From Candidatus Poseidoniales archaeon (GTDB lineage Archaea > Thermoplasmatota > Poseidoniia > Poseidoniales > Poseidoniaceae), in contig QQSC01000009.1 in the NCBI GenBank assembly GCA_003602475.1, forward strand, positions 67,267 through 121,784: DNA of 54,518 bases. Direction: 5' to 3'. Positions 1 through 54,518 of this stretch are shown here, one piece after another (within the stretch, counting starts at the first letter, position 1; each line of letters starts with the position of its first letter). Below the pieces are notes generated by a model. That model worked only from the letters and a program-made list of their open reading frames with translations. It had not been told where the DNA came from and did no database searches. The position numbers and the translations under genes are program-made.

Positions 1-125
1 ACGTTGGCGCCTTGGAGTTCCAAAAGGACGGCGACCTGATGCAACACATTCGCCACTTGGTTCCTCGAAAAGAACGGAGGGCCGTTGGGCCGCGGTTTGG
101 GAAGGACGAACGAGCCACCTGCCAT
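1..125 (-). CDS. N-terminus of PolX-family DNA polymerase/PHP protein (truncated by window edge)
   Basis: Reading the minus strand from the ATG at 125 gives 41 codons that run off the window. After a short proline-rich leader the peptide has a stretch of the form N-x-V-A-x-x-L-x-x-(V/I)-A-x-L-L-E-L-Q-G-A-N. This matches the opening helix of the 8-kDa/helix-hairpin-helix domain of bacterial and archaeal PolX (family X DNA polymerase fused to a PHP exonuclease), where 'IADLLELQGENPFR' is typical. PolX acts in gap-filling base excision repair. Only the first helix is visible, so polymerase and PHP motifs cannot be checked. It is divergent from the membrane-protein gene starting at 204. The identification rests on one motif and is moderately secure. 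Confidence 0.62.
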   Translation of the reverse strand, partial: MAGGSFVLPKPRPNGPPFFSRNQVANVLHQVAVLLELQGAN

Positions 126-203
126 GGTGAAAAGACTGGACGACCCTTGACAAAGGTTCGCCCGAGCCCGCATGTTCAAATGAGGGGCGTTGGTGGTGGA
201 ATC

Positions 204-530
204 ATGGTCGACCCCGTGGTCATCGAACACCTTGCAGAAGCCCTTTGCGGTGTTTCAGCGGTGTTGTTCACCTTTATTGCCACCTTCTCTCGTTCCGAGA
301 AGGCGGAACTGGTGGTCCAGAACATCATTTTCACCACGCTGATCCTCGCTGCCGTCGTGATGTGGTGGCTTTACCTGTCAGAAGGCACGTTGTGGGGCTC
401 AAATTACCTCCCCCTTCCCCTCTCGGTGGTCTGCATCGTGTTGGCCATCTCGGCAAGAATGAACATCAAAGGAGAAAACGTCTCTTTTGGAGCCAACCCG
501 CACAGTATTCGTCGCCGCGAAGAGGAGTGA
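204..530 (+). CDS. Small membrane protein, three predicted TM segments, unknown function
   Basis: A 108-residue protein starting MVDPVVIEHLAEAL. The frame is open further upstream, but the upstream part is charged and low-complexity and overlaps the divergent PolX gene, so I use the ATG at 204, preceded by a GGTGGTGG purine stretch. Three hydrophobic segments are visible, at about residues 10-25 (ending FTFIATF), 34-52 (IIFTTLILAAVVMWWLYL) and 60-78 (PLPLSVVCIVLAI). A short charged tail ends RRREEE. No catalytic motif is visible and I do not recognise the family. Its stop abuts the stop of the convergent NifU-like gene with no spacer. Confidence 0.6.
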   Translation: MVDPVVIEHLAEALCGVSAVLFTFIATFSRSEKAELVVQNIIFTTLILAAVVMWWLYLSEGTLWGSNYLPLPLSVVCIVLAISARMNIKGENVSFGANPHSIRRREEE

Positions 531-866
531 TCAGACGATTTCGCCTTGCGGCTCCTCGTCTGCGTCCGCAGAGGAGTTCCCTTCAGCGGATTCTTTTGCC
601 ATTTTCTGGTCGATGAACGTCCGCATGTAATCGGGCAACTCGCCGTTGACGAAGATCACGTCGTTCACGGGTTCGAGTTTTTTGAGCGAGTAGTAGATTT
701 GCATGGCCGTCATGGGTGTTGAAGAACAACCGTTGCAACCACCGTCGAGGGAGAGCATGATGTTTCCGTCGGTGGTGTCGAGGACGTTAACGACACCGTC
801 GTGCGCATCTAGGACCTCTTGGACCGGGCCAATTTCGGCCAAAATCTCCTCGGCACTGATGTCCAT
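531..866 (-). CDS. NifU C-terminal-domain Fe-S scaffold protein
   Basis: A 111-residue NifU-C/Nfu-type protein. The family binds a labile [4Fe-4S] cluster between two subunits and passes it to apo-proteins in the cytoplasm. The N-terminal helix (about 5-20, 'EEILAEIGPVQEVLDAH') and the strand pattern up to 'IMLSLDGGC' match the family. The CxxC cluster ligands are C44 and C47 (GGCNGCSS), followed by the helix that normally follows them. An acidic C-terminal tail of about 25 residues (ESAEGNSSADADEEP) extends beyond the domain. The ATG at 866 follows a GGGTGGA ribosome-binding site. It could be a stand-alone Nfu serving the many Fe-S enzymes of a heterotroph; no isc/suf genes are adjacent. Confidence 0.85.
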   Translation of the reverse strand: MDISAEEILAEIGPVQEVLDAHDGVVNVLDTTDGNIMLSLDGGCNGCSSTPMTAMQIYYSLKKLEPVNDVIFVNGELPDYMRTFIDQKMAKESAEGNSSADADEEPQGEIV

Positions 867-975
867 GGTCCACCCACTCAGCCACCCTCTTTCAACGATT
901 GCCCGCTGGAATGCTGCTGTGGTTCCAGTTAAGCAGAGGTAAAACCCTCCATTGGGCCATTTTTACGGGGGAACT

Positions 976-984
976 GCTTATGAA
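976..984 (+). promoter_or_regulatory. Probable TATA box for the pyrophosphatase gene
   Basis: The sequence GCTTATGAA lies about 30 nt upstream of the cluster of start codons at 1010-1021. Archaeal transcription usually starts about 25 nt after the TATA box. That would place the mRNA end at or just before the start codon, giving a leaderless or near-leaderless transcript. The same TTATGAA core lies 25-31 nt upstream of the tRNA-Glu gene. Confidence 0.45.
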
Positions 985-1012
985 TGGTTCTCAGGTGGCG
1001 GGGTCATAGGTG

Positions 1013-3109
1013 ATGATGATGCTCGATAACATTCCACTGATTTCTGCGGCTGCTGGTGTGCTTGGTTTGGTGATTGCATTCGTGCTGTACCAACAAGTAA
1101 ACAAGGTGAAGATTGACAACGAAACCGTTGCAGACATCACACAAGAAATTCAAGACGGGGCTATGGCGTTCCTCTTTGCGGAATACAAGGTCCTCTCAAT
1201 CTTCGTCGTTGTGGTCGGTGCTCTGCTGGCGTTCATCAACGATGTCGACACGTCCATCGCCTTCTTTGCGGGTGCCTTGGCATCCGTTCTCGCCGGGTTC
1301 TCCGGCATGCGAGCGGCAACATCTGCCAACGGCCGAACCGCCATGGCCGCCAAGACCGATGGCCAAGCAGGCGCCCTTGCTGTTTCATACAACGGTGGCG
1401 CCGTTATGGGTCTCTCCGTTGGCGGACTCGGTCTGCTCGGCATCTCCCTCATCGCTTTCTGGTTGGGTGCAGGTGAAACCACCGATGGTGCTCTCAACCC
1501 CGTGAGTGCTGCGGCCGGATTTGGAATGGGGGCTTCATCCATTGCTCTCTTTGCACGTGTTGGAGGCGGTATTTACACCAAGGCAGCCGACGTTGGCGCA
1601 GACCTTGTCGGAAAGGTTGAGGCGGGTATTCCTGAAGACGACCCACGCAACCCTGGTGTCATCGCAGACAACGTTGGAGACAACGTTGGTGACGTTGCCG
1701 GCATGGGTGCTGACATCTTCGAATCCTTTGTCGGCTCCATCATTGCCGCCATGGTCATCGCCAACGGTTTTGACAGCAGCGTTGCCCCCGATTATGTCAT
1801 GATGCCGATCATGCTCGGCCTCATCGGTTACATCGCATCCATCATCGGTGTGTTCTCCATGACCTTCCTCAAGAACGGTAGCGATCCCGCAGCAGCCCTG
1901 CGCAACACGACCTTCATTTCAGCCGCTTTGTTTTGGGCCGGCGGCTACCTTGCCATCAACGGCGGCCTCATTGAGGTTGAACTCGGCGTTATGCATTCCG
2001 TTGTACTCGGCAGCATCATCGGTATTCTCATCGGCTTGGTGACCGAATACTACACCGGAATCGAGCCGGTCTTCGGTATCAAAACGAAGGCCATCCCTCA
2101 CATTGGTGAAATGTCAAAGACCGGTCCAGCAACCAACGCCATCGCTGGGCTTTCGGTGGGCATGATGTCCACCTTCATTCCCGTCTGTCTCATCGCTCTT
2201 GGAATTCTTGGTGCCAACGAGTTTGGTGGCGAGGATTACGGTCTCTACTGCATTGCAATGGCTGCTATGGGCATGCTCGCAACGGTTGGCGTGACCATGA
2301 CCGTTGACGCATACGGTCCAGTTGCAGACAACGCCGGTGGTATCGCTGAGATGAGCGGTCTGGGCGACGATGTCCGTGCCATCACCGACGAACTCGATTC
2401 CATCGGAAACACCACCGCAGCGGTTGGAAAGGGCTTTGCTATCGGCTCAGCCGCTCTTACCGGTCTTGCCCTCTTCGCAGCCTACACCGCTGCCTTGAAC
2501 ACGGGTGGAAGTACGCTCGACTTGAGCCTCAACAACCCGATGGTTGTCATCGGCCTCCTCATTGGTGGCGGTCTTCCGTTTGTTGTCGCTGCCATGACCA
2601 TGACTTCCGTCGGCAAAGCGGCTGGTGACATGGTGATTGAAATCCGCCGCCAATTCAAGGAGATCCCAGGTCTCTTGGAAGGTAAAGAAGGCGTGAAGCC
2701 CGACTCTCAAACCTGTGTTGACATTTCAACAAAAGCAGCCCTTCGTGAGATGGTTGGGCCCGGTCTCGTAGCCATCCTTGCTCCAGTCATCGTTGGCTAT
2801 GCCCTCGGTTGGGATGCATTGGGTGGCCTGCTTGCAGGTTCTCTCGTCACCGGTGTCCTCATGGCCCTCTTCATGGCCAACGCAGGTGGCGCTTGGGACA
2901 ACGCCAAGAAAGCCATTGAGCAGAACCACATCGAAGGCGCCAAGAAAGGCGATGCCGCTCACGATGCAGCCGTCATTGGTGACACCATTGGCGACCCGTT
3001 CAAGGACACCTCCGGTCCTTCGCTGAACATCCTCATCAAACTGATGTCAATCGTCGCTGTGGTCCTTGCTGGAGCCGATGGATTCCTCAGCAAGACCGGC
3101 CTCCTTTGA
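1013..3109 (+). CDS. hppA: Membrane-bound ion-translocating pyrophosphatase (K+-dependent type)
   Basis: A roughly 698-residue polytopic protein that couples PPi hydrolysis to H+ or Na+ export across the cytoplasmic membrane, conserving energy from biosynthetic PPi. The signature [11 protein letters not shown] (about residues 193-203) is followed by an ED-rich segment and [13 protein letters not shown], which bind Mg-PPi. The second acidic half-site (DNAGGIAEM and the later [14 protein letters not shown]) is intact. The cation-dependence motif reads [10 protein letters not shown] near residue 465; alanine here marks the K+-stimulated subfamily, whereas K+-independent pumps have lysine. Length is normal. 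The start is ambiguous: a GTG at 1010 and three consecutive ATGs at 1013-1021; I use the first ATG. Whether it pumps H+ or Na+ cannot be settled by eye. Confidence 0.96.
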
Positions 3110-3168
3110 ACCAAGCCCCGGCTCTTTGGGAGCGTTAGCCTTTCAAGCACCGGACTGGACGCCACTCT

Positions 3169-4125
3169 ATGCGCCAAGCCGTGTTCATGGTTTTGCTGCT
3201 CTGCAGTTTGACACTGGCGGGCTGTTTGGATGGTCCCAGCGTTGATTCTGACGGCTACGGCAACACGTCGGAAAGCGAATTGCTCTTGCCGACATGGTCG
3301 GTTGGAGACCAGTGGCTCTACACCTTCAGTACGCCACAGTTTGATGAAGACAGTGCTCGCTTGGTCGTGGCGGAGTTGGATGAAGATGACGGCTTGTACC
3401 GGTTAGGGATTTCAAGCGAACGGGAAGCCCAGCGCCACGCCGTCATCAATCACAATCCGTTCCTCGGTCGAATCACAATGGACGGTCTGTCCGTTTTCGA
3501 AGAAGGTGAAGCACAGCAGGTGTTCAATTTCCCTTGGGCGTTGGGCGACACGTGGATGTTCACCCTTCTCGGTCAACAATGGTCGGCAACGACCGTCTCC
3601 ATCTACGACGGTGTGGTTGAGGTTCAAGCGACCTCCTCTGATGGTCACCGATTGGACTACGCCTTCAGCGGTCGAGCAGGTTTCCTTGATTCGTTCGTAT
3701 GGACGGACGACGATGGCGTGGAGCAACTGCGAATGCAATTGAACCAAGTGAACACGGGTTACGAAGGCGACGTCCATTTCTATCGTGCTCGTGACCTTCT
3801 CGACAACGTCTACGAAAGCACCGACAACGATGTTTACGACTCGTTTCTCGACAGCGGCCACCCTGACGGCTCGGAATGGGACGCCTTGGTTTGGTACATC
3901 GACGCCACCATCGCAGGTGGAGGATCTGGCAGTTTGACCATGAACGACCACACCGGTGCTTCTCCGTTGATTCGCACGTGGGGTTCTGGCGCCACTGAAT
4001 CCGGCACCATCGGGACCGTTCCGTCAAATTCTGGCGATTATTCGCTGACCGTCAATCTACGGGGGCAATCCTCCATGCTTCATTTCCGAGTTGCTGGTGC
4101 CATCGTCACCCAGTGGACGCTTTGA
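3169..4125 (+). CDS. Secreted lipoprotein of unknown function
   Basis: A 318-residue protein with a lipoprotein signal peptide: a short basic N-terminus, a hydrophobic core, and the lipobox L-A-G-C with the modified cysteine at residue 19. The mature part begins with a Ser/Asp-rich linker typical of archaeal surface lipoproteins. A beta-rich ectodomain follows, with Trp/Tyr-containing strands (for example WSVGDQWLYTF and WALGDTWMFTL, two similar 'W-x-x-G-D-x-W' segments near residues 44 and 123). This hints at an internal duplication. No enzymatic motif is visible. It lies between the pyrophosphatase and the esterase on the same strand, and the esterase start follows its stop by 9 nt, so the two are probably cotranscribed. 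Confidence 0.75.
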   Translation: MRQAVFMVLLLCSLTLAGCLDGPSVDSDGYGNTSESELLLPTWSVGDQWLYTFSTPQFDEDSARLVVAELDEDDGLYRLGISSEREAQRHAVINHNPFLGRITMDGLSVFEEGEAQQVFNFPWALGDTWMFTLLGQQWSATTVSIYDGVVEVQATSSDGHRLDYAFSGRAGFLDSFVWTDDDGVEQLRMQLNQVNTGYEGDVHFYRARDLLDNVYESTDNDVYDSFLDSGHPDGSEWDALVWYIDATIAGGGSGSLTMNDHTGASPLIRTWGSGATESGTIGTVPSNSGDYSLTVNLRGQSSMLHFRVAGAIVTQWTL

Positions 4126-4134
4126 GGTGGTTCA

Positions 4135-4737
4135 TTGCCTACCCTCATCATGATGCACGGCATGACCGGCGATGCCAACATGATGCGACCGTTTGCAGAA
4201 AAGGTTCTGCCAGAAGGCTGGACCTTGCTGGTTCCCGAAGCCCGCTTCCCACATCCCATCAGGGGCAGAACCTGGTGGAGGTACGAGGACGAAGACGCCG
4301 ATGTGACCCGCAGAAGGACCCTTTCTCGTCGAGAACTGATGGACGTGGACGCCTCTCTTTCACAACTTGAACAACTCATTGCATCGCAAGCACCGATGGG
4401 GCCGCTGGTGGTTGGAGGTTTTTCTCAGGGCGGTGCCATGGCACAAGAACTGCTCCACCTTCCCGTGGCTGACAGGATCGTCGGTTTGGTGTGCATGGGG
4501 ACACGGCTGGTGCGTCCAATGGAGTTGCGCATGCGTCTGGGTGAACTTGAACGGAAGCGCATGTTTTGGATGCATGGTGAACGAGATTTGCGGGTTCCCA
4601 TCGAAGACGGATGGGCAATTGCCCACCTTTTCGAGTCGGGAGGGTGGGCGGTTGAGCTGATCGAGCACCCCAAAGGGCACATGATTCCAATCGAACATCA
4701 CGATGCGCTAAAAGAGTGGCTCACGACGTTTTCCTGA
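4135..4737 (+). CDS. Alpha/beta-hydrolase, carboxylesterase/phospholipase type
   Basis: A 200-residue cytoplasmic hydrolase of the YpfH/lysophospholipase-carboxylesterase type. The core begins with LIMMHGMTGD, which supplies the oxyanion region. The nucleophile elbow is GGFSQGG (about residues 97-103). The acid is in MHGERDLRVP and the histidine in PKGHMIP near the C-terminus, so the catalytic triad is complete. Length matches this compact family. It probably cleaves small carboxylic or lipid esters; the substrate is unknown. The start is TTG at 4135, supported by GAGGTGG ending 4 nt upstream, and no nearby in-frame ATG would preserve the first strand. Its 3' end overlaps the convergent glutaredoxin gene by 17 nt. 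Confidence 0.85.
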   Translation: MPTLIMMHGMTGDANMMRPFAEKVLPEGWTLLVPEARFPHPIRGRTWWRYEDEDADVTRRRTLSRRELMDVDASLSQLEQLIASQAPMGPLVVGGFSQGGAMAQELLHLPVADRIVGLVCMGTRLVRPMELRMRLGELERKRMFWMHGERDLRVPIEDGWAIAHLFESGGWAVELIEHPKGHMIPIEHHDALKEWLTTFS

Positions 4738-5011
4738 TGTACCGGTTGGTTTCATCAAACCCACCAATAAACATCGTTTGTCCACTGCGGATGTCAAACA
4801 CAACCGGGACGGTTCGGTGGCCCGTGGCCTGAACAACTGCGGTTCTGTAGTCTGGATGCTCGTCGAAGTTGTGTTCGGTGAAGGTCAACCCTTTTCCGTC
4901 GAGAAGCCGCTTGAGGGCCTTGCAGTAACCGCAAAAGTTTCCAGTATAGACCAAGAAATCCGTGCTGGCTTCCATGGCATGCTTCACAATGATTTCTTCC
5001 GACATGACCAT
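4721..5011 (-). CDS. Glutaredoxin
   Basis: A 96-residue glutaredoxin-fold thiol oxidoreductase. The active site is CGYC at residues 27-30, at the end of the first strand (FLVYTGNFCGYC). The cis-proline loop TVPVVF and the glutathione/substrate-binding GGFDE follow in the normal order. Such proteins reduce disulfides or glutathione-like mixed disulfides; archaea of this group may use another low-molecular thiol. Two starts are possible, ATG 5011 or ATG 5005, differing by two residues. It lies 19 nt downstream of the hypothetical gene 5031-5633 on the same strand, so an operon is likely. It is convergent with, and overlaps, the esterase gene. Confidence 0.88.
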   Translation of the reverse strand: MVMSEEIIVKHAMEASTDFLVYTGNFCGYCKALKRLLDGKGLTFTEHNFDEHPDYRTAVVQATGHRTVPVVFDIRSGQTMFIGGFDETNRYIRKTS

Positions 5012-5030
5012 ATGGCATCCAAGGTCCCAT

Positions 5031-5633
5031 TTAATTCCCTGTGTGAGTATTCCACACTGCTTGTCCTACATCACCAAGGTGAACCCCCTTGGTGTCAAGG
5101 CAAACCGCCACCCAGCCGTCGAGATCGGGGATTTCTGGTTTATGCATCAACTTGAGCGTTTCAGCGGGTGCTTGGACGGACCATTCAATGGCCTTCATCA
5201 ATTCCGGGTGGGCTTTGGTGTCGCATCGGACGCACACCACCTCTTTGCCTGCGTTGGCCAGGCTTTTGGCAAGGACTTCAACGATGAGGCTTGACATCCC
5301 CTGTTCACTGCGAAGACTGGCCCCTCGAGCAGAGGTCCACGATTGTTCAACAAAACGCTCCCCGTCAAACCCTCCAAAGTCGGTGATCACGACCAACCTG
5401 TTGATGGATTCGGAAGATTTGATGCTGTCAACCAGACCATGGAAGGCTTCGAGGGAATGATCCAATCCCTGACGACCCGTTTGCTGACTGTGGTGAACGG
5501 TGTGAATCACCGTGTTGGCATCAGCAAGCGTTGTTGGGACAACGAAACCTTCCTGGCGGTTCATGAAGGCGTTCAGCCAAGCAGAAGGGCCGTGGGCATG
5601 AACGTTGACTCGCCCGATGTTCCGCTCTTGCAT
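5031..5633 (-). CDS. Conserved-looking hypothetical protein, cotranscribed with glutaredoxin
   Basis: A 200-residue soluble protein that I do not recognise. The start at 5633 is strongly supported by GGAGG 7 nt upstream. Sequence features: a His-rich N-terminal third (VNVHAHGPS, VIHTVHHS), then alternating strands and helices (RLVVITDFGGFDG near 80-91; GKEVVCVRCDTKAHPEL near 130-145; GWVAVCLDTKG near 175-185), suggesting a Rossmann-like alpha/beta fold. No P-loop or nucleotide signature is clear. Two cysteines in VVCVRCD could be redox-active or bind metal, which would fit the downstream glutaredoxin. It is divergent from the FMN reductase at 5699, so the 65-nt gap probably carries two promoters. 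Confidence 0.7.
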   Translation of the reverse strand: MQERNIGRVNVHAHGPSAWLNAFMNRQEGFVVPTTLADANTVIHTVHHSQQTGRQGLDHSLEAFHGLVDSIKSSESINRLVVITDFGGFDGERFVEQSWTSARGASLRSEQGMSSLIVEVLAKSLANAGKEVVCVRCDTKAHPELMKAIEWSVQAPAETLKLMHKPEIPDLDGWVAVCLDTKGVHLGDVGQAVWNTHTGN

Positions 5634-5698
5634 TCAATGGCCTCCGGTATCGTGACGTTGACTGGCAACCCTAAAAGGGTCGGGGAGGTGGAAAATGC

Positions 5699-6208
5699 AT
5701 GGCCAAGATTTCCATCATCATCGCATCCGATGGCAACAACGTCGTGCTGGGGAAGACCGTGGCTGAGGTGGCTCAATCAATGGGTCATGAACCATCGGTT
5801 GTGAAATTGAACGACCATGACCTCCCACTGTTCACCATCCATCGTGAAAACAACGAACCTCGTCCACCGGGTTTGACCCCCTTGGTTGATGCCCTGAAGA
5901 GCAGCGAGGCTTGGGTGGTGTTGGCCCCTGAATACAACGGTTCCTTTCCACCTTGCCTCAACAATGCGGTTGCATGGCTCAGCCGCGAAGGGGACGACTT
6001 CAGAACGCTCTTTCGCCATCGTCCCGTTGCGCTTGGGACCCATTCTGGTGGTGGCGGACAGCATGCGCTTATGGCCATGCGAATGCAACTCGCATATGTG
6101 GGATGCAATGTGGTTGGCCGCACCTTGGTCGTGAACAAAACCAAACCCGTGAACGAGGATTCAATTCGGGATGTCATCCACAGTTTGATGCAGGGCGTGG
6201 CCCCTTGA
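5699..6208 (+). CDS. NADPH-dependent FMN reductase-like flavoprotein
   Basis: A 169-residue flavodoxin-like protein of the NADPH-dependent FMN/azoreductase/chromate reductase family. The N-terminal strand plus phosphate loop (ISIIIASDGNN) is followed by the diagnostic central motif APEYNGSFPPCLNNAVAWLSR (about 81-101), which in the family contacts flavin. A glycine-rich HSGGGGQH near 118-125 matches the usual SxGG loop. The enzyme would use NAD(P)H to reduce a flavin, quinone or metal, supporting redox stress tolerance. The start at 5699 has a strong GGGGAGGTG site 8 nt upstream. Its TGA overlaps the TTG start of the pirin gene (TTGA), so the two are translationally coupled. Confidence 0.85.
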   Translation: MAKISIIIASDGNNVVLGKTVAEVAQSMGHEPSVVKLNDHDLPLFTIHRENNEPRPPGLTPLVDALKSSEAWVVLAPEYNGSFPPCLNNAVAWLSREGDDFRTLFRHRPVALGTHSGGGGQHALMAMRMQLAYVGCNVVGRTLVVNKTKPVNEDSIRDVIHSLMQGVAP

Positions 6209-7044
6209 ACCGCACAATCACCTCCATCGTCCCTACTCATACCGTCAAGGAAGGCGGTGGGTTCAGTGTTCGTCGGCCCGTTGCCATGGGTCGTTTGATG
6301 AGTCCCTTCTTGCTTCTTGATGAGATGGGTCCGGTGGTGTATGGTCCTGGGGAAGCCATCGGTGCACCGAGCCACCCCCATCGTGGGTTCGAAACCGTAA
6401 CGTACCTTCTCGAGGGAAACATGTGCCATGCGGACTCGGCCGGCAACAACGGGGACATCAACCCAGGCGATGTTCAATGGATGACGGCAGGGCGAGGTGT
6501 GATTCATTCAGAACTCCCTCAGGACGAACTGTTGCAAAACGGAGGGCGAGTGCATGGTTTTCAAATCTGGGTCAACCTGCCAGCCAAGGACAAAATGATG
6601 ATGCCCCGATACCAAGACATTCCATCCGCCAACATTCCCTTCGTGGAATCGGAGTCAGGCGATGTTTGGGCGAAAGTGATCGCAGGAAAGGCGCTTGGTG
6701 TTGAAGCGGTCATCGATACGGTCATACCCATCACTTACATTCACCTCAGGTTGCAACCCGGGGCGGCTTACGTTCACCCGTGTGACCACGATCACAACAT
6801 GATGCTCTACACGTTTGGCGGTTCCATGTCCGTTGAAGGACGTCGCCTTGAGGACGGAAGCCTTGGATTGCTGTCCAACGGTCGTTCCTTTTCTCTCGTC
6901 GCAGGTGATGAGGGTGCTGAATGTCTCATTCTCGGTGGACCGGGACTGGACGAACCCATTGCACGCTACGGCCCGTTTGTGATGAACACACGTGAAGAAA
7001 TTGTTCAAGCCATCAACGACTACAACAACGGTGAACTGGCCTGA
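6205..7044 (+). CDS. Pirin family protein
   Basis: A 279-residue bicupin. The metal ligands of pirins are present in HPHRGFE (two histidines) and GVIHSE (His and Glu) of the N-terminal cupin. The family opening 'EGGGFSVRRP' is near residue 20. The C-terminal cupin begins around PITYIHLRLQPGAAY. Bacterial and archaeal pirins are Fe-binding proteins, some with quercetinase activity; others modulate enzymes or transcription, so the exact role is open. The frame is open much further upstream, but that part is the FMN reductase in another frame. TTG at 6205, overlapping the reductase stop, is the only start that keeps the first strand. Its stop abuts that of the convergent peroxiredoxin. Confidence 0.88.
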   Translation: MNRTITSIVPTHTVKEGGGFSVRRPVAMGRLMSPFLLLDEMGPVVYGPGEAIGAPSHPHRGFETVTYLLEGNMCHADSAGNNGDINPGDVQWMTAGRGVIHSELPQDELLQNGGRVHGFQIWVNLPAKDKMMMPRYQDIPSANIPFVESESGDVWAKVIAGKALGVEAVIDTVIPITYIHLRLQPGAAYVHPCDHDHNMMLYTFGGSMSVEGRRLEDGSLGLLSNGRSFSLVAGDEGAECLILGGPGLDEPIARYGPFVMNTREEIVQAINDYNNGELA

Positions 7045-7506
7045 TCATTGGCTGCAGTGTGCCATGATTTCGTCGTAATTTGGCTCTTGGCCGAGGGAAT
7101 CACACACCCAAACATAACCTACGCTTCCATCGGCTTCCACGACCACAACGGCTCGGTTTGCCACGGTGTATCCATCGATGACAAAGTTGTCGAAAGCCAT
7201 GCCGTAATCGGTGATCATGGTTCTGTGAACGTCGCTGAGGAGGGTAAACGCCAATCCATTCTCCTTTGCAAAAGCCCCGTTGGAGAACGGTGAGTCCACC
7301 GATACACCAAGCACGGTCGCTCCAACCTCGTTGAGTGCAGCCATCGAATCTTGGAAAGAGCACAGCTCAGTTGTGCAGGTACCGGTAAAGGCTGCTGGAT
7401 AGAAGGCCAACACAACGCGCTGACCTGCGAAGTCTTGCAGGCTTACGGTGCTCTTGTCGGTGGCGGTTAAGGTGAAGGCGGGGGCGGTATCTCCTATGTT
7501 TAGCAT
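7045..7506 (-). CDS. Peroxiredoxin (AhpC/TSA, AhpE-like)
   Basis: A 153-residue thiol peroxidase. The peroxidatic cysteine is C44 in the P-x-x-F-T-G-T-C loop, and a second cysteine C49 (TCTTELC) is five residues on, an arrangement seen in PrxQ/AhpE-type enzymes where it can act as resolver. The conserved arginine is R118 in VANRAVVVV. It would reduce H2O2 or organic peroxides using thioredoxin- or glutaredoxin-type donors, and the glutaredoxin 2 kb away is a candidate. The ATG at 7506 is chosen over a TTG two codons upstream because the family begins 'ML-x-x-G-D-x-A-P-x-F'. It is convergent with the pirin gene, the two stop codons being adjacent. Confidence 0.9.
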
Positions 7507-7627
7507 GGTCAAAGGGACGGTCGTGCATCCTTAATCTTGACCGTCTTCATTTTTCACATGATTCAGTGTACCGGTTTAAGAATAACACCGATGACCCTTG
7601 CCCATGACGAGATGGAAACCAACCAAC

Positions 7628-8494
7628 ATGGCGTCACCGTCCGGTCTACGGGTTGTCATCACTGGAGCGAACGCTGGCATTGGCTTCGAAGCCGCCAAAC
7701 ATTTCGCTGCACGAGGAGCTGACGTCACCCTTGCGTGCCGAGACATGAACAAAGCCGAGGGAGCCATTGAGCGAATACGCCATTCGGGTATTGAAGGGAG
7801 CCTCGAAGCCATTCATCTTGATCTGGCGAACCTTGACAGTGTTGAAGCGTTCTCAAGTGAATTCATCAATCGGCATTCACGGCTTGACCGCTTGGTTCTC
7901 AACGCAGGACTGATGGTACCGCCGCTTGGTCGGACCGTACAGGGATTTGAACAACAATTCGGGGTCAACCACCTCGGGCATCACGCTCTGACATGCCGAC
8001 TTCATCCATTGTTGTCGTCCAGCCCCGGTTCACGGGTGGTGTCCGTGACCAGCGTGGCCGGCGACATGGGGAAACTCTGGTGGGACGATGTCAACTGGTC
8101 ACAACGGCGTTACAATGCGTGGGCGGCGTACTCTCAGAGCAAATTGGCCAATCAACTGTTTATTCGCGGTTTAGCATCTCGGGTTTCTTACGGAACCGCT
8201 TTGGCTCATCCCGGTTGGTCCCGAACCAGCCTTCAGCGTCATTCGTTGGGTGCTGCTTTCGGTAACTTCTTGCTTCGCCCGTTCAACATGAGTGCTGAAA
8301 AAGGATCCTGGTCCACCCTTCGCGCTGCGATGGAAGAAGACGTGTCGCCCATGGTGTATTTTGGTGCCAAAGGCTTGACACAACTTGCAGGCTCGCCCAA
8401 ACCCCGTCAACTCGCCAAGCGTGCGAGAAGCGACGACGATGCGGACCGGTTGTGGGATCTCAGCGCAGAACTCACCGGTCTGACCATACCCTGA
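7628..8494 (+). CDS. Short-chain dehydrogenase/reductase (retinol dehydrogenase-like)
   Basis: A 288-residue classical SDR. The cofactor loop TGANAGIG is near residues 12-19, NAG is in VLNAGLM, and the catalytic serine is in VSVTSVAG. The Y-x-x-x-K pair is in YSQSKLANQL, with the upstream W-D-D-V-N-W stretch typical of the WW-domain oxidoreductase/retinol-dehydrogenase-like subfamily. An arginine in LACRDMNKA after the second strand suggests NADPH preference. The substrate is unknown (alcohol/ketone). Starts are ambiguous: ATG 7628 follows GAGATGG by 8 nt; ATG 7604 or TTG 7598 would suit a leaderless transcript from the TATA-like GTTTAAGAA near 7573. The gene is followed by T-tracts that probably end transcription. 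Confidence 0.87.
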   Translation: MASPSGLRVVITGANAGIGFEAAKHFAARGADVTLACRDMNKAEGAIERIRHSGIEGSLEAIHLDLANLDSVEAFSSEFINRHSRLDRLVLNAGLMVPPLGRTVQGFEQQFGVNHLGHHALTCRLHPLLSSSPGSRVVSVTSVAGDMGKLWWDDVNWSQRRYNAWAAYSQSKLANQLFIRGLASRVSYGTALAHPGWSRTSLQRHSLGAAFGNFLLRPFNMSAEKGSWSTLRAAMEEDVSPMVYFGAKGLTQLAGSPKPRQLAKRARSDDDADRLWDLSAELTGLTIP

Positions 8495-8498
8495 GGGA

Positions 8499-8526
8499 TT
8501 TTTTCTTCCTGATATCCTCTTTTTTT
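8499..8526 (+). terminator. T-rich intrinsic terminator after the dehydrogenase gene
   Basis: Two T-tracts (six T at 8499-8504 and seven T at 8520-8526) begin 5 nt after the dehydrogenase stop codon. Archaeal RNA polymerase terminates on U-rich runs without needing a hairpin. The tract separates this gene from the oppositely oriented tRNA-Glu. Confidence 0.5.
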
Positions 8527-8612
8527 GCGAGGTTGACCAGCCAATTCTGCTGACCGTTCAGTCGCTTTGAGTCGATGAATGAGCATGGCCCATTGAGTGG
8601 ACTTTGGTGCTG

Positions 8613-8690
8613 TGGTGCTCGCGCCGGGATTCGAACCCGGGTCGACGGGATGAAAACCCGTAATGATGGACCTGACTACACCACGCGAGC
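8613..8690 (-). tRNA. tRNA-Glu (anticodon UUC), CCA encoded
   Basis: The minus strand folds as a complete tRNA. The acceptor arm GCTCGCG (8684-8690) pairs with CGCGAGC (8617-8623), discriminator A is at 8616, and CCA follows at 8613-8615. The D-arm is of the GGTGTAGTC type seen in archaeal tRNA-Glu. The anticodon stem ACGGG/CCCGT encloses the loop TTTTCAT, giving anticodon TTC at positions 34-36. The T-arm CCGGG-TTCGAAT-CCCGG is perfect. No intron is present. It reads GAA and probably GAG. It lies 3' of the VTT gene on the same strand with its own TATA-like box. Confidence 0.96.
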
Positions 8691-8714
8691 GACAGTCCGC
8701 CCACCTGCGCCCTC

Positions 8715-8721
8715 TTCATAA
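8715..8721 (-). promoter_or_regulatory. TATA-like box for tRNA-Glu
   Basis: On the minus strand TTATGAA lies 25-31 nt upstream of the first base of tRNA-Glu, the expected position for an archaeal TBP site. The same core occurs before the pyrophosphatase gene. Confidence 0.45.
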
Positions 8722-8753
8722 TCGTTGCCGTGGAGTTGACTCCCCAACCGTTC

Positions 8754-9365
8754 TCAAGCGGAGGATGGAGGGTTGGAACCCTCAAGTTGGTTCCACCATC
8801 GCCATGCAAGCCAAGCGGCTCCACCGCTCGCGAGGAGGAGAAGGGCCAACAAAATCTCGTTGTCCAACACCCAAAAGATGGCATCCAGGGCCCGGTCACC
8901 GTAAAGGCCGATGAGCACGGCCTCGGCGCCAAAACGAAGCCCGCGGCCCGCCAATCCGGCCAACACAAACGCACGCTTGTCCATCTCACCCATCCCCGCC
9001 ATCCATCCGAGCACCTTGTAGGGGATTGGTGAAAACGCTGCGATGAAAATGCCCCACGATCCGTACCGTTCGGTAAGCATTCCCAGTTTGGAAAGATGGT
9101 GCTCTTGCCCAAACCGCTTCATGAGTCCACTTCCCCAATGCTGGCCAATCCAGTAGCCGACAAGCGCTCCGAGCACCGAGGCGACGGTCACAACAGCCCA
9201 GAGGTAGACCACTTGCGGCGTGTCACCCATGACGTCTGCGAGCATCGGGATGTAGAGCAAATCCGGCGGTACGGGTTGGATGATGGCTTCCGTAAAGGAG
9301 AGCACAAAAAGGCTCAGAGGACCAAAGATCTCGAACACATCGAGAATGGCTTCCTTCCATTCCAT
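8754..9365 (-). CDS. DedA/VTT-domain (SNARE-associated type) membrane protein
   Basis: A 203-residue integral membrane protein of the DedA/VTT superfamily. Recent work links this superfamily to lipid scrambling or transport, including polyprenyl-phosphate recycling in bacteria. Evidence: an early amphipathic helix with E and proline (FTEAIIQPVPPDLLYIPM, about 28-45), the glycine-rich G-x-x-x-G-Y-W-I-G-x-x-x-G segment (about 78-90) and the re-entrant F-x-P-I-P-Y-K motif (about 120-130), all characteristic. Two hydrophobic C-terminal helices and WRWW near the end follow. The open frame extends to 9752, but that part is antisense to NOB1; ATG 9365 gives the family's usual N-terminus. It is divergent from NOB1 (gap 77 nt). 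Confidence 0.85.
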   Translation of the reverse strand: MEWKEAILDVFEIFGPLSLFVLSFTEAIIQPVPPDLLYIPMLADVMGDTPQVVYLWAVVTVASVLGALVGYWIGQHWGSGLMKRFGQEHHLSKLGMLTERYGSWGIFIAAFSPIPYKVLGWMAGMGEMDKRAFVLAGLAGRGLRFGAEAVLIGLYGDRALDAIFWVLDNEILLALLLLASGGAAWLAWRWWNQLEGSNPPSSA

Positions 9366-9442
9366 GGGCGTCCGTGCGGCTGTGATTTCAAGAAGATAGG
9401 GGTGAGCGGTGTGTTCATGGAGGTGGTTTGAATCTCGGGACC

Positions 9443-9943
9443 ATGAGCCGAGTTCTTGATACGGCAGCCCTCTTGATGTGGCCAGTTCAACGGCTTGCTG
9501 GCGGGACATGCGCCGTGTCACAGAAAACCGAACTTGAGCGGGTGAATCAAGCAAGATCCATGCTGATCGATACCGTTGAGCTCGATTGGCGAGACGTGAG
9601 CCCGGCCTGGCTTGGAGAAGCACGTCGTGTGGCCGCAGCATCTGGAGATTTGCCTCGGCTTTCCGATGTGGACGTGGACGTGTTGGCCCTTGCCATCGGT
9701 CTTGATGCAACCCTTGTGACCGATGATTTCCGTCTTCGCAATGCGTTTTCATCCAACGGTGGGCATGTGGAAGCAGCCGGTGTCAAAAAGACGACGAATG
9801 TCTGGGCGTGGGCGATGCACTGTACGGGGTGCGGCGTTCAAAGCGATGTGCCAGAAGACGTCCCTCGTTCGAAAAAGGACGATGTAGGATCGTGCGATCG
9901 TTGCGGTTCACCGCTAACACTCAAGCGAAAGCGGAAGCGATGA
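9443..9943 (+). CDS. NOB1-type rRNA maturation endonuclease (PIN domain + zinc ribbon)
   Basis: A 166-residue archaeal NOB1, which trims the 3' end of 16S rRNA during small-subunit maturation. The PIN fold starts VLDTAALL (first metal-binding Asp). A long helical stretch ends 'AAASGDLPRLSDVDVDVLALA' (about 65-85), and TDDFRLRN (about 93-100) supplies the last acidic residues. The C-terminal zinc ribbon is seen as C-x-x-C in MHCTGCG and C-x-x-C in SCDRCG. A basic tail KRKRKR, useful for RNA binding, closes the protein. The ATG at 9443 is preferred over an upstream TTG because archaeal NOB1 begins almost directly with V-L-D-T. Its stop abuts that of the convergent tatA-like gene. Confidence 0.9.
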   Translation: MSRVLDTAALLMWPVQRLAGGTCAVSQKTELERVNQARSMLIDTVELDWRDVSPAWLGEARRVAAASGDLPRLSDVDVDVLALAIGLDATLVTDDFRLRNAFSSNGGHVEAAGVKKTTNVWAWAMHCTGCGVQSDVPEDVPRSKKDDVGSCDRCGSPLTLKRKRKR

Positions 9944-10258
9944 TCACTCGTCGCTGTTGAGGCCTTCGAGGGCCTCGACTTTCTGTTTGAGTTCGTTGAT
10001 GTCGACGCCGGTTGGATCGAGCCCCACAGCCTTTGCACGGTCCATGAGCACCTGATCAGGTGTTTTGCCGCCAGCCTCCAAATCCGCTACCGTCGTTGCT
10101 GCGGTAGCCAGTTTGGTGGTTTCAGTCAATCCTTTCTGGAATTCACCTTTCGAACGACCCAAGGCGTTGGCCAACTCTGGGAGCCTGTTGGCCCCGAACA
10201 AGATGAAAAACAGTCCGAGAAGAATGGTCAATTCAAGCGGTCCAAGTCCACCAACCAT
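9944..10258 (-). CDS. tatA: Sec-independent (Tat) translocase TatA/E-family protein
   Basis: A 104-residue Tat pore subunit. The N-terminal LGPLELTILLGLFFILFG is a single short TM helix, followed by the hinge F-G and the amphipathic helix ANRLPELANALGRSKGEF, the hallmark of TatA/TatB (P-E-L-x-x-x-L-G). The C-terminal half is acidic and helical, probably cytoplasmic. With TatC it exports folded proteins carrying twin-arginine signals; tatC is not in this window. It lies 74 nt downstream of the MoaD-like gene on the same strand. TatA versus TatB cannot be separated by sequence here, but in archaea most such genes are TatA. Confidence 0.9.
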   Translation of the reverse strand: MVGGLGPLELTILLGLFFILFGANRLPELANALGRSKGEFQKGLTETTKLATAATTVADLEAGGKTPDQVLMDRAKAVGLDPTGVDINELKQKVEALEGLNSDE

Positions 10259-10332
10259 GGTTCGTCCTCATCCCTCGGGTGGGCCTCCCCGTTGTTGAAG
10301 CCTTTCATGGCGTTTGGGGGGCGAGGGCCGGT

Positions 10333-10584
10333 TCAACCACCGCTGACGGGAGGCAGGAGAGCGACTTCTTCGTCGCCGTGTAGAAGAGTGTCCACGCCGA
10401 CTCGTGACCCGTTGACGGCCACGGCCAGTCCAAAATCGATCCAGGATGTCAATTCAAGCTGACCGATCAACGCCTCGACGGTGGTTCCTTTCACCACCTT
10501 GGCGGGGATGGACCGACCTCCCAAACGTTCAGCAAGGGGGCCAAAGGCGAGGACTTGCACGCTCACAACGTCGGTCGACTCCAT
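10333..10584 (-). CDS. MoaD/ThiS-fold ubiquitin-like protein (molybdopterin synthase small subunit or SAMP)
   Basis: An 83-residue beta-grasp protein ending in PPVSGG. The C-terminal Gly-Gly is the site that is adenylated and thiocarboxylated, or conjugated to lysines in archaeal SAMPs. The fold pattern is typical: strand VQVLAFGPLAE, helix 'TTVEALIGQLEL', strand AVAVNG, then LLHGDEEVALLPPVSGG. In MoaD the thiocarboxylate donates sulfur for molybdopterin; in archaeal SAMPs it tags proteins or sulfurates tRNA. No moaE or E1-like gene is adjacent, so the choice is open. The start ATG 10584 is used; the upstream extension lacks family similarity. Confidence 0.82.
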   Translation of the reverse strand: MESTDVVSVQVLAFGPLAERLGGRSIPAKVVKGTTVEALIGQLELTSWIDFGLAVAVNGSRVGVDTLLHGDEEVALLPPVSGG

Positions 10585-10634
10585 GACGTGCCGAGGGCGC
10601 AGGGATTTATGAACACAATTCAGCCTCCTCAACC

Positions 10635-11336
10635 ATGGGTCATGCGCTGGAGGCCAACGGCCTGTGGAAAGTTTACCAAACGGGGGAATCCGTCGTTCAA
10701 GCCGTTTGCGAGGTCTCTCTGGTGCTTCAACCCGGGGACATGGTGGCCGTTATGGGTGCATCCGGATGCGGTAAAACCACCCTGCTTAACATCCTCTCCG
10801 GCATCGATGAACCTTCAGCCGGATCGGTTTCGGTGCTCGGTTCTCCCCTCTATGGCGTGTCCGACAACGAGAGAACGGCGTTGCGGGCCAAGCACTTCGG
10901 GTTCATTTTTCAAGATTTTAACCTCCTGCCGGTTCTGTCTGCCCTCGAAAACGTTGAGTTGCCTCTGCTGCTTGCAGGAATGTCGCCTCAAGATGCTGCT
11001 GCACGCGCCTTGGAAGCCCTCGAACGGGTTGGCCTCGCCGACCGAGCAGACCATCGTCCAGCAGAATTGTCCGGAGGCCAACAACAACGCGTGGCGGTGG
11101 CACGGGCGGTGGTTCATCAGCCGGCCGTGATTTTGTGCGATGAACCCACGGGAAACCTTGATTCCTCCACATCCGATGATGTCATGGCACTCCTGCACGA
11201 CCTCAACCGAACGCAAGGAACCACCTTTCTCATCGTGACTCACGACCAATCCATTGCCCGTGCTTGCCAACGGGTGGTGACCATGAACGACGGTCGCATC
11301 GTGTCCGACAACCCAAGAACGCTCGAGGAGGCATAG
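10635..11336 (+). CDS. ABC transporter ATP-binding protein (LolD/MacB type)
   Basis: A 233-residue ATPase of the LolD/FtsE/MacB class that partners FtsX-like permeases. Walker A is GASGCGKTT (41-49), the Q-loop is in FIFQDFNLLP, the signature LSGGQQQ is at 145-151, Walker B with catalytic Glu is ILCDEP (166-171) and the H-loop histidine is in IVTHDQ. All motifs are intact. 'DEPTGNLD' is the subfamily hallmark. It directly precedes the giant permease (its stop lies within about 10 nt of the permease start), so the two form a transporter operon. In this class ATP hydrolysis drives mechanical movement of extracytoplasmic domains rather than classic channel transport. Confidence 0.93.
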   Translation: MGHALEANGLWKVYQTGESVVQAVCEVSLVLQPGDMVAVMGASGCGKTTLLNILSGIDEPSAGSVSVLGSPLYGVSDNERTALRAKHFGFIFQDFNLLPVLSALENVELPLLLAGMSPQDAAARALEALERVGLADRADHRPAELSGGQQQRVAVARAVVHQPAVILCDEPTGNLDSSTSDDVMALLHDLNRTQGTTFLIVTHDQSIARACQRVVTMNDGRIVSDNPRTLEEA

Positions 11337-11344
11337 GGCTGCTG

Positions 11345-14300
11345 TTGACCGGTGTGTTGTTGACGTTGGGTTTGATGGCGTTGAGCATCGCTGGTCTGCT
11401 GGCTTCACAATGCCTTCGAAACCTTTCTCGGTTGCGACAAACACTTCTTGTTGTCGGATCCACCGCCGACGGCCTCATCGGTTGGCTGATTCTAACGGCG
11501 CTTGGAGTCTCGTCGCTTCATGCCCTCGGCGGGGGGGCTCTTTTCGGGATTGTGTCGTTCACCTACCTCCAGCCCATGCTGGTTCCTCAACGCTGGTTGA
11601 TGTGGAGATTGGCCAAGGAGAACATCCGTCGACGGCCTCGGCAAGCCGTTCTTCTCGTGGCCGGTTTGGTCATTTCTTCAGCCATCATCACTTCTTCTTT
11701 GGTGGTGGGCGACTCGTTGGACGCAACGGTGCTGCGCGAGGTTGAGGCCTCGTGGGATGAGACAGATGTGCTCGTTGCCGGGTTTGACCAGAGCACCGGC
11801 CTGCGTGTCGAATTTGACCAAGATCTCGCAGAGCGCACATGGGAACGAATCCAAACCGACCCGACCCTTTCCTCGGAAGTTGTTGGTCGTCAATACGGTG
11901 CTGTCAACGTGGTGAGTTTGTCAACAAACAATTCACAGGCGGAACCAGCTGTCAGTTGGTTCGCAAGGGATGCGGCCGTTGATGCAGAAGGGATATGGTC
12001 GCCGTTGGGCATCAACAATTATCGATACATCGATGTCCAGGCCGCCAACGACGGGGCCTTGCTGCCACAAATTGCCGTGAACAAGGTGGCCAGCGAGGCG
12101 CTTGGCGTGGTCTCTGGTGACCTCCTCACCATGGGTTATCACACCACATCGGACGGTGACCGAATACGACAGGAATCCACCGTTCAAGTGGCGAATGTTG
12201 TGGCGCAAACAGGTCAGGGGGCCTCAGCAGGCACGCAATCTCCGGCCGTGTTTACCGATTTGGCTACGGCTCAACAACTCACGGGGAGTGAAGGTCGCCT
12301 GAACCGAATGTCCTTATCGCTCCACGAAGACATTTCCTCAGAAGCGTACGACAAGGTCATCGAACGCTTGACGCAGACCATGGCTGAAGAGGTGACCGCC
12401 TCGGATGCTGGCCTCAACTTGACCTACGACGACACCACCGCTTCCATCACCCTGTCCAGCACGCAAGGGCTCGGCCGCCTTTCCGCTCAGGATGTTGTGG
12501 CGCTCCGTGAAAACAAAACCGGCTTGCTGCCCAACACCACGTTGCTTGAGGTGCTGCAAGTGCCCCTGATCGACGCTGTTGTTGAAGGAGCACCGCTCCT
12601 CTCCCTCGCCGATGGGGACGTCACGGAACTTCACGGTACACAGACGGCTGTTTGGCACAGAGGTCCCGGAGGTTTTGGGGTCGAGCATGTGGCCAACGCT
12701 TCAACCTGGGTGTGGCAGGTCGAGAGTGGTGACCGTCTTCACGACGTGGTCTACCATCATGACGGCCAGCAAGCTCTTGGAGCCCATGACAACGGTTTGG
12801 TGTTGGCCTCAACAGCGCAGATTGACGACGAAGATGCAGGAAGCGTTTCCGATGAAGGCCCCTACGTGGCCGCTGAATGGTTCGATGATGGCTGGGTGAC
12901 TGTCTTGGCCGATGACGATCGGTTTGAACTCCAAGGCTTCAACCAGGGTTTGGAACGAACGTTCTCTCATGAGGTGGATGTTTCTCGGCCATCGACGGTG
13001 TTGCGGTATGAATTGCAGATTCACGACGAGCGTCTTCTCCTCGGGATTGAAGGTCTTCTTGAGATGCGTTGGTACGAGGTTCACATCACTCCAGTCAATC
13101 TCTCATTTGACGAAACCGACGCGCCTCCAGAAGAGAACGGATCTGTCACGCCACCAGAGGTTTGCAACGGACGTGCGATTGCAACCGGTCCTCAAGGCAA
13201 CATCTGGTGCTCTGTAGAGGGTGGTCTGGCCTTGGTGTCTTCGGTTGATGAATCGGTGGTTGGTTTGAGGTTGCCGTTTTTGTCCGACGCCCCTGGGTTT
13301 GGAACCTTTCCACAAATGCTGCTGGCTTTCGGTGGTGAGGGAATGGCCGCCAACGTCGACGAAGGCAACGTGTCCATTTCCCCCCGTTTGAGTGCCTTGG
13401 CTCTCAACACGACGTCAAACATGTCGTTTACTGGATTGGTTCCTTTCGCCTTTGGTAACGATACGGCGACGTCTCTTGTTCCTTCGAGCGATTACACGTC
13501 CCTTCCCGGTCTTGATTCCCTCAGTGAACTGGAAGCATTGGTTCTGGGCGTGATTTCACTTGAAGATGCTGAAGTCTTGGCTCTCGCAGAGGACGATGAA
13601 CGATCCATCTTGCTGATTCAATCCAACAACAGTGGGTTTGTTTTGGGTGAGGATGCCCTTGAACGGCTCACTGCATGGTTTGACGAACGGAGCACACCAA
13701 CCGACATGGGGTTGGAAATGAGCGCAGTTAAACGGGACGCTGCTGAGCAGGCCGAGGCATCATCTGGCGTCCTTTCCGCCATGTTTCTCGTGTTTGGCTC
13801 GTTCACCATAGCAGCAGGTGTCTTGCTTTCCCTGACGATTATTATGCTCCTTGCTGATGTTCGCAGGAAGGAGACGGCTGTGGTACGGGCGGTCGGACTC
13901 CAGCAGAGCGATGCTCGAGCCATGTTCGTTCAGGAAGGGTTGCTTCTTGCGATGATTGCCGGTGCGATTGGGGCCGTCATTGGGCTGGCGCTCGCATGGA
14001 TCATCGCCGTAGGTTTCACGTCCATCTTTAGTTCGGTCGGGGCTCAAAAATTCGCCTTTTCATTCACCATGGATTCGTTGATCGCTGGGTGGGTGTGGGG
14101 CACCCTTCTGGCTTATGTTTTGCTTGCATCCTCGGCCATCTACAACGCTCAGTTGAACATTGTTCAGGCCATTCGAGGTGCTCGGCCTCGCTGGAACACC
14201 AGCGTTCCTTGGGGGTTGTTGCTGATGCAAGTGTTGGCTCTTGGTGGCTCGATTTTGTTCCTCGGTGTTCTTCTATTGTCGGGTCGGTCAACGGGATTTG

Positions 14301-15928
14301 CTTATGCACTGTACGTGTTGTCCGGTTCGCTCTTGCTTTTGGCGGTGACTCCCGTGATCACGTGGCAAACCCCGCTCTGGTTGAATCGAAAGAGCGCCAT
14401 CTCGCAACGCTGGGTGCGCCATGCGCCTCGCAACACCCTGGGCGCTGTTGGGGTTGGGTTTTTGCTTTGGACCATGGCGTTGGCACCGTTTGACCCGGTT
14501 CGTTCGAGCATGGAACCCAATGAACTTGCGTTCATTGTTCTCGGCCTTACTCAGGTTGCAGCAGGCGTGATGGTCCTCACCAGCCTTGCTCCACTCTTCG
14601 TCCAACGCTTGAGCAAGTCACGGTGGGTGACGAAGCGGACCGGGCCCATCGGTGCTGTGGCTTTGGCGCACCCCTTGGCAGCACCCTGGCGTTCTGCTGT
14701 CGTGATGGGAATGTTTTCAATCACCATGTTTTCAGTCGTCGTGCTGTCGGGTTACACCACTCAATTTGATACCTACTCAACTGGGTTTGTTGAGGAGGCA
14801 GAAGGCGAGTTCGAATTGATGATTGCTTCCAGTCGTTCAAGGCCGATTGACATTGACAACGACCCGGATTCGTGGGGTTTGGACGCCGATCTTGCCGAAC
14901 AAATAGATGCGGCTGGGCGCGTAGCACGAGCAACAGCTTTCCTCGAGGACGATGAGGGTCAACGCATTCCTTACATCCTTCGCGGCGTTGACAGAGGGTT
15001 CATCGAACATGGGGGCCTCCCGCTCTATGCCTGGGATGGTGCATTGGGTTCGACTTCCGACGATGCTTGGGAATCCATTGGACGCTTCAACAACATCGTG
15101 TTTCTTGATGCTTCATTCGGTTTGGAATCGGCAGCGGATGGAAGCGGGTTGTCTCCGATGCAGTTGTCCATTGGAGACGAGATCACCATCGTTGATTTTT
15201 CCAATCCAAAGAACACCCTTCGTGTGACCGTTGGAGGTTTCCTTGAACAGTCATCTTACCTCTTTTCTCCGGGTGTTTGGATGGCGTCAGATCCGGTGAC
15301 TGAGCAGTTCAGTGGCGAGGTGACAAGGATGTATGTCAGCCTTGCAGACGATGCTGAACCCTTTGATGCAGAATATTCGAGTCTTGATGTATCAGGTCAA
15401 GGAAAATCCGTCGACGTCAGGCGAGCCGCTCTTGAACTTGAGGACGCTCTCCAACAGGCCTTGGTGGATGATGGAGTGGTGGTTGACACGGTGGTGGAGG
15501 ACATCATGATCATTCAGGGGCTGGTGTTGGCCATTCTTGCGTTGTTCGAAGGTTACCTTGCGGTTGGACTGATCGTTGGAGTTGCTGGAATCGGTGTCGT
15601 GACGGTTCGAAACGTCAGTGAACGGAAACGAAGCGTGGGCATGTTGCGGGCCTTGGGTTTCCAACGGCGTCATGTCTTGGGCGTCTTCGTCATCGAAGTA
15701 ACTTGGTTGGCCGTTGTTGGGTTGTTGAACGGGCTGGTGATGGGGTACGGCTTCCATCGTATGTTGTATGAATCCATTTGGGCCGAACAAGGAGCCGCTT
15801 TCTTGTTCCCTTGGGGGAGGGTTCTTGCCTTGCTGTTTGGATGTTGGTTTGTCGTGCTTTTGGCTACCATGGCTCCAGTTCGCAGGGCAGCGAACATCCC
15901 TCCGTCTGCAGCCTTACGGAGTGTTTAG
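11345..15928 (+). CDS. Very large double FtsX/MacB-type ABC permease
   Basis: About 1527 residues. An N-terminal hydrophobic pair is followed by an amphipathic segment 'AKENIRRRPRQA' and a TM helix near 100-125. A large ectodomain runs to about 800; its part near 420-735 contains repeated short Trp/Tyr-Asp-Gly strands (for example VYHHDGQQALGAHDNG), resembling a beta-propeller. The first FtsX core is near 805-950 with the cytoplasmic RRKETAVVRAVG loop. Central TMs lie near 953-1140, a second ectodomain at about 1143-1386, and a second FtsX core near 1389-1527 with the matching ERKRSVGMLRALGF loop. This equals two MacB-like halves fused, so one chain may be the full permease. The start is uncertain: TTG 11345 lies 13 nt after GAGGAGG, and a weak CTG lies closer. 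Substrate unknown. Confidence 0.85.
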   Translation: MTGVLLTLGLMALSIAGLLASQCLRNLSRLRQTLLVVGSTADGLIGWLILTALGVSSLHALGGGALFGIVSFTYLQPMLVPQRWLMWRLAKENIRRRPRQAVLLVAGLVISSAIITSSLVVGDSLDATVLREVEASWDETDVLVAGFDQSTGLRVEFDQDLAERTWERIQTDPTLSSEVVGRQYGAVNVVSLSTNNSQAEPAVSWFARDAAVDAEGIWSPLGINNYRYIDVQAANDGALLPQIAVNKVASEALGVVSGDLLTMGYHTTSDGDRIRQESTVQVANVVAQTGQGASAGTQSPAVFTDLATAQQLTGSEGRLNRMSLSLHEDISSEAYDKVIERLTQTMAEEVTASDAGLNLTYDDTTASITLSSTQGLGRLSAQDVVALRENKTGLLPNTTLLEVLQVPLIDAVVEGAPLLSLADGDVTELHGTQTAVWHRGPGGFGVEHVANASTWVWQVESGDRLHDVVYHHDGQQALGAHDNGLVLASTAQIDDEDAGSVSDEGPYVAAEWFDDGWVTVLADDDRFELQGFNQGLERTFSHEVDVSRPSTVLRYELQIHDERLLLGIEGLLEMRWYEVHITPVNLSFDETDAPPEENGSVTPPEVCNGRAIATGPQGNIWCSVEGGLALVSSVDESVVGLRLPFLSDAPGFGTFPQMLLAFGGEGMAANVDEGNVSISPRLSALALNTTSNMSFTGLVPFAFGNDTATSLVPSSDYTSLPGLDSLSELEALVLGVISLEDAEVLALAEDDERSILLIQSNNSGFVLGEDALERLTAWFDERSTPTDMGLEMSAVKRDAAEQAEASSGVLSAMFLVFGSFTIAAGVLLSLTIIMLLADVRRKETAVVRAVGLQQSDARAMFVQEGLLLAMIAGAIGAVIGLALAWIIAVGFTSIFSSVGAQKFAFSFTMDSLIAGWVWGTLLAYVLLASSAIYNAQLNIVQAIRGARPRWNTSVPWGLLLMQVLALGGSILFLGVLLLSGRSTGFAYALYVLSGSLLLLAVTPVITWQTPLWLNRKSAISQRWVRHAPRNTLGAVGVGFLLWTMALAPFDPVRSSMEPNELAFIVLGLTQVAAGVMVLTSLAPLFVQRLSKSRWVTKRTGPIGAVALAHPLAAPWRSAVVMGMFSITMFSVVVLSGYTTQFDTYSTGFVEEAEGEFELMIASSRSRPIDIDNDPDSWGLDADLAEQIDAAGRVARATAFLEDDEGQRIPYILRGVDRGFIEHGGLPLYAWDGALGSTSDDAWESIGRFNNIVFLDASFGLESAADGSGLSPMQLSIGDEITIVDFSNPKNTLRVTVGGFLEQSSYLFSPGVWMASDPVTEQFSGEVTRMYVSLADDAEPFDAEYSSLDVSGQGKSVDVRRAALELEDALQQALVDDGVVVDTVVEDIMIIQGLVLAILALFEGYLAVGLIVGVAGIGVVTVRNVSERKRSVGMLRALGFQRRHVLGVFVIEVTWLAVVGLLNGLVMGYGFHRMLYESIWAEQGAAFLFPWGRVLALLFGCWFVVLLATMAPVRRAANIPPSAALRSV

Positions 15929-16051
15929 GTTGACTCCCTTCGTGTGAGCTGTGTTCAACTCCTTGTGCTCATTGACCTTCATAGCACAACGGGGACTGCG
16001 CCTTGTTGACACGAAGTAGGGTTATTAATTTGATATAAAACAAGTGGCCTA

Positions 16052-16061
16052 TAGTATAAAT
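16052..16061 (+). promoter_or_regulatory. TATA box of the 1066-residue surface protein gene
   Basis: TAGTATAAAT lies in an AT-rich stretch (16021-16062) that contrasts with the surrounding sequence, about 50 nt before the ATG. Transcription should start near 16084, leaving a 25-nt leader with GGGGG at 16097-16101, 7 nt before the ATG. A second TATA-like element, GATATAAAA, is at 16032-16040. The strong consensus suggests high expression. Confidence 0.65.
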
Positions 16062-16108
16062 ACCACGCATGTTGTAGGGTTACGCACCGAACCTTCGGGG
16101 GTATTGAC

Positions 16109-19100
16109 ATGAAGAATATGACAGCAGTTGTTTTGGCGCTGTTGATGATGACGAGTTATCTCGCTGTCGTTGACATGACCGAATTTGAAGAACCTTTGGC
16201 CGAAACACAGGAAACCAGCGCTCGTGCGGGCGCCGACCCCAGTGTGTTGGCCATCACCACACCGAAAGAAACCGTTTGCGATCTGAATGGATGCCGCAAC
16301 ACGCTTGAAGTTGGTCAATCAACCACATTCTCTGCCTACATCCAAAATGTAGGCGACGCTGCAGGCGATGATCTCGCTTACTCCGTGACGGTGTACCTCA
16401 CGGACTCCAGCGGTGCTGTGGGCAACATCGCCCAGGACGCCAATGGACAAGACCTCATGTGGGAAAACCTCGACGCTATGTGCGATGACGGAAGCGTCTG
16501 CGACTTTGACTCGACCGCCACGCCTCACCCCTTCCCAGCTAACGCCTACTTGGGCGGTGGCAAGCTCACCCTCCAACAAGGCGGTGCTGACATTGAATGG
16601 ACACCTTCAGAAGGCAACTACATCGTGCAGATTTCCGTTTCCAGTTTGACCGATGCTGACGTTGCCAACAACGTTGAACAAATCGACGTCACCGTGGCCG
16701 ATTGGGCCGATGTTGAGATCGACCTTTCATGGGATTCAAGCCCAGACCAAGACAGCTACACCATTCCTCAAGCAGACTCCACGGCGTCATTCACACTCTC
16801 CGTGACCGCTACAGGTTCTGACACCTTTGACCCTCGAAGTGTCAATGTTCGCTTGGCGTTGTCCGGGGACATCGATTCAGCCCAAGGCACCTTGAACGGC
16901 AACAGCGTCAATCTATCTCAAAACGCAGGCATCACCTACCTTGAGGCGGGCACCAGCACTTCTGTGGAGGTCTTCTCCAACATCACCGACCCCAACGCTA
17001 CGGTTCAATCCAACCGGAACGTGGTTGCCTACCAAAACACGTGGACCTTCCTTGGTACAGTGACTGTAGACAGCAGCAACAACGATTCCAGAGTGACCAT
17101 TGACGCAGAACTTGAGAACTACACCCTCTATGGTCAGTTCGATGAATGCGTTGAAACCTTCGTAGAAACGGATCCCGTGACTCAGGAAGAAACCACAACG
17201 ACCTACAACAACTTCTGTGAGGTTTTGGTCAGCAACGATGACCGTCCGGGAACCGATGAAGATTCGATTGCAGGAACCAAATCCACCTACCACGACATCG
17301 CTGTGTCTCGTGTCGGTGTTTACCAAGGGTACAACGCTGATGGCACCGGTCTTCCCTCCTCGTTCGTTGAAGCAGGCAGTGGCCAAGACCTCAATGTCGG
17401 TGTTTCTCGCCTCTACGCAGAAGTCCAACACCGTGGAAGCGATGCTCAAAACTCCTACGGATGGAACGTCATGTACAGCGTGATCAAGGACGGCGTGAAC
17501 GTCGCCAACGGCACCGTGAACGACTGCACCAGTGGATTGGAGATGAGTTACATGCACCAGCCTCTCGGTGGACAACCAGGTGCATCTTTGACCGGCTTCG
17601 TATGTGTTGAAGTGACCCTCTCGCCCGGAGAATACGAATTCAACGTGGAAATCATGATGGACGAACGTGGCAGCACCCCTCCAGAAGGACCGGGTTCATG
17701 GTCTGGCGCATTTGATGCCCGTTCGAGCAACGACGATGCCCGTATGGTTTCTGACGTGGTCAACAACCTCCCTCTTATCACTTCTTTTGAACTGGTGACA
17801 GAAGGTGAATTGGTCGTTGGAATGGAAGGACTTCTTGAATTCAGCGTCAACGCATTCGATGTCGATGACCCGTCCGGCTCAGGATTGATGTTCAACTTCA
17901 CCAACCAATACGGGGCCTTTGCAGGCTGCCAAGGCAGCGCTGCAGACGGAGCCACGTTGTGCTCCACCCCATTGACCAACGAGTACGTGGGCAACCTTGC
18001 TGTAAACGTGGTCGTCACCGACGCTCACGGCGGCGAAGTCAGTTCATCCATGATGCTCAACGTCTGGAACTCTGCTGTTGGAACAGCCACCAGCGCCGCA
18101 GGCGTTGAAATCGCTTACCCTCTGGAGTATTTCGCCAACAGTCAATTCACCATCACCACCTTTGAGGACGTGGATTTGTCCAACTACGCAGGTGTCGTGC
18201 TACCAGATTACACCGGTTCCTACGATGCTGTTGCTGCCGTGAACTACGTGCCAAGCACGACGTTCGCATCTGCAGACGTTCTTTCGCAAACCCTCACGCT
18301 GACCGTGGACAACACACTCGGGGCCACATCCTTGTGGTACATTGACAGCAACAACCGTTGGATCCTCTTCGACGGAACCTCTGCCGAATCAGGACCAACT
18401 CAGATGGAGTTCAGTTACGCAGTACCAGCCAACAGTCCAGTTGTTCCTGCCGGAACATTCGTGATGATGGGCGGGCAACTGGCCCAAGCCACCATTCCAA
18501 CGGCAACCGTGAGCGGCTTCTCAGTCAATTCCTTGCAAGCTGGTGCCATTGGCATCTCTTGGGACATCACTGGAACCCTTCTCGCCTCCGACAACGTTCG
18601 AATTTGCGTCAGTGACACCCCAGGCGTTGGCCTCCCCGATTGCGTGAACGAGTTCAACACCACAGTGCTCGATACGGACCGCTCCTACACCTACTCAAAC
18701 CGAGACTTGGCCCACGGCACCGTGCTCCATGTCAACGTGGCCGTGTGCAACGACCAAGGTTGCTCAACCGCCGGTATGGGTACAGCAACGGTCGACCGTG
18801 AGGTTGAAGGCGATGTTCGTGCCACCAACCTGCGTGTTAACGAAGACGGGGCCGACTGGGTCGTCTCTTGGGACATTGAAGGCAACACCGATGACGTCGC
18901 TATGTGGCATGTTTGTTACATGCGTGCAGAGGCATTCACGGCTGCAAACATGCCCACAAACTGCCCAGACAGTGTCATGGGTTCCGACGCCACAACGCTG
19001 ACCATCGCCAAGCCAACCGTGGCAGGTACATTCACGTACTACTTCACGGCCGTTCCTATGGACAACTTGAGCAACATGGACGCACAAGGTCAGATGAACA

Positions 19101-19309
19101 GCATCGATTACTTCCGTGCATCTGACAACACGAACATGGACGACAACAACGGGACCGTTGGTGAAACCGGCGACGGTGCTTCGTCCGGTATCCCAACCGC
19201 TGCTTGGGGCGCCATTGCTGGCGTCATCATCGTGGCTTTCGTGGTTGGTGCATTCATCCTCTCCCGAGGCGATGGTGAAGGCGGCGACGACGAGAAGTGG
19301 GATTACTGA
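16109..19309 (+). CDS. Secreted, C-terminally anchored surface protein (S-layer/adhesin-like)
   Basis: A 1066-residue protein with an N-terminal signal peptide (hydrophobic VVLALLMMTSYLAVV) and one C-terminal TM helix at about 1032-1052, followed by an acidic cytoplasmic tail (DGEGGDDEKWDY). The ectodomain is beta-rich and Thr/Asn/Asp-rich. An early segment with 'NVGDAAGDDLAYSVTVYLTD' resembles CARDB-type adhesion repeats. Further on are an Ig/cadherin-like part ('FDVDDPSGSG', 'VTDAHGGEVSS') and, near 800-1020, two fibronectin type III-like modules ('AIGISWDITG', 'DWVVSWDIEG'). Several cysteine pairs could form disulfides. It is probably a glycoprotein of the cell surface. It shares a leader design and anchor type with the giant gene downstream, and is followed by a hairpin/T-tract terminator. 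Confidence 0.85.
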   Translation: MKNMTAVVLALLMMTSYLAVVDMTEFEEPLAETQETSARAGADPSVLAITTPKETVCDLNGCRNTLEVGQSTTFSAYIQNVGDAAGDDLAYSVTVYLTDSSGAVGNIAQDANGQDLMWENLDAMCDDGSVCDFDSTATPHPFPANAYLGGGKLTLQQGGADIEWTPSEGNYIVQISVSSLTDADVANNVEQIDVTVADWADVEIDLSWDSSPDQDSYTIPQADSTASFTLSVTATGSDTFDPRSVNVRLALSGDIDSAQGTLNGNSVNLSQNAGITYLEAGTSTSVEVFSNITDPNATVQSNRNVVAYQNTWTFLGTVTVDSSNNDSRVTIDAELENYTLYGQFDECVETFVETDPVTQEETTTTYNNFCEVLVSNDDRPGTDEDSIAGTKSTYHDIAVSRVGVYQGYNADGTGLPSSFVEAGSGQDLNVGVSRLYAEVQHRGSDAQNSYGWNVMYSVIKDGVNVANGTVNDCTSGLEMSYMHQPLGGQPGASLTGFVCVEVTLSPGEYEFNVEIMMDERGSTPPEGPGSWSGAFDARSSNDDARMVSDVVNNLPLITSFELVTEGELVVGMEGLLEFSVNAFDVDDPSGSGLMFNFTNQYGAFAGCQGSAADGATLCSTPLTNEYVGNLAVNVVVTDAHGGEVSSSMMLNVWNSAVGTATSAAGVEIAYPLEYFANSQFTITTFEDVDLSNYAGVVLPDYTGSYDAVAAVNYVPSTTFASADVLSQTLTLTVDNTLGATSLWYIDSNNRWILFDGTSAESGPTQMEFSYAVPANSPVVPAGTFVMMGGQLAQATIPTATVSGFSVNSLQAGAIGISWDITGTLLASDNVRICVSDTPGVGLPDCVNEFNTTVLDTDRSYTYSNRDLAHGTVLHVNVAVCNDQGCSTAGMGTATVDREVEGDVRATNLRVNEDGADWVVSWDIEGNTDDVAMWHVCYMRAEAFTAANMPTNCPDSVMGSDATTLTIAKPTVAGTFTYYFTAVPMDNLSNMDAQGQMNSIDYFRASDNTNMDDNNGTVGETGDGASSGIPTAAWGAIAGVIIVAFVVGAFILSRGDGEGGDDEKWDY

Positions 19310-19356
19310 TCGTTGAACGACACAACCACCCCACCTCACAGAGGTGTACAACACCA

Positions 19357-19392
19357 GGGGGGGCGTTACGGCGCCCCCTCCGGCTTTTTTTC
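19357..19392 (+). terminator. Hairpin plus T-tract terminator
   Basis: GGGGGCG (19359-19365) pairs with CGCCCCC (19372-19378) around a six-base loop, followed after TCCGG-C by a run of seven T (19385-19391). It is bacterial-like in form but would also work through its U-tract in archaea. It lies 50 nt after the surface-protein stop. Confidence 0.75.
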
Positions 19393-19854
19393 TCTCCATC
19401 CCAATGCAGTCAGACTGTTGCTGCATTGCGACGAAATGGCTGAATAGCCTTTTCTTTCACGCACTCCTTGCCGATGCATTCTCCAAGTTTGTTGAGCGCC
19501 AACCAAGCTCGTCCACTCAGCAGAGTTCTGAATGTGCATCGGAATCGCAAGCTACGAACCGAACTCGATTGACCGATCTTATCGAGGCCATTCTTCGGAA
19601 GTAAAGATCATGCCCTGTTGACCTCCAAGTACATTAGGCTAAACATCTGAAATTCGTAGGTAATAACCCCAATTTTGTATATCAAATTTCCGTGGGAGGC
19701 CCCGCCATTCTGGGGGAATTTTTTGAGGTGTAACGACATCATCAGTTTGTGTAACAATTTCCAATAAAAAGACCCCCTACGGTCTCGTATGGTGGTATTT
19801 TTTCGTTTACAAAGAGTGGTGATGTGACACCGTCTCAAACATTTTGCACCCGAA
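19393..19854. other. Long intergenic region without a convincing gene
   Basis: This spacer between two surface-protein genes is more AT-rich than its neighbours. Small frames on both strands (about 76-86 codons) lack ribosome-binding sites and have no family resemblance. It holds a hairpin AATGCAG/CTGCATT (19403-19427), an inverted repeat (19471-19542), and several T-runs, including one after a CCCC/GGGG mini-hairpin near 19710. The region could carry a non-coding RNA or long regulatory upstream sequence for the giant gene; nothing seen proves either. Confidence 0.5.
19471..19542. repeat. Inverted repeat in the intergenic region
   Basis: CCGATGCA (19471-19478) is perfectly complementary to TGCATCGG (19535-19542), with additional TTC/GAA pairing inside if two bases bulge. 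The 56-nt spacer is large for a terminator, so a structured RNA or a protein-binding pair is possible. An 8-bp match at this distance could also be chance. Confidence 0.35.
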
Positions 19855-19864
19855 TTAATATAAG
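19855..19864 (+). promoter_or_regulatory. TATA box of the giant surface protein gene
   Basis: TTAATATAAG lies 52-61 nt before the ATG at 19916. Transcription would start near 19886, giving an approximately 30-nt leader with GGGGG at 19903-19907, 8 nt before the ATG. TATA position, leader length and G5 ribosome-binding site closely mirror the 1066-residue surface gene. Confidence 0.6.
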
Positions 19865-19915
19865 TGGTGTAAGTAGTGGGGTGCTTTGCATACAGTCCGT
19901 ATGGGGGAATGACCT

Positions 19916-22900
19916 ATGTTGGGAAACAAGAATAAGAAACAGAAAACCGTCTTCGGCGGTATCGGAATTGCACTACTGTTGTGCGCGTTGATGGTGCTCA
20001 TGCCAATGAGTGGATACGTAGACAACACAAGTGCTGAAGTTGAGTTTGTGGAAGCAAGCACAACGGAGGATGAATTTTTCAGCCTCCCCGAGCGCATCGC
20101 TGAAGCAGACTATGAACTAAACCCTGCCCTTGAACTTCAGGGCATGCGTGATGAGACGACCAAAACGTACCTGAATGAAGACGGTACGTTCTCGCAGATC
20201 GTGACGAGTGAACCAATTCACTACTACAACGACGAAGGCGTTTGGTCCGACATCAACCTGAACATCCAAGCTCGTCCTGACGGATGGGCTGTGACCGAAA
20301 ACTCGTTCACGACCATGTTCGCTCCTGAAGCAGCTGGCGGGATGGCCATCCAGGCCAACCAGTTCGTTGACCCGATCTACTCCGGTATGAACCCCATGAT
20401 CGTGGGGCTCGATACCCTCCAAAACGAACCTTTCGTGATGGAATCTGCTCCTGCCCACACCGGCGTGGAAGTTGGCGGAAACGTCATCCGATACCCGCTC
20501 GCAGACGGCATGAACCTTGACTACACCGTGCAATCCACGGGCGTCAAGCAAAACCTCGTGCTTCGTGAAGCACCGATCATCCCTGAACACATCAACTACT
20601 TCGGTTTGAGTGAAGCCATGGTGTTGCCTGTTGGTTACGCCCTTTACTCTGGAGAAACCGTTGTCGGTGAAGAAATCTTGACCACTCAGGACCCTCTCCA
20701 CATCCGCAACGTCGAAACAGGAGAACTGCTCGCTGAAATCCCTGCCCCAGTGGTCGTCGAATCTGGCGATGCTGAGCCATACACTGGCACATTCGTGGTG
20801 CGTGCAAACGGCCCCAGCATCCTTCTCGTCACTCTCGTCGAAACCGATTGGCTCCTCTCCGAGGACCGCGTTTATCCCCTCGCCATTGACCCAACCATCA
20901 ATGTGAACTCGGCTTCCGGCGGTTACTGCTACATCTACTCCGCATCGTGCTACACCAGCACCACCCGTTACCACTACCGCAGTTACGGTACCTACTATTA
21001 CGTGCCATGGAACAAATTCACCTTTACTTCAGCCAACTCCCTGGCGCAAGGTGCTACCATTGACAAGATTGAATTCCGCAAGTACATGGCTTACGCCAAC
21101 GCTCAGAGTGTGAACTTCAATGTGGTCGTTCTCGAAGAGTGTGGCCTTGACGTGCGTTACAATTACGGCATCACCACCAACGCTTGCAACGGAAACCCCA
21201 TTGCCAGTTCAAAGATGGTCACCAACTACGGTGGATCCAATGCCCTTTCCCTGCTCTCTTCGATCGGCAACTCCCCAACAGCCGCTACAGTGGGCTCGAC
21301 CGGAACCGGCTGGAAGACCGTTTCTTTGTGCAGCACCTCCACGACCTGCAACGTCACAACCGACGGTATTGGTCACATCAAGGAAGCACAAGCCAACCTC
21401 ACGACCGTTGGAATTGGCGAACACTACAACACCAGTTCGTACTACAACACCCGCGCATCAGCCACGGGTTCGACCAACTCTCACATCCGTATCGTCTACT
21501 CTGGAGGTACCGATCCTGACGCCCCAACCGCCAGTTTCACACCTTACACAGGAATCGATTCATACATCGAAGGCGAGCGCACATTCTTTACCACGCTAAC
21601 CGACATGTCCGGTATCGACACCACGACTGCTGGCGCACCTTCTCTCCACTACTCGGTTGACAACGGCACCACATGGTCCGAGACCACCTACGGGCTTGGC
21701 ACCAACAGTGAATTTGATGGCGGCGAACTTGTGTCCGTCGGCACCTGCGGTACTTCCGACAGTGAGTGCACCTTCAAGGCACGAACTCCCGCCTTGGAAT
21801 ACGGCGACCAACTCCAGTACTACTGGGAATTCCAGGACCTGGCGCCCACAACACAGACGCCTGCTGGACCCAACACCGGATTTGAACCCGCTCTTGTTGG
21901 AAACCAGTCCACGCCCACGCCTTACACCGTCGATATTGTTGACCCCGAGGATGCTCCTGCTGACCACAAAAAGATGACCACCTTGTCCACCGATGTGCAC
22001 GCAAGCAGCCAATTCACGCCTCAAGGATTCTTCGACCGTCAAATGACCTACTACGCTCACAGCAACGAATACTTCTTTGAATTTGACACATCGGGCTGCG
22101 GTACCGGCTCACAACAGTGTTTCTACACGTCCACTTCTACCTTTTACGCCAACTGGCTGCTACGCTGGAACAACAACGTTCCAACCGGCTCCTACGGCAT
22201 GAACTCCGGTTCAACGTCCGGTAACATGGAACTCCGTGCTACCGACGGTGGATACTTGCAGATCAACGCCGCTGACGGCCCAGGAATGAACCTGATTTAC
22301 CACTACGACAGCGCCACCAACGAATGGGGTACTGTCGGCGTTGACACGGAGACTGGCATCGACACCATCCTCACCGGTGGAAGTTCGATGACACAATCTG
22401 TGTCTTACGGTTACACCTCAGCATACAAATTCTCCATCCCAGGAGACATCACCGGTACCTTCGGTAAGCACACCTTCAACGCCACCGGATCATACATCGA
22501 CAACTCCACCGGCTCCAACGTCACCATGTACAATGCAAACCGAATGTGCGTGACCACCAACGGATGGTATTACTTCTACCGCGCTGGCACCTACGACCGC
22601 TGCACCTCTGCTTACTACATGATTTACGGATCAACCACCAGCTACCGCTGGTCCGGATTCGCTCTTGGGTCGGGTTACTACGGCCGCCAAGCCACCTCCG
22701 GAACGATGACCTACAAGGTCGGCAACGTCGCACCGACACCCGACACCTTCGCACCAGAGTTCATTCACTCTGCTCTGGGAGATTCCCACTCGGGAACACG
22801 TGTCGTTTCTGTGCAAATCATTGACGCTGGTGACCCATCCTCCGGATTGAACACCACCGAGACCCCAGGTGTCGGACCCACAATGTACTACCGAGTGACG

Positions 22901-25900
22901 CCTGATGGCGGCACGGCAGGCTCTTGGAGCTCCGTTCTCATGGACGCTGAAGGCGTCTCTGACCCAGCCGATTGTGCCCTCGCAATGTGCACATGGACCG
23001 CTGACATCGAAGACCTCGAAGTCAACGACAGTGTGGATTACTACTTCACGGCCAAGGACACCTCCACGGTGAGTTCCACGCCCAACGCCAACACCTCATC
23101 CACCTTCGACTTTGCACGTGGCGACCCCAACAAGGTCCTCGTGGTTGAGTGGCGAGACCGCTCATACTACTACACCTACGGACCAATGTGCACCGTTCAG
23201 GCTCTCTTCTACGACGTGACCAACGAAATTGAATACAAATACGATTCCAACTGCCGCACGACCTACAACTCCTGGTCGATCGGTTACATGGACCAAACCC
23301 GACAAAAGGGTGACAGCATTTTGTACTCCTCGTCGACCAGTTACAACAACAACCCCGGCCACCAGCCAACATCCAACAACTACCGTATCCAGACCAGTGC
23401 CACAAGTCACGGCTGGGAATCCTTTGACCTTGGATTGACCGAAGTTGCCAACGCTAACACAGCGTTGTCCGGCACATCGGGTGGTACACCATACACCTAC
23501 TACTGCTGGTACTACTACTCGTCCTACCAGAACCAGTGCAACGCCAACGTGGACATCCCCGCCGGCTTTGAGTTTGATTACTTCGGCACAACCTACGACG
23601 GTGACGACACCAACGACCGAATGCAAATCGGCCGCCAAGGCTACATGTATTTCGTTGACAACGGCAACACCAACGTTGAGCGTGGTGTTTGGACATGGCA
23701 CAACCCACAACTGCCTTACAGCAGCAGTTCCATTGCTCGCCCCGGTCTGATCGCACCGTTCTGGTCGAACTACAACAACTACTACTGCTTCACCACCAGC
23801 ACCTCGGATTGTTCCACCTACTACCGCATCATGCCTTACGAAGGCAAGGGAACCGACGTTACCGCTGACATCACTGCAGACCCCAACTGGGATCTCACCG
23901 ACAGCCCGATTCGCATCAACCCAACCAACGACTACCTCGTTGTTTCGTCCGACTTGACGATTCAGCCTGGTGTGCAAATTCAGATTGCACCCGGCAAAGG
24001 GATCTCCTTTGACGGCGCTTGCACCCGTTTCACCGCCATTGGTAACGAATCGAGCCCAATCAACTTCACCGGTGTTAACAACGGCGAGTGGTTGGGTATG
24101 TCTTTCACCGACGACTGTACGACAGCCACCGGTACCGACGACCGACACCAGTTCAGCCATGTCAACTTTAACAACACAACCGATGCTGTGTTCCGTGCTG
24201 GATCTCGCCACAACGGCCAAGGTCCTTCGTGTGGAACATCAACCGCTGACTGCAACGCAGGAAACTTCACATTGAGCGACGTGACCTTCTCCAACGTTGG
24301 CTCCGTGTTCACTCACGGTAGCGGACAGGGTACGGTCATCACCATGACCGACTTCAGCATCAGCGATGTTGACGAATCGTGTTTCAACGTCCCTGAGGAT
24401 AGCATGTTGACGCTTATGGAAGGAACCATGACCAACTGCAACACTGACGGTGGTACCAGCGATGGTGCCGTGGTGAGCGTTGCCGGTTCCAACGGCGACG
24501 GCCTCCTCCACATGGAGAACGTCACGGTGACCAATGCGTACCAGAACTTCATCGATGTCGACCTCGAACACTTGTTCTTGTCCAACGTCTCGGTGACCAA
24601 CGCAGCATCCAGCCTCTACACCATGAAGGCCATCGACCACACGCCGACTCAGGCTACTTCTACGGCTTACTTGTTCAACGTCGACGTGCCCAACTACGGC
24701 ATGGACTCGAACATTGACGCCATGGAACACTTGACCCTCCACGACGTGGATTTGACCGACAACGACCTCGTGATCCGCCCCGGTGGTGCCTCTCAAACCG
24801 GAGCTGGCCCATCAAGCGCAGATGCGATTATTGACACACTCACCGCAGGTGACCTCACCATGGCCCGAGTGCATCCCGGCACCTTCGATGACCTCACGGC
24901 CGGAGACGTTACCATGTCCGGTAGCGCCATCACTTCTGAAACGATGAACATGGGCAATTTCGACATTGGATCCTTTGCCATCACCGGCTGCGGCTGGACC
25001 TTGATCATGGACACACCATCGTTGGACGACTTCAAGTCCTCTGCATCGTGCTCCAACTCCAAGAACACCGCTACCATCAACGATGCAACCTTCAACCACG
25101 GTTCACTGACAACGGACGTCATTGACGGACGAAACTCGATGATCACCGTTGGAGAGTCCACAATCACCTCGACCACCGCCAATGTGTCTACCGATGTTGG
25201 TAAGGCTCGCTCCGGTGCAGACCTTGTGTTGATCGACGTTTCCTTGAACGGGAACGACTGTGCTGACGAAAACGGTTCTACGGGCAGCTGTTCCGTTGAT
25301 GTTGCGACTTCAACGTCCAACCCGTCGATGGTCTACTACGGTGGCCTGGCTACTGTTCGCCTCTATCGAGTTGTCAACTCAGCCCCAGTCTGGAAGGGCG
25401 ACCACGTTGTGACCACCACCCTCGTGAGTGGCACGACCTCTGAACTCTTCCAAGTTGGATCGCACACGACCGACGCTAACGGCAACGCCAGCGTATGGGT
25501 TGTTGTGGCTGACAGCGACGGTACGACCTACGAGGACCACATTCTCCGTGCATTCGGAACTGCGGGACAAAACGAGACATACCCCAACGATTGGGGCGTC
25601 ACGTCCTTGGCCAGTTCATGGTACAACGACTCGTTCACCTGGGGCGACCACCTCAGCCTTGAGTTGACACCTGTCCCGATCTCGTTCAACGACCCCAACT
25701 TGGACTGCCAGACCTTGGTCAGCGACCCAGCCTGGTCCAATATCAGTGCCAACTACAACCCTGCTACGAAATTGTTCACCTTTGACGACACAACGCTCAA
25801 CGTGGCGGCCGACCTCTTGTTGGACGGCTGCGGTATCGTCCTCAACGGTGGTAAACTGCAATTCCAAAGTTCGGCTACCAACAGCCCAGTCATCACGTTG

Positions 25901-28900
25901 GCAGATGGAACAGGTAACTTTGCCGGTTCCAAGGGTTCCATCCTTGCAGACGATGGTGGAAGCAGTGGCAACAAGGCCATCATACGGTCGATCTCTTCGA
26001 CGTATGGACTGAACTTGGACATCCAATCCGGCTCCTTGACCCTTGACAACGCTGAGTTGCGAGATCTGGCTCAAGACGCTACCATGGATGCTGCTTTGTA
26101 CATTGGATCTGGTGCAACCTTGACCCTGCGCAATGGAGCCACCATTTACGGTTCAACGGCCTCATCAGATGACATGGCCACGGTCAAACTTGACGGTGGA
26201 ACGGCCAGCATCACCGATTCGACCATCCAAAATTCTGACACATCGGGAACTGCTCTCTGGATTGAGAACTCTCAGCCAGCCATTGACGGTATCACTGTCA
26301 AGGGCTCAGCAGTTGGTATCATGTCCTACAATGCCGCCCCACAAATCGAAGGATTCACCTCCAGCGGAAACACCGTTGGTGTCGAAACCTACGGCGGTAT
26401 GTCCTTGCCTACCATCTACCGGAGTTCTTCTCTGTCAGGTCAGGCAAACGGTTGGACCACCTACCAGTTTGACATGTCCAACTACTTGGGTGAGGGAGAT
26501 TATCTTCAACTTGGAGCCAACTCCATCTACGGTGGCGGTAACGCCCACCCATCGTACAACTACGCATCAAGCAAGTACTACTTCATCACCGATCGATACA
26601 ACGTCCAACTCGAAGACGACAGTGGCAACGTGTGGAACGTCACCAGCAACGACCAAACCGGATACTACCCCTACAGTTCTTCAGACCCTGCTATCAGCAA
26701 CTCTGAAGTTGGTAGTTACAACGGAGGTACTGGTGGAGCTCCATCATGGCACTGCAACTACTACTCGATCGACTACGGGCCCAACTACTTCCGAGAAGGA
26801 TACTACTACATCATGCACCGCATGTGGTTGGGGAAGTCCTCCTACAGCTCCTACGACAAGCCCGATGAATTCGGATTCGCTTGGGAAGGTGTCGACGGCT
26901 TGACCCCTACTGGAACAAGTGCCTACCCGTACCGATACTGGGGTTACTACTCCCCATCGTTCTACTTCAACGGTGTCTACAGTCCTCCAGAAGGACCCAA
27001 CGGACAACCAACGAACGGACCTGGACAACCTGGTAACATCGGCAACCCACTCAGCTACGCTTCGGGTGGATACTACAACAACTACGGTGTCTGCTTGGAT
27101 TACGCTTACACGTACTTCATGCAAAGTGGACAGGGTGCTCGATTGACCATGCCCATCGTGGACATCTCCGCCAGCAACATCACCAAGGTGTCCCTCTGGG
27201 TTGACGTTCTTCACCGAGGCAACGACAACTACCAAGACCGTTACGAGTTTGTCGCTCGCGCCGGAAACGATCCAGGTGAACTGGGTGATTACCTCCGCGA
27301 GTCTGGTACCCCCTTGTTCGCCAACGGTACCATCACGGATGCTGACTACGGAATTGACGTCGGTGGCGCATTCGCCGCTGGTGTCTTTGAGAACATCACG
27401 GTGACGGCCCCAACCTACGCTGGTTTGCACGTGACCGGTCAAGCCGCCTCTTCGTTTGACGGACTTACTGTCACCGATGGTGACTACGGTGTCTTGGTCG
27501 GCTCCGCCGGATCCGGCAGCTTCCACCTCAACAATTTGGACCTCAACGACCAAGACCTTGCAGGTATTTACTACCTCAACGACATCAGCGGAGACGTCAC
27601 CGGTTCCATTGAGGATTCTGCTGGACCAGCGTTCAAGTACGGTTCCGGAACCAGCAAGGACATCACATTCAGTGACATGTCCATAGAAAACAACTCTGTT
27701 GGAATAGATGCTGGCGGATCGGGTGATTTCACTCTGACCAACGTGACCATGAACAACACGGCTGATGTTGAAATTTCAGGGTCCTCCACCATGGACTTCA
27801 TTGAAGGTACAGTTGACACCTCCATCGTGTCTGTAACTGGCATTGGTCAGTTCAACCGACAACGTCTGGTTGACATCACTGTTCAGGCCAACGTGTCTTC
27901 GAACACCACCAACGTGTCGGATACACTCGTGGTCTTGAAGGACAACAACGGAGCGGTGCAAGCACAAGTTGAAACCAATACCAACGGTGTTGCAGAAGGA
28001 CTTACTTTCACGACCCAAAAGGTGGATTCAACCGGAGTTACCGTTTTGAGCACCACCGGATACGAAGCCGTTACTGTGGCGAAGATCGGGAACTACTACT
28101 ACACTTCATCAAGTGATAACAACGGAGATTTCCGATACGACTTCCACGACATGACCCTGACGGACAACTCAGGACAACTGTCCACGATGTATCTTGAGGA
28201 CACATTCACGGCTCGACTGTGCTACGGCTTCTCGTCCAGTTCCTACATCTTCCAGGAAACCTGTGCAAGCGGTCTATCGACAAGTCAATCTCGAACCTTC
28301 AGCAACGGTATGACGGAGTATGGGTACTACTATTCCCACGACGACTCTGACCTCGCTGGAGAAACAGTGATGATGGATTCACCGTTCTTCTATCTTGACA
28401 ACGGCAACCACAACTGGAACGGCAGCACATGGATCTCCACAGCTTCCTACGACTACTACGGTACCAACATCATGTACATGCGAAGCAATTCCGATACGAA
28501 CGTCTACTTCAGCGATTCAACGGTGACCGCCCTTGGAGTTTCTGATTCTGGAGACAACCAAGGATTCTCCCTTGGTCGACTCTACAACCCAATGGACCTT
28601 GTGATGAACAACACCAGCATCTCTGGACTGAGTGTCATCTACGGTTCCATGGCGTACAAGTACACCTGGAGTTCCACGAACCACCACACGCTTGAAGAAT
28701 TCCAAGTGACCAACAGCACGTTCACTCACTTCCGTGGATACCGTGACGGTACCAGCCTCAACTACGAGGATTCGTGCATCGCCATGACCGGTGGTGACGG
28801 CGCTGTCATCGCAGACAACAACTTCGACAACTGCATGATTGGTGTCTTGATGGACCTGTCACCGTACTCCTACACGCACTCTCGCAGTGAATACGGATCC

Positions 28901-31900
28901 GACAACCTCACCATCAGTGGAAACACCTTCGTCAACGGTGGCGAAGTTGCGGACATCTACGGGGACCCCAACAACAACGTTGACGGTCTCATCGTTTCGG
29001 GCAACACCATGAACCCCACCAGCGGTGGAAGTGGAATTGCCATTCAAAGCGGATCTGCGAAGGACATGGTCATCTCAGACAACACCATCAACAACGCTGC
29101 AGACGGTATTTACCTCCGCTCGGTGATGAACTTCACCATTGATGACAACACCATTTCTGGTGTGAGTGATGCCTCCGAAACGGGTATCCTTGTCTACGGC
29201 GGAAGCGGTGATGTGATTGACAACACCTTGGTTGACGCAGACGGTGGACTTTACCTCTACCAGATGGAATCGCCTCCTTCACCATCTTCTGCTCTCTGTG
29301 AAATCAGCTCGAGCGATTACCGCCGATCGACGTCCTGTTCATGGACGCTTGCCGCAGGAAAGGAAGCAGCGTTCAACCTCGGAACCGACAGTTGGGGCTA
29401 TGAGATCAGCATCACAGTTACGTTGCCAAACGGCACCACCGACAGCTGGCCCACCTACACCTTCAGCAGCAACACCAACTACAACCCGTTGAAGACCTAC
29501 ACCGACCCTGGAAACTACACGTTGACCGTGAGTGACTCGTTCGGTGACGGTGGTGCAACCATCACTGTTTTGGAGTCCTCCTCTGGCTCAACCGGCTATG
29601 TTGGACCTACGGTCACCGGCAACACCATCGGTGTCAGCCCAGGCCGTTCAGCGCCCAACGCACAAGGACTTGTTATGCTGGATTGCGATGGTGTTAACAT
29701 CCAATCTGGAACGAACGCCATTACGCTAACCGACAACGCCATGGTGATTGAGAACTGTGACGTTTCTGACACTGGGTCCGTCCTCGTGGGTACCGACACT
29801 GCTTCCACCAACGGTATCTTTGGTGATGACAGCAACTCAGCTCTCTCGCTGAACGGAACCGACATCAGTGGATTCGCTACTGGTGTCATCAAGGAAGGCG
29901 GTGTTCTGAACATGTTCGGCGACGCTGACATCACTGGTGTTGATTACGCCGTTTACGCCGACGACACCGAAGTGATTGCCATCGGCGCCAGTGTTGACGG
30001 AGGAACTGCAGGAACAGGTCTCCACGTTGTCGACAGTGACAACGTGTGGGTCTATCCAATGGATGCGTCTGGACTTGTTGGAATGTACGTCGAAAACACA
30101 CCGTTCCGCTGGGACGGTGGTGAATCCGACGCCACGACAACCTTGTCTGTTGTTGATGCCATCGGCAGTGTTGAGAACATGACCTGGTCAGCCTCATCTA
30201 CGCAGATTGACGCCGGTTCAGGTGCGCATGTCACTTCGATTGGTAACACATTGAACCCATCGAGGATCAACGTGCACACCACCGCAGTCATCGACGAAGC
30301 CAACCTCTTGTCAATGGAAACGAACCACCTCGGTGCCTCTCCTACCAACGAAGTTGCTTTGCTCTTGACCTCCACGGACAACGAGCGTGCTTCCTACGTG
30401 TCGACAAGCTTCCAGCCTGAAGTCATGACCGTTGACGGATCCAACAACGATTGGGTTGGTGGCAACGCCCTCAACCCCGCTGGATTCGCTATGCCAGGTA
30501 ACATGAGCGGTGACGGAACTGACGATTTCCTCGTGACCTACATTGAAGGCGACGGTATCTACTTCGGTATGACCGGAGCCGACCTGTCCACCTCTGACGT
30601 GATGATTTACCTCAGCGTTGACGGCGGTGGCAGTGATGTCGGCTACAATGGACTCGGCGGTGCTCACAACCTCCCATTCAACGCAAATTACGTGTTGTGG
30701 GCAGACAGTGAAGCCTCCAATGACCTGTACAGTTACGGCTTCCTCGGCTGGGGTCCCTCCAGCCTGAGCACGGCCAACACGGACGTTGACTTCTCCACTT
30801 CCGTGGCTGAGTTGTACATCCCATGGAGTCGTCTTGGCGGCATGCCCGACCAAATCGATATCGTGGCTATTGTGCAACAAGAAACAACTGCAGACATTGA
30901 CGTGGTTCACCCCATGCAAACCATTGACGCTGGCACAACTCAACAGAACTTGACCAAGTTCATGACCGTTGAGCTGACCAAGGATGACCTTGCAACCGGT
31001 GAACTCGACGATGAAGTTCTGGTCTACCGTTCCTACAAGGGTTCGATCACGCCATCAGCTGCTAAGGAATACAACCTCATGGTCAAGACCGACGCAGATT
31101 GCGCTCAAGACTGGGCCATTGTGGAAGACATCTCGGTGGCCACCAACGTGGTCTTTGATTCAGGGTACACAGCTGGCACCGGTGAAACTACCGATGTTCG
31201 CTCAACCATTGACATCTTGCGAGCATGTCCAGTTATTGACACGGTTGGAACCAACCCGGCAACTGACGGACTGGTTGACTACAGTGTTGATGAAGACTCG
31301 AACGCCTACACCTTCAGCCTCACCGATTTGGCTGACGACGTGCAAGACTTGGAAGCTGACTTGACATGGAGCATGACGGAAGGAACGCTTGTGGCACACG
31401 ACAACGTCTTGGTGGATTGGGTTCAGAACGGACAAAGTGTAACCATCACACCTCTCGATGACCAATTCGGAACCGTTGTCTTCGCCTTTGAGGTGACCGA
31501 CAGCAACGGATTGACCGATGACCACAACATCACCTTCACCGTTGACAACATCAACGATGCTCCGGTGATCTGCAACATCGAGCGCGCCGACTGCATGCCA
31601 ATCCTCTCAGAAGACGATGGTTTCAACAACATCCTGCCCGAAGGCTTCGGCACACACACCAAGTTCCTTGGTGACGTCTCGAACACCACACGTTCGTACA
31701 TCCGTGACATGGCCAACGAGCAAGCGCCCACCCGCCAGGTCTACAGCTGGACCGCCATGGCTTACAACGACGGCACCACCAACGCCTGTTCCGCTTTCTC
31801 TGTGGACATTGACAACAACGAGTTGACGATTACCGAGAACGCGAGCAACGAACTTGGTGGCACCTGTGACATTGTCATGGGTCTGTCAGACAACGGTGCT

Positions 31901-33733
31901 GAAAACACTGCAGCAAGCCCATTGACGATTGAGTTCAACGTGTCCCCTGTCAACGATGCACCTGTCATCCTTGATTGGAACCGAACAACTTCGACGGTGA
32001 TGACGGCCGACAACGGCTCGATTCCTGCTTTGCCATGGTCGATCTCCCTCATGGAAGACGACACCAGTATTGCCAACCTCACGTACGACATGTCGGCCAT
32101 CAAGGACGATGTTGACCACGAGATGAGCGACTTGACCTGGACGGTTGAATCAACGGACCAATGTGTGTACACGAACTACTTCACCACGAACATCGTTGGT
32201 GACGATCTTGTGTTCACCCTCATCGAAGACGCTACCACCAACGCCAACGATTGGGAAATCGACTACTTGAACGACAACGGTATCCACCAAATCGGACCGT
32301 CTGGTTCTGAATACTGTCAGATCCGTTTGGTTCTTCGAGACACCGCTGTGGCTCCAAGTTACAACCCCAACTACGGAACCATGGCCATTGCTGACTACCA
32401 GCAAGGTGTGGCCACCAAGGAAATCGGTGTGCGTGTCGAAAACGTCCGTGAGCAAGTGCCAGACTACGCCTTCAACGATGAAAGCGGCTTCTCGTTCAAC
32501 GGCGTGTCCAACGTCATGACCGGCACCTATGTGCCAGTCACTGTGACTGTGGATGCCGGTGGCGACGAAGGACCTTACCGATACGACCACATGTTGGCTG
32601 TAACCTTCCACACGGATGGTCACGACGACGTTGAATTGACACGGTACTACACCGTTCCATCCTACGGCCAGGACGTTGCCATCACCGAAGACGTGTTCGT
32701 CACTCGAGACACCACCCATGTGTGGGTCGAGATGGATGTGCTGACCTGTTTGGACAACCCGTGCGACTTGACAGCAAGCACCGCTGATCGCTTCCAAGTT
32801 GATGAACCCGCATCTCACTATGCGACCATCAACAACGTGCAAAGCACCGATGCTTGGTCCAAGCCTGGACAATACGGTAAGGACGCAACCAGCACCTCGC
32901 AACGCCGACCTCTCCTTGAGGACAGCAACTGGTGCAACAACATCATGACCTCACTCGAGACCGCTGATGTCTGCAACCATGCGAACCAGCCTGCCAGTGC
33001 GTTCCTGTCAACCGACCAGAACATGCCCAATGTCGTGGACACCATCGGAGCAAGCTCCGTGCCATCGTTCGCACCAAGCCTTGTCGCTGTGTCATTGGCC
33101 GGTCTCTTTGTCGGAGCCCTTACCCTCTCCAGCCGACGTGCTGACGATGAGGAAGAGGTCGCTTCCATGAAGGACGATGAAACTGCAGTCAGCCCTGTGA
33201 TCGCTACCATCCTGATGGTGGCCATCACCGTGGTCCTCTCTGGTGTCATCTATGTCTGGGCTTCCAGCCTTGCAGAAACTGACGTGAAAGGAGTGCCTCG
33301 TGTGACCTTTGATATCGAAGACATCAACGGTGTTGACGTTGACCAAGGTCACTGGCGTATCTCAGTCCAAGCGACCGAGACCGATCTGGCGACCCAAGCA
33401 GTGGAAGTCCGTGTGGACTACCCCAACGCTACCGGCGGACTTGAGACCGTGGTTGTTAACCTCGCAGAAAGCAGCGGTGTGTACGGATTTAACCCGTCCA
33501 ACAGCGATGCCTTCGTGATGTTTGTTGATTCAGTTGACCGTGAACAAACCGGCGAAGACGAGTTCCGCTCGGTCTCGACCTTCAACACCGGTGACACGAT
33601 CTTCGTGCGAACCCACGCCCCTGACGGCACGCCTCTTGAAGGCGCAACCATCACGCTGACCTATGCCCCACCTGGTGGCGACGGTGCACTGTTGAAGACC
33701 TTCTCCGGATTGAACTACAACAAGGCTGTTTGA
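19916..33733 (+). CDS. Giant modular cell-surface protein (4605 residues) ending in an archaeal pilin module
   Basis: Signal peptide: KNKKQK, then a hydrophobic helix at 13-32. About 40-330 resembles the N-terminal domain of bacterial YD/RHS and DNRLRE wall proteins, ending in YPLAIDPTI. About 332-530 is DNRLRE-like. Ig-like, Tyr-rich and bending-strand modules follow, including 'FDYFGTTY...APFWS' (about 1220-1290). Several right-handed beta-helix blocks (about 1304-1790, 1959-2162, 2465-2630, 2820-3120, 3222-3480) show 'I-x-D-N-T-I' repeats. About 3490-3670 is a CBM9/DOMON-like sandwich, and about 3780-4180 holds cadherin-like repeats (NINDAPVI, PVNDAPVI). A TM helix lies at about 4385-4405 with SSRRADDEEE, then the pilin module 4418-4605. 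One uninterrupted frame with uniform codon bias supports a real gene. Probable role is adhesion to particles or other cells, possibly glycan binding. No peptidase or glycosidase active site was recognised. Confidence 0.88.
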   Translation: MLGNKNKKQKTVFGGIGIALLLCALMVLMPMSGYVDNTSAEVEFVEASTTEDEFFSLPERIAEADYELNPALELQGMRDETTKTYLNEDGTFSQIVTSEPIHYYNDEGVWSDINLNIQARPDGWAVTENSFTTMFAPEAAGGMAIQANQFVDPIYSGMNPMIVGLDTLQNEPFVMESAPAHTGVEVGGNVIRYPLADGMNLDYTVQSTGVKQNLVLREAPIIPEHINYFGLSEAMVLPVGYALYSGETVVGEEILTTQDPLHIRNVETGELLAEIPAPVVVESGDAEPYTGTFVVRANGPSILLVTLVETDWLLSEDRVYPLAIDPTINVNSASGGYCYIYSASCYTSTTRYHYRSYGTYYYVPWNKFTFTSANSLAQGATIDKIEFRKYMAYANAQSVNFNVVVLEECGLDVRYNYGITTNACNGNPIASSKMVTNYGGSNALSLLSSIGNSPTAATVGSTGTGWKTVSLCSTSTTCNVTTDGIGHIKEAQANLTTVGIGEHYNTSSYYNTRASATGSTNSHIRIVYSGGTDPDAPTASFTPYTGIDSYIEGERTFFTTLTDMSGIDTTTAGAPSLHYSVDNGTTWSETTYGLGTNSEFDGGELVSVGTCGTSDSECTFKARTPALEYGDQLQYYWEFQDLAPTTQTPAGPNTGFEPALVGNQSTPTPYTVDIVDPEDAPADHKKMTTLSTDVHASSQFTPQGFFDRQMTYYAHSNEYFFEFDTSGCGTGSQQCFYTSTSTFYANWLLRWNNNVPTGSYGMNSGSTSGNMELRATDGGYLQINAADGPGMNLIYHYDSATNEWGTVGVDTETGIDTILTGGSSMTQSVSYGYTSAYKFSIPGDITGTFGKHTFNATGSYIDNSTGSNVTMYNANRMCVTTNGWYYFYRAGTYDRCTSAYYMIYGSTTSYRWSGFALGSGYYGRQATSGTMTYKVGNVAPTPDTFAPEFIHSALGDSHSGTRVVSVQIIDAGDPSSGLNTTETPGVGPTMYYRVTPDGGTAGSWSSVLMDAEGVSDPADCALAMCTWTADIEDLEVNDSVDYYFTAKDTSTVSSTPNANTSSTFDFARGDPNKVLVVEWRDRSYYYTYGPMCTVQALFYDVTNEIEYKYDSNCRTTYNSWSIGYMDQTRQKGDSILYSSSTSYNNNPGHQPTSNNYRIQTSATSHGWESFDLGLTEVANANTALSGTSGGTPYTYYCWYYYSSYQNQCNANVDIPAGFEFDYFGTTYDGDDTNDRMQIGRQGYMYFVDNGNTNVERGVWTWHNPQLPYSSSSIARPGLIAPFWSNYNNYYCFTTSTSDCSTYYRIMPYEGKGTDVTADITADPNWDLTDSPIRINPTNDYLVVSSDLTIQPGVQIQIAPGKGISFDGACTRFTAIGNESSPINFTGVNNGEWLGMSFTDDCTTATGTDDRHQFSHVNFNNTTDAVFRAGSRHNGQGPSCGTSTADCNAGNFTLSDVTFSNVGSVFTHGSGQGTVITMTDFSISDVDESCFNVPEDSMLTLMEGTMTNCNTDGGTSDGAVVSVAGSNGDGLLHMENVTVTNAYQNFIDVDLEHLFLSNVSVTNAASSLYTMKAIDHTPTQATSTAYLFNVDVPNYGMDSNIDAMEHLTLHDVDLTDNDLVIRPGGASQTGAGPSSADAIIDTLTAGDLTMARVHPGTFDDLTAGDVTMSGSAITSETMNMGNFDIGSFAITGCGWTLIMDTPSLDDFKSSASCSNSKNTATINDATFNHGSLTTDVIDGRNSMITVGESTITSTTANVSTDVGKARSGADLVLIDVSLNGNDCADENGSTGSCSVDVATSTSNPSMVYYGGLATVRLYRVVNSAPVWKGDHVVTTTLVSGTTSELFQVGSHTTDANGNASVWVVVADSDGTTYEDHILRAFGTAGQNETYPNDWGVTSLASSWYNDSFTWGDHLSLELTPVPISFNDPNLDCQTLVSDPAWSNISANYNPATKLFTFDDTTLNVAADLLLDGCGIVLNGGKLQFQSSATNSPVITLADGTGNFAGSKGSILADDGGSSGNKAIIRSISSTYGLNLDIQSGSLTLDNAELRDLAQDATMDAALYIGSGATLTLRNGATIYGSTASSDDMATVKLDGGTASITDSTIQNSDTSGTALWIENSQPAIDGITVKGSAVGIMSYNAAPQIEGFTSSGNTVGVETYGGMSLPTIYRSSSLSGQANGWTTYQFDMSNYLGEGDYLQLGANSIYGGGNAHPSYNYASSKYYFITDRYNVQLEDDSGNVWNVTSNDQTGYYPYSSSDPAISNSEVGSYNGGTGGAPSWHCNYYSIDYGPNYFREGYYYIMHRMWLGKSSYSSYDKPDEFGFAWEGVDGLTPTGTSAYPYRYWGYYSPSFYFNGVYSPPEGPNGQPTNGPGQPGNIGNPLSYASGGYYNNYGVCLDYAYTYFMQSGQGARLTMPIVDISASNITKVSLWVDVLHRGNDNYQDRYEFVARAGNDPGELGDYLRESGTPLFANGTITDADYGIDVGGAFAAGVFENITVTAPTYAGLHVTGQAASSFDGLTVTDGDYGVLVGSAGSGSFHLNNLDLNDQDLAGIYYLNDISGDVTGSIEDSAGPAFKYGSGTSKDITFSDMSIENNSVGIDAGGSGDFTLTNVTMNNTADVEISGSSTMDFIEGTVDTSIVSVTGIGQFNRQRLVDITVQANVSSNTTNVSDTLVVLKDNNGAVQAQVETNTNGVAEGLTFTTQKVDSTGVTVLSTTGYEAVTVAKIGNYYYTSSSDNNGDFRYDFHDMTLTDNSGQLSTMYLEDTFTARLCYGFSSSSYIFQETCASGLSTSQSRTFSNGMTEYGYYYSHDDSDLAGETVMMDSPFFYLDNGNHNWNGSTWISTASYDYYGTNIMYMRSNSDTNVYFSDSTVTALGVSDSGDNQGFSLGRLYNPMDLVMNNTSISGLSVIYGSMAYKYTWSSTNHHTLEEFQVTNSTFTHFRGYRDGTSLNYEDSCIAMTGGDGAVIADNNFDNCMIGVLMDLSPYSYTHSRSEYGSDNLTISGNTFVNGGEVADIYGDPNNNVDGLIVSGNTMNPTSGGSGIAIQSGSAKDMVISDNTINNAADGIYLRSVMNFTIDDNTISGVSDASETGILVYGGSGDVIDNTLVDADGGLYLYQMESPPSPSSALCEISSSDYRRSTSCSWTLAAGKEAAFNLGTDSWGYEISITVTLPNGTTDSWPTYTFSSNTNYNPLKTYTDPGNYTLTVSDSFGDGGATITVLESSSGSTGYVGPTVTGNTIGVSPGRSAPNAQGLVMLDCDGVNIQSGTNAITLTDNAMVIENCDVSDTGSVLVGTDTASTNGIFGDDSNSALSLNGTDISGFATGVIKEGGVLNMFGDADITGVDYAVYADDTEVIAIGASVDGGTAGTGLHVVDSDNVWVYPMDASGLVGMYVENTPFRWDGGESDATTTLSVVDAIGSVENMTWSASSTQIDAGSGAHVTSIGNTLNPSRINVHTTAVIDEANLLSMETNHLGASPTNEVALLLTSTDNERASYVSTSFQPEVMTVDGSNNDWVGGNALNPAGFAMPGNMSGDGTDDFLVTYIEGDGIYFGMTGADLSTSDVMIYLSVDGGGSDVGYNGLGGAHNLPFNANYVLWADSEASNDLYSYGFLGWGPSSLSTANTDVDFSTSVAELYIPWSRLGGMPDQIDIVAIVQQETTADIDVVHPMQTIDAGTTQQNLTKFMTVELTKDDLATGELDDEVLVYRSYKGSITPSAAKEYNLMVKTDADCAQDWAIVEDISVATNVVFDSGYTAGTGETTDVRSTIDILRACPVIDTVGTNPATDGLVDYSVDEDSNAYTFSLTDLADDVQDLEADLTWSMTEGTLVAHDNVLVDWVQNGQSVTITPLDDQFGTVVFAFEVTDSNGLTDDHNITFTVDNINDAPVICNIERADCMPILSEDDGFNNILPEGFGTHTKFLGDVSNTTRSYIRDMANEQAPTRQVYSWTAMAYNDGTTNACSAFSVDIDNNELTITENASNELGGTCDIVMGLSDNGAENTAASPLTIEFNVSPVNDAPVILDWNRTTSTVMTADNGSIPALPWSISLMEDDTSIANLTYDMSAIKDDVDHEMSDLTWTVESTDQCVYTNYFTTNIVGDDLVFTLIEDATTNANDWEIDYLNDNGIHQIGPSGSEYCQIRLVLRDTAVAPSYNPNYGTMAIADYQQGVATKEIGVRVENVREQVPDYAFNDESGFSFNGVSNVMTGTYVPVTVTVDAGGDEGPYRYDHMLAVTFHTDGHDDVELTRYYTVPSYGQDVAITEDVFVTRDTTHVWVEMDVLTCLDNPCDLTASTADRFQVDEPASHYATINNVQSTDAWSKPGQYGKDATSTSQRRPLLEDSNWCNNIMTSLETADVCNHANQPASAFLSTDQNMPNVVDTIGASSVPSFAPSLVAVSLAGLFVGALTLSSRRADDEEEVASMKDDETAVSPVIATILMVAITVVLSGVIYVWASSLAETDVKGVPRVTFDIEDINGVDVDQGHWRISVQATETDLATQAVEVRVDYPNATGGLETVVVNLAESSGVYGFNPSNSDAFVMFVDSVDREQTGEDEFRSVSTFNTGDTIFVRTHAPDGTPLEGATITLTYAPPGGDGALLKTFSGLNYNKAV
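33167..33733 (+). other. Archaeal type IV pilin module at the C-terminus of the giant frame, with possible internal start
   Basis: From the ATG at 33167 the frame encodes a 188-residue unit with all parts of a stand-alone archaeal pilin. It has a short charged leader MKDDE, the hydrophobic TAVSPVIATILMVAITVVL-type N-terminal helix (archaeal pilin/archaellin N domain), VIYVWASSL, then a beta-rich head. AGAGGT lies 7 nt before this ATG, a fitting ribosome-binding site. No stop separates it from the surface protein's own C-terminal anchor (RRADDEEEV). It may be a true fusion, a separately translated pilin, or a precursor cut by prepilin peptidase on the cytoplasmic side. Confidence 0.6.
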
Positions 33734-33774
33734 TGGCGTTCGTCTCTTGAAGAACGACCTGTCTGGTCCCCTTT

Positions 33775-33796
33775 GAGGGGCTCTTCGGAGCCCCTC
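33775..33796 (+). terminator. Strong UUCG hairpin after the giant gene
   Basis: GAGGGGCTC-TTCG-GAGCCCCTC is a perfect 9-bp stem with a stable UUCG tetraloop, 42 nt after the stop. No T-tract follows, so it may protect the 3' end or mark a processing site rather than act as a simple terminator. It sits 61 nt upstream of the next gene. Confidence 0.5.
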
Positions 33797-33857
33797 ATTG
33801 GTGTGCTGTGTAGCATGGAATGCGAAGCCTTTCAAGCAGAGCCTCTGCTGGAAAAGC

Positions 33858-34529
33858 ATGGACAAGTTGCCTCAAGTGGTGGTTTTCGATTGCGACGGTG
33901 TGTTGGTTGACGCTGTGAGTTCATGGCGAACACTGCACGATGCCTTTGGTACCGACAACGCTCACAATCTGAATCGCTTCATACGGGGCGAGATCAGCGA
34001 CGTTGAGTTCATGCGGTCAGACATCCAGATGTGGAAAGCTGTCCAAGACCCCATCCATCAGGATGAGATCTTCCGTGCCTATTCGGGTGTCTCCTTGATG
34101 CCTGGAGCGAAGGAACTGGTTGCAGACCTGCAAGCAGCAGGTGTGTATGTTGCCATCGTAAGCGCTGGCGTTGATGTCTTTGTGTCATCCATAGCCGCCA
34201 TGCTCAAGGTCGACGATTGGATCGCCAACGGTTTTGTCTTTGATGACAACGGATACCTCACCGACGAGGGTGTGTGCCGGCTTCACGCGACTGGCAAAGG
34301 AGCCATCATAACCCGGCTGCTCGACATGCAAGGTTTTGATGCCTCAATGTGCGTTTCAGTTGGAGATTCAGAAATGGACCTTTCCATGATGGTGGACGGC
34401 AGTCGTTTCATCGGATTCAACCCTTCAAGGCAGAGTTCCACAGACGCCTTTGCAAAAGCTGATGTTCCCGTTGTAATTGAGAAGGATCTTGGGCTGTTGA
34501 GGACCATGCTTGGCCTATCCAAGTCTTGA
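33858..34529 (+). CDS. HAD-superfamily phosphatase, phosphoserine phosphatase-like
   Basis: A 223-residue HAD hydrolase. Motif I is FDCDGVLVD (nucleophile D11, acid D13). Motif II is the serine in IVSAGVD (near 97), the lysine of motif III lies in the helix before CVSVGD, and motif IV is GDSEMDLSM. The cap is a short helical insert after motif I ('SSWRTLHDAFGT...'), as in SerB-type C1-cap enzymes. The most likely reaction is dephosphorylation of a small metabolite such as phosphoserine; SerB members usually have FDxDxT, whereas V is present here, so the substrate is uncertain. ATG 33858 is chosen; the upstream open frame has no homology and crosses the hairpin. It is convergent with the PolD small subunit gene (75-nt gap). 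Confidence 0.83.
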   Translation: MDKLPQVVVFDCDGVLVDAVSSWRTLHDAFGTDNAHNLNRFIRGEISDVEFMRSDIQMWKAVQDPIHQDEIFRAYSGVSLMPGAKELVADLQAAGVYVAIVSAGVDVFVSSIAAMLKVDDWIANGFVFDDNGYLTDEGVCRLHATGKGAIITRLLDMQGFDASMCVSVGDSEMDLSMMVDGSRFIGFNPSRQSSTDAFAKADVPVVIEKDLGLLRTMLGLSKS

Positions 34530-34604
34530 ATGCACGTTGTTCCCGAACGTTCAATCACCTTCCATCGCACAAACAAAACTGCGTGATGGCTCTTGCCTAC
34601 GGCG

Positions 34605-36317
34605 TCAAGCGAACGGTATGGAGACCGATTTGTGGCTTTTGAGGTTGATCACCGTTAGCATGCATGGTTTTGGTTGGAATCCCAACATACGTTGGTACGA
34701 GGTTTGGTCCTGCCATGTACTTGAGCATACCAATGTGGTTCCCCGGAAATCCACACACTCGTGACCATGCACGTGGCCTGTGACAAAAATATCCGGCACT
34801 TCACGAATGACCAACCCGTCCTCAGGCTCCGGAGAAAGTGGAGTTTTCCCCCCCCATTGTGGGGCAAGGTGACGACGTCGGAGCATTTCTCGCATGGCTT
34901 CTACTGGGTCGGCATACGTCACCGTTCGCAAGCCAGCTACAAAGTCATCGATGGACTTGCCATGGTAGGAGAGCAAACGAACACCGTGCAGCGAGAAATC
35001 ACAGGGGTTTCCTACAAATGTCGTCGTGTTGTAATCCTGCTGAATGTCCTTCTCAAATGTGGGTTGAGGTTCAGCTGGACGAACTGCATCATGATTCCCT
35101 GGTAACATCAAGCATTCCACCCATTCTGGAAGCAATTCCAACAGCCTTGCAAATTCCGTGTACTGAGCAAACAAATCAGGAATGGCCAATTCTTTTTCCT
35201 GATCGGGGTAAATACCCACACCATCAACACAATCTCCTGACAAAATGAGGTACTTGATGGTCTTCGCAAGCGGGTCGGTATGGAACCATCGCACCATTTT
35301 GTGCCACTGGGCCTCAAGGAATGTTTTCGAACCAACGTGAATGTCCGAAAGGAAGGCTACACTGACACCTTGTTCTGCCGATGCCTTGTTATGGTGAGAT
35401 TTGAGTGGGAAATGAAGATCGTCCACATAAAAAATATCCCCCGTTTGGCTAAATGTGCCCGAGACACCCAACACGTCGTCTGGCATCAATCCCGCTTCGA
35501 TGATGGCTTCTTGGGCACGGTCCCTGTCGTCACCTTTTCGCTTGGTGAGCAAACACGTCATCTCCCCAGTTTCGTCTTCTAAGCCCCAGATCAAGTGGCC
35601 GTTTTTTGTGTAGCGGGGTTCATTGACCAAACCAATGGCGACCGCCTTGTTTTCGTATCCCTGGTACCTGGAGGATTCTGCGACCAGTCGTGCGATTTCT
35701 TGATGCTTGCGAGGGAGTTGAGAGTTTTTCACAATCAGTTTCCGGATTTGCTCCAATCGGTCGGTAAAACAAGACGTGATGTCCGACATTTTTCCTTCCG
35801 TTACGGAGTTGCCTGTGATGTCAAAATGGACGCTAATATCGGAAGGAGCATCGCTCGCATGCATGGAAAAATCCGAATGGTTCCAGTCGGGTAAGTTGTT
35901 GCGGAGCAAGACATCGATTGGTTCCGGTTCCACCATTGGTGCGACCGTCCGACCCAAATCAGTCGGCGGGGTTGCCATGGAATCCACCACTTCAGGATGC
36001 GACGACATGTCTGTGGGAAGTTGTTCGCGAATGGACGGTGTGTTGCCGGCATGAGCGATCATAGCATCCAATTGTTGAGGACTCAACATGCCGCCCGAGA
36101 TGTTCAGGTCTGTGGCTGTTGCCAACACTTCAAGGGGGTTGTTTAGCGCCATTAAACGGTCATGCACCGAGCGTGGCGCCAGCAATTTGAGTTGGCGTAA
36201 TCGGGTGGCGACCTCAGCCCAATGCTCACCCATGGCCTCATGTCGTGTTGACGCTTCAAAAGGTATGTGATGCACAAAATTGGGTTCATTCTTCGCCATC
36301 GGTCCAGGCGATGTCAT
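34605..36317 (-). CDS. polB: DNA polymerase II (PolD) small subunit, exonuclease DP1
   Basis: A 570-residue DP1 subunit of the archaeal replicative polymerase PolD, which gives Mre11-like 3'-5' proofreading and contacts the DP2 catalytic subunit. An N-terminal helical domain and a low-complexity linker (to about 200) precede an OB-fold around 225-300 ('AIGLVNEPRYTKNGHLIWGLED'). The calcineurin-like phosphoesterase follows: LSDIHVGS (about 322), GDCVDGVGIYP (about 362), PGNHDAVRPAEPQP (about 407), SYHGKS (about 450) and TGHVHGHE (about 514). All metal ligands appear present, implying active proofreading. ATG 36317 overlaps the end of the CinA-like gene by 32 nt; ATG 36299 is a possible later start. 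DP2 is not in the window. Confidence 0.95.
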   Translation of the reverse strand: MTSPGPMAKNEPNFVHHIPFEASTRHEAMGEHWAEVATRLRQLKLLAPRSVHDRLMALNNPLEVLATATDLNISGGMLSPQQLDAMIAHAGNTPSIREQLPTDMSSHPEVVDSMATPPTDLGRTVAPMVEPEPIDVLLRNNLPDWNHSDFSMHASDAPSDISVHFDITGNSVTEGKMSDITSCFTDRLEQIRKLIVKNSQLPRKHQEIARLVAESSRYQGYENKAVAIGLVNEPRYTKNGHLIWGLEDETGEMTCLLTKRKGDDRDRAQEAIIEAGLMPDDVLGVSGTFSQTGDIFYVDDLHFPLKSHHNKASAEQGVSVAFLSDIHVGSKTFLEAQWHKMVRWFHTDPLAKTIKYLILSGDCVDGVGIYPDQEKELAIPDLFAQYTEFARLLELLPEWVECLMLPGNHDAVRPAEPQPTFEKDIQQDYNTTTFVGNPCDFSLHGVRLLSYHGKSIDDFVAGLRTVTYADPVEAMREMLRRRHLAPQWGGKTPLSPEPEDGLVIREVPDIFVTGHVHGHECVDFRGTTLVCSSTWQDQTSYQRMLGFQPKPCMLTVINLKSHKSVSIPFA

Positions 36318-36981
36318 CGCTCAGTGAAAAATCACCATCTTCAGTGTCTTTTTCCCAAGCTTCATCCTGCCAGGGTGCTCGCTCTTGAGCTTCCATCTCT
36401 CGGGCCTCAATGGCGACTTCAAGGGCTTGACGTCGTTGTTCCTCAGCCAACTTTGCTCGGGCGGCTTCTTCATGTTCCTCTCGGCTTCTCACCATCGCAT
36501 CGTCCCAGCAATCCATGGCGGATAGGAGGGCAAAATGAACGAACCCGTTTTTGTTTTGCTCGCGGTTCCCTCCTATTTCGGTTCGAACCGATGTGGCCCA
36601 CGAGGCGGATGCAATGCCGACGTACACGGTTCCTACCGGTTTGTTGGAACCCTCGTTGCTGGGTCCGGCTATTCCTGTTACAGCGATGGCGTAATCGGCG
36701 CCTGAACGCTCACGAGCCCCTTGGGCCATTTGGATGGCCACCTTTGCCGAAACGGCGCCTCGCTTCTCAAGGGTGTCGCTGTTGACGCCCAGTTCCTTGA
36801 CCTTCGCTTCGTTGGCGTACGTGACCCAGGACTGTCGGAAATAGGCCGATGCACCGGCAATGTCTGTGAGTGTGCTGGCCAAGAGACCGCCCGTGCAAGA
36901 TTCAGCCACCGTGATGGTGTAGTTCCCCTTTCGCAGGCGCCGAACCAACTTGGCAGCAGCGGATTGGACCGCTTCATCCAT
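36286..36981 (-). CDS. CinA C-terminal-domain protein (nicotinamide-nucleotide amidohydrolase, PncC-like)
   Basis: A 231-residue protein whose first about 155 residues are a CinA-C/PncC domain, which deamidates nicotinamide mononucleotide for NAD salvage. Signature segments are TVAESCTGGLLAS (catalytic Ser in ESCTGG), the FRQSWVTYANEAKVKELGV helix region, GAVSAKVAIQMAQGARE and AVTGIAGP. Unlike stand-alone PncC there is a roughly 70-residue C-terminal extension. It is highly charged and helical (EEHEEAARAKLAEEQRR), with an acidic end (EKDTEDGDF), probably a coiled coil. ATG 36981 is chosen because a TCATAAAG box lies about 25 nt upstream, fitting a leaderless transcript; GTG 36993 after GGTGA is an alternative. 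It overlaps the downstream polB start. Confidence 0.85.
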   Translation of the reverse strand: MDEAVQSAAAKLVRRLRKGNYTITVAESCTGGLLASTLTDIAGASAYFRQSWVTYANEAKVKELGVNSDTLEKRGAVSAKVAIQMAQGARERSGADYAIAVTGIAGPSNEGSNKPVGTVYVGIASASWATSVRTEIGGNREQNKNGFVHFALLSAMDCWDDAMVRSREEHEEAARAKLAEEQRRQALEVAIEAREMEAQERAPWQDEAWEKDTEDGDFSLSDDIAWTDGEE

Positions 36982-37002
36982 GTTCTTTCCCACTCGTCAC
37001 CG

Positions 37003-37010
37003 CTTTATGA
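37003..37010 (-). promoter_or_regulatory. TATA-like box for the CinA/PolD-small-subunit unit
   Basis: On the minus strand TCATAAAG is centred 25 nt before ATG 36981, the spacing expected for a leaderless archaeal mRNA. It would also drive the overlapping polB gene. Confidence 0.4.
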
Positions 37011-37059
37011 CTCCTGTCATCGTCGGTTGGTTGAAATGGAGGAGGTCACAGGACCGATT

Positions 37060-37135
37060 GGGCCTGTGGTCTAGCGGCTATGACACCTCCCTTACACGGA
37101 GTTGATCGAGGGTTCGAGTCCCTCCAGGCCCACCA
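37060..37135 (+). tRNA. tRNA-Val (anticodon UAC), CCA encoded
   Basis: The acceptor GGGCCTG (37060-37066) pairs with CAGGCCC (37125-37131). Discriminator A is at 37132 and genomic CCA at 37133-37135. The D-arm begins GTCTAGCGG. The anticodon loop CTTACAC gives anticodon TAC, closed by a CTCC/GGAG stem with one C-U mismatch at its base. The T-arm GAGGG-TTCGAGT-CCCTC is perfect. No intron. It lies in the gap between the oppositely oriented cinA-like and DUF192-like genes. Confidence 0.96.
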
Positions 37136-37162
37136 CAGAGGTTTGATTTGTCAGTGTTCACT

Positions 37163-37468
37163 TCACCAAAGGCAATCGGTGAGTTCAACTCCATTGTCAC
37201 TGATAACCTTTGAAATGCCAGATTTTAGGCGGAGTTCTTGGACTACAGCTCCCTCGTCAACGATCAAGAGATGAACGGCTCGGGACCAAAGTCCCCATTC
37301 GGGATGAGCACCACGGTGATCAACAGCAACCAGAACATCCTCGAGTTCTGAAAACATCAGGGCTTTGGTTGCCAGGGGGAGGTCTTCCGCCTTGAGGAGC
37401 AACCAACGTTTTCCGGCCATGGTTGACCTCGGTTGGTCGCCCAATTCATGAAACCATATCACGTTCAT
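37163..37468 (-). CDS. Small DUF192-like protein
   Basis: A 101-residue protein. GGTGA lies 4 nt before the ATG at 37468, and the start is 4 nt after the pelota stop on the same strand, so it belongs to the ftfL-pelA transcript. The pattern 'ATKALMF...', then 'WGLWSRAVHLLIVDEGAVVQELRLKSG' loosely follows DUF192 (UPF0127) proteins, which have a GLMF motif, a tryptophan strand and 'DIIFLDEEGRVV'. The match is weak but in the correct order. No catalytic residues are known for DUF192. A shorter start at ATG 37420 (MAGKRW) is possible. Function unknown. Confidence 0.6.
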   Translation of the reverse strand: MNVIWFHELGDQPRSTMAGKRWLLLKAEDLPLATKALMFSELEDVLVAVDHRGAHPEWGLWSRAVHLLIVDEGAVVQELRLKSGISKVISDNGVELTDCLW

Positions 37469-37472
37469 TCCA

Positions 37473-38534
37473 TCACCTTGAATACCGCAAAAGGGCTACT
37501 GCTCCACCCAAACCCCTCAATTGGTCACCAGCATCGTGGTCGGTTGAACATTGAACGACTTCGCCTCCGAACCCTTTCAGTGTCTTCACAGCGTCTTCCC
37601 AAACTCCCGATGCATTGTTTTCCGTCTCTCGAAGAAGATCTGCGGAAATCAGCAACGTTTCAACGGCGCCTTCCTGTATTGATTCGAAAATATCCCTTTT
37701 GCCGTAAGCGACGGGTCCATCGGTGGAAATGCGTCGCCACGCCTCATCAAGCATGTTGATTTCTTTCACCATTTGATGCTCGGCCAACAGTTCACCTGCC
37801 AACCCTTCGCTCAGGACTTGGTTGGCGGCTCCCCGTCCTCCCATGTTGGTGGCCACACAAAGCATGGTGCGTTTGTGGCCGGCCTTTCGCAAATCAGCGT
37901 GCATTTTCTCCCTTGCGTGACCGGGTCCGCACACCACCAAGGGCATCTCGTTCGGAAGTTGGTCGGTCAGACCGTCGACGGTGGTAGCCCTGAACGAGGT
38001 GGCGATGCCCTCTGATTGGCGCAGGTCCCCGCGCTTTCCGCCTCCACGCATGGTCCAAGTTGCACTCTCACGCAGCCCTCGCCCAGTTACGAAGTAGAGA
38101 ATCATCTCGTCGTTCTCAACGACCAGCAAGGCCACATGAGCCTGAGATGATGCGTTTGCGCTTTGCCGAAGAAGGTCGGCATCAAGTTGCGACAACATGG
38201 GGTGGGCTTTGAGGACCACCTCGTCGCGAATCTCAACCACATGGGTGTGGTGCATACCGACGTCAAAAGCGGCTTCTTCAATGATGCCGTGGACTCGAAG
38301 CGAATCGCTGAAGGCTTGATGCTCCGTGTGTTCAACCGCCAATTGAATCCACATTTTCTTTCGTTCCGCCTGTTTCGCCCTGCCACCTTCTTCGCCTCCA
38401 GTGGTTTGATCCCTGCGTTCGCCAAGCATCGCCAGCGAAACACCGGGTCGAGTGACTTTCGCCAACACCCAAACATCGTCTTGGGAATCAATGCGCAGCC
38501 TCCACTCGGTCGGGCTGCGCTTGATGATTTGCAT
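37473..38534 (-). CDS. pelA: Pelota/Dom34 mRNA surveillance protein
   Basis: A 353-residue aRF1-like protein that, with the GTPase aEF1A or ABCE1, splits ribosomes stalled on broken or stop-less mRNA. The N-terminal Lsm-like domain (1-130) begins 'MQIIKRSPTEWRLRIDSQDDVWVL' in pattern, with the charged linker 'GGEEGGRAKQAERKKMW' and ending HTHVVEIRDE. The central domain (about 120-245) has ALLVVENDEMILYFV and 'VVCGPGHAREKM'. The C-terminal eL30-like domain has 'VAYGKRDIFESIQEGAVETLLISADLL'. The GGQ motif of true release factors is absent, as expected for pelota. ATG 38534 is 4 nt after the ftfL stop, so the genes are tightly coupled. Length matches the family. Confidence 0.93.
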   Translation of the reverse strand: MQIIKRSPTEWRLRIDSQDDVWVLAKVTRPGVSLAMLGERRDQTTGGEEGGRAKQAERKKMWIQLAVEHTEHQAFSDSLRVHGIIEEAAFDVGMHHTHVVEIRDEVVLKAHPMLSQLDADLLRQSANASSQAHVALLVVENDEMILYFVTGRGLRESATWTMRGGGKRGDLRQSEGIATSFRATTVDGLTDQLPNEMPLVVCGPGHAREKMHADLRKAGHKRTMLCVATNMGGRGAANQVLSEGLAGELLAEHQMVKEINMLDEAWRRISTDGPVAYGKRDIFESIQEGAVETLLISADLLRETENNASGVWEDAVKTLKGFGGEVVQCSTDHDAGDQLRGLGGAVALLRYSR

Positions 38535-38538
38535 GCTC

Positions 38539-40254
38539 TCACCCGAACATTCCGATGAGGTTCCCGTTTTCATCCATGTCCATGTCAAGGGCAGCGGGAC
38601 GCTTGGGCAAACCGGGCATGGTCATCATGTCTCCAAGAATGGCCACCACGAACCCCGCCCCTGCGTTGAGTCGGAATTCCCTGATCGGGATGGTGAACCC
38701 GACAGGAGCCCCAAGTTGACCAGCATCGTGCGAAAACGAGTACTGGGTTTTGGCCATGCAGACGGGCAGGTGCCCGTAACCCCACGAGCGAATTTGGTCC
38801 AGTTGGCGTTTCGCCTTCGGACTGACATCAATGTCGTCAGCCTTGTAGAGTCGAGTAGCGATGTGTCGGGCTTTGTCCAACACATCTGCATCCGCTTCAA
38901 ACAAGGGGACGAACGGACGCCCGTCAGCCACGTGTCCTTGGACGGCTTTGACGACGGCTTTTGCCAAATCTTCTCCACCAGCCCCGCCTTTTCCGTGAAC
39001 CTCGGTGAGGCATACAGCCGATGCCCCGCTTGCGTGAGCAGCATCAGCGATGGCGTCGAGTTCGGCCTTCGTATCGGATGCGAATCGATTGATGGAAACC
39101 ACCACAGGCATGCCAAAAGAGGCCATGTTGCGAATATGACGGTCAAGATTGGTGGTCGCACCAACGGTGACGGCTTCCACATGTTCGGCCTCAAGCGTGG
39201 CCTTGTCAGGTCGAACGCCACCACGGTTTCCGAACGCTCCGCCGTGCAATTTCATGGAGCGAACCGTGACGTTCATGACCACACAATCCGGTGCCTTTCC
39301 AGATGTGGCTGCTTTGATGTGCATGAACTTTTCAGCCCCCATGTCGGAACCGAAACCAGCCTCCGTTACCACGAAGTCAGCGCTTGCAAGAGCCATGCGG
39401 TCTGCGATGATGCTGGAGTTGCCGTGGGCGATGTTGGCGAAGGGCCCCCCGTGAATGAACGCTGGATTCCCCTCAAGCGTTTGGGTGATGTTGGGCAAAA
39501 AGGCCTGGCGAAGGACAAGCGCCATGGCTCCTGCACCACCGATGTCTTCGGCCTTAACCGGATGACCTTCGGTTGATGTGCCCACCACGATATCTCCCAG
39601 GCGCCGTCGAAGGTCTGCATAGTCGCTGGCCAGCACAAGAATCGCCATGACTTCGCTTGCCGCGGTGATGTCAAACCTGTCTTCCCTGACCAAGCCGTTG
39701 GCAGGGCCGCCCTTGCCCACGGTTACGTTGCGAAGAGCTCGGTCGTTCATGTCAATTACACGCGGCCATGTGATCCGAGTGGGATCCAGTTTGGCAGCGT
39801 TGCCGTGTTTGAGATGGTTGTCGAGCAGAGCGGAAAGGAGGTTGTGAGCTGACGTCACGGCGTGCAGATCACCTGTAAGATGGAGGTTGATGTTCTCCAT
39901 GGGCAACACCTGAGCGTAGCCTCCACCAGCCGCCCCGCCTTTGATGCCGAAAACTGGACCCATTGAAGGCTCACGAACCACGCATGTGGCGGATTTTCCA
40001 ATGTGGCAAAGGGCTTGGGTGAGTCCGATGGTGGTGACGGTTTTCCCTTCACCAAACGGGGTCGGATTGACCGATGTGACCAACACCAAGTTGCCTTGTG
40101 GTTGGTTGAACCTCATTTTCAAGGCGGACCAATTGATTTTGGCGACACCTTGGCCCATCGGTTCGATTTCATGGGATGAGATGCCCAGTTTCCATGCCAC
40201 GGCTTCAACGGCTTCCATGGTGGCTTCCCGTGCGATTTCAAGGTCGGTCTTCAT
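38539..40254 (-). CDS. ftfL: Formate-tetrahydrofolate ligase
   Basis: A 571-residue ATP-dependent ligase that makes 10-formyl-THF from formate, feeding purine, methionyl or C1 metabolism. The P-loop TPFGEGKTV is at 65-73, and the highly conserved EPSMGPVFGIKGG (95-107), GGGYAQV and PMENINLHLTGD segments follow. Later, INRFASDTKAEL and the substrate region near 'SFSHDAGQLGAPVGF' are intact. Length is slightly above the bacterial norm. FtfL is typical of bacteria and of heterotrophic marine archaea that use THF rather than methanopterin, which suits a Marine Group II origin. It is first in a run ftfL-pelA-DUF192-like on the minus strand, with a 4-nt gap to pelA. Confidence 0.97.
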   Translation of the reverse strand: MKTDLEIAREATMEAVEAVAWKLGISSHEIEPMGQGVAKINWSALKMRFNQPQGNLVLVTSVNPTPFGEGKTVTTIGLTQALCHIGKSATCVVREPSMGPVFGIKGGAAGGGYAQVLPMENINLHLTGDLHAVTSAHNLLSALLDNHLKHGNAAKLDPTRITWPRVIDMNDRALRNVTVGKGGPANGLVREDRFDITAASEVMAILVLASDYADLRRRLGDIVVGTSTEGHPVKAEDIGGAGAMALVLRQAFLPNITQTLEGNPAFIHGGPFANIAHGNSSIIADRMALASADFVVTEAGFGSDMGAEKFMHIKAATSGKAPDCVVMNVTVRSMKLHGGAFGNRGGVRPDKATLEAEHVEAVTVGATTNLDRHIRNMASFGMPVVVSINRFASDTKAELDAIADAAHASGASAVCLTEVHGKGGAGGEDLAKAVVKAVQGHVADGRPFVPLFEADADVLDKARHIATRLYKADDIDVSPKAKRQLDQIRSWGYGHLPVCMAKTQYSFSHDAGQLGAPVGFTIPIREFRLNAGAGFVVAILGDMMTMPGLPKRPAALDMDMDENGNLIGMFG

Positions 40255-40344
40255 GAAGTCAACTGGCTGGATTTGAACCTATCAAACCCTCGGTGGTCTG
40301 TCAACGCAGCGGGGCGTTTCTGGGGGGGCCCACTCAAGCGGTTC

Positions 40345-41736
40345 TCATTCGTCGCTGACTTTGCCGAGATAATCGGGCAAATCAACACCGGCCATCTTGG
40401 CCACGTCATGCACTGGAGGGAGGCTTTGAATGAGGGACGAGATGAAGTTGGAGGTTGATCCGCCTTCTCCACCGTTGCCTGAATCCCAAACGGTGATCTT
40501 GTCGATCTTGAGGTTGGCAATGGCTTCGGTTTGACGAGCAACGAGTTCCTCGATTTTCTCAACCATCAGAAGCGTAGCGGCTGCCTTTGCATCGCCTCCA
40601 GCGCTCTTGACCAACTTGGCGTATCCGTCAGCTTTGGCTTCAAGCACGGCTCGTTGACCTTCTGCCTCTGCGGTGTACGCTGCGAGGGTAGCATCAGCTT
40701 GCCCTCGTGCGATCCGGCGTTGGCGTTCTGCTTCTGCCTCGGCAGCGATTTCGATCTGTTGCTTGGAGACTTCCTCACGGGCAATTTCCTCAGCACGCAG
40801 ACGCTGACCTTCGAATTCGTATTGAGCCTTCTCAATTTCCACTTGCGCTCTACGCTTGGCCACTTCTGACCGCTTGAGGGCTTCAGCTTCCTTTTCAGCG
40901 AGGTCGGCGTTGTAACTGGCAATGTCAGCACGGGACAAGTTTTCACCTTCAACGGCTTTGGATTCTTGTTGTTGAACGAAAACACGTCGGTCGGCTTCGG
41001 CTTCTTTTTGTCCCTTATCGGATTCAGCACGGTTCATTGCAACTTGAATCTCACGGGCTCGGTCGGCTTGGGCCTCACCAACAGCACCATCACGGGTGGC
41101 GTTGGCTCGGTCAACGTCAGCACTTGCAATGGCTTGTGCTGCGGCTTTTGCACCGATGGACTTGATGTAATCGGCTTCGTCGGTGATGTCCGTGATGTTC
41201 ACGTTGATGAGGTAGAGCCCAATCTTGTGGAGTTCGGTGTCCACGTTGTTGACCACCAAACTCAGGAAGGCTTCACGGTCGCCGTTGATCTCTTCAATGG
41301 TGAGCGATGCAACGGTGAGACGAAGTTGTCCAAAGATGATTTCCTTGGCCATGTCTTCAATGTCCGGTTGACTCAAGTTCAACAAACGAACAGCGGCGTT
41401 CTGCATGATGGAGGGTTTGGTGTCGATTCCAATGGTGAACGTTGAAGGGACGTTGATGCGAATGTTTTGTTGTGAAAGAGCGTGTTCAAGGTTGATGTTG
41501 ATGGTCATTGGTTTGAGGTCAAGGAAGGCATAGTTTTGAACGAGCGGCCAAACGATTTTTCCACCTCCGTGGTAACATTTTGCTGCCCCCGAACCCTGTG
41601 TGTTTCCGTACACGACCAGGATTTGGTTGGCCGGCGCCAGTTTGTATCGGCTGGTGGCGATGTAAACCGTTGCCAGCACAACGAACACGAACAGTGCGAT
41701 TCCAATCAAGACGAGGGTTTCTCCAACGGATGCCAT
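40345..41736 (-). CDS. Flotillin-family SPFH/band-7 membrane scaffold
   Basis: A 463-residue flotillin. An N-terminal TM helix (about 8-26) is followed by the SPFH domain (about 32-200, 'NQILVVYGNTQGSG', 'MTININLEHALSQQNI', 'IIFGQLRLTVASLTIEEINGDR' in part). A long Ala/Glu-rich coiled coil (about 205-385, many AEAE and QADR heptads) and a small C-terminal domain follow. Flotillins oligomerise under the membrane and organise lipid microdomains, affecting secretion and signalling. AGGTA lies 5 nt before the ATG. It is last in an operon with an NfeD-type protein and two small membrane proteins, which matches bacterial YqiK/YqiJ and FloT/NfeD pairs. Confidence 0.93.
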   Translation of the reverse strand: MASVGETLVLIGIALFVFVVLATVYIATSRYKLAPANQILVVYGNTQGSGAAKCYHGGGKIVWPLVQNYAFLDLKPMTININLEHALSQQNIRINVPSTFTIGIDTKPSIMQNAAVRLLNLSQPDIEDMAKEIIFGQLRLTVASLTIEEINGDREAFLSLVVNNVDTELHKIGLYLINVNITDITDEADYIKSIGAKAAAQAIASADVDRANATRDGAVGEAQADRAREIQVAMNRAESDKGQKEAEADRRVFVQQQESKAVEGENLSRADIASYNADLAEKEAEALKRSEVAKRRAQVEIEKAQYEFEGQRLRAEEIAREEVSKQQIEIAAEAEAERQRRIARGQADATLAAYTAEAEGQRAVLEAKADGYAKLVKSAGGDAKAAATLLMVEKIEELVARQTEAIANLKIDKITVWDSGNGGEGGSTSNFISSLIQSLPPVHDVAKMAGVDLPDYLGKVSDE

Positions 41737-41785
41737 GGGAGTACCTGTAGCGGCATCCCTTAAGAGATTTCACACGGAAACGGCG

Positions 41786-42421
41786 TCACTCTTCTTCCCG
41801 AACGTCCATGGCGTCAGCAACCTTGAGCGGCTTGACCACCAACGTTTCTGCAATCGTCCCTGTCACCACGACAAATTTTCCGGTTTCAATCTGCAACCCT
41901 TCGTCTTCAGCGACGGCTTCGCAGGTGCGTAGGGCATCTTGGAATTCAACTTGGACCTGCCCCGTTTGACCGGGACGAATCGTTCTGTAAACGGTGCCTT
42001 TGGCTCCCAAGGCTTCGCTGTGGATGACCGTGCCGTCTGTCTCAAGGCTTGCAATGGCCTGGAACACCTTGCCCACCATCCACATCGAGGCAATGCCTGC
42101 GCCCGATCCAACAAAGATAGCAGGAAGGGCGTTGTATCCGCTCTGTGATACCGCCAAGCCGAAAATACCGAACATCATGATGAAACTGAGCAAACCTTGG
42201 AGGGTGAGCATTTGGAACACCCCTTCCGCATCCATTTCGAGGTTGATGTCCAGGAACGGAATGGCGTCCACAAATCCATCGGCCACGCCCCCTACTAGAA
42301 CCAAGGCGAAGTAAATCATGAACAAGAGGGTGCCAACCACGGCCATGCCTGCAAAGAACAGGTCAATACCCGTGATTTCACCCAAACCGAAGTAATCCAA
42401 AATTGATGAAAATCCAAACAT
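41786..42421 (-). CDS. NfeD/YqiJ-like membrane protein, flotillin partner
   Basis: A 211-residue protein with three or four hydrophobic segments in the first 120 residues (for example GMAVVGTLLFMIYFALVLVG and LLSFIMMFGIFGLAV). A soluble C-terminal part of about 140-205 follows, with beta strands 'GAKGTVYRTIRPGQTGQVQVEF' and 'GKFVVVTGTIAETLVVKPL', the OB-fold of the short NfeD family. Such proteins pair with flotillins in bacteria. It ends 49 nt before the flotillin start and starts 12 nt after the 91-residue gene. A very acidic terminus (DVREEE) closes it. Confidence 0.85.
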   Translation of the reverse strand: MFGFSSILDYFGLGEITGIDLFFAGMAVVGTLLFMIYFALVLVGGVADGFVDAIPFLDINLEMDAEGVFQMLTLQGLLSFIMMFGIFGLAVSQSGYNALPAIFVGSGAGIASMWMVGKVFQAIASLETDGTVIHSEALGAKGTVYRTIRPGQTGQVQVEFQDALRTCEAVAEDEGLQIETGKFVVVTGTIAETLVVKPLKVADAMDVREEE

Positions 42422-42433
42422 GGTGACGCTTCC

Positions 42434-42709
42434 TTATTGTGTTCCTTGCTTCGTTCGCACATCAAGGTTCTGCTGTTTCTTCACCGGGCGAATGTAAATG
42501 AAGTAATAATGGCCATAGACAACGGGTCCAAGCGACCCTCCCACGAGCACCGCTACACCCCAATCGGGTAGGCCAAGGCCGACTCCAATCAGAAAGATGA
42601 CCAACAGGGCAATGAGAATGAAGGCCTTTTCAAACAGCATCAGGAAAATGTTGTCACGGTCCCCGTTGACCTTTTCCTTGATCAGGATTAGGTCGAGCAA
42701 TCCCGGCAT
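42434..42709 (-). CDS. Small membrane protein 2 of the flotillin operon
   Basis: A 91-residue protein starting MPGLLDLILIKEKVNG. The ATG at 42709 is 5 nt after GGTGA, better supported than the upstream TTG at 42724, which overlaps the previous stop. Two closely spaced TM helices are seen (AFILIALLVIFLIGVGLGL and WGVAVLVGGSLGPVVYGHYYF), then a short polar tail with QQNLDVRTKQ. I do not recognise the family. Its placement inside a compact operon with NfeD and flotillin suggests a structural or regulatory role in the same membrane domain. Confidence 0.72.
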   Translation of the reverse strand: MPGLLDLILIKEKVNGDRDNIFLMLFEKAFILIALLVIFLIGVGLGLPDWGVAVLVGGSLGPVVYGHYYFIYIRPVKKQQNLDVRTKQGTQ

Positions 42710-42720
42710 GATGGTCACCG

Positions 42721-43035
42721 TCAAATGGCGCCAAGAAGAAGTTCAAACACAACGACGATGAATCCATAGAGGCCACCGATGAACAACAACGGCATCTCGT
42801 TTTCCTGTTCGAGTTGTTTTTTGATGTTGGTCTGGTTTGTAACATTGGAACTCATACTCGCTTCGTAGGCCTTTTCGTTCTTGTTGGACTGGTAGATGAG
42901 GAACACCAACGTCGAGATGATCACGGCCCAGGAGGCTCCAAAGACGGTTCCGAGGGCGTCTTGAAATTCAACCCACATCTTGAACGTCAAATACAATCCG
43001 AGCATTCCGGTCATGGCGCCGACGGCTTTTGACAT
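42721..43035 (-). CDS. Small membrane protein 1 of the flotillin operon
   Basis: A 104-residue protein, first gene of the operon, with AGGTAGGA just before the ATG. It has an N-terminal hydrophobic region (about 5-20), a helix WAVIISTLVFLIYQ (about 36-50), a central polar segment with many Asn/Glu (NKNEKAYEASMSSNVTN) and a C-terminal TM helix (LLFIGGLYGFIVVVFELLLG). The polar middle would lie on one side of the membrane between two helices. No known domain. Its stop is 11 nt before the next gene's chosen start. The divergent aroE gene starts 83 nt away. Confidence 0.72.
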   Translation of the reverse strand: MSKAVGAMTGMLGLYLTFKMWVEFQDALGTVFGASWAVIISTLVFLIYQSNKNEKAYEASMSSNVTNQTNIKKQLEQENEMPLLFIGGLYGFIVVVFELLLGAI

Positions 43036-43117
43036 GGTCCTACCTTGTCACCCTCCTCTTTGAATGTTGGGCCGGAACGCCCGTTGCTTTCTTGAGCAGG
43101 GAGCCCATGTCCAATCC

Positions 43118-44086
43118 ATGGGAACCTTGAGGTACGCCGTCGCCGGCCATCCAATCGCCCATTCCTTGTCCCCGCTGTTGATGCATTTGGTCCATGCGCA
43201 TGTTCAACGAAACCACCCGTTGCCCGAACCTTCCGTAGAGTTGGTTGAGGCCTCCACCATTTCTGACGCCCTTGCATGGGGGTATGCAGGGGCCGTCCCG
43301 TCCCCGCCGGTTTGGGCGTTGACCAACGGCCCGTTTGGCAAGTTTAGAACCAGCACACTCCTCAAGCGAGCCGTTCATGCTGCCTTTGAGGCCACCGCTG
43401 AAACACATGTTGAGCCCGCCCTCTCAACGGCTGCACCTCCTGCAGCAAAGAACCAACTCCCAACACGACAGTTCAATGAAGAGATTTGGTTGAACCTCAC
43501 CTCCCCCCTTAAGCATCAGCTCCATTCAAACGCTGTCAAAGCCCTTGACAATGCCATGGACACCATGAGTGTCAACGCTCTGCGGTGGGATGGCAAAGGA
43601 TGGTGGTCCGCCGGTTTGGACGGCGAGGGACTGTGCGATGCCCTGATTCATTTGGGTTGGAGTCCAAACGAGCATGTCCTCGGTATTTTGGGTGGAGGCG
43701 GTGCTGCAAGGTCGGTTGCCGCAGCATGGACGTCCGCAGGTGGCCGGATTCATCCTCTCGAGGGGAATCGTCCGCTGATGGATGGGCCATGGGACCAAGG
43801 AGTGACGACAGACAATCCACACATTTCAGTTCGCTTTGACCGCGAGATTGACCCGCCAACCGGACCTCGACTCGACGCATGGTACGAACCGATGGACGGC
43901 GATGTAGAGGCGCGTCTCAAAGCCGTCAAGGACGCTCCATACAACGGCCGGTGGATGCTTGTCGCCCAACACCTCGCTTGCTGGCGTCGCCTTTGGGCTC
44001 CAGAACTTGCACAGCATCTGCCCCCACTTGAGGTGTTGATGCATCAACTCCTTGTGGCAGAACACACCCTTGCAGGATATGCATGA
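43118..44086 (+). CDS. aroE: Shikimate dehydrogenase (divergent, with an insertion)
   Basis: A 322-residue NADP-type shikimate dehydrogenase, which reduces 3-dehydroshikimate in aromatic amino acid synthesis. The substrate site opens YAVAGHPIAHSLSPLLM (H-S-L-S-P). The catalytic lysine is in LNLTSPLKHQL (about 132), the acid in SAGLDGEGLCDAL (about 167) and the nucleotide loop is GGGGAARSVAAAW (about 191-203). It is 40-50 residues longer than usual. The extra sequence lies at about 60-120 between the shikimate motif and the lysine motif, and is rich in Ala/Thr/Pro (HVEPALSTAAPPAAKNQ). ATG 43118 is used; the frame is open upstream but without homology. It faces the flotillin operon divergently. 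Confidence 0.82.
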   Translation: MGTLRYAVAGHPIAHSLSPLLMHLVHAHVQRNHPLPEPSVELVEASTISDALAWGYAGAVPSPPVWALTNGPFGKFRTSTLLKRAVHAAFEATAETHVEPALSTAAPPAAKNQLPTRQFNEEIWLNLTSPLKHQLHSNAVKALDNAMDTMSVNALRWDGKGWWSAGLDGEGLCDALIHLGWSPNEHVLGILGGGGAARSVAAAWTSAGGRIHPLEGNRPLMDGPWDQGVTTDNPHISVRFDREIDPPTGPRLDAWYEPMDGDVEARLKAVKDAPYNGRWMLVAQHLACWRRLWAPELAQHLPPLEVLMHQLLVAEHTLAGYA

Positions 44087-44125
44087 AAGGAAAAGGGTCA
44101 TGGCGATGCCTTGGCTAGGACCTTC

Positions 44126-46855
44126 ATGCGCCGAGGACCTTTGGCGGTCGTGCTTCTGGTGAGTTCACTCCTGTTGTGCTCGCTACCGGTTGCCGCTGTT
44201 CTCTCGGAGGGCACCTCGTTCGAGGATGCCCACACGGGGCCGGACTTTCCAGTAGGATGGGATGAATTTCGTCTTGATGGCCCTTTTTCTCAAGAAGTCA
44301 GGATGATTTATCCAAGCATGGAAGCTGGTGAAGGCGCTGAAATGGCAGGAAACGGGCCCTTTCCCTGGCTCTTCTTCGTCGGGGATTCCGGAGAAGGGAT
44401 TTCTGATTACATGCTGTTGACCGAACGTTTGGCGAATCGAGGTTTCATCGTCATGGTGACGACACCGTTTCAAGATGAAACCGATTTGAACCAAGTGAGC
44501 GATCGCATCACCGACGCTGTGGACGTGATGATACAACAAAACCAGACCAACCTTCACGTGCTTGGATCAGCGGGCAACATTGACCTGGATCATTGGGCAT
44601 TGGCCGGTCACGGCAAAGGGGCAACAGCCGCTTATCTCTCGTACCCGTACTGGAATTTCAGCGTTCACTCCACGTCGATTCATCCCCCGAGAGGTGTGGT
44701 CGGTTTGGGATTGGATTTGAGTGACCTCGACGAGGACTTCTCATGGTCCACCTACCGAAGCGATGCTGTCTTGCCTCAGCCGAACACGGGGTTGTTCATC
44801 ACCGGTACCGTCGATGAAGTGGCCCCTTCTCAAACCAACATGGAACGCGTTGAGACGCACGGTGGTATCGGGTGGCATTGGATGCACCTGTTGGGTGCAG
44901 ACCATTATCAGTTTCAAGACACGTCCTCGGTGTTCGAAAACGAAGATCCCACCCTCAGTCAATCCGCTCAATTGGATCTTACTGCCAATCATGTGATTCC
45001 CTACCTGAACACCGTGCTTCACGGTGATCACGGCTCGTTTAGAGCGGCGTTTAACCGACCGCAAGCCCCGTCAGAAGTAAGTGACCCAAATGCCTACATT
45101 TCAGAGCATCTCGTTCCGAGTGAATTTTTGAGGTTGACCAATTTCACCACCTCCAACAACCTTTCTGAGCCCCTTGACGGTCTCCAGACGCTCAATCTTT
45201 CCTCGAACTTTACACTGCGGGACGGTACGCCGTACGCCGCCCTCCCGTCAACGTGGAACGTGGCCGTTGAGTGCGGTTGGAAAGGCCACTCATGGCTCGC
45301 CAACGGTTCCTTGAACGAAAGCGGGGTGGCCATGTGCTCGTACCCCATGGGCCCAGTAGCGCCCGGTGTTCACCAAGCATGGATGCGCGTCGCAGTAGAG
45401 GGTGCACCGAGCACCGTATTCACGACTGTCGAACGGACGAACACGCCCATGCAATTGACCAGCCCGGTACCTACTGTGTTCGTACCTCAGCGAGGGTCAA
45501 GCCTGCTGAACATCTCTGACGTTGCCATTGACCCTGATGGCCAACCGGTGCGGGCGGTCAACGCAACGTTGGTCGGCCCCGATGCCAGTCATTTCCGAGT
45601 CGTGTTGTCTTCCGACGGCCTCAGTTTGACGGTTGACCACCCCGATGATGAGGAGTGGCTTGGTGAATGCCAACTCCGGTTGGCATTGGCAAGCGATGGA
45701 GGCGTCCAAGACGAGGCCAACACCAGCCTCCGTGTTTTACTTACAGAAGTGGATGACCGTGTCCGTTCGAGGGGTGTTGTGCCCATTCAAGAACTCCAGG
45801 AAGACGGGGATCCACTCGCCCTTGACCTCTTGGAATATGTTGAAGATCCCGAAGGTCAGCCGTTGTCCCTGACCATCAATGAAGAAGCGTTTGGAAATGC
45901 AGGTCCGGTGCGCTTCTCTCTCGAAGGGACGGTGCTGACCGTTGTCCCCCTTGAACACCGGTACGGTTCGGTGGTGCTGCGCGTCATGGTCAGTGACGGC
46001 ACAACGCAGCCGCTTGAGGTTAGTGTGCCGCTCGTGGTCAACTCAGTCAACGACCCTGTTGTTCTCAACATCAGCATGTGGACTGACCTTGCCTTCGACG
46101 AAGACGACCATCTTGCCGTTCCGTTGGGGCCTTGGGCGTACGATGTCGACGGCGATTCATTGGTATGGAGCGTGGAACACAACCATTCCGAGCTAACGGC
46201 CAACGTGGTGAACGGAACGCTGCATCTTGAAGCCTCTACACACTGGAACGGTGTGTTCTCAAACGTTCGTCTCAGTGTTTCAGACGGTGGTCAACCCTCT
46301 GTCAGGAGCCTCAACGTTACGGTTAACCCCGTTGGGGACATGCCGGTGGCCACCATCACGTCGTTGCAATTGCTTGAGGGATCCCAAACAGCCACCATGC
46401 AGTGGAGAATAGCGGATGTGGACGGCCAACTCAACACCAGCGGTACGGTTCTGGTGGACGGGCAAGAGGTGTCAACGAATCATTCGTGTCTTTCCGATAC
46501 ACCGACCCAGTCTCAATGCGTCTCGTTGATGGCGTTCCCATCTGGAATTTCGGGTTCTGTCTCCGTTGAGTTGCGTCTATGGGATGATGAATTGATGCGC
46601 ACCGGTGTGGTCACGTACCTCTACGATACGGGGGGCAACGCCTCGGTTTCAACAGAAGAAGACGCCGGGGTTCAATCAGGTCTCCCCACCGGTTGGTTGT
46701 TGGGCGGATTGGGCGTGTTGTTGGTAGGGGCGTTGGTCTTCTTCTTGACCAACCGGTCACCGCCTCCGGCTTCCCCATCGATTCATAGCGATGCACGCAA
46801 CGATTCTGAACCCGCCAAGAAGGGTTTGCTTGAGCGTGCGAGAGAGCGTTTGTGA
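44126..46855 (+). CDS. Secreted anchored surface protein: alpha/beta-hydrolase domain lacking its nucleophile plus cadherin-like repeats
   Basis: A 909-residue protein: signal peptide (PLAVVLLVSSLLLCSLPVAA), an alpha/beta-hydrolase domain (about 30-310) of the chlorophyllase/dienelactone type ('WLFFVGDSGEGISDYMLL', 'LANRGFIVMVTTPF'), then beta-rich cadherin/dystroglycan-like repeats (with EVDDRV, SVNDPV), and a C-terminal TM helix (WLLGGLGVLLVGALVFFL) with a charged tail. The nucleophile elbow reads G161-H-G163-K-G165, so glycine replaces serine, while Asp230 (TGTVDE) and His260 (GADHY) are kept. A non-enzymatic, binding role is therefore likely. ATG 44126 has AGGA 5 nt upstream; TTG 44111 is an alternative. 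It is convergent with the PKD gene. Confidence 0.83.
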   Translation: MRRGPLAVVLLVSSLLLCSLPVAAVLSEGTSFEDAHTGPDFPVGWDEFRLDGPFSQEVRMIYPSMEAGEGAEMAGNGPFPWLFFVGDSGEGISDYMLLTERLANRGFIVMVTTPFQDETDLNQVSDRITDAVDVMIQQNQTNLHVLGSAGNIDLDHWALAGHGKGATAAYLSYPYWNFSVHSTSIHPPRGVVGLGLDLSDLDEDFSWSTYRSDAVLPQPNTGLFITGTVDEVAPSQTNMERVETHGGIGWHWMHLLGADHYQFQDTSSVFENEDPTLSQSAQLDLTANHVIPYLNTVLHGDHGSFRAAFNRPQAPSEVSDPNAYISEHLVPSEFLRLTNFTTSNNLSEPLDGLQTLNLSSNFTLRDGTPYAALPSTWNVAVECGWKGHSWLANGSLNESGVAMCSYPMGPVAPGVHQAWMRVAVEGAPSTVFTTVERTNTPMQLTSPVPTVFVPQRGSSLLNISDVAIDPDGQPVRAVNATLVGPDASHFRVVLSSDGLSLTVDHPDDEEWLGECQLRLALASDGGVQDEANTSLRVLLTEVDDRVRSRGVVPIQELQEDGDPLALDLLEYVEDPEGQPLSLTINEEAFGNAGPVRFSLEGTVLTVVPLEHRYGSVVLRVMVSDGTTQPLEVSVPLVVNSVNDPVVLNISMWTDLAFDEDDHLAVPLGPWAYDVDGDSLVWSVEHNHSELTANVVNGTLHLEASTHWNGVFSNVRLSVSDGGQPSVRSLNVTVNPVGDMPVATITSLQLLEGSQTATMQWRIADVDGQLNTSGTVLVDGQEVSTNHSCLSDTPTQSQCVSLMAFPSGISGSVSVELRLWDDELMRTGVVTYLYDTGGNASVSTEEDAGVQSGLPTGWLLGGLGVLLVGALVFFLTNRSPPPASPSIHSDARNDSEPAKKGLLERARERL

Positions 46856-46864
46856 TCAACAGGC

Positions 46865-47662
46865 TCAGGCTGCAGCGGGGGCGGTGGTTGTCCACGCACC
46901 CATGGGCTTGTGCCAGTCCCGTACTTGGTCGGTTTCCAAGCGCAACTGAATGCGTTGCCCTTCTTCCAACACGACATCCTCGAAGTCAAAATCCACGACG
47001 AGTTCGTTGGAGCGGAAGGTGTCGTCAAACAACACCTCGGTCATCGTGACCTGTTCTTCGTCAAGGAGTTCGTACACCACGCGGAGATGGCATTCTTGCA
47101 GAGGGTTGCGCAAGGCGCATGATTCGCTGCTGCCGTCGTGTTCAACCATCACGTATCCCTCAAGGGTGGCCGTTCCGTCGTGTTCGCTCAGGGGAATGAT
47201 GGTGTCCTTTGCTGTGGGGGCACAGACGCATTCCATGTTGTCCACTTCAACCTCGGAGTCAAGGTCGACCGTGACCGTAAGTTCTCGGGTTTCAACGTCG
47301 TTGCCGTTGGTGATCGTCGCCGTCACCGTGTGGTGGCCCGGGGTTTCGAAGGCGTGGGTGACGTCTGAACCCGTGGCGGTTGTGCCGTCGGCGAAATCCC
47401 AAACAACAAGGCCATCCATGTTGCTGGTGCTGAACGAGAAGAGGTGGAAAATCTCCTCAACCTGTTGCTCCTCGTTGTTGTCGCCCTCATCAACCTCAAC
47501 CATCACGTACCGGTTGGTACCGTTGTAGGCATCGGCTGAAATTGAGAATCCCTCATCAGAGGATGAGAACTCAACAAGGTTGGTTCCAAAAACAGCGTAA
47601 CTGGAGCCGGCTCCCACTGCGAAGATTAGAGCCAGCACGGCGGCGAGTTGGAACTTGGACAT
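46865..47662 (-). CDS. Secreted protein with PKD-like domain
   Basis: A 265-residue protein with an N-terminal hydrophobic signal or anchor (LAAVLALIFAVGAGSSYAVFG). An acidic stretch 'EVDEGDNNEEQQVEE' precedes a PKD-type beta-sandwich (about 84-122): VVWDFADGTTATGSDVTHAF ends with 'TPGHHTVTATITN', the canonical W-x-F-G-D-G...H-x-Y/F arrangement. The remainder is a second beta-rich domain with cysteines C-x-C near 'NMECVCAP' and 'SCALRNPLQEC', perhaps disulfide-bonded. PKD domains often mediate protein or polysaccharide contact at the surface. The frame is open upstream to 47761, but that part overlaps the carboxyltransferase 3' end; ATG 47662 begins a proper signal. Function unknown. Confidence 0.77.
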   Translation of the reverse strand: MSKFQLAAVLALIFAVGAGSSYAVFGTNLVEFSSSDEGFSISADAYNGTNRYVMVEVDEGDNNEEQQVEEIFHLFSFSTSNMDGLVVWDFADGTTATGSDVTHAFETPGHHTVTATITNGNDVETRELTVTVDLDSEVEVDNMECVCAPTAKDTIIPLSEHDGTATLEGYVMVEHDGSSESCALRNPLQECHLRVVYELLDEEQVTMTEVLFDDTFRSNELVVDFDFEDVVLEEGQRIQLRLETDQVRDWHKPMGAWTTTAPAAA

Positions 47663-47721
47663 ACTCTCCAAACTGACTTCGCATTCATAAGTAGGTGTTT
47701 TTCTGGCAGGTGAAAAAAGAA

Positions 47722-49284
47722 TCACAGGGGGATGTTTCCGTGTTTCTTTGGAGGCGACCATTCGCGTTTGGTCTTCAGAATGTTGAGGGCTCGTATCAAG
47801 CGCAGCCGGCTTTCCTGAGGTTCGATGACATCGTCCAGCCAGCCGTTGCGTGCAGCCACGTACGGGTCACCGAATTTGGCCTTGTATTCATCAACGAGTC
47901 GTTGACGGACGCTTTCTTTCTCTTCCTCAGGTGCTGCCCCAATCTCCCGTCGATGAATGATGTTCACTGCGCCCTCGGCCCCCATCACGGCGAGTTCTGC
48001 CGTTGGCCATGCCACGTTGTAGTCGCTCTGCAGGTGCTTGCACGACATGGCGAGGTAAGCGCCTCCGTAGGCTTTGCGAGTGACGAGGGTGAGTTTTGGA
48101 ACGGTGGCTTCGGCGTAGGCAAACAGCAACTTGGCTCCGTGGCGAATGATGCCGCCCCACTCCTGAACAACACCGGGCAAGAATCCGGGGACGTCCTCAA
48201 AGGTGACAAGTGGGATGTTGAACGCGTCGCATGTTCGGATAAAACGGGCGGCTTTGATTGAGGCATCGATGTCCAAGCAACCAGCCAGCACTTTGGGTTG
48301 ATTGCCCACGACGCCAATTGTCTGGCCGTTCAACCGGGCAAACCCGATGATGATGTTCTCTGCGTAGGCCGGGAAGAATTCCATGAAATCCCCGTCATCA
48401 ACCACCTCTGAGACGACTTGAACCATGTCGTAAGGCTTGTTTGGATTGTCGGGGACCAATTCCTGCAAGTGATCGTTGCTTCGGTCGGTGGGGTCTGCTG
48501 TGGGAACCACCGGGGGATCGGCCATGTTATGGTCTGGCAAAAAGGACAGAATGGTTGCAGCGAGTTCACAGGCTTCTTCCTCATCATCGGCGATGAGGGA
48601 AGCGATGCCTGAGCGAGAAGCGTGAAGGTTTGCACCACCAAGTCCGGCAGCGTCCACTTCACCGCTCATGACCTCGGGGGTCTCAAGCGGTGATGACATG
48701 AAGAGTTGACCGTGTTCCTCTCCAAGGATGGTAAAATCCGAAAGTGAGGCGGCGAGGGCTGAGGCTCCAACCACGGGGCCGAGAACCACGCTGATCATGG
48801 GGATTCGTCCGCTGCACTGCACCAGCCGATCCAGCATCACTCCGGTGCCAGCAAGGGCGTTCACACCGTCTTGTGCTCGCTGACCGCCACCGTCCCACAT
48901 ACAGATGAGTGGAGCTTTGGCGCGTTCGGCCATCTCCACCACTTTGGCAATTTTCATGGCGTGCATTTCACCCATGCTGCCGCCGTGGACGCTGAAGTCT
49001 TGGGCGAAGCAGTACACTCGGCGCCCCTCAATGGTGCCTTGGCCGGTGACGACCCCGTCGCCGAGGGTTGGGTGCATGAACATCTGATGGTCGACCGTTC
49101 GGTGGGTCACGAAGGTGTCGAGTTCGAGGAACGAGCCTTCATCGAGCAACGTACCGATGCGATCCCTTGCTGTTCCGCGTCCGCTCACTCGAATGCTCTC
49201 TTGGCGCTTGAGTCCCCCGCCCAGGCGAGCAGCCTCTCGCTTGCCTCGCAAGTCTTCTGTGCGATGGTCAGCGTTTCCTTGCAC
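47722..49284 (-). CDS. Acyl-CoA (propionyl/acetyl-CoA type) carboxylase carboxyltransferase subunit
   Basis: A 520-residue carboxyltransferase beta subunit that moves CO2 from biotin to acyl-CoA. Two crotonase-like halves are visible. The first holds 'VYCFAQDFSVHGGSMGEMHAMKI' in pattern and the oxyanion loop GGGQRAQDGVNALAG. The second holds 'FEDVPGFLPGVVQEWGGIIRHGAKLL' in pattern and KAYGGAYLAM, both typical of PccB/AccD5/MmdA. Its ending, KTKREWSPPKKHGNIPL, is also typical. Partner biotin carboxylase and biotin carrier genes are not in the window. The start is GTG at 49284. The gene is 37 nt downstream of gatD. Possible roles are propionyl-CoA/odd-chain breakdown or malonyl-CoA formation; motifs alone do not decide. 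Confidence 0.93.
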   Translation of the reverse strand: MQGNADHRTEDLRGKREAARLGGGLKRQESIRVSGRGTARDRIGTLLDEGSFLELDTFVTHRTVDHQMFMHPTLGDGVVTGQGTIEGRRVYCFAQDFSVHGGSMGEMHAMKIAKVVEMAERAKAPLICMWDGGGQRAQDGVNALAGTGVMLDRLVQCSGRIPMISVVLGPVVGASALAASLSDFTILGEEHGQLFMSSPLETPEVMSGEVDAAGLGGANLHASRSGIASLIADDEEEACELAATILSFLPDHNMADPPVVPTADPTDRSNDHLQELVPDNPNKPYDMVQVVSEVVDDGDFMEFFPAYAENIIIGFARLNGQTIGVVGNQPKVLAGCLDIDASIKAARFIRTCDAFNIPLVTFEDVPGFLPGVVQEWGGIIRHGAKLLFAYAEATVPKLTLVTRKAYGGAYLAMSCKHLQSDYNVAWPTAELAVMGAEGAVNIIHRREIGAAPEEEKESVRQRLVDEYKAKFGDPYVAARNGWLDDVIEPQESRLRLIRALNILKTKREWSPPKKHGNIPL

Positions 49285-49321
49285 GGTTGTCCCACTCCCT
49301 CTCGGCTTTTGATTGAAGCGC

Positions 49322-50680
49322 TCAACCTCGCAGGTTTTCGCGGTGTTCCCCGCAAAGGTTGCTCTGCATGGCTTCGCTGATTTCCATGCCTTGGGATAGG
49401 CACCAGTGGAGTTTGACGATCATCGCTTCGGGGGTGCCGTTGACGCCGTGGCCCAACAGGCCCATTTCCCGCTGCTTTCGCCCTTTGGCGTAGACGTTCA
49501 TGTCGATTGGGCCGTGGATGCATTGATTGACCACCAAAACGGGAAGGTTTCTGTTCATGCAGCGGGTCATGGTGCGCCACAGCAACGTGTTTTCCGGAGC
49601 GTCTCCCATGGGGTCGTCAATGGGCAAATGGCCCAAGCCAGTGCCGTGGATGACCACGCCCTGCACCCCGGTGGCGATGACGGCTTCCACATGCTCCCCG
49701 TGAAGCCAAGGCCCTGCGATGAATTGACCAAGGCGTTGGCCCACTTCGTACAGCGATGGTGCGGCGTTTATGGGTCGGCTTGACACAACATCCACACTCG
49801 CTTCATAAGCCGGCGCGAGGTTGTGTTCCAGACCATCCGAGGTTACGTCGATCGTGGCCAACGCTTCTGCGTTGACGGGTTGAAACGCATCGCGACGAGA
49901 TGAATGCAGTTTGCGAACGCCCAAACCGGAATGAACGGCCATGCGTCCGTCGCTTTGCCCTTCGTGCATCACAACCACGACATTGTCGCCGAGTTCACCT
50001 GTCGGCAACGGACCATTGGCCGCCCAATGCACGGCTGAAAGGAGGTTCTCAGTGGCGTCGGTGGATCCACGGTCACTTGAGCGCTGGGAACCCACCATGA
50101 CGACGGGGCCTGGCAATCGGCCGCCCCGTCCCGCAAAGGCAAAACTCAGCGCAGCTGCGGTGTAGTGGAGGGTGTCGGTCCCGTGGGCGATAACAACACC
50201 TCGGCACCCTTCGTTGAACGCCTCCTCAACGGCTTTGGCCATGTTGTTCCAGTGTTGCGGTCTGATGTCGTCGCTGAACATGTTGCCCATCTTGATCGTG
50301 TCAATGTTGGCCATGGCGGCCAGTTCAGGGAGCGATGCCAACAATTCTTCGGGTTCCGAACGAGCCACCACGGCACCCGTGGCGTAATCCACTTTTGATG
50401 CGATGGTCCCACCGGTATGGACGATTCGTACGGAGGGCCGGTCGTTGTTGTCGATTTTCTCGACCTCAACAACAGGAGGTTGGGCCACGTTGTGGGGGCC
50501 GAGGTCCTCGCAGGACACCACGTCCTCATGGCGGAAACTGACGTTGTAACCGTTGTCGAGTTTGAGGGTGATGTGACGTGGAGCGGCGTCGGGGAGGACC
50601 CTTCCTTCGTGGCGAACCTCGCCGTTATGCGAAGCGACCAGAATCACGGCACGGTGGCCGATTTCAGGCTTGTTGTCCAT
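49322..50680 (-). CDS. gatD: Glu-tRNA(Gln) amidotransferase subunit D
   Basis: A 452-residue GatD, the asparaginase-like subunit of archaeal GatDE. It releases ammonia from glutamine or asparagine to make Gln-tRNA(Gln). An N-terminal beta-barrel (about 1-70, AVILVASHNGEVRHEGRVLP) precedes the asparaginase domain: HTGGTIASKVD (T89 and neighbours), VIAHGTDTLHYT (T168, D169) and GVRKLHSSRRDAF carrying the catalytic lysine. The 'SKVDYATGAV' insertion separates GatD from ordinary asparaginases. GatE, which is often adjacent, is absent here; the next gene is a carboxyltransferase. Length matches GatD. It starts at ATG 50680 without an obvious ribosome-binding site. Confidence 0.93.
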   Translation of the reverse strand: MDNKPEIGHRAVILVASHNGEVRHEGRVLPDAAPRHITLKLDNGYNVSFRHEDVVSCEDLGPHNVAQPPVVEVEKIDNNDRPSVRIVHTGGTIASKVDYATGAVVARSEPEELLASLPELAAMANIDTIKMGNMFSDDIRPQHWNNMAKAVEEAFNEGCRGVVIAHGTDTLHYTAAALSFAFAGRGGRLPGPVVMVGSQRSSDRGSTDATENLLSAVHWAANGPLPTGELGDNVVVVMHEGQSDGRMAVHSGLGVRKLHSSRRDAFQPVNAEALATIDVTSDGLEHNLAPAYEASVDVVSSRPINAAPSLYEVGQRLGQFIAGPWLHGEHVEAVIATGVQGVVIHGTGLGHLPIDDPMGDAPENTLLWRTMTRCMNRNLPVLVVNQCIHGPIDMNVYAKGRKQREMGLLGHGVNGTPEAMIVKLHWCLSQGMEISEAMQSNLCGEHRENLRG

Positions 50681-50719
50681 GGGTTGCTGGGGAGAGCGGC
50701 ATCACATGAAGGGTTCGGC

Positions 50720-53167
50720 TCACTGCGACAGGTCCTTGACCTTCTCAACCAGGTCCATCCTTCGCAATCGCCAAACGCCGAAAGGCGTCATTGCTACGGC
50801 GATGATGATGACACCTGACATCAACTGCCAGGCCACGCTCGGAACAATGGTTACGGGGACGAAGAATTGCCAGGATGAGAACGATGCTGCTAAGCCAACG
50901 GCCCCTCCATAGGCAAACAAAACACCGACAACACCGCCGATGATTCCAATCAAGAGACTCTCAAAGAGAAGCATGGTCCCAAGGTTGCGCGTGGATGCAC
51001 CAAGAACACGTAATGTGGCCAGTTCGAAATCACGCTCTGCAACGTTCATGATCATGGTATTGAACATGACAACAACCGTGAACAGCAATCCAAGATACAT
51101 CATGGTCTGGAAAATTTGGGTCTGCTGGTCGAGTAAACTGTTGATTCCATCAAGGAGTGTCTGGCGTTCAACAATGCCCATGGACGCCTCGCCCAATGCA
51201 GAATCCACCTCAACGCCTTGCGGCATTTCAAGATAAACCGAAGTCGCATTGACGCCCAAAATATCGCTCAAATCATCCCGCAAGAAATACATCGTTCTCG
51301 CCAATTCTGCAGTGGAGGTGCCAACGATCTCGACCTCGGTTTGTGCGCCATTGAGACTGACTGTTTGCTGCTCTCCTATGCTCCATCCAAGGAATGTCAT
51401 GCTTCCTTCATCCATCATGACTTGAGGGATTGTTGCGTTGGCAGAGGGTGCGTTGCCTTCCAAAAGAGACACGGCGCGCATGCCGCGTTCGAACGAATCA
51501 AGACCCACGAGGGTGAAGGTACGTTCTATTTCATCAGCATCAGCAACTGAACCGAGGGGCATTTCAATGAGCATTTCATAATCGACGGTGTTGTTTTCTG
51601 CCCAATCCACAACGGGTTGTTCACCATCGGGCATGATGTAGACTTGTGCGTCCCAAGTTTGGTCGTCCTCAAGAGCACCGACCATGGTGTCCTGCAAACC
51701 GGCTGACATCATTTGGATGGAACCAAACAACATCAACGAAATACCAACGGCAATGAACGTCATGGTCAAACGCACGGGTTTTCGAACGCTTGACCGAATG
51801 GAAAGGCCAAGCGTTGTTGGCATCCACGAAGTGAGTTTTCGAAGCAGGTTTGAACCCACACGCATCTCGCTTTGACCGCTCAACACGGCTAATGGGTCAA
51901 GGCGGCTGGCCTTCCACGCAGGGAACGCACCAGACAAAAACACGACGATCATGGTTGAGCCAATGACAGAGGCGACCACGGAAAATGGAACGGTGCGTTC
52001 CACAATTGGCACGCCAACCAAGTCCTGGTAAAAGTCCAACATACCATTCATGCCGCTCGGTCCCGCCAACGCACCAAGAGCACAACCGATTCCACCAATC
52101 GCTAACGGAGCGATCAGGTAGCCAGTCATCAGCGATGAGCGTTTGACACCCAATGTTCGTAGCACTGCAATCTCTTTGGCTTGACTTTGAACCAAGCGTT
52201 GAAGGCTGAGAACGATGGTGATGGCGGCAATTGAAGCAATCATGACGGTGAAGGGAACGGTCGTTCGCTTGGTTCCTTCCAAATCCTGTCGCATGACTTC
52301 AACGGGCTCGTTTTGCCCCCGGTCGCGAACACGGGCGTCCAAGGCTGCATCAGCAAGAGCGGTTTGAACAAGTTCTTTCACGGCATCAACCTCATCGCCC
52401 TCATGTTCGCTGGTATCGGGTAAATCAAACGACGGTGTGCCTTCAACATCCAACAGAATCATGTTGCTGGAGCCAAGCACTTCACCGGTGAGGCGAGCCA
52501 TTCCAGCATCGGAGAGGTAACCCACGACGTATTGACCTGGCTCGGAAGGAAACAATTCACCTTCTGGGGCGAAGAGAACGTGAAGTGGGTGATAACCAGT
52601 GCCCACAATCGTGAATTCAGCCGTTGCATTTCCCGCTCCAATCGTCACCGTGTCCCCCAGGTTCAGGTCAAGCGCTTCTGTTACGTGAGCATCGATGACA
52701 ATCTCGTCTGAAGCAACAGCAGTCCTGCCTTCAGAATGACCATCTGGCATCCAGACACGGTCGGCGTTGGCACCATCGGGAATGCCGTGCCACAGTGAGT
52801 TGATGATGTGCTCGCCGGTTTCGTTGGTGTGAAACATCGCACCCTGGGTTATCGTTCGGCTTTCACATGAATCGAGCGACGGAGAAACGGATGAAGTGTT
52901 CCACGCAGTTTCCAACGCCGTACAGAATGAAGTGACCTCTTCTGGTGTCCAAAGAGCACTGCGGTTGTCAATCCACAAGTCTGCGAGATTCGCGCCGTTT
53001 TCATCGTCTGCTTGCATGGTGTCGTACATGCCGCCAAGATTGTGAGCATAACCCCCGAAGGTAATTCCAGCAAAAACGCCGACAAAGACCATCAATACGA
53101 CGGCCAAAAGTCGCAATTTGGTTCGCCATAGGCTTCTTGCAAGGCGCTTGTTGAGCAGAGCAGACAT
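50720..53167 (-). CDS. FtsX/MacB-type ABC transporter permease
   Basis: An 815-residue permease with two FtsX cores. An N-terminal TM helix (LLAVVLMVFVGVFAGITFGG) leads into a large ectodomain. A TM set near 310-450 has VPFTVMIASIAAITIVLSL and the loop KEIAVLRTLGVKRSSL. A second ectodomain is near 490-680, and the last TM set near 690-800 has the matching ERDFELATLRVLGASTRNLG. The N-terminal 'RSLWRTKLRLLAV' helix is typical of lipoprotein or antibiotic exporters. GAGGTGA sits 4 nt before the ATG. It is 9 nt downstream of its ATPase and under the TetR gene, so it is probably induced by a ligand, perhaps exporting a hydrophobic compound or protein. The substrate is not identifiable. Confidence 0.9.
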   Translation of the reverse strand: MSALLNKRLARSLWRTKLRLLAVVLMVFVGVFAGITFGGYAHNLGGMYDTMQADDENGANLADLWIDNRSALWTPEEVTSFCTALETAWNTSSVSPSLDSCESRTITQGAMFHTNETGEHIINSLWHGIPDGANADRVWMPDGHSEGRTAVASDEIVIDAHVTEALDLNLGDTVTIGAGNATAEFTIVGTGYHPLHVLFAPEGELFPSEPGQYVVGYLSDAGMARLTGEVLGSSNMILLDVEGTPSFDLPDTSEHEGDEVDAVKELVQTALADAALDARVRDRGQNEPVEVMRQDLEGTKRTTVPFTVMIASIAAITIVLSLQRLVQSQAKEIAVLRTLGVKRSSLMTGYLIAPLAIGGIGCALGALAGPSGMNGMLDFYQDLVGVPIVERTVPFSVVASVIGSTMIVVFLSGAFPAWKASRLDPLAVLSGQSEMRVGSNLLRKLTSWMPTTLGLSIRSSVRKPVRLTMTFIAVGISLMLFGSIQMMSAGLQDTMVGALEDDQTWDAQVYIMPDGEQPVVDWAENNTVDYEMLIEMPLGSVADADEIERTFTLVGLDSFERGMRAVSLLEGNAPSANATIPQVMMDEGSMTFLGWSIGEQQTVSLNGAQTEVEIVGTSTAELARTMYFLRDDLSDILGVNATSVYLEMPQGVEVDSALGEASMGIVERQTLLDGINSLLDQQTQIFQTMMYLGLLFTVVVMFNTMIMNVAERDFELATLRVLGASTRNLGTMLLFESLLIGIIGGVVGVLFAYGGAVGLAASFSSWQFFVPVTIVPSVAWQLMSGVIIIAVAMTPFGVWRLRRMDLVEKVKDLSQ

Positions 53168-53176
53168 TGGATCACC

Positions 53177-53872
53177 TCACTCGCTTTCGCTGGTGTTTAC
53201 CCGTTCATCAGAGATGATTTTGCCACTGTCAATCCGAATGACTCGAGTGGCGTACTTGATGAGTCCCTCATCGTGTGTGACGAGGACAGCTGTGATGTTT
53301 TCCATTTCACAGGCACTCACCAGCGCCTCCATGACTTTGTTGGATGTTTCCGTATCGAGGTTGCCTGTTAACTCGTCACCCAGGAGAAGTGTTGGGCGTT
53401 TTGCAATGCTGCGAGCAATGGCCACGCGTTGTTGTTGCCCCCCGCTTATTTCTCCGGGAAAGCGGTTGACTTCGGCTTCAAGGCCCACCAACTTGAGCAA
53501 ATCCTTCGCTCGCTTTGGGTCTTTTTTGCCGGCGAGTTCTTGGATGAGCAGGATGTTTTCGAGAACCGACAAATCTTGGAGGAGGTTGAAGAATTGAAAC
53601 ACGTACCCGATGTTCTCTCGGCGGAACGATGTCATCTTTTCAGAGTGGTTTCGAGGAACTTCTTCGCTAAGGAAAGTATAGCTTCCTCCAGTGGGGCTGT
53701 CCAAGGCAGAGAGGCAATTGAGGAGCGTGGTTTTCCCTGAACCCGACGGACCCAGGAGGATGACACGTTCACCTTCGTGGATTTCAAAACTCACCCCATC
53801 AAGTGCTTTGACGATGCCTGCAGGGGTTTCGTAATGCCGTTCTAGGTTTTCCATTTGTAATAATTTATTCAT
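53177..53872 (-). CDS. ABC transporter ATP-binding protein of the TetR-linked exporter
   Basis: A 231-residue LolD/MacB-type ATPase. Walker A is GPSGSGKTT (41-49), the Q-loop is in VFQFFNLL, the signature ISGGQQQ is at 142-148, and the H-loop is VTHDEG. Walker B reads LLLGDELTG (162-170): Leu168 stands where nearly all relatives have proline (DEPTGNLD), while the catalytic Glu is kept. ATG 53872 is preferred because AGGTGA is 5 nt upstream; GTG 53881 overlapping the TetR stop is the alternative. The gene and its regulator are visibly AT-richer than most of the window. It pairs with the permease downstream. Confidence 0.92.
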   Translation of the reverse strand: MNKLLQMENLERHYETPAGIVKALDGVSFEIHEGERVILLGPSGSGKTTLLNCLSALDSPTGGSYTFLSEEVPRNHSEKMTSFRRENIGYVFQFFNLLQDLSVLENILLIQELAGKKDPKRAKDLLKLVGLEAEVNRFPGEISGGQQQRVAIARSIAKRPTLLLGDELTGNLDTETSNKVMEALVSACEMENITAVLVTHDEGLIKYATRVIRIDSGKIISDERVNTSESE

Positions 53873-53877
53873 TCTCT

Positions 53878-54501
53878 TCACCTTTTTGTTTCAAAGAGCA
53901 GTTTAAACATCTCAAAGAATTGTGTGATAACTTGGTCCTCACTCAACCGCTGGTTATTCATTTCTTGTAGCAGCCAAATTTTGTGTTCCGTTGACATGCG
54001 AGTGAGCACATCAAACGGTACGTCGCTTCGAATGGCACCAATTCGTACGCCATGATCGAGGATGACAGTGAGGTCGTTGTACTCGGTGATTCCTTCAACC
54101 TCTGAGTTCAACTTGCTAACAATGGGATGTTCTGAGCCAAGTGATGCCACTTGGTGGATAAGCGCCATGAGGCGAGGATGTTGAAGCGAATCCTTCCATC
54201 GTTTCGACATCAATTCCTGGATTGAATTCCAATAGACCTCACGATTGTGTAGTTTGGAAACTTCCCTAGGCTCAAAAATCGTCATTCCTGTTGAACGCAA
54301 TTCATCGATGAGACACGTTATGAAGAGGTCTTCCTTGTTCTCAAAATAATAGTACATCGAACCTTTCGCGATGCCTATTTTTTGAATGATTTTGTTGTAC
54401 GAAGCGGCTTCGAAACCGTGAGCAGAGAATTCTTGCTTAGAAACATCAAGAATCCTCGTTTTGAGTGATTCGTCTATGGATTCATAGCGCAAGAGAGGCA
54501 T
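53878..54501 (-). CDS. TetR/AcrR-family transcriptional regulator
   Basis: A 207-residue repressor. The N-terminal helix-turn-helix (about 15-62) shows the family pattern: 'TRILDVSKQEFSAHGFEAAS', then IIQKIGIAKGSMYYYFENKEDL, with the hallmark G-x-x-Y-x-Y-F-x-x-K-x-x-L. The C-terminal ligand-binding part is all helical and family-specific. Being first in the unit with the ABC ATPase (5 nt to its start) and permease, it probably represses this operon and is released by an exported compound. The upstream region is cut by the window end. The gene is AT-richer than its neighbours, so recent acquisition is possible but not shown. Confidence 0.9.
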   Translation of the reverse strand: MPLLRYESIDESLKTRILDVSKQEFSAHGFEAASYNKIIQKIGIAKGSMYYYFENKEDLFITCLIDELRSTGMTIFEPREVSKLHNREVYWNSIQELMSKRWKDSLQHPRLMALIHQVASLGSEHPIVSKLNSEVEGITEYNDLTVILDHGVRIGAIRSDVPFDVLTRMSTEHKIWLLQEMNNQRLSEDQVITQFFEMFKLLFETKR

Positions 54502-54518
54502 TCGACCAGTCAGTCCGA
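54502..54518 (-). promoter_or_regulatory. Possible TetR operator just upstream of the regulator start
   Basis: On the minus strand TCGGACTGACTGGTCGA directly precedes the ATG. It contains tandem GACTG repeats and outer TCG/CGA symmetry, resembling GACTGAC-GGTC-type boxes seen at TetR-family sites. The site reaches the window edge, so its full symmetry cannot be judged. Confidence 0.25.

Follow-up and report, generated by a model that had tools for sequence, protein, structure and literature searches.

A type IV pilin-like unit joined in frame to the anchored end of a giant surface protein in Poseidoniales archaea

The window analyzed here, 54,518 nucleotides from a Candidatus Poseidoniales archaeon (family Poseidoniaceae; contig QQSC01000009.1), encodes a giant protein whose secreted surface part has a C-terminal membrane helix of its own and is followed by a short acidic loop and then by a complete type IV pilin/archaellin-like unit. 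We interpret this protein, with a probability of about 0.42, as a conserved membrane-hairpin chimera linking a giant surface protein with the pilus system and probably left uncut in the lineage of the window. The chimera is a new combination of known parts, and no published description of a giant-pilin fusion was found. A frame running without interruption through both parts had been noted from the letters alone, and it was confirmed over 4,605 codons. The features of the open reading frame are as follows.

19916-33733, + strand: giant fused open reading frame of 4,605 aa with a TGA stop; open frame with fused homologues in relatives
19916-20035, + strand: N-terminal signal sequence MLGNKNKKQKTVFGGIGIALLLCALMVLMPMSGYVDNTSA, predicted to direct the giant part outside; assigned by eye on the translation
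28895-29257, + strand: beta-helix of NosD type within the ectodomain (Pfam PF05048, 30.3 bits, cut-off 23.6)
31277-31540, + strand: weak match of the ectodomain to a bacterial Ig-like domain (Big_9; Pfam PF17963, sub-threshold at 18.2 bits, cut-off 23.6)
32471-32815, + strand: pre-anchor beta domain, predicted with high pLDDT; secreted paralogues have it directly attached to the pilin head
33059-33139, + strand: TM1, the first anchor VPSFAPSLVAVSLAGLFVGALTLSSRR, residues 4382-4408, predicted to run from outside to inside with its SRR end cytoplasmic; from the translation and relatives
33140-33184, + strand: acidic loop ADDEEEVASMKDDET, residues 4409-4423, putatively cytoplasmic, the pilin "leader"; from relatives, the window protein lacking a FlaFind-like site
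33154-33169, + strand: AGAGGT and ATG 33167, candidate internal start; not conserved, not supported
33185-33274, + strand: TM2, the pilin H-domain helix AVSPVIATILMVAITVVLSGVIYVWASSLA, residues 4424-4453; from Pilin_N, arch_flag_Nterm and conservation
33275-33730, + strand: pilin/archaellin-like beta-sandwich head, residues 4454-4605, predicted to lie outside; from the AF2 model and Foldseek

The sequence-only reading had recognized a complete pilin-like unit behind the giant's own anchor and had placed it correctly. Pfam Pilin_N (PF07790) matched the C-terminal 188 residues with 36.2 bits (cut-off 25.2; E 1.2e-8), and NCBIfam arch_flag_Nterm scored 34.2 bits (cut-off 20). The AF2 model of helix and head reached a mean pLDDT of 81.9, and its top seven Foldseek matches were archaeal filament subunits (best 5z1l, E 8.3e-5). 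Archaellin filaments were the best structural matches, with TM-scores of about 0.3-0.4, so the likeness of the head to archaellins and pilins holds at the fold level only; a PDB search with a larger two-domain model gave weak multi-domain matches. No sequence homology was detected between the fused head and the heads of free pilins, compared in a set without L221, a truncated fused protein whose inclusion alone made homology appear. TM2 and the free-pilin helix were almost identical (mostly 47-70% identity over a short matched stretch). The helix begins at residue 4424 and not at the precursor N terminus, where the signal of a pilin stands.

The same in-frame fusion was present in all 115 related loci that were fetched, including named genomes from many studies, with at least 465 open codons upstream of the helix in each. 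The check proposed for the junction, a search of related genomes for a stop before 33167, found the join kept; the split form, with a stop between giant and pilin, was seen in none of the 115 loci. A set of 80 named loci was collected through patterns on the helix, so helix invariance among them is biased, and a second set found without such patterns had the same helix conservation with small changes. A supposed stop inside the G030 locus was its terminal TAG, and in G086, G098, G154 and G248 the frame crosses the join and stops at the end of the head. The fusion occurred in 32 of 59 near genomes, spanned two families (Poseidoniaceae and a sister family) and was also found by a class-wide search in one single-contig genome. 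A strong match to the 641 residues preceding TM1 was always accompanied by the pilin in the same genome. Three genomes (G006, G007 and G017) had the N-terminal part of the giant and apparently no fusion; judging from frame length and position, the frame appears to run into the contig end there. The fusion was also apparently absent from G009, G018, G019, G022, G038 and G042, which this account does not cover. Since the join was kept in more than 100 related genomes, it is real and probably a working link between the giant surface protein and the pilus system.

The pilin helix was by far the most constrained segment, with a pN/pS of 0.055 against 0.27-0.44 elsewhere (TM1, 0.27; head, 0.38) at divergent synonymous sites. 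The alanine at position -1 was invariant in 111/111 fused proteins and the AVSP motif was kept; the acidic loop was the least conserved part.

Only genomes that encode type IV pilus machinery had the fusion. In the sister family it occurred in four of six genomes with this machinery and in 0/18 without it (Fisher p = 0.0014), and it followed pilins and not archaellins: G043 and G057, drafts of 85-88% completeness, carried the fusion and free pilins without an archaellin, five genomes had an archaellin without the fusion, and G037, G041 and G056 had an archaellin match with neither Pilin_N nor fusion. An archaeal prepilin peptidase was encoded in nearly all fusion genomes when searched with PF06847; PF01478 gave an apparent absence. 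The giant open reading frame had no operon link to pilus genes.

A charged residue at -2 is reported to be critical for recognition of archaeal prepilins, and the Haloferax volcanii site reads DAVS or RAVS, with an AVSP-type H-domain nearly identical between paralogues (PMC4371748). The window protein has TAVS at the start of the helix, without the charged residue and without a FlaFind-like site. In its family, 52 of 90 fused proteins had no site fitting the published rule and 38 of 90 had a FlaFind-like one, mostly DA^AV or ES^AV, one residue upstream; the charged -2 was kept in 5/90 (lost in 85/90) versus 63/70 free pilins. On the tree, position -2 underwent at least 19 changes, with 11 residue types represented. 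Nineteen of 21 sister-family fused proteins had a site fitting the rule, the canonical site (charged residue, Ala, Val, Ser) was present in 18/21, and the addition of 17 sister-family loci placed the loss of the charged -2 mainly in the family of the window. The second free pilin of the source genome also has Ala at -2, so a neutral residue may be tolerated there. Release of the module by prepilin peptidase is uncertain.

According to the hairpin interpretation, the N-terminal signal would export an ectodomain of about 4,400 residues, mostly beta-rich, TM1 would bring the chain back into the cytoplasm and, after about 15 mostly acidic loop residues, TM2, a type IV pilin H-domain, would cross outwards. 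It would carry the pilin/archaellin-type beta-sandwich to the outside, beside the last domain of the giant itself. The earlier suggestion that the first anchor places the junction on the cytoplasmic side agrees with this predicted topology. In four secreted paralogues the pre-anchor domain and the head are joined without an intervening hairpin, an arrangement that supports a position of both outside, side by side. The loop most likely stays uncut in the family of the window, so the module would be a captive pilin that the hairpin keeps in the membrane. The giant would act as an adhesin or scaffold, and helix and head may dock it onto other pilins, the base of the pilus or the type IV pilus machinery. 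This comes near the earlier proposal of a surface protein tethered into a pilus. Against this stand the invariant Ala and kept AVSP, as if processing were still selected, the FlaFind-like sites in part of the family and the canonical site of the sister family, as well as the missing operon link, the two of six pilus-bearing sister-family genomes without a detected fusion and a head related by fold only. The intact sites of the sister family suggest an ancestral cut in the loop. The ancestral giant may, on a somewhat doubtful view, have been an in-chain type IV prepilin cut between its two membrane helices, and loss of the cut in Poseidoniaceae would have left a captive pilin tying the giant permanently to the pilus machine.

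It is possible, though we lean against it, that the chain is a precursor in which prepilin peptidase cuts A4424/V4425 between TM1 and TM2. This would leave the giant anchored by TM1 and free a pilin of about 181 residues, with the predicted N terminus VSPVIATILMVAITVV (VSPVIAT), in a 1:1 ratio, to serve as a minor or tip pilin; the neighboring domain might still keep it bound to the giant. The canonical sister-family sites, the invariant Ala and AVSP, the peptidase in nearly all fusion genomes, a cytoplasmic loop that suits the enzyme and the single unit formed by the two outer domains in paralogues are consistent with such a cut. However, the window protein and 52/90 of its family lack a site fitting the rule, and free pilins of those genomes keep theirs. 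We know of no case in which an internal class III signal is used for such a release.

It seems unlikely that TM2 and the head are a pilin-derived spare part, serving as a second anchor and an extra outer domain without pilus contact. The secreted paralogues use the head without the helix, so the head can exist independently of it, and the lack of an operon link also fits. A bare anchor would, however, be expected to drift like TM1, whereas TM2 is under about five times stronger constraint and differs little from the free-pilin helix, and the fusion tracks pilus genes.

That the module acts like ArlF, holding the archaellum motor to the surface layer, is very improbable. Archaellins rank first in the fold search, where ArlF (4p94, E 0.01) is also listed, the archaellum operon lies about 23 kb upstream, and ArlF is reported to be secreted in full-length form and to bind the surface layer (PMC8667602). 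The stators ArlF and ArlG, with an archaellin-type beta-sandwich and a membrane helix outside the propeller filament, resemble the module in fold, but they are separate proteins of the archaellum operon, whereas here surface protein and module form one chain that lies outside that operon and is not tied to the occurrence of archaella. Fused G043 and G057 without archaellin and the five unfused genomes with one argue against this role, and the archaellum operon already holds a small archaellin-like gene, a candidate for the stator.

Internal initiation at ATG 33167, proposed as a source of two proteins from one mRNA, hardly deserves credence and was rejected. AGAGGT does stand 7 nt before this ATG, but similar matches occur elsewhere in the giant frame, where three of 111 in-frame internal ATGs, 33167 included, have a Shine-Dalgarno-like match of at least 5 nt. 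An ATG near this position was found in 41/95 relatives, with at least nine changes on the tree, and ATC, TTG or CTC replaced it in others; outside the window, AGAGGT turned up in just one close relative. Absent from most relatives, the match carries little weight. An artefact, by a lost stop or a chimeric contig, is next to impossible and was refuted by the relatives. The source genome is a draft of 53 contigs, but the identical join recurs in more than 100 genomes of independent studies and in a single-contig genome.

The VPSFAP motif bears no more than a resemblance to a VPXXXP-type archaeosortase C-terminal signal. No archaeosortase (PF09721) matched in the source genome (G000) and none exceeded the cut-off in 59 genomes, and a role as its substrate was rejected.

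The haloarchaeal adhesion pilins PilA1-PilA6, whose H-domain has membrane roles beyond pilus assembly, share the AVSP-type, Pilin_N-type H-domain of the fused module. They are, however, free small proteins with an N-terminal signal, whereas the module is internal, preceded by 4,400 residues and a further membrane helix, and has lost the charged -2 in the family of the window. Group A of the Poseidoniales free pilins (MKNENRNEE before AVSPVIATILMVAITVVLAGVLYVW) has almost the same helix, but these proteins are free, keep the charged -2 in 31/35 and have heads in which no sequence similarity to the fused one was detected. In Streptococcus sanguinis PilB, the extra module is reportedly attached to an N-terminal pilin that can be cleaved. 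Modular (bimodular) pilins, PilB (PMC8179133) among them, join a pilin module covalently to a functional one, as seen here; however, the order is reversed, with the giant first and joined through a membrane hairpin at the N terminus of the pilin, and the chain does not class as a modular pilin.

Marine Group II archaea, described as more abundant than any other planktonic archaea in surface waters, lacked cultured members (PMC6461757). The giant-pilin chain offers one concrete, testable gene for how these archaea hold on to particles, and the difference between the two families amounts to a natural experiment on prepilin processing. If the interpretation as an uncut hairpin chimera is true, a type IV pilin would be able to work within a larger membrane protein.

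In the Marine Group II (Poseidoniales) genome from which the window derives, the order proposed by the sequence-only reading for the C-terminus of the giant surface protein, namely, an anchor followed by a pilin-like helix and a head, was present in frame 19916-33733.

19916-33733: giant ORF, open over 4,605 codons
N-terminus of the giant: signal sequence
Within the giant: NosD beta-helix stretch (profile match)
Within the giant: weak Ig-like stretch (profile match)
Residues 4382-4408: TM1, the anchor, VPSFAPS...SRR
Residues 4409-4423: loop, ADDEEEVASMKDDET
Residues 4424-4453: TM2, the pilin-like helix, AVSPVIATILMVAITVVLSGVIYVWASSLA
C-terminal, after TM2: head, 152 residues

Both Pilin_N and arch_flag_Nterm exceeded curated cut-offs in the C-terminal module. 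The conserved motif VPSFAP (window 33059-33076) precedes TM1. Its counterpart in the sister family, the other family of the order with the fusion, is VASFAP or VSSFAP; we take the motif to resemble archaeal VPXXXP sorting signals. A sorting function was rejected, as no sorting enzyme was found: PF09721 gave no match in the window's own genome and none above the cut-off in 59 related genomes. Sub-threshold exosortase-like ORFs of ~333-355 aa (L039-L042) were seen in seven sister-family genomes. Directly upstream of the giant, an apparently secreted protein of 1,066 aa has a C-terminal anchor of its own and matches no family (16109-19309); upstream of these surface-protein genes lie an ABC ATPase-like ORF and, after it, an FtsX-type permease of 1,554 aa (10635-15928).

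The fused protein, searched with the last 277 residues of the giant, was found in 32 of 59 near genomes, with frames of ~4,500-4,750 codons wherever contigs permitted. The junction is conserved: TM1, loop, TM2, and head shared one frame, with no junction stop, in all 115 fetched loci, some of which are one gene present in two collections (82 distinct sequences entered the processing-site comparison). Across the class (244 genomes), strong matches spanned the join in more than 110 genomes, including the single-contig G060, and all belonged to one or other of the order's two families, presumably f1 and f2. The third family, f3, gave weak matches only, and the listed ones were short frames of the kind usual for free pilins. 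The pilin was present in every genome strongly matching the 641-residue stretch ahead of TM1. Three genomes lacking a match do have the N-terminal part of the giant, but it appears to run off a contig.

Constraint was concentrated in TM2 (pN/pS = 0.055 in 17 sequences), compared to 0.27 in TM1, 0.38 in loop and head, and 0.40-0.44 in the stretches preceding TM1. With pS of 0.58-0.71 in all segments compared, it is protein-level selection, not recent copying, that holds the helix. TM2 is almost the same helix as that of group A free pilins (separate pilin genes, groups A and B), with SGVI in most fused proteins versus AGVL in the free ones. No sequence relationship was detectable between the fused head and free-pilin heads. 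The predicted model of TM2 and head (mean pLDDT 81.9) best matched archaellins of Methanococcus, Halobacterium, and Methanocaldococcus, as well as a Cuniculiplasma filament, among PDB entries, with ArlF lower in the same list; TM-scores of 0.3-0.4 place the match to archaellins at fold level.

We infer that the signal sequence places the giant part outside the cell. The conserved arginines that follow TM1 are consistent with its end lying inside, and the loop would then be cytoplasmic and the head outside. Three paralogues (L076, L213, and L214) and the partial L215 join the pre-anchor domain straight to the head without the hairpin; the two domains are thus compatible with adjoining positions outside, and the four sequences lend this topology independent support. 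Some of them end in a membrane anchor and contain calcium-type DxDxDG repeats.

Three fates had been considered for the pilin. Separate synthesis by internal initiation at ATG 33167 did not hold up, the ATG being swapped for ATC, TTG, or CTC in relatives; an ATG somewhere in that stretch occurs in 41 of 95 sequences and changes at least nine times on the tree, and AGAGGT was observed in just the window and one close relative. Archaeal prepilin processing is described as requiring G/A/S at position -1 before the cut site and a charge at position -2 (PMC4371748). Ala at -1 is invariant across all fused proteins. A charged -2 was found in 31/35 group A and 32/35 group B free pilins; the window genome's group B pilin at L078 16554-17069 (G000:C2) is an exception, with Ala (RRDDA|AVSP). 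With fused proteins assigned to family by ILMV or ILLV in the helix, in agreement with those of known genome family checked, -2 was charged in 18/21 from the sister family compared to 5/90 from the window's family, where ten residue types occupy it; a tree built from 95 fused sequences implies 19 or more changes at this position. The sister family thus seems to keep a cuttable internal site that the window's has mostly lost. Some relatives carry DAAV or ESAV one residue upstream, and the window itself has TAVS and no alternative site. We favor, tentatively (probability roughly 0.4), a captive pilin that stays uncut in this lineage; a cut precursor is somewhat less probable. The individual parts are already known; the order of giant, anchor, loop, and pilin is new as far as we are aware, as is the apparent loss of the processing site, text searches of open-licence papers, in themselves weak evidence, having returned no description of the architecture.

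The window's genome encodes free pilins, an archaeal prepilin peptidase, two T2SSE/T2SSF clusters (L077 and L078), and, ~23 kb upstream of the giant, an archaellum operon.

L073 (G000:C53:47300-67266), 9328-16758: archaellum operon, comprising two archaellins plus a small archaellin-like gene, along with T2SSE and T2SSF

Several other Poseidoniaceae show a similar spacing, 36-39 kb, between the T2SSF gene and the end of the giant. Very large free pilins with an N-terminal helix occur in G033 (L074 1200-3302, 701 aa; L075 1375-3240, 622 aa), the latter with repeats resembling carbohydrate-binding modules. In the sister family, the fusion was present in 4/6 genomes carrying two or more T2SSF genes versus 0/18 others (p = 0.0014, a guide value since the genomes are related). 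Two genomes (G043 and G057) have the fusion and free pilins and no archaellin, whereas three with an archaellin match (G037, G041, and G056) have neither Pilin_N nor the fusion. By this and the sister-family counts, the fusion tracks type IV pilins rather than archaella.
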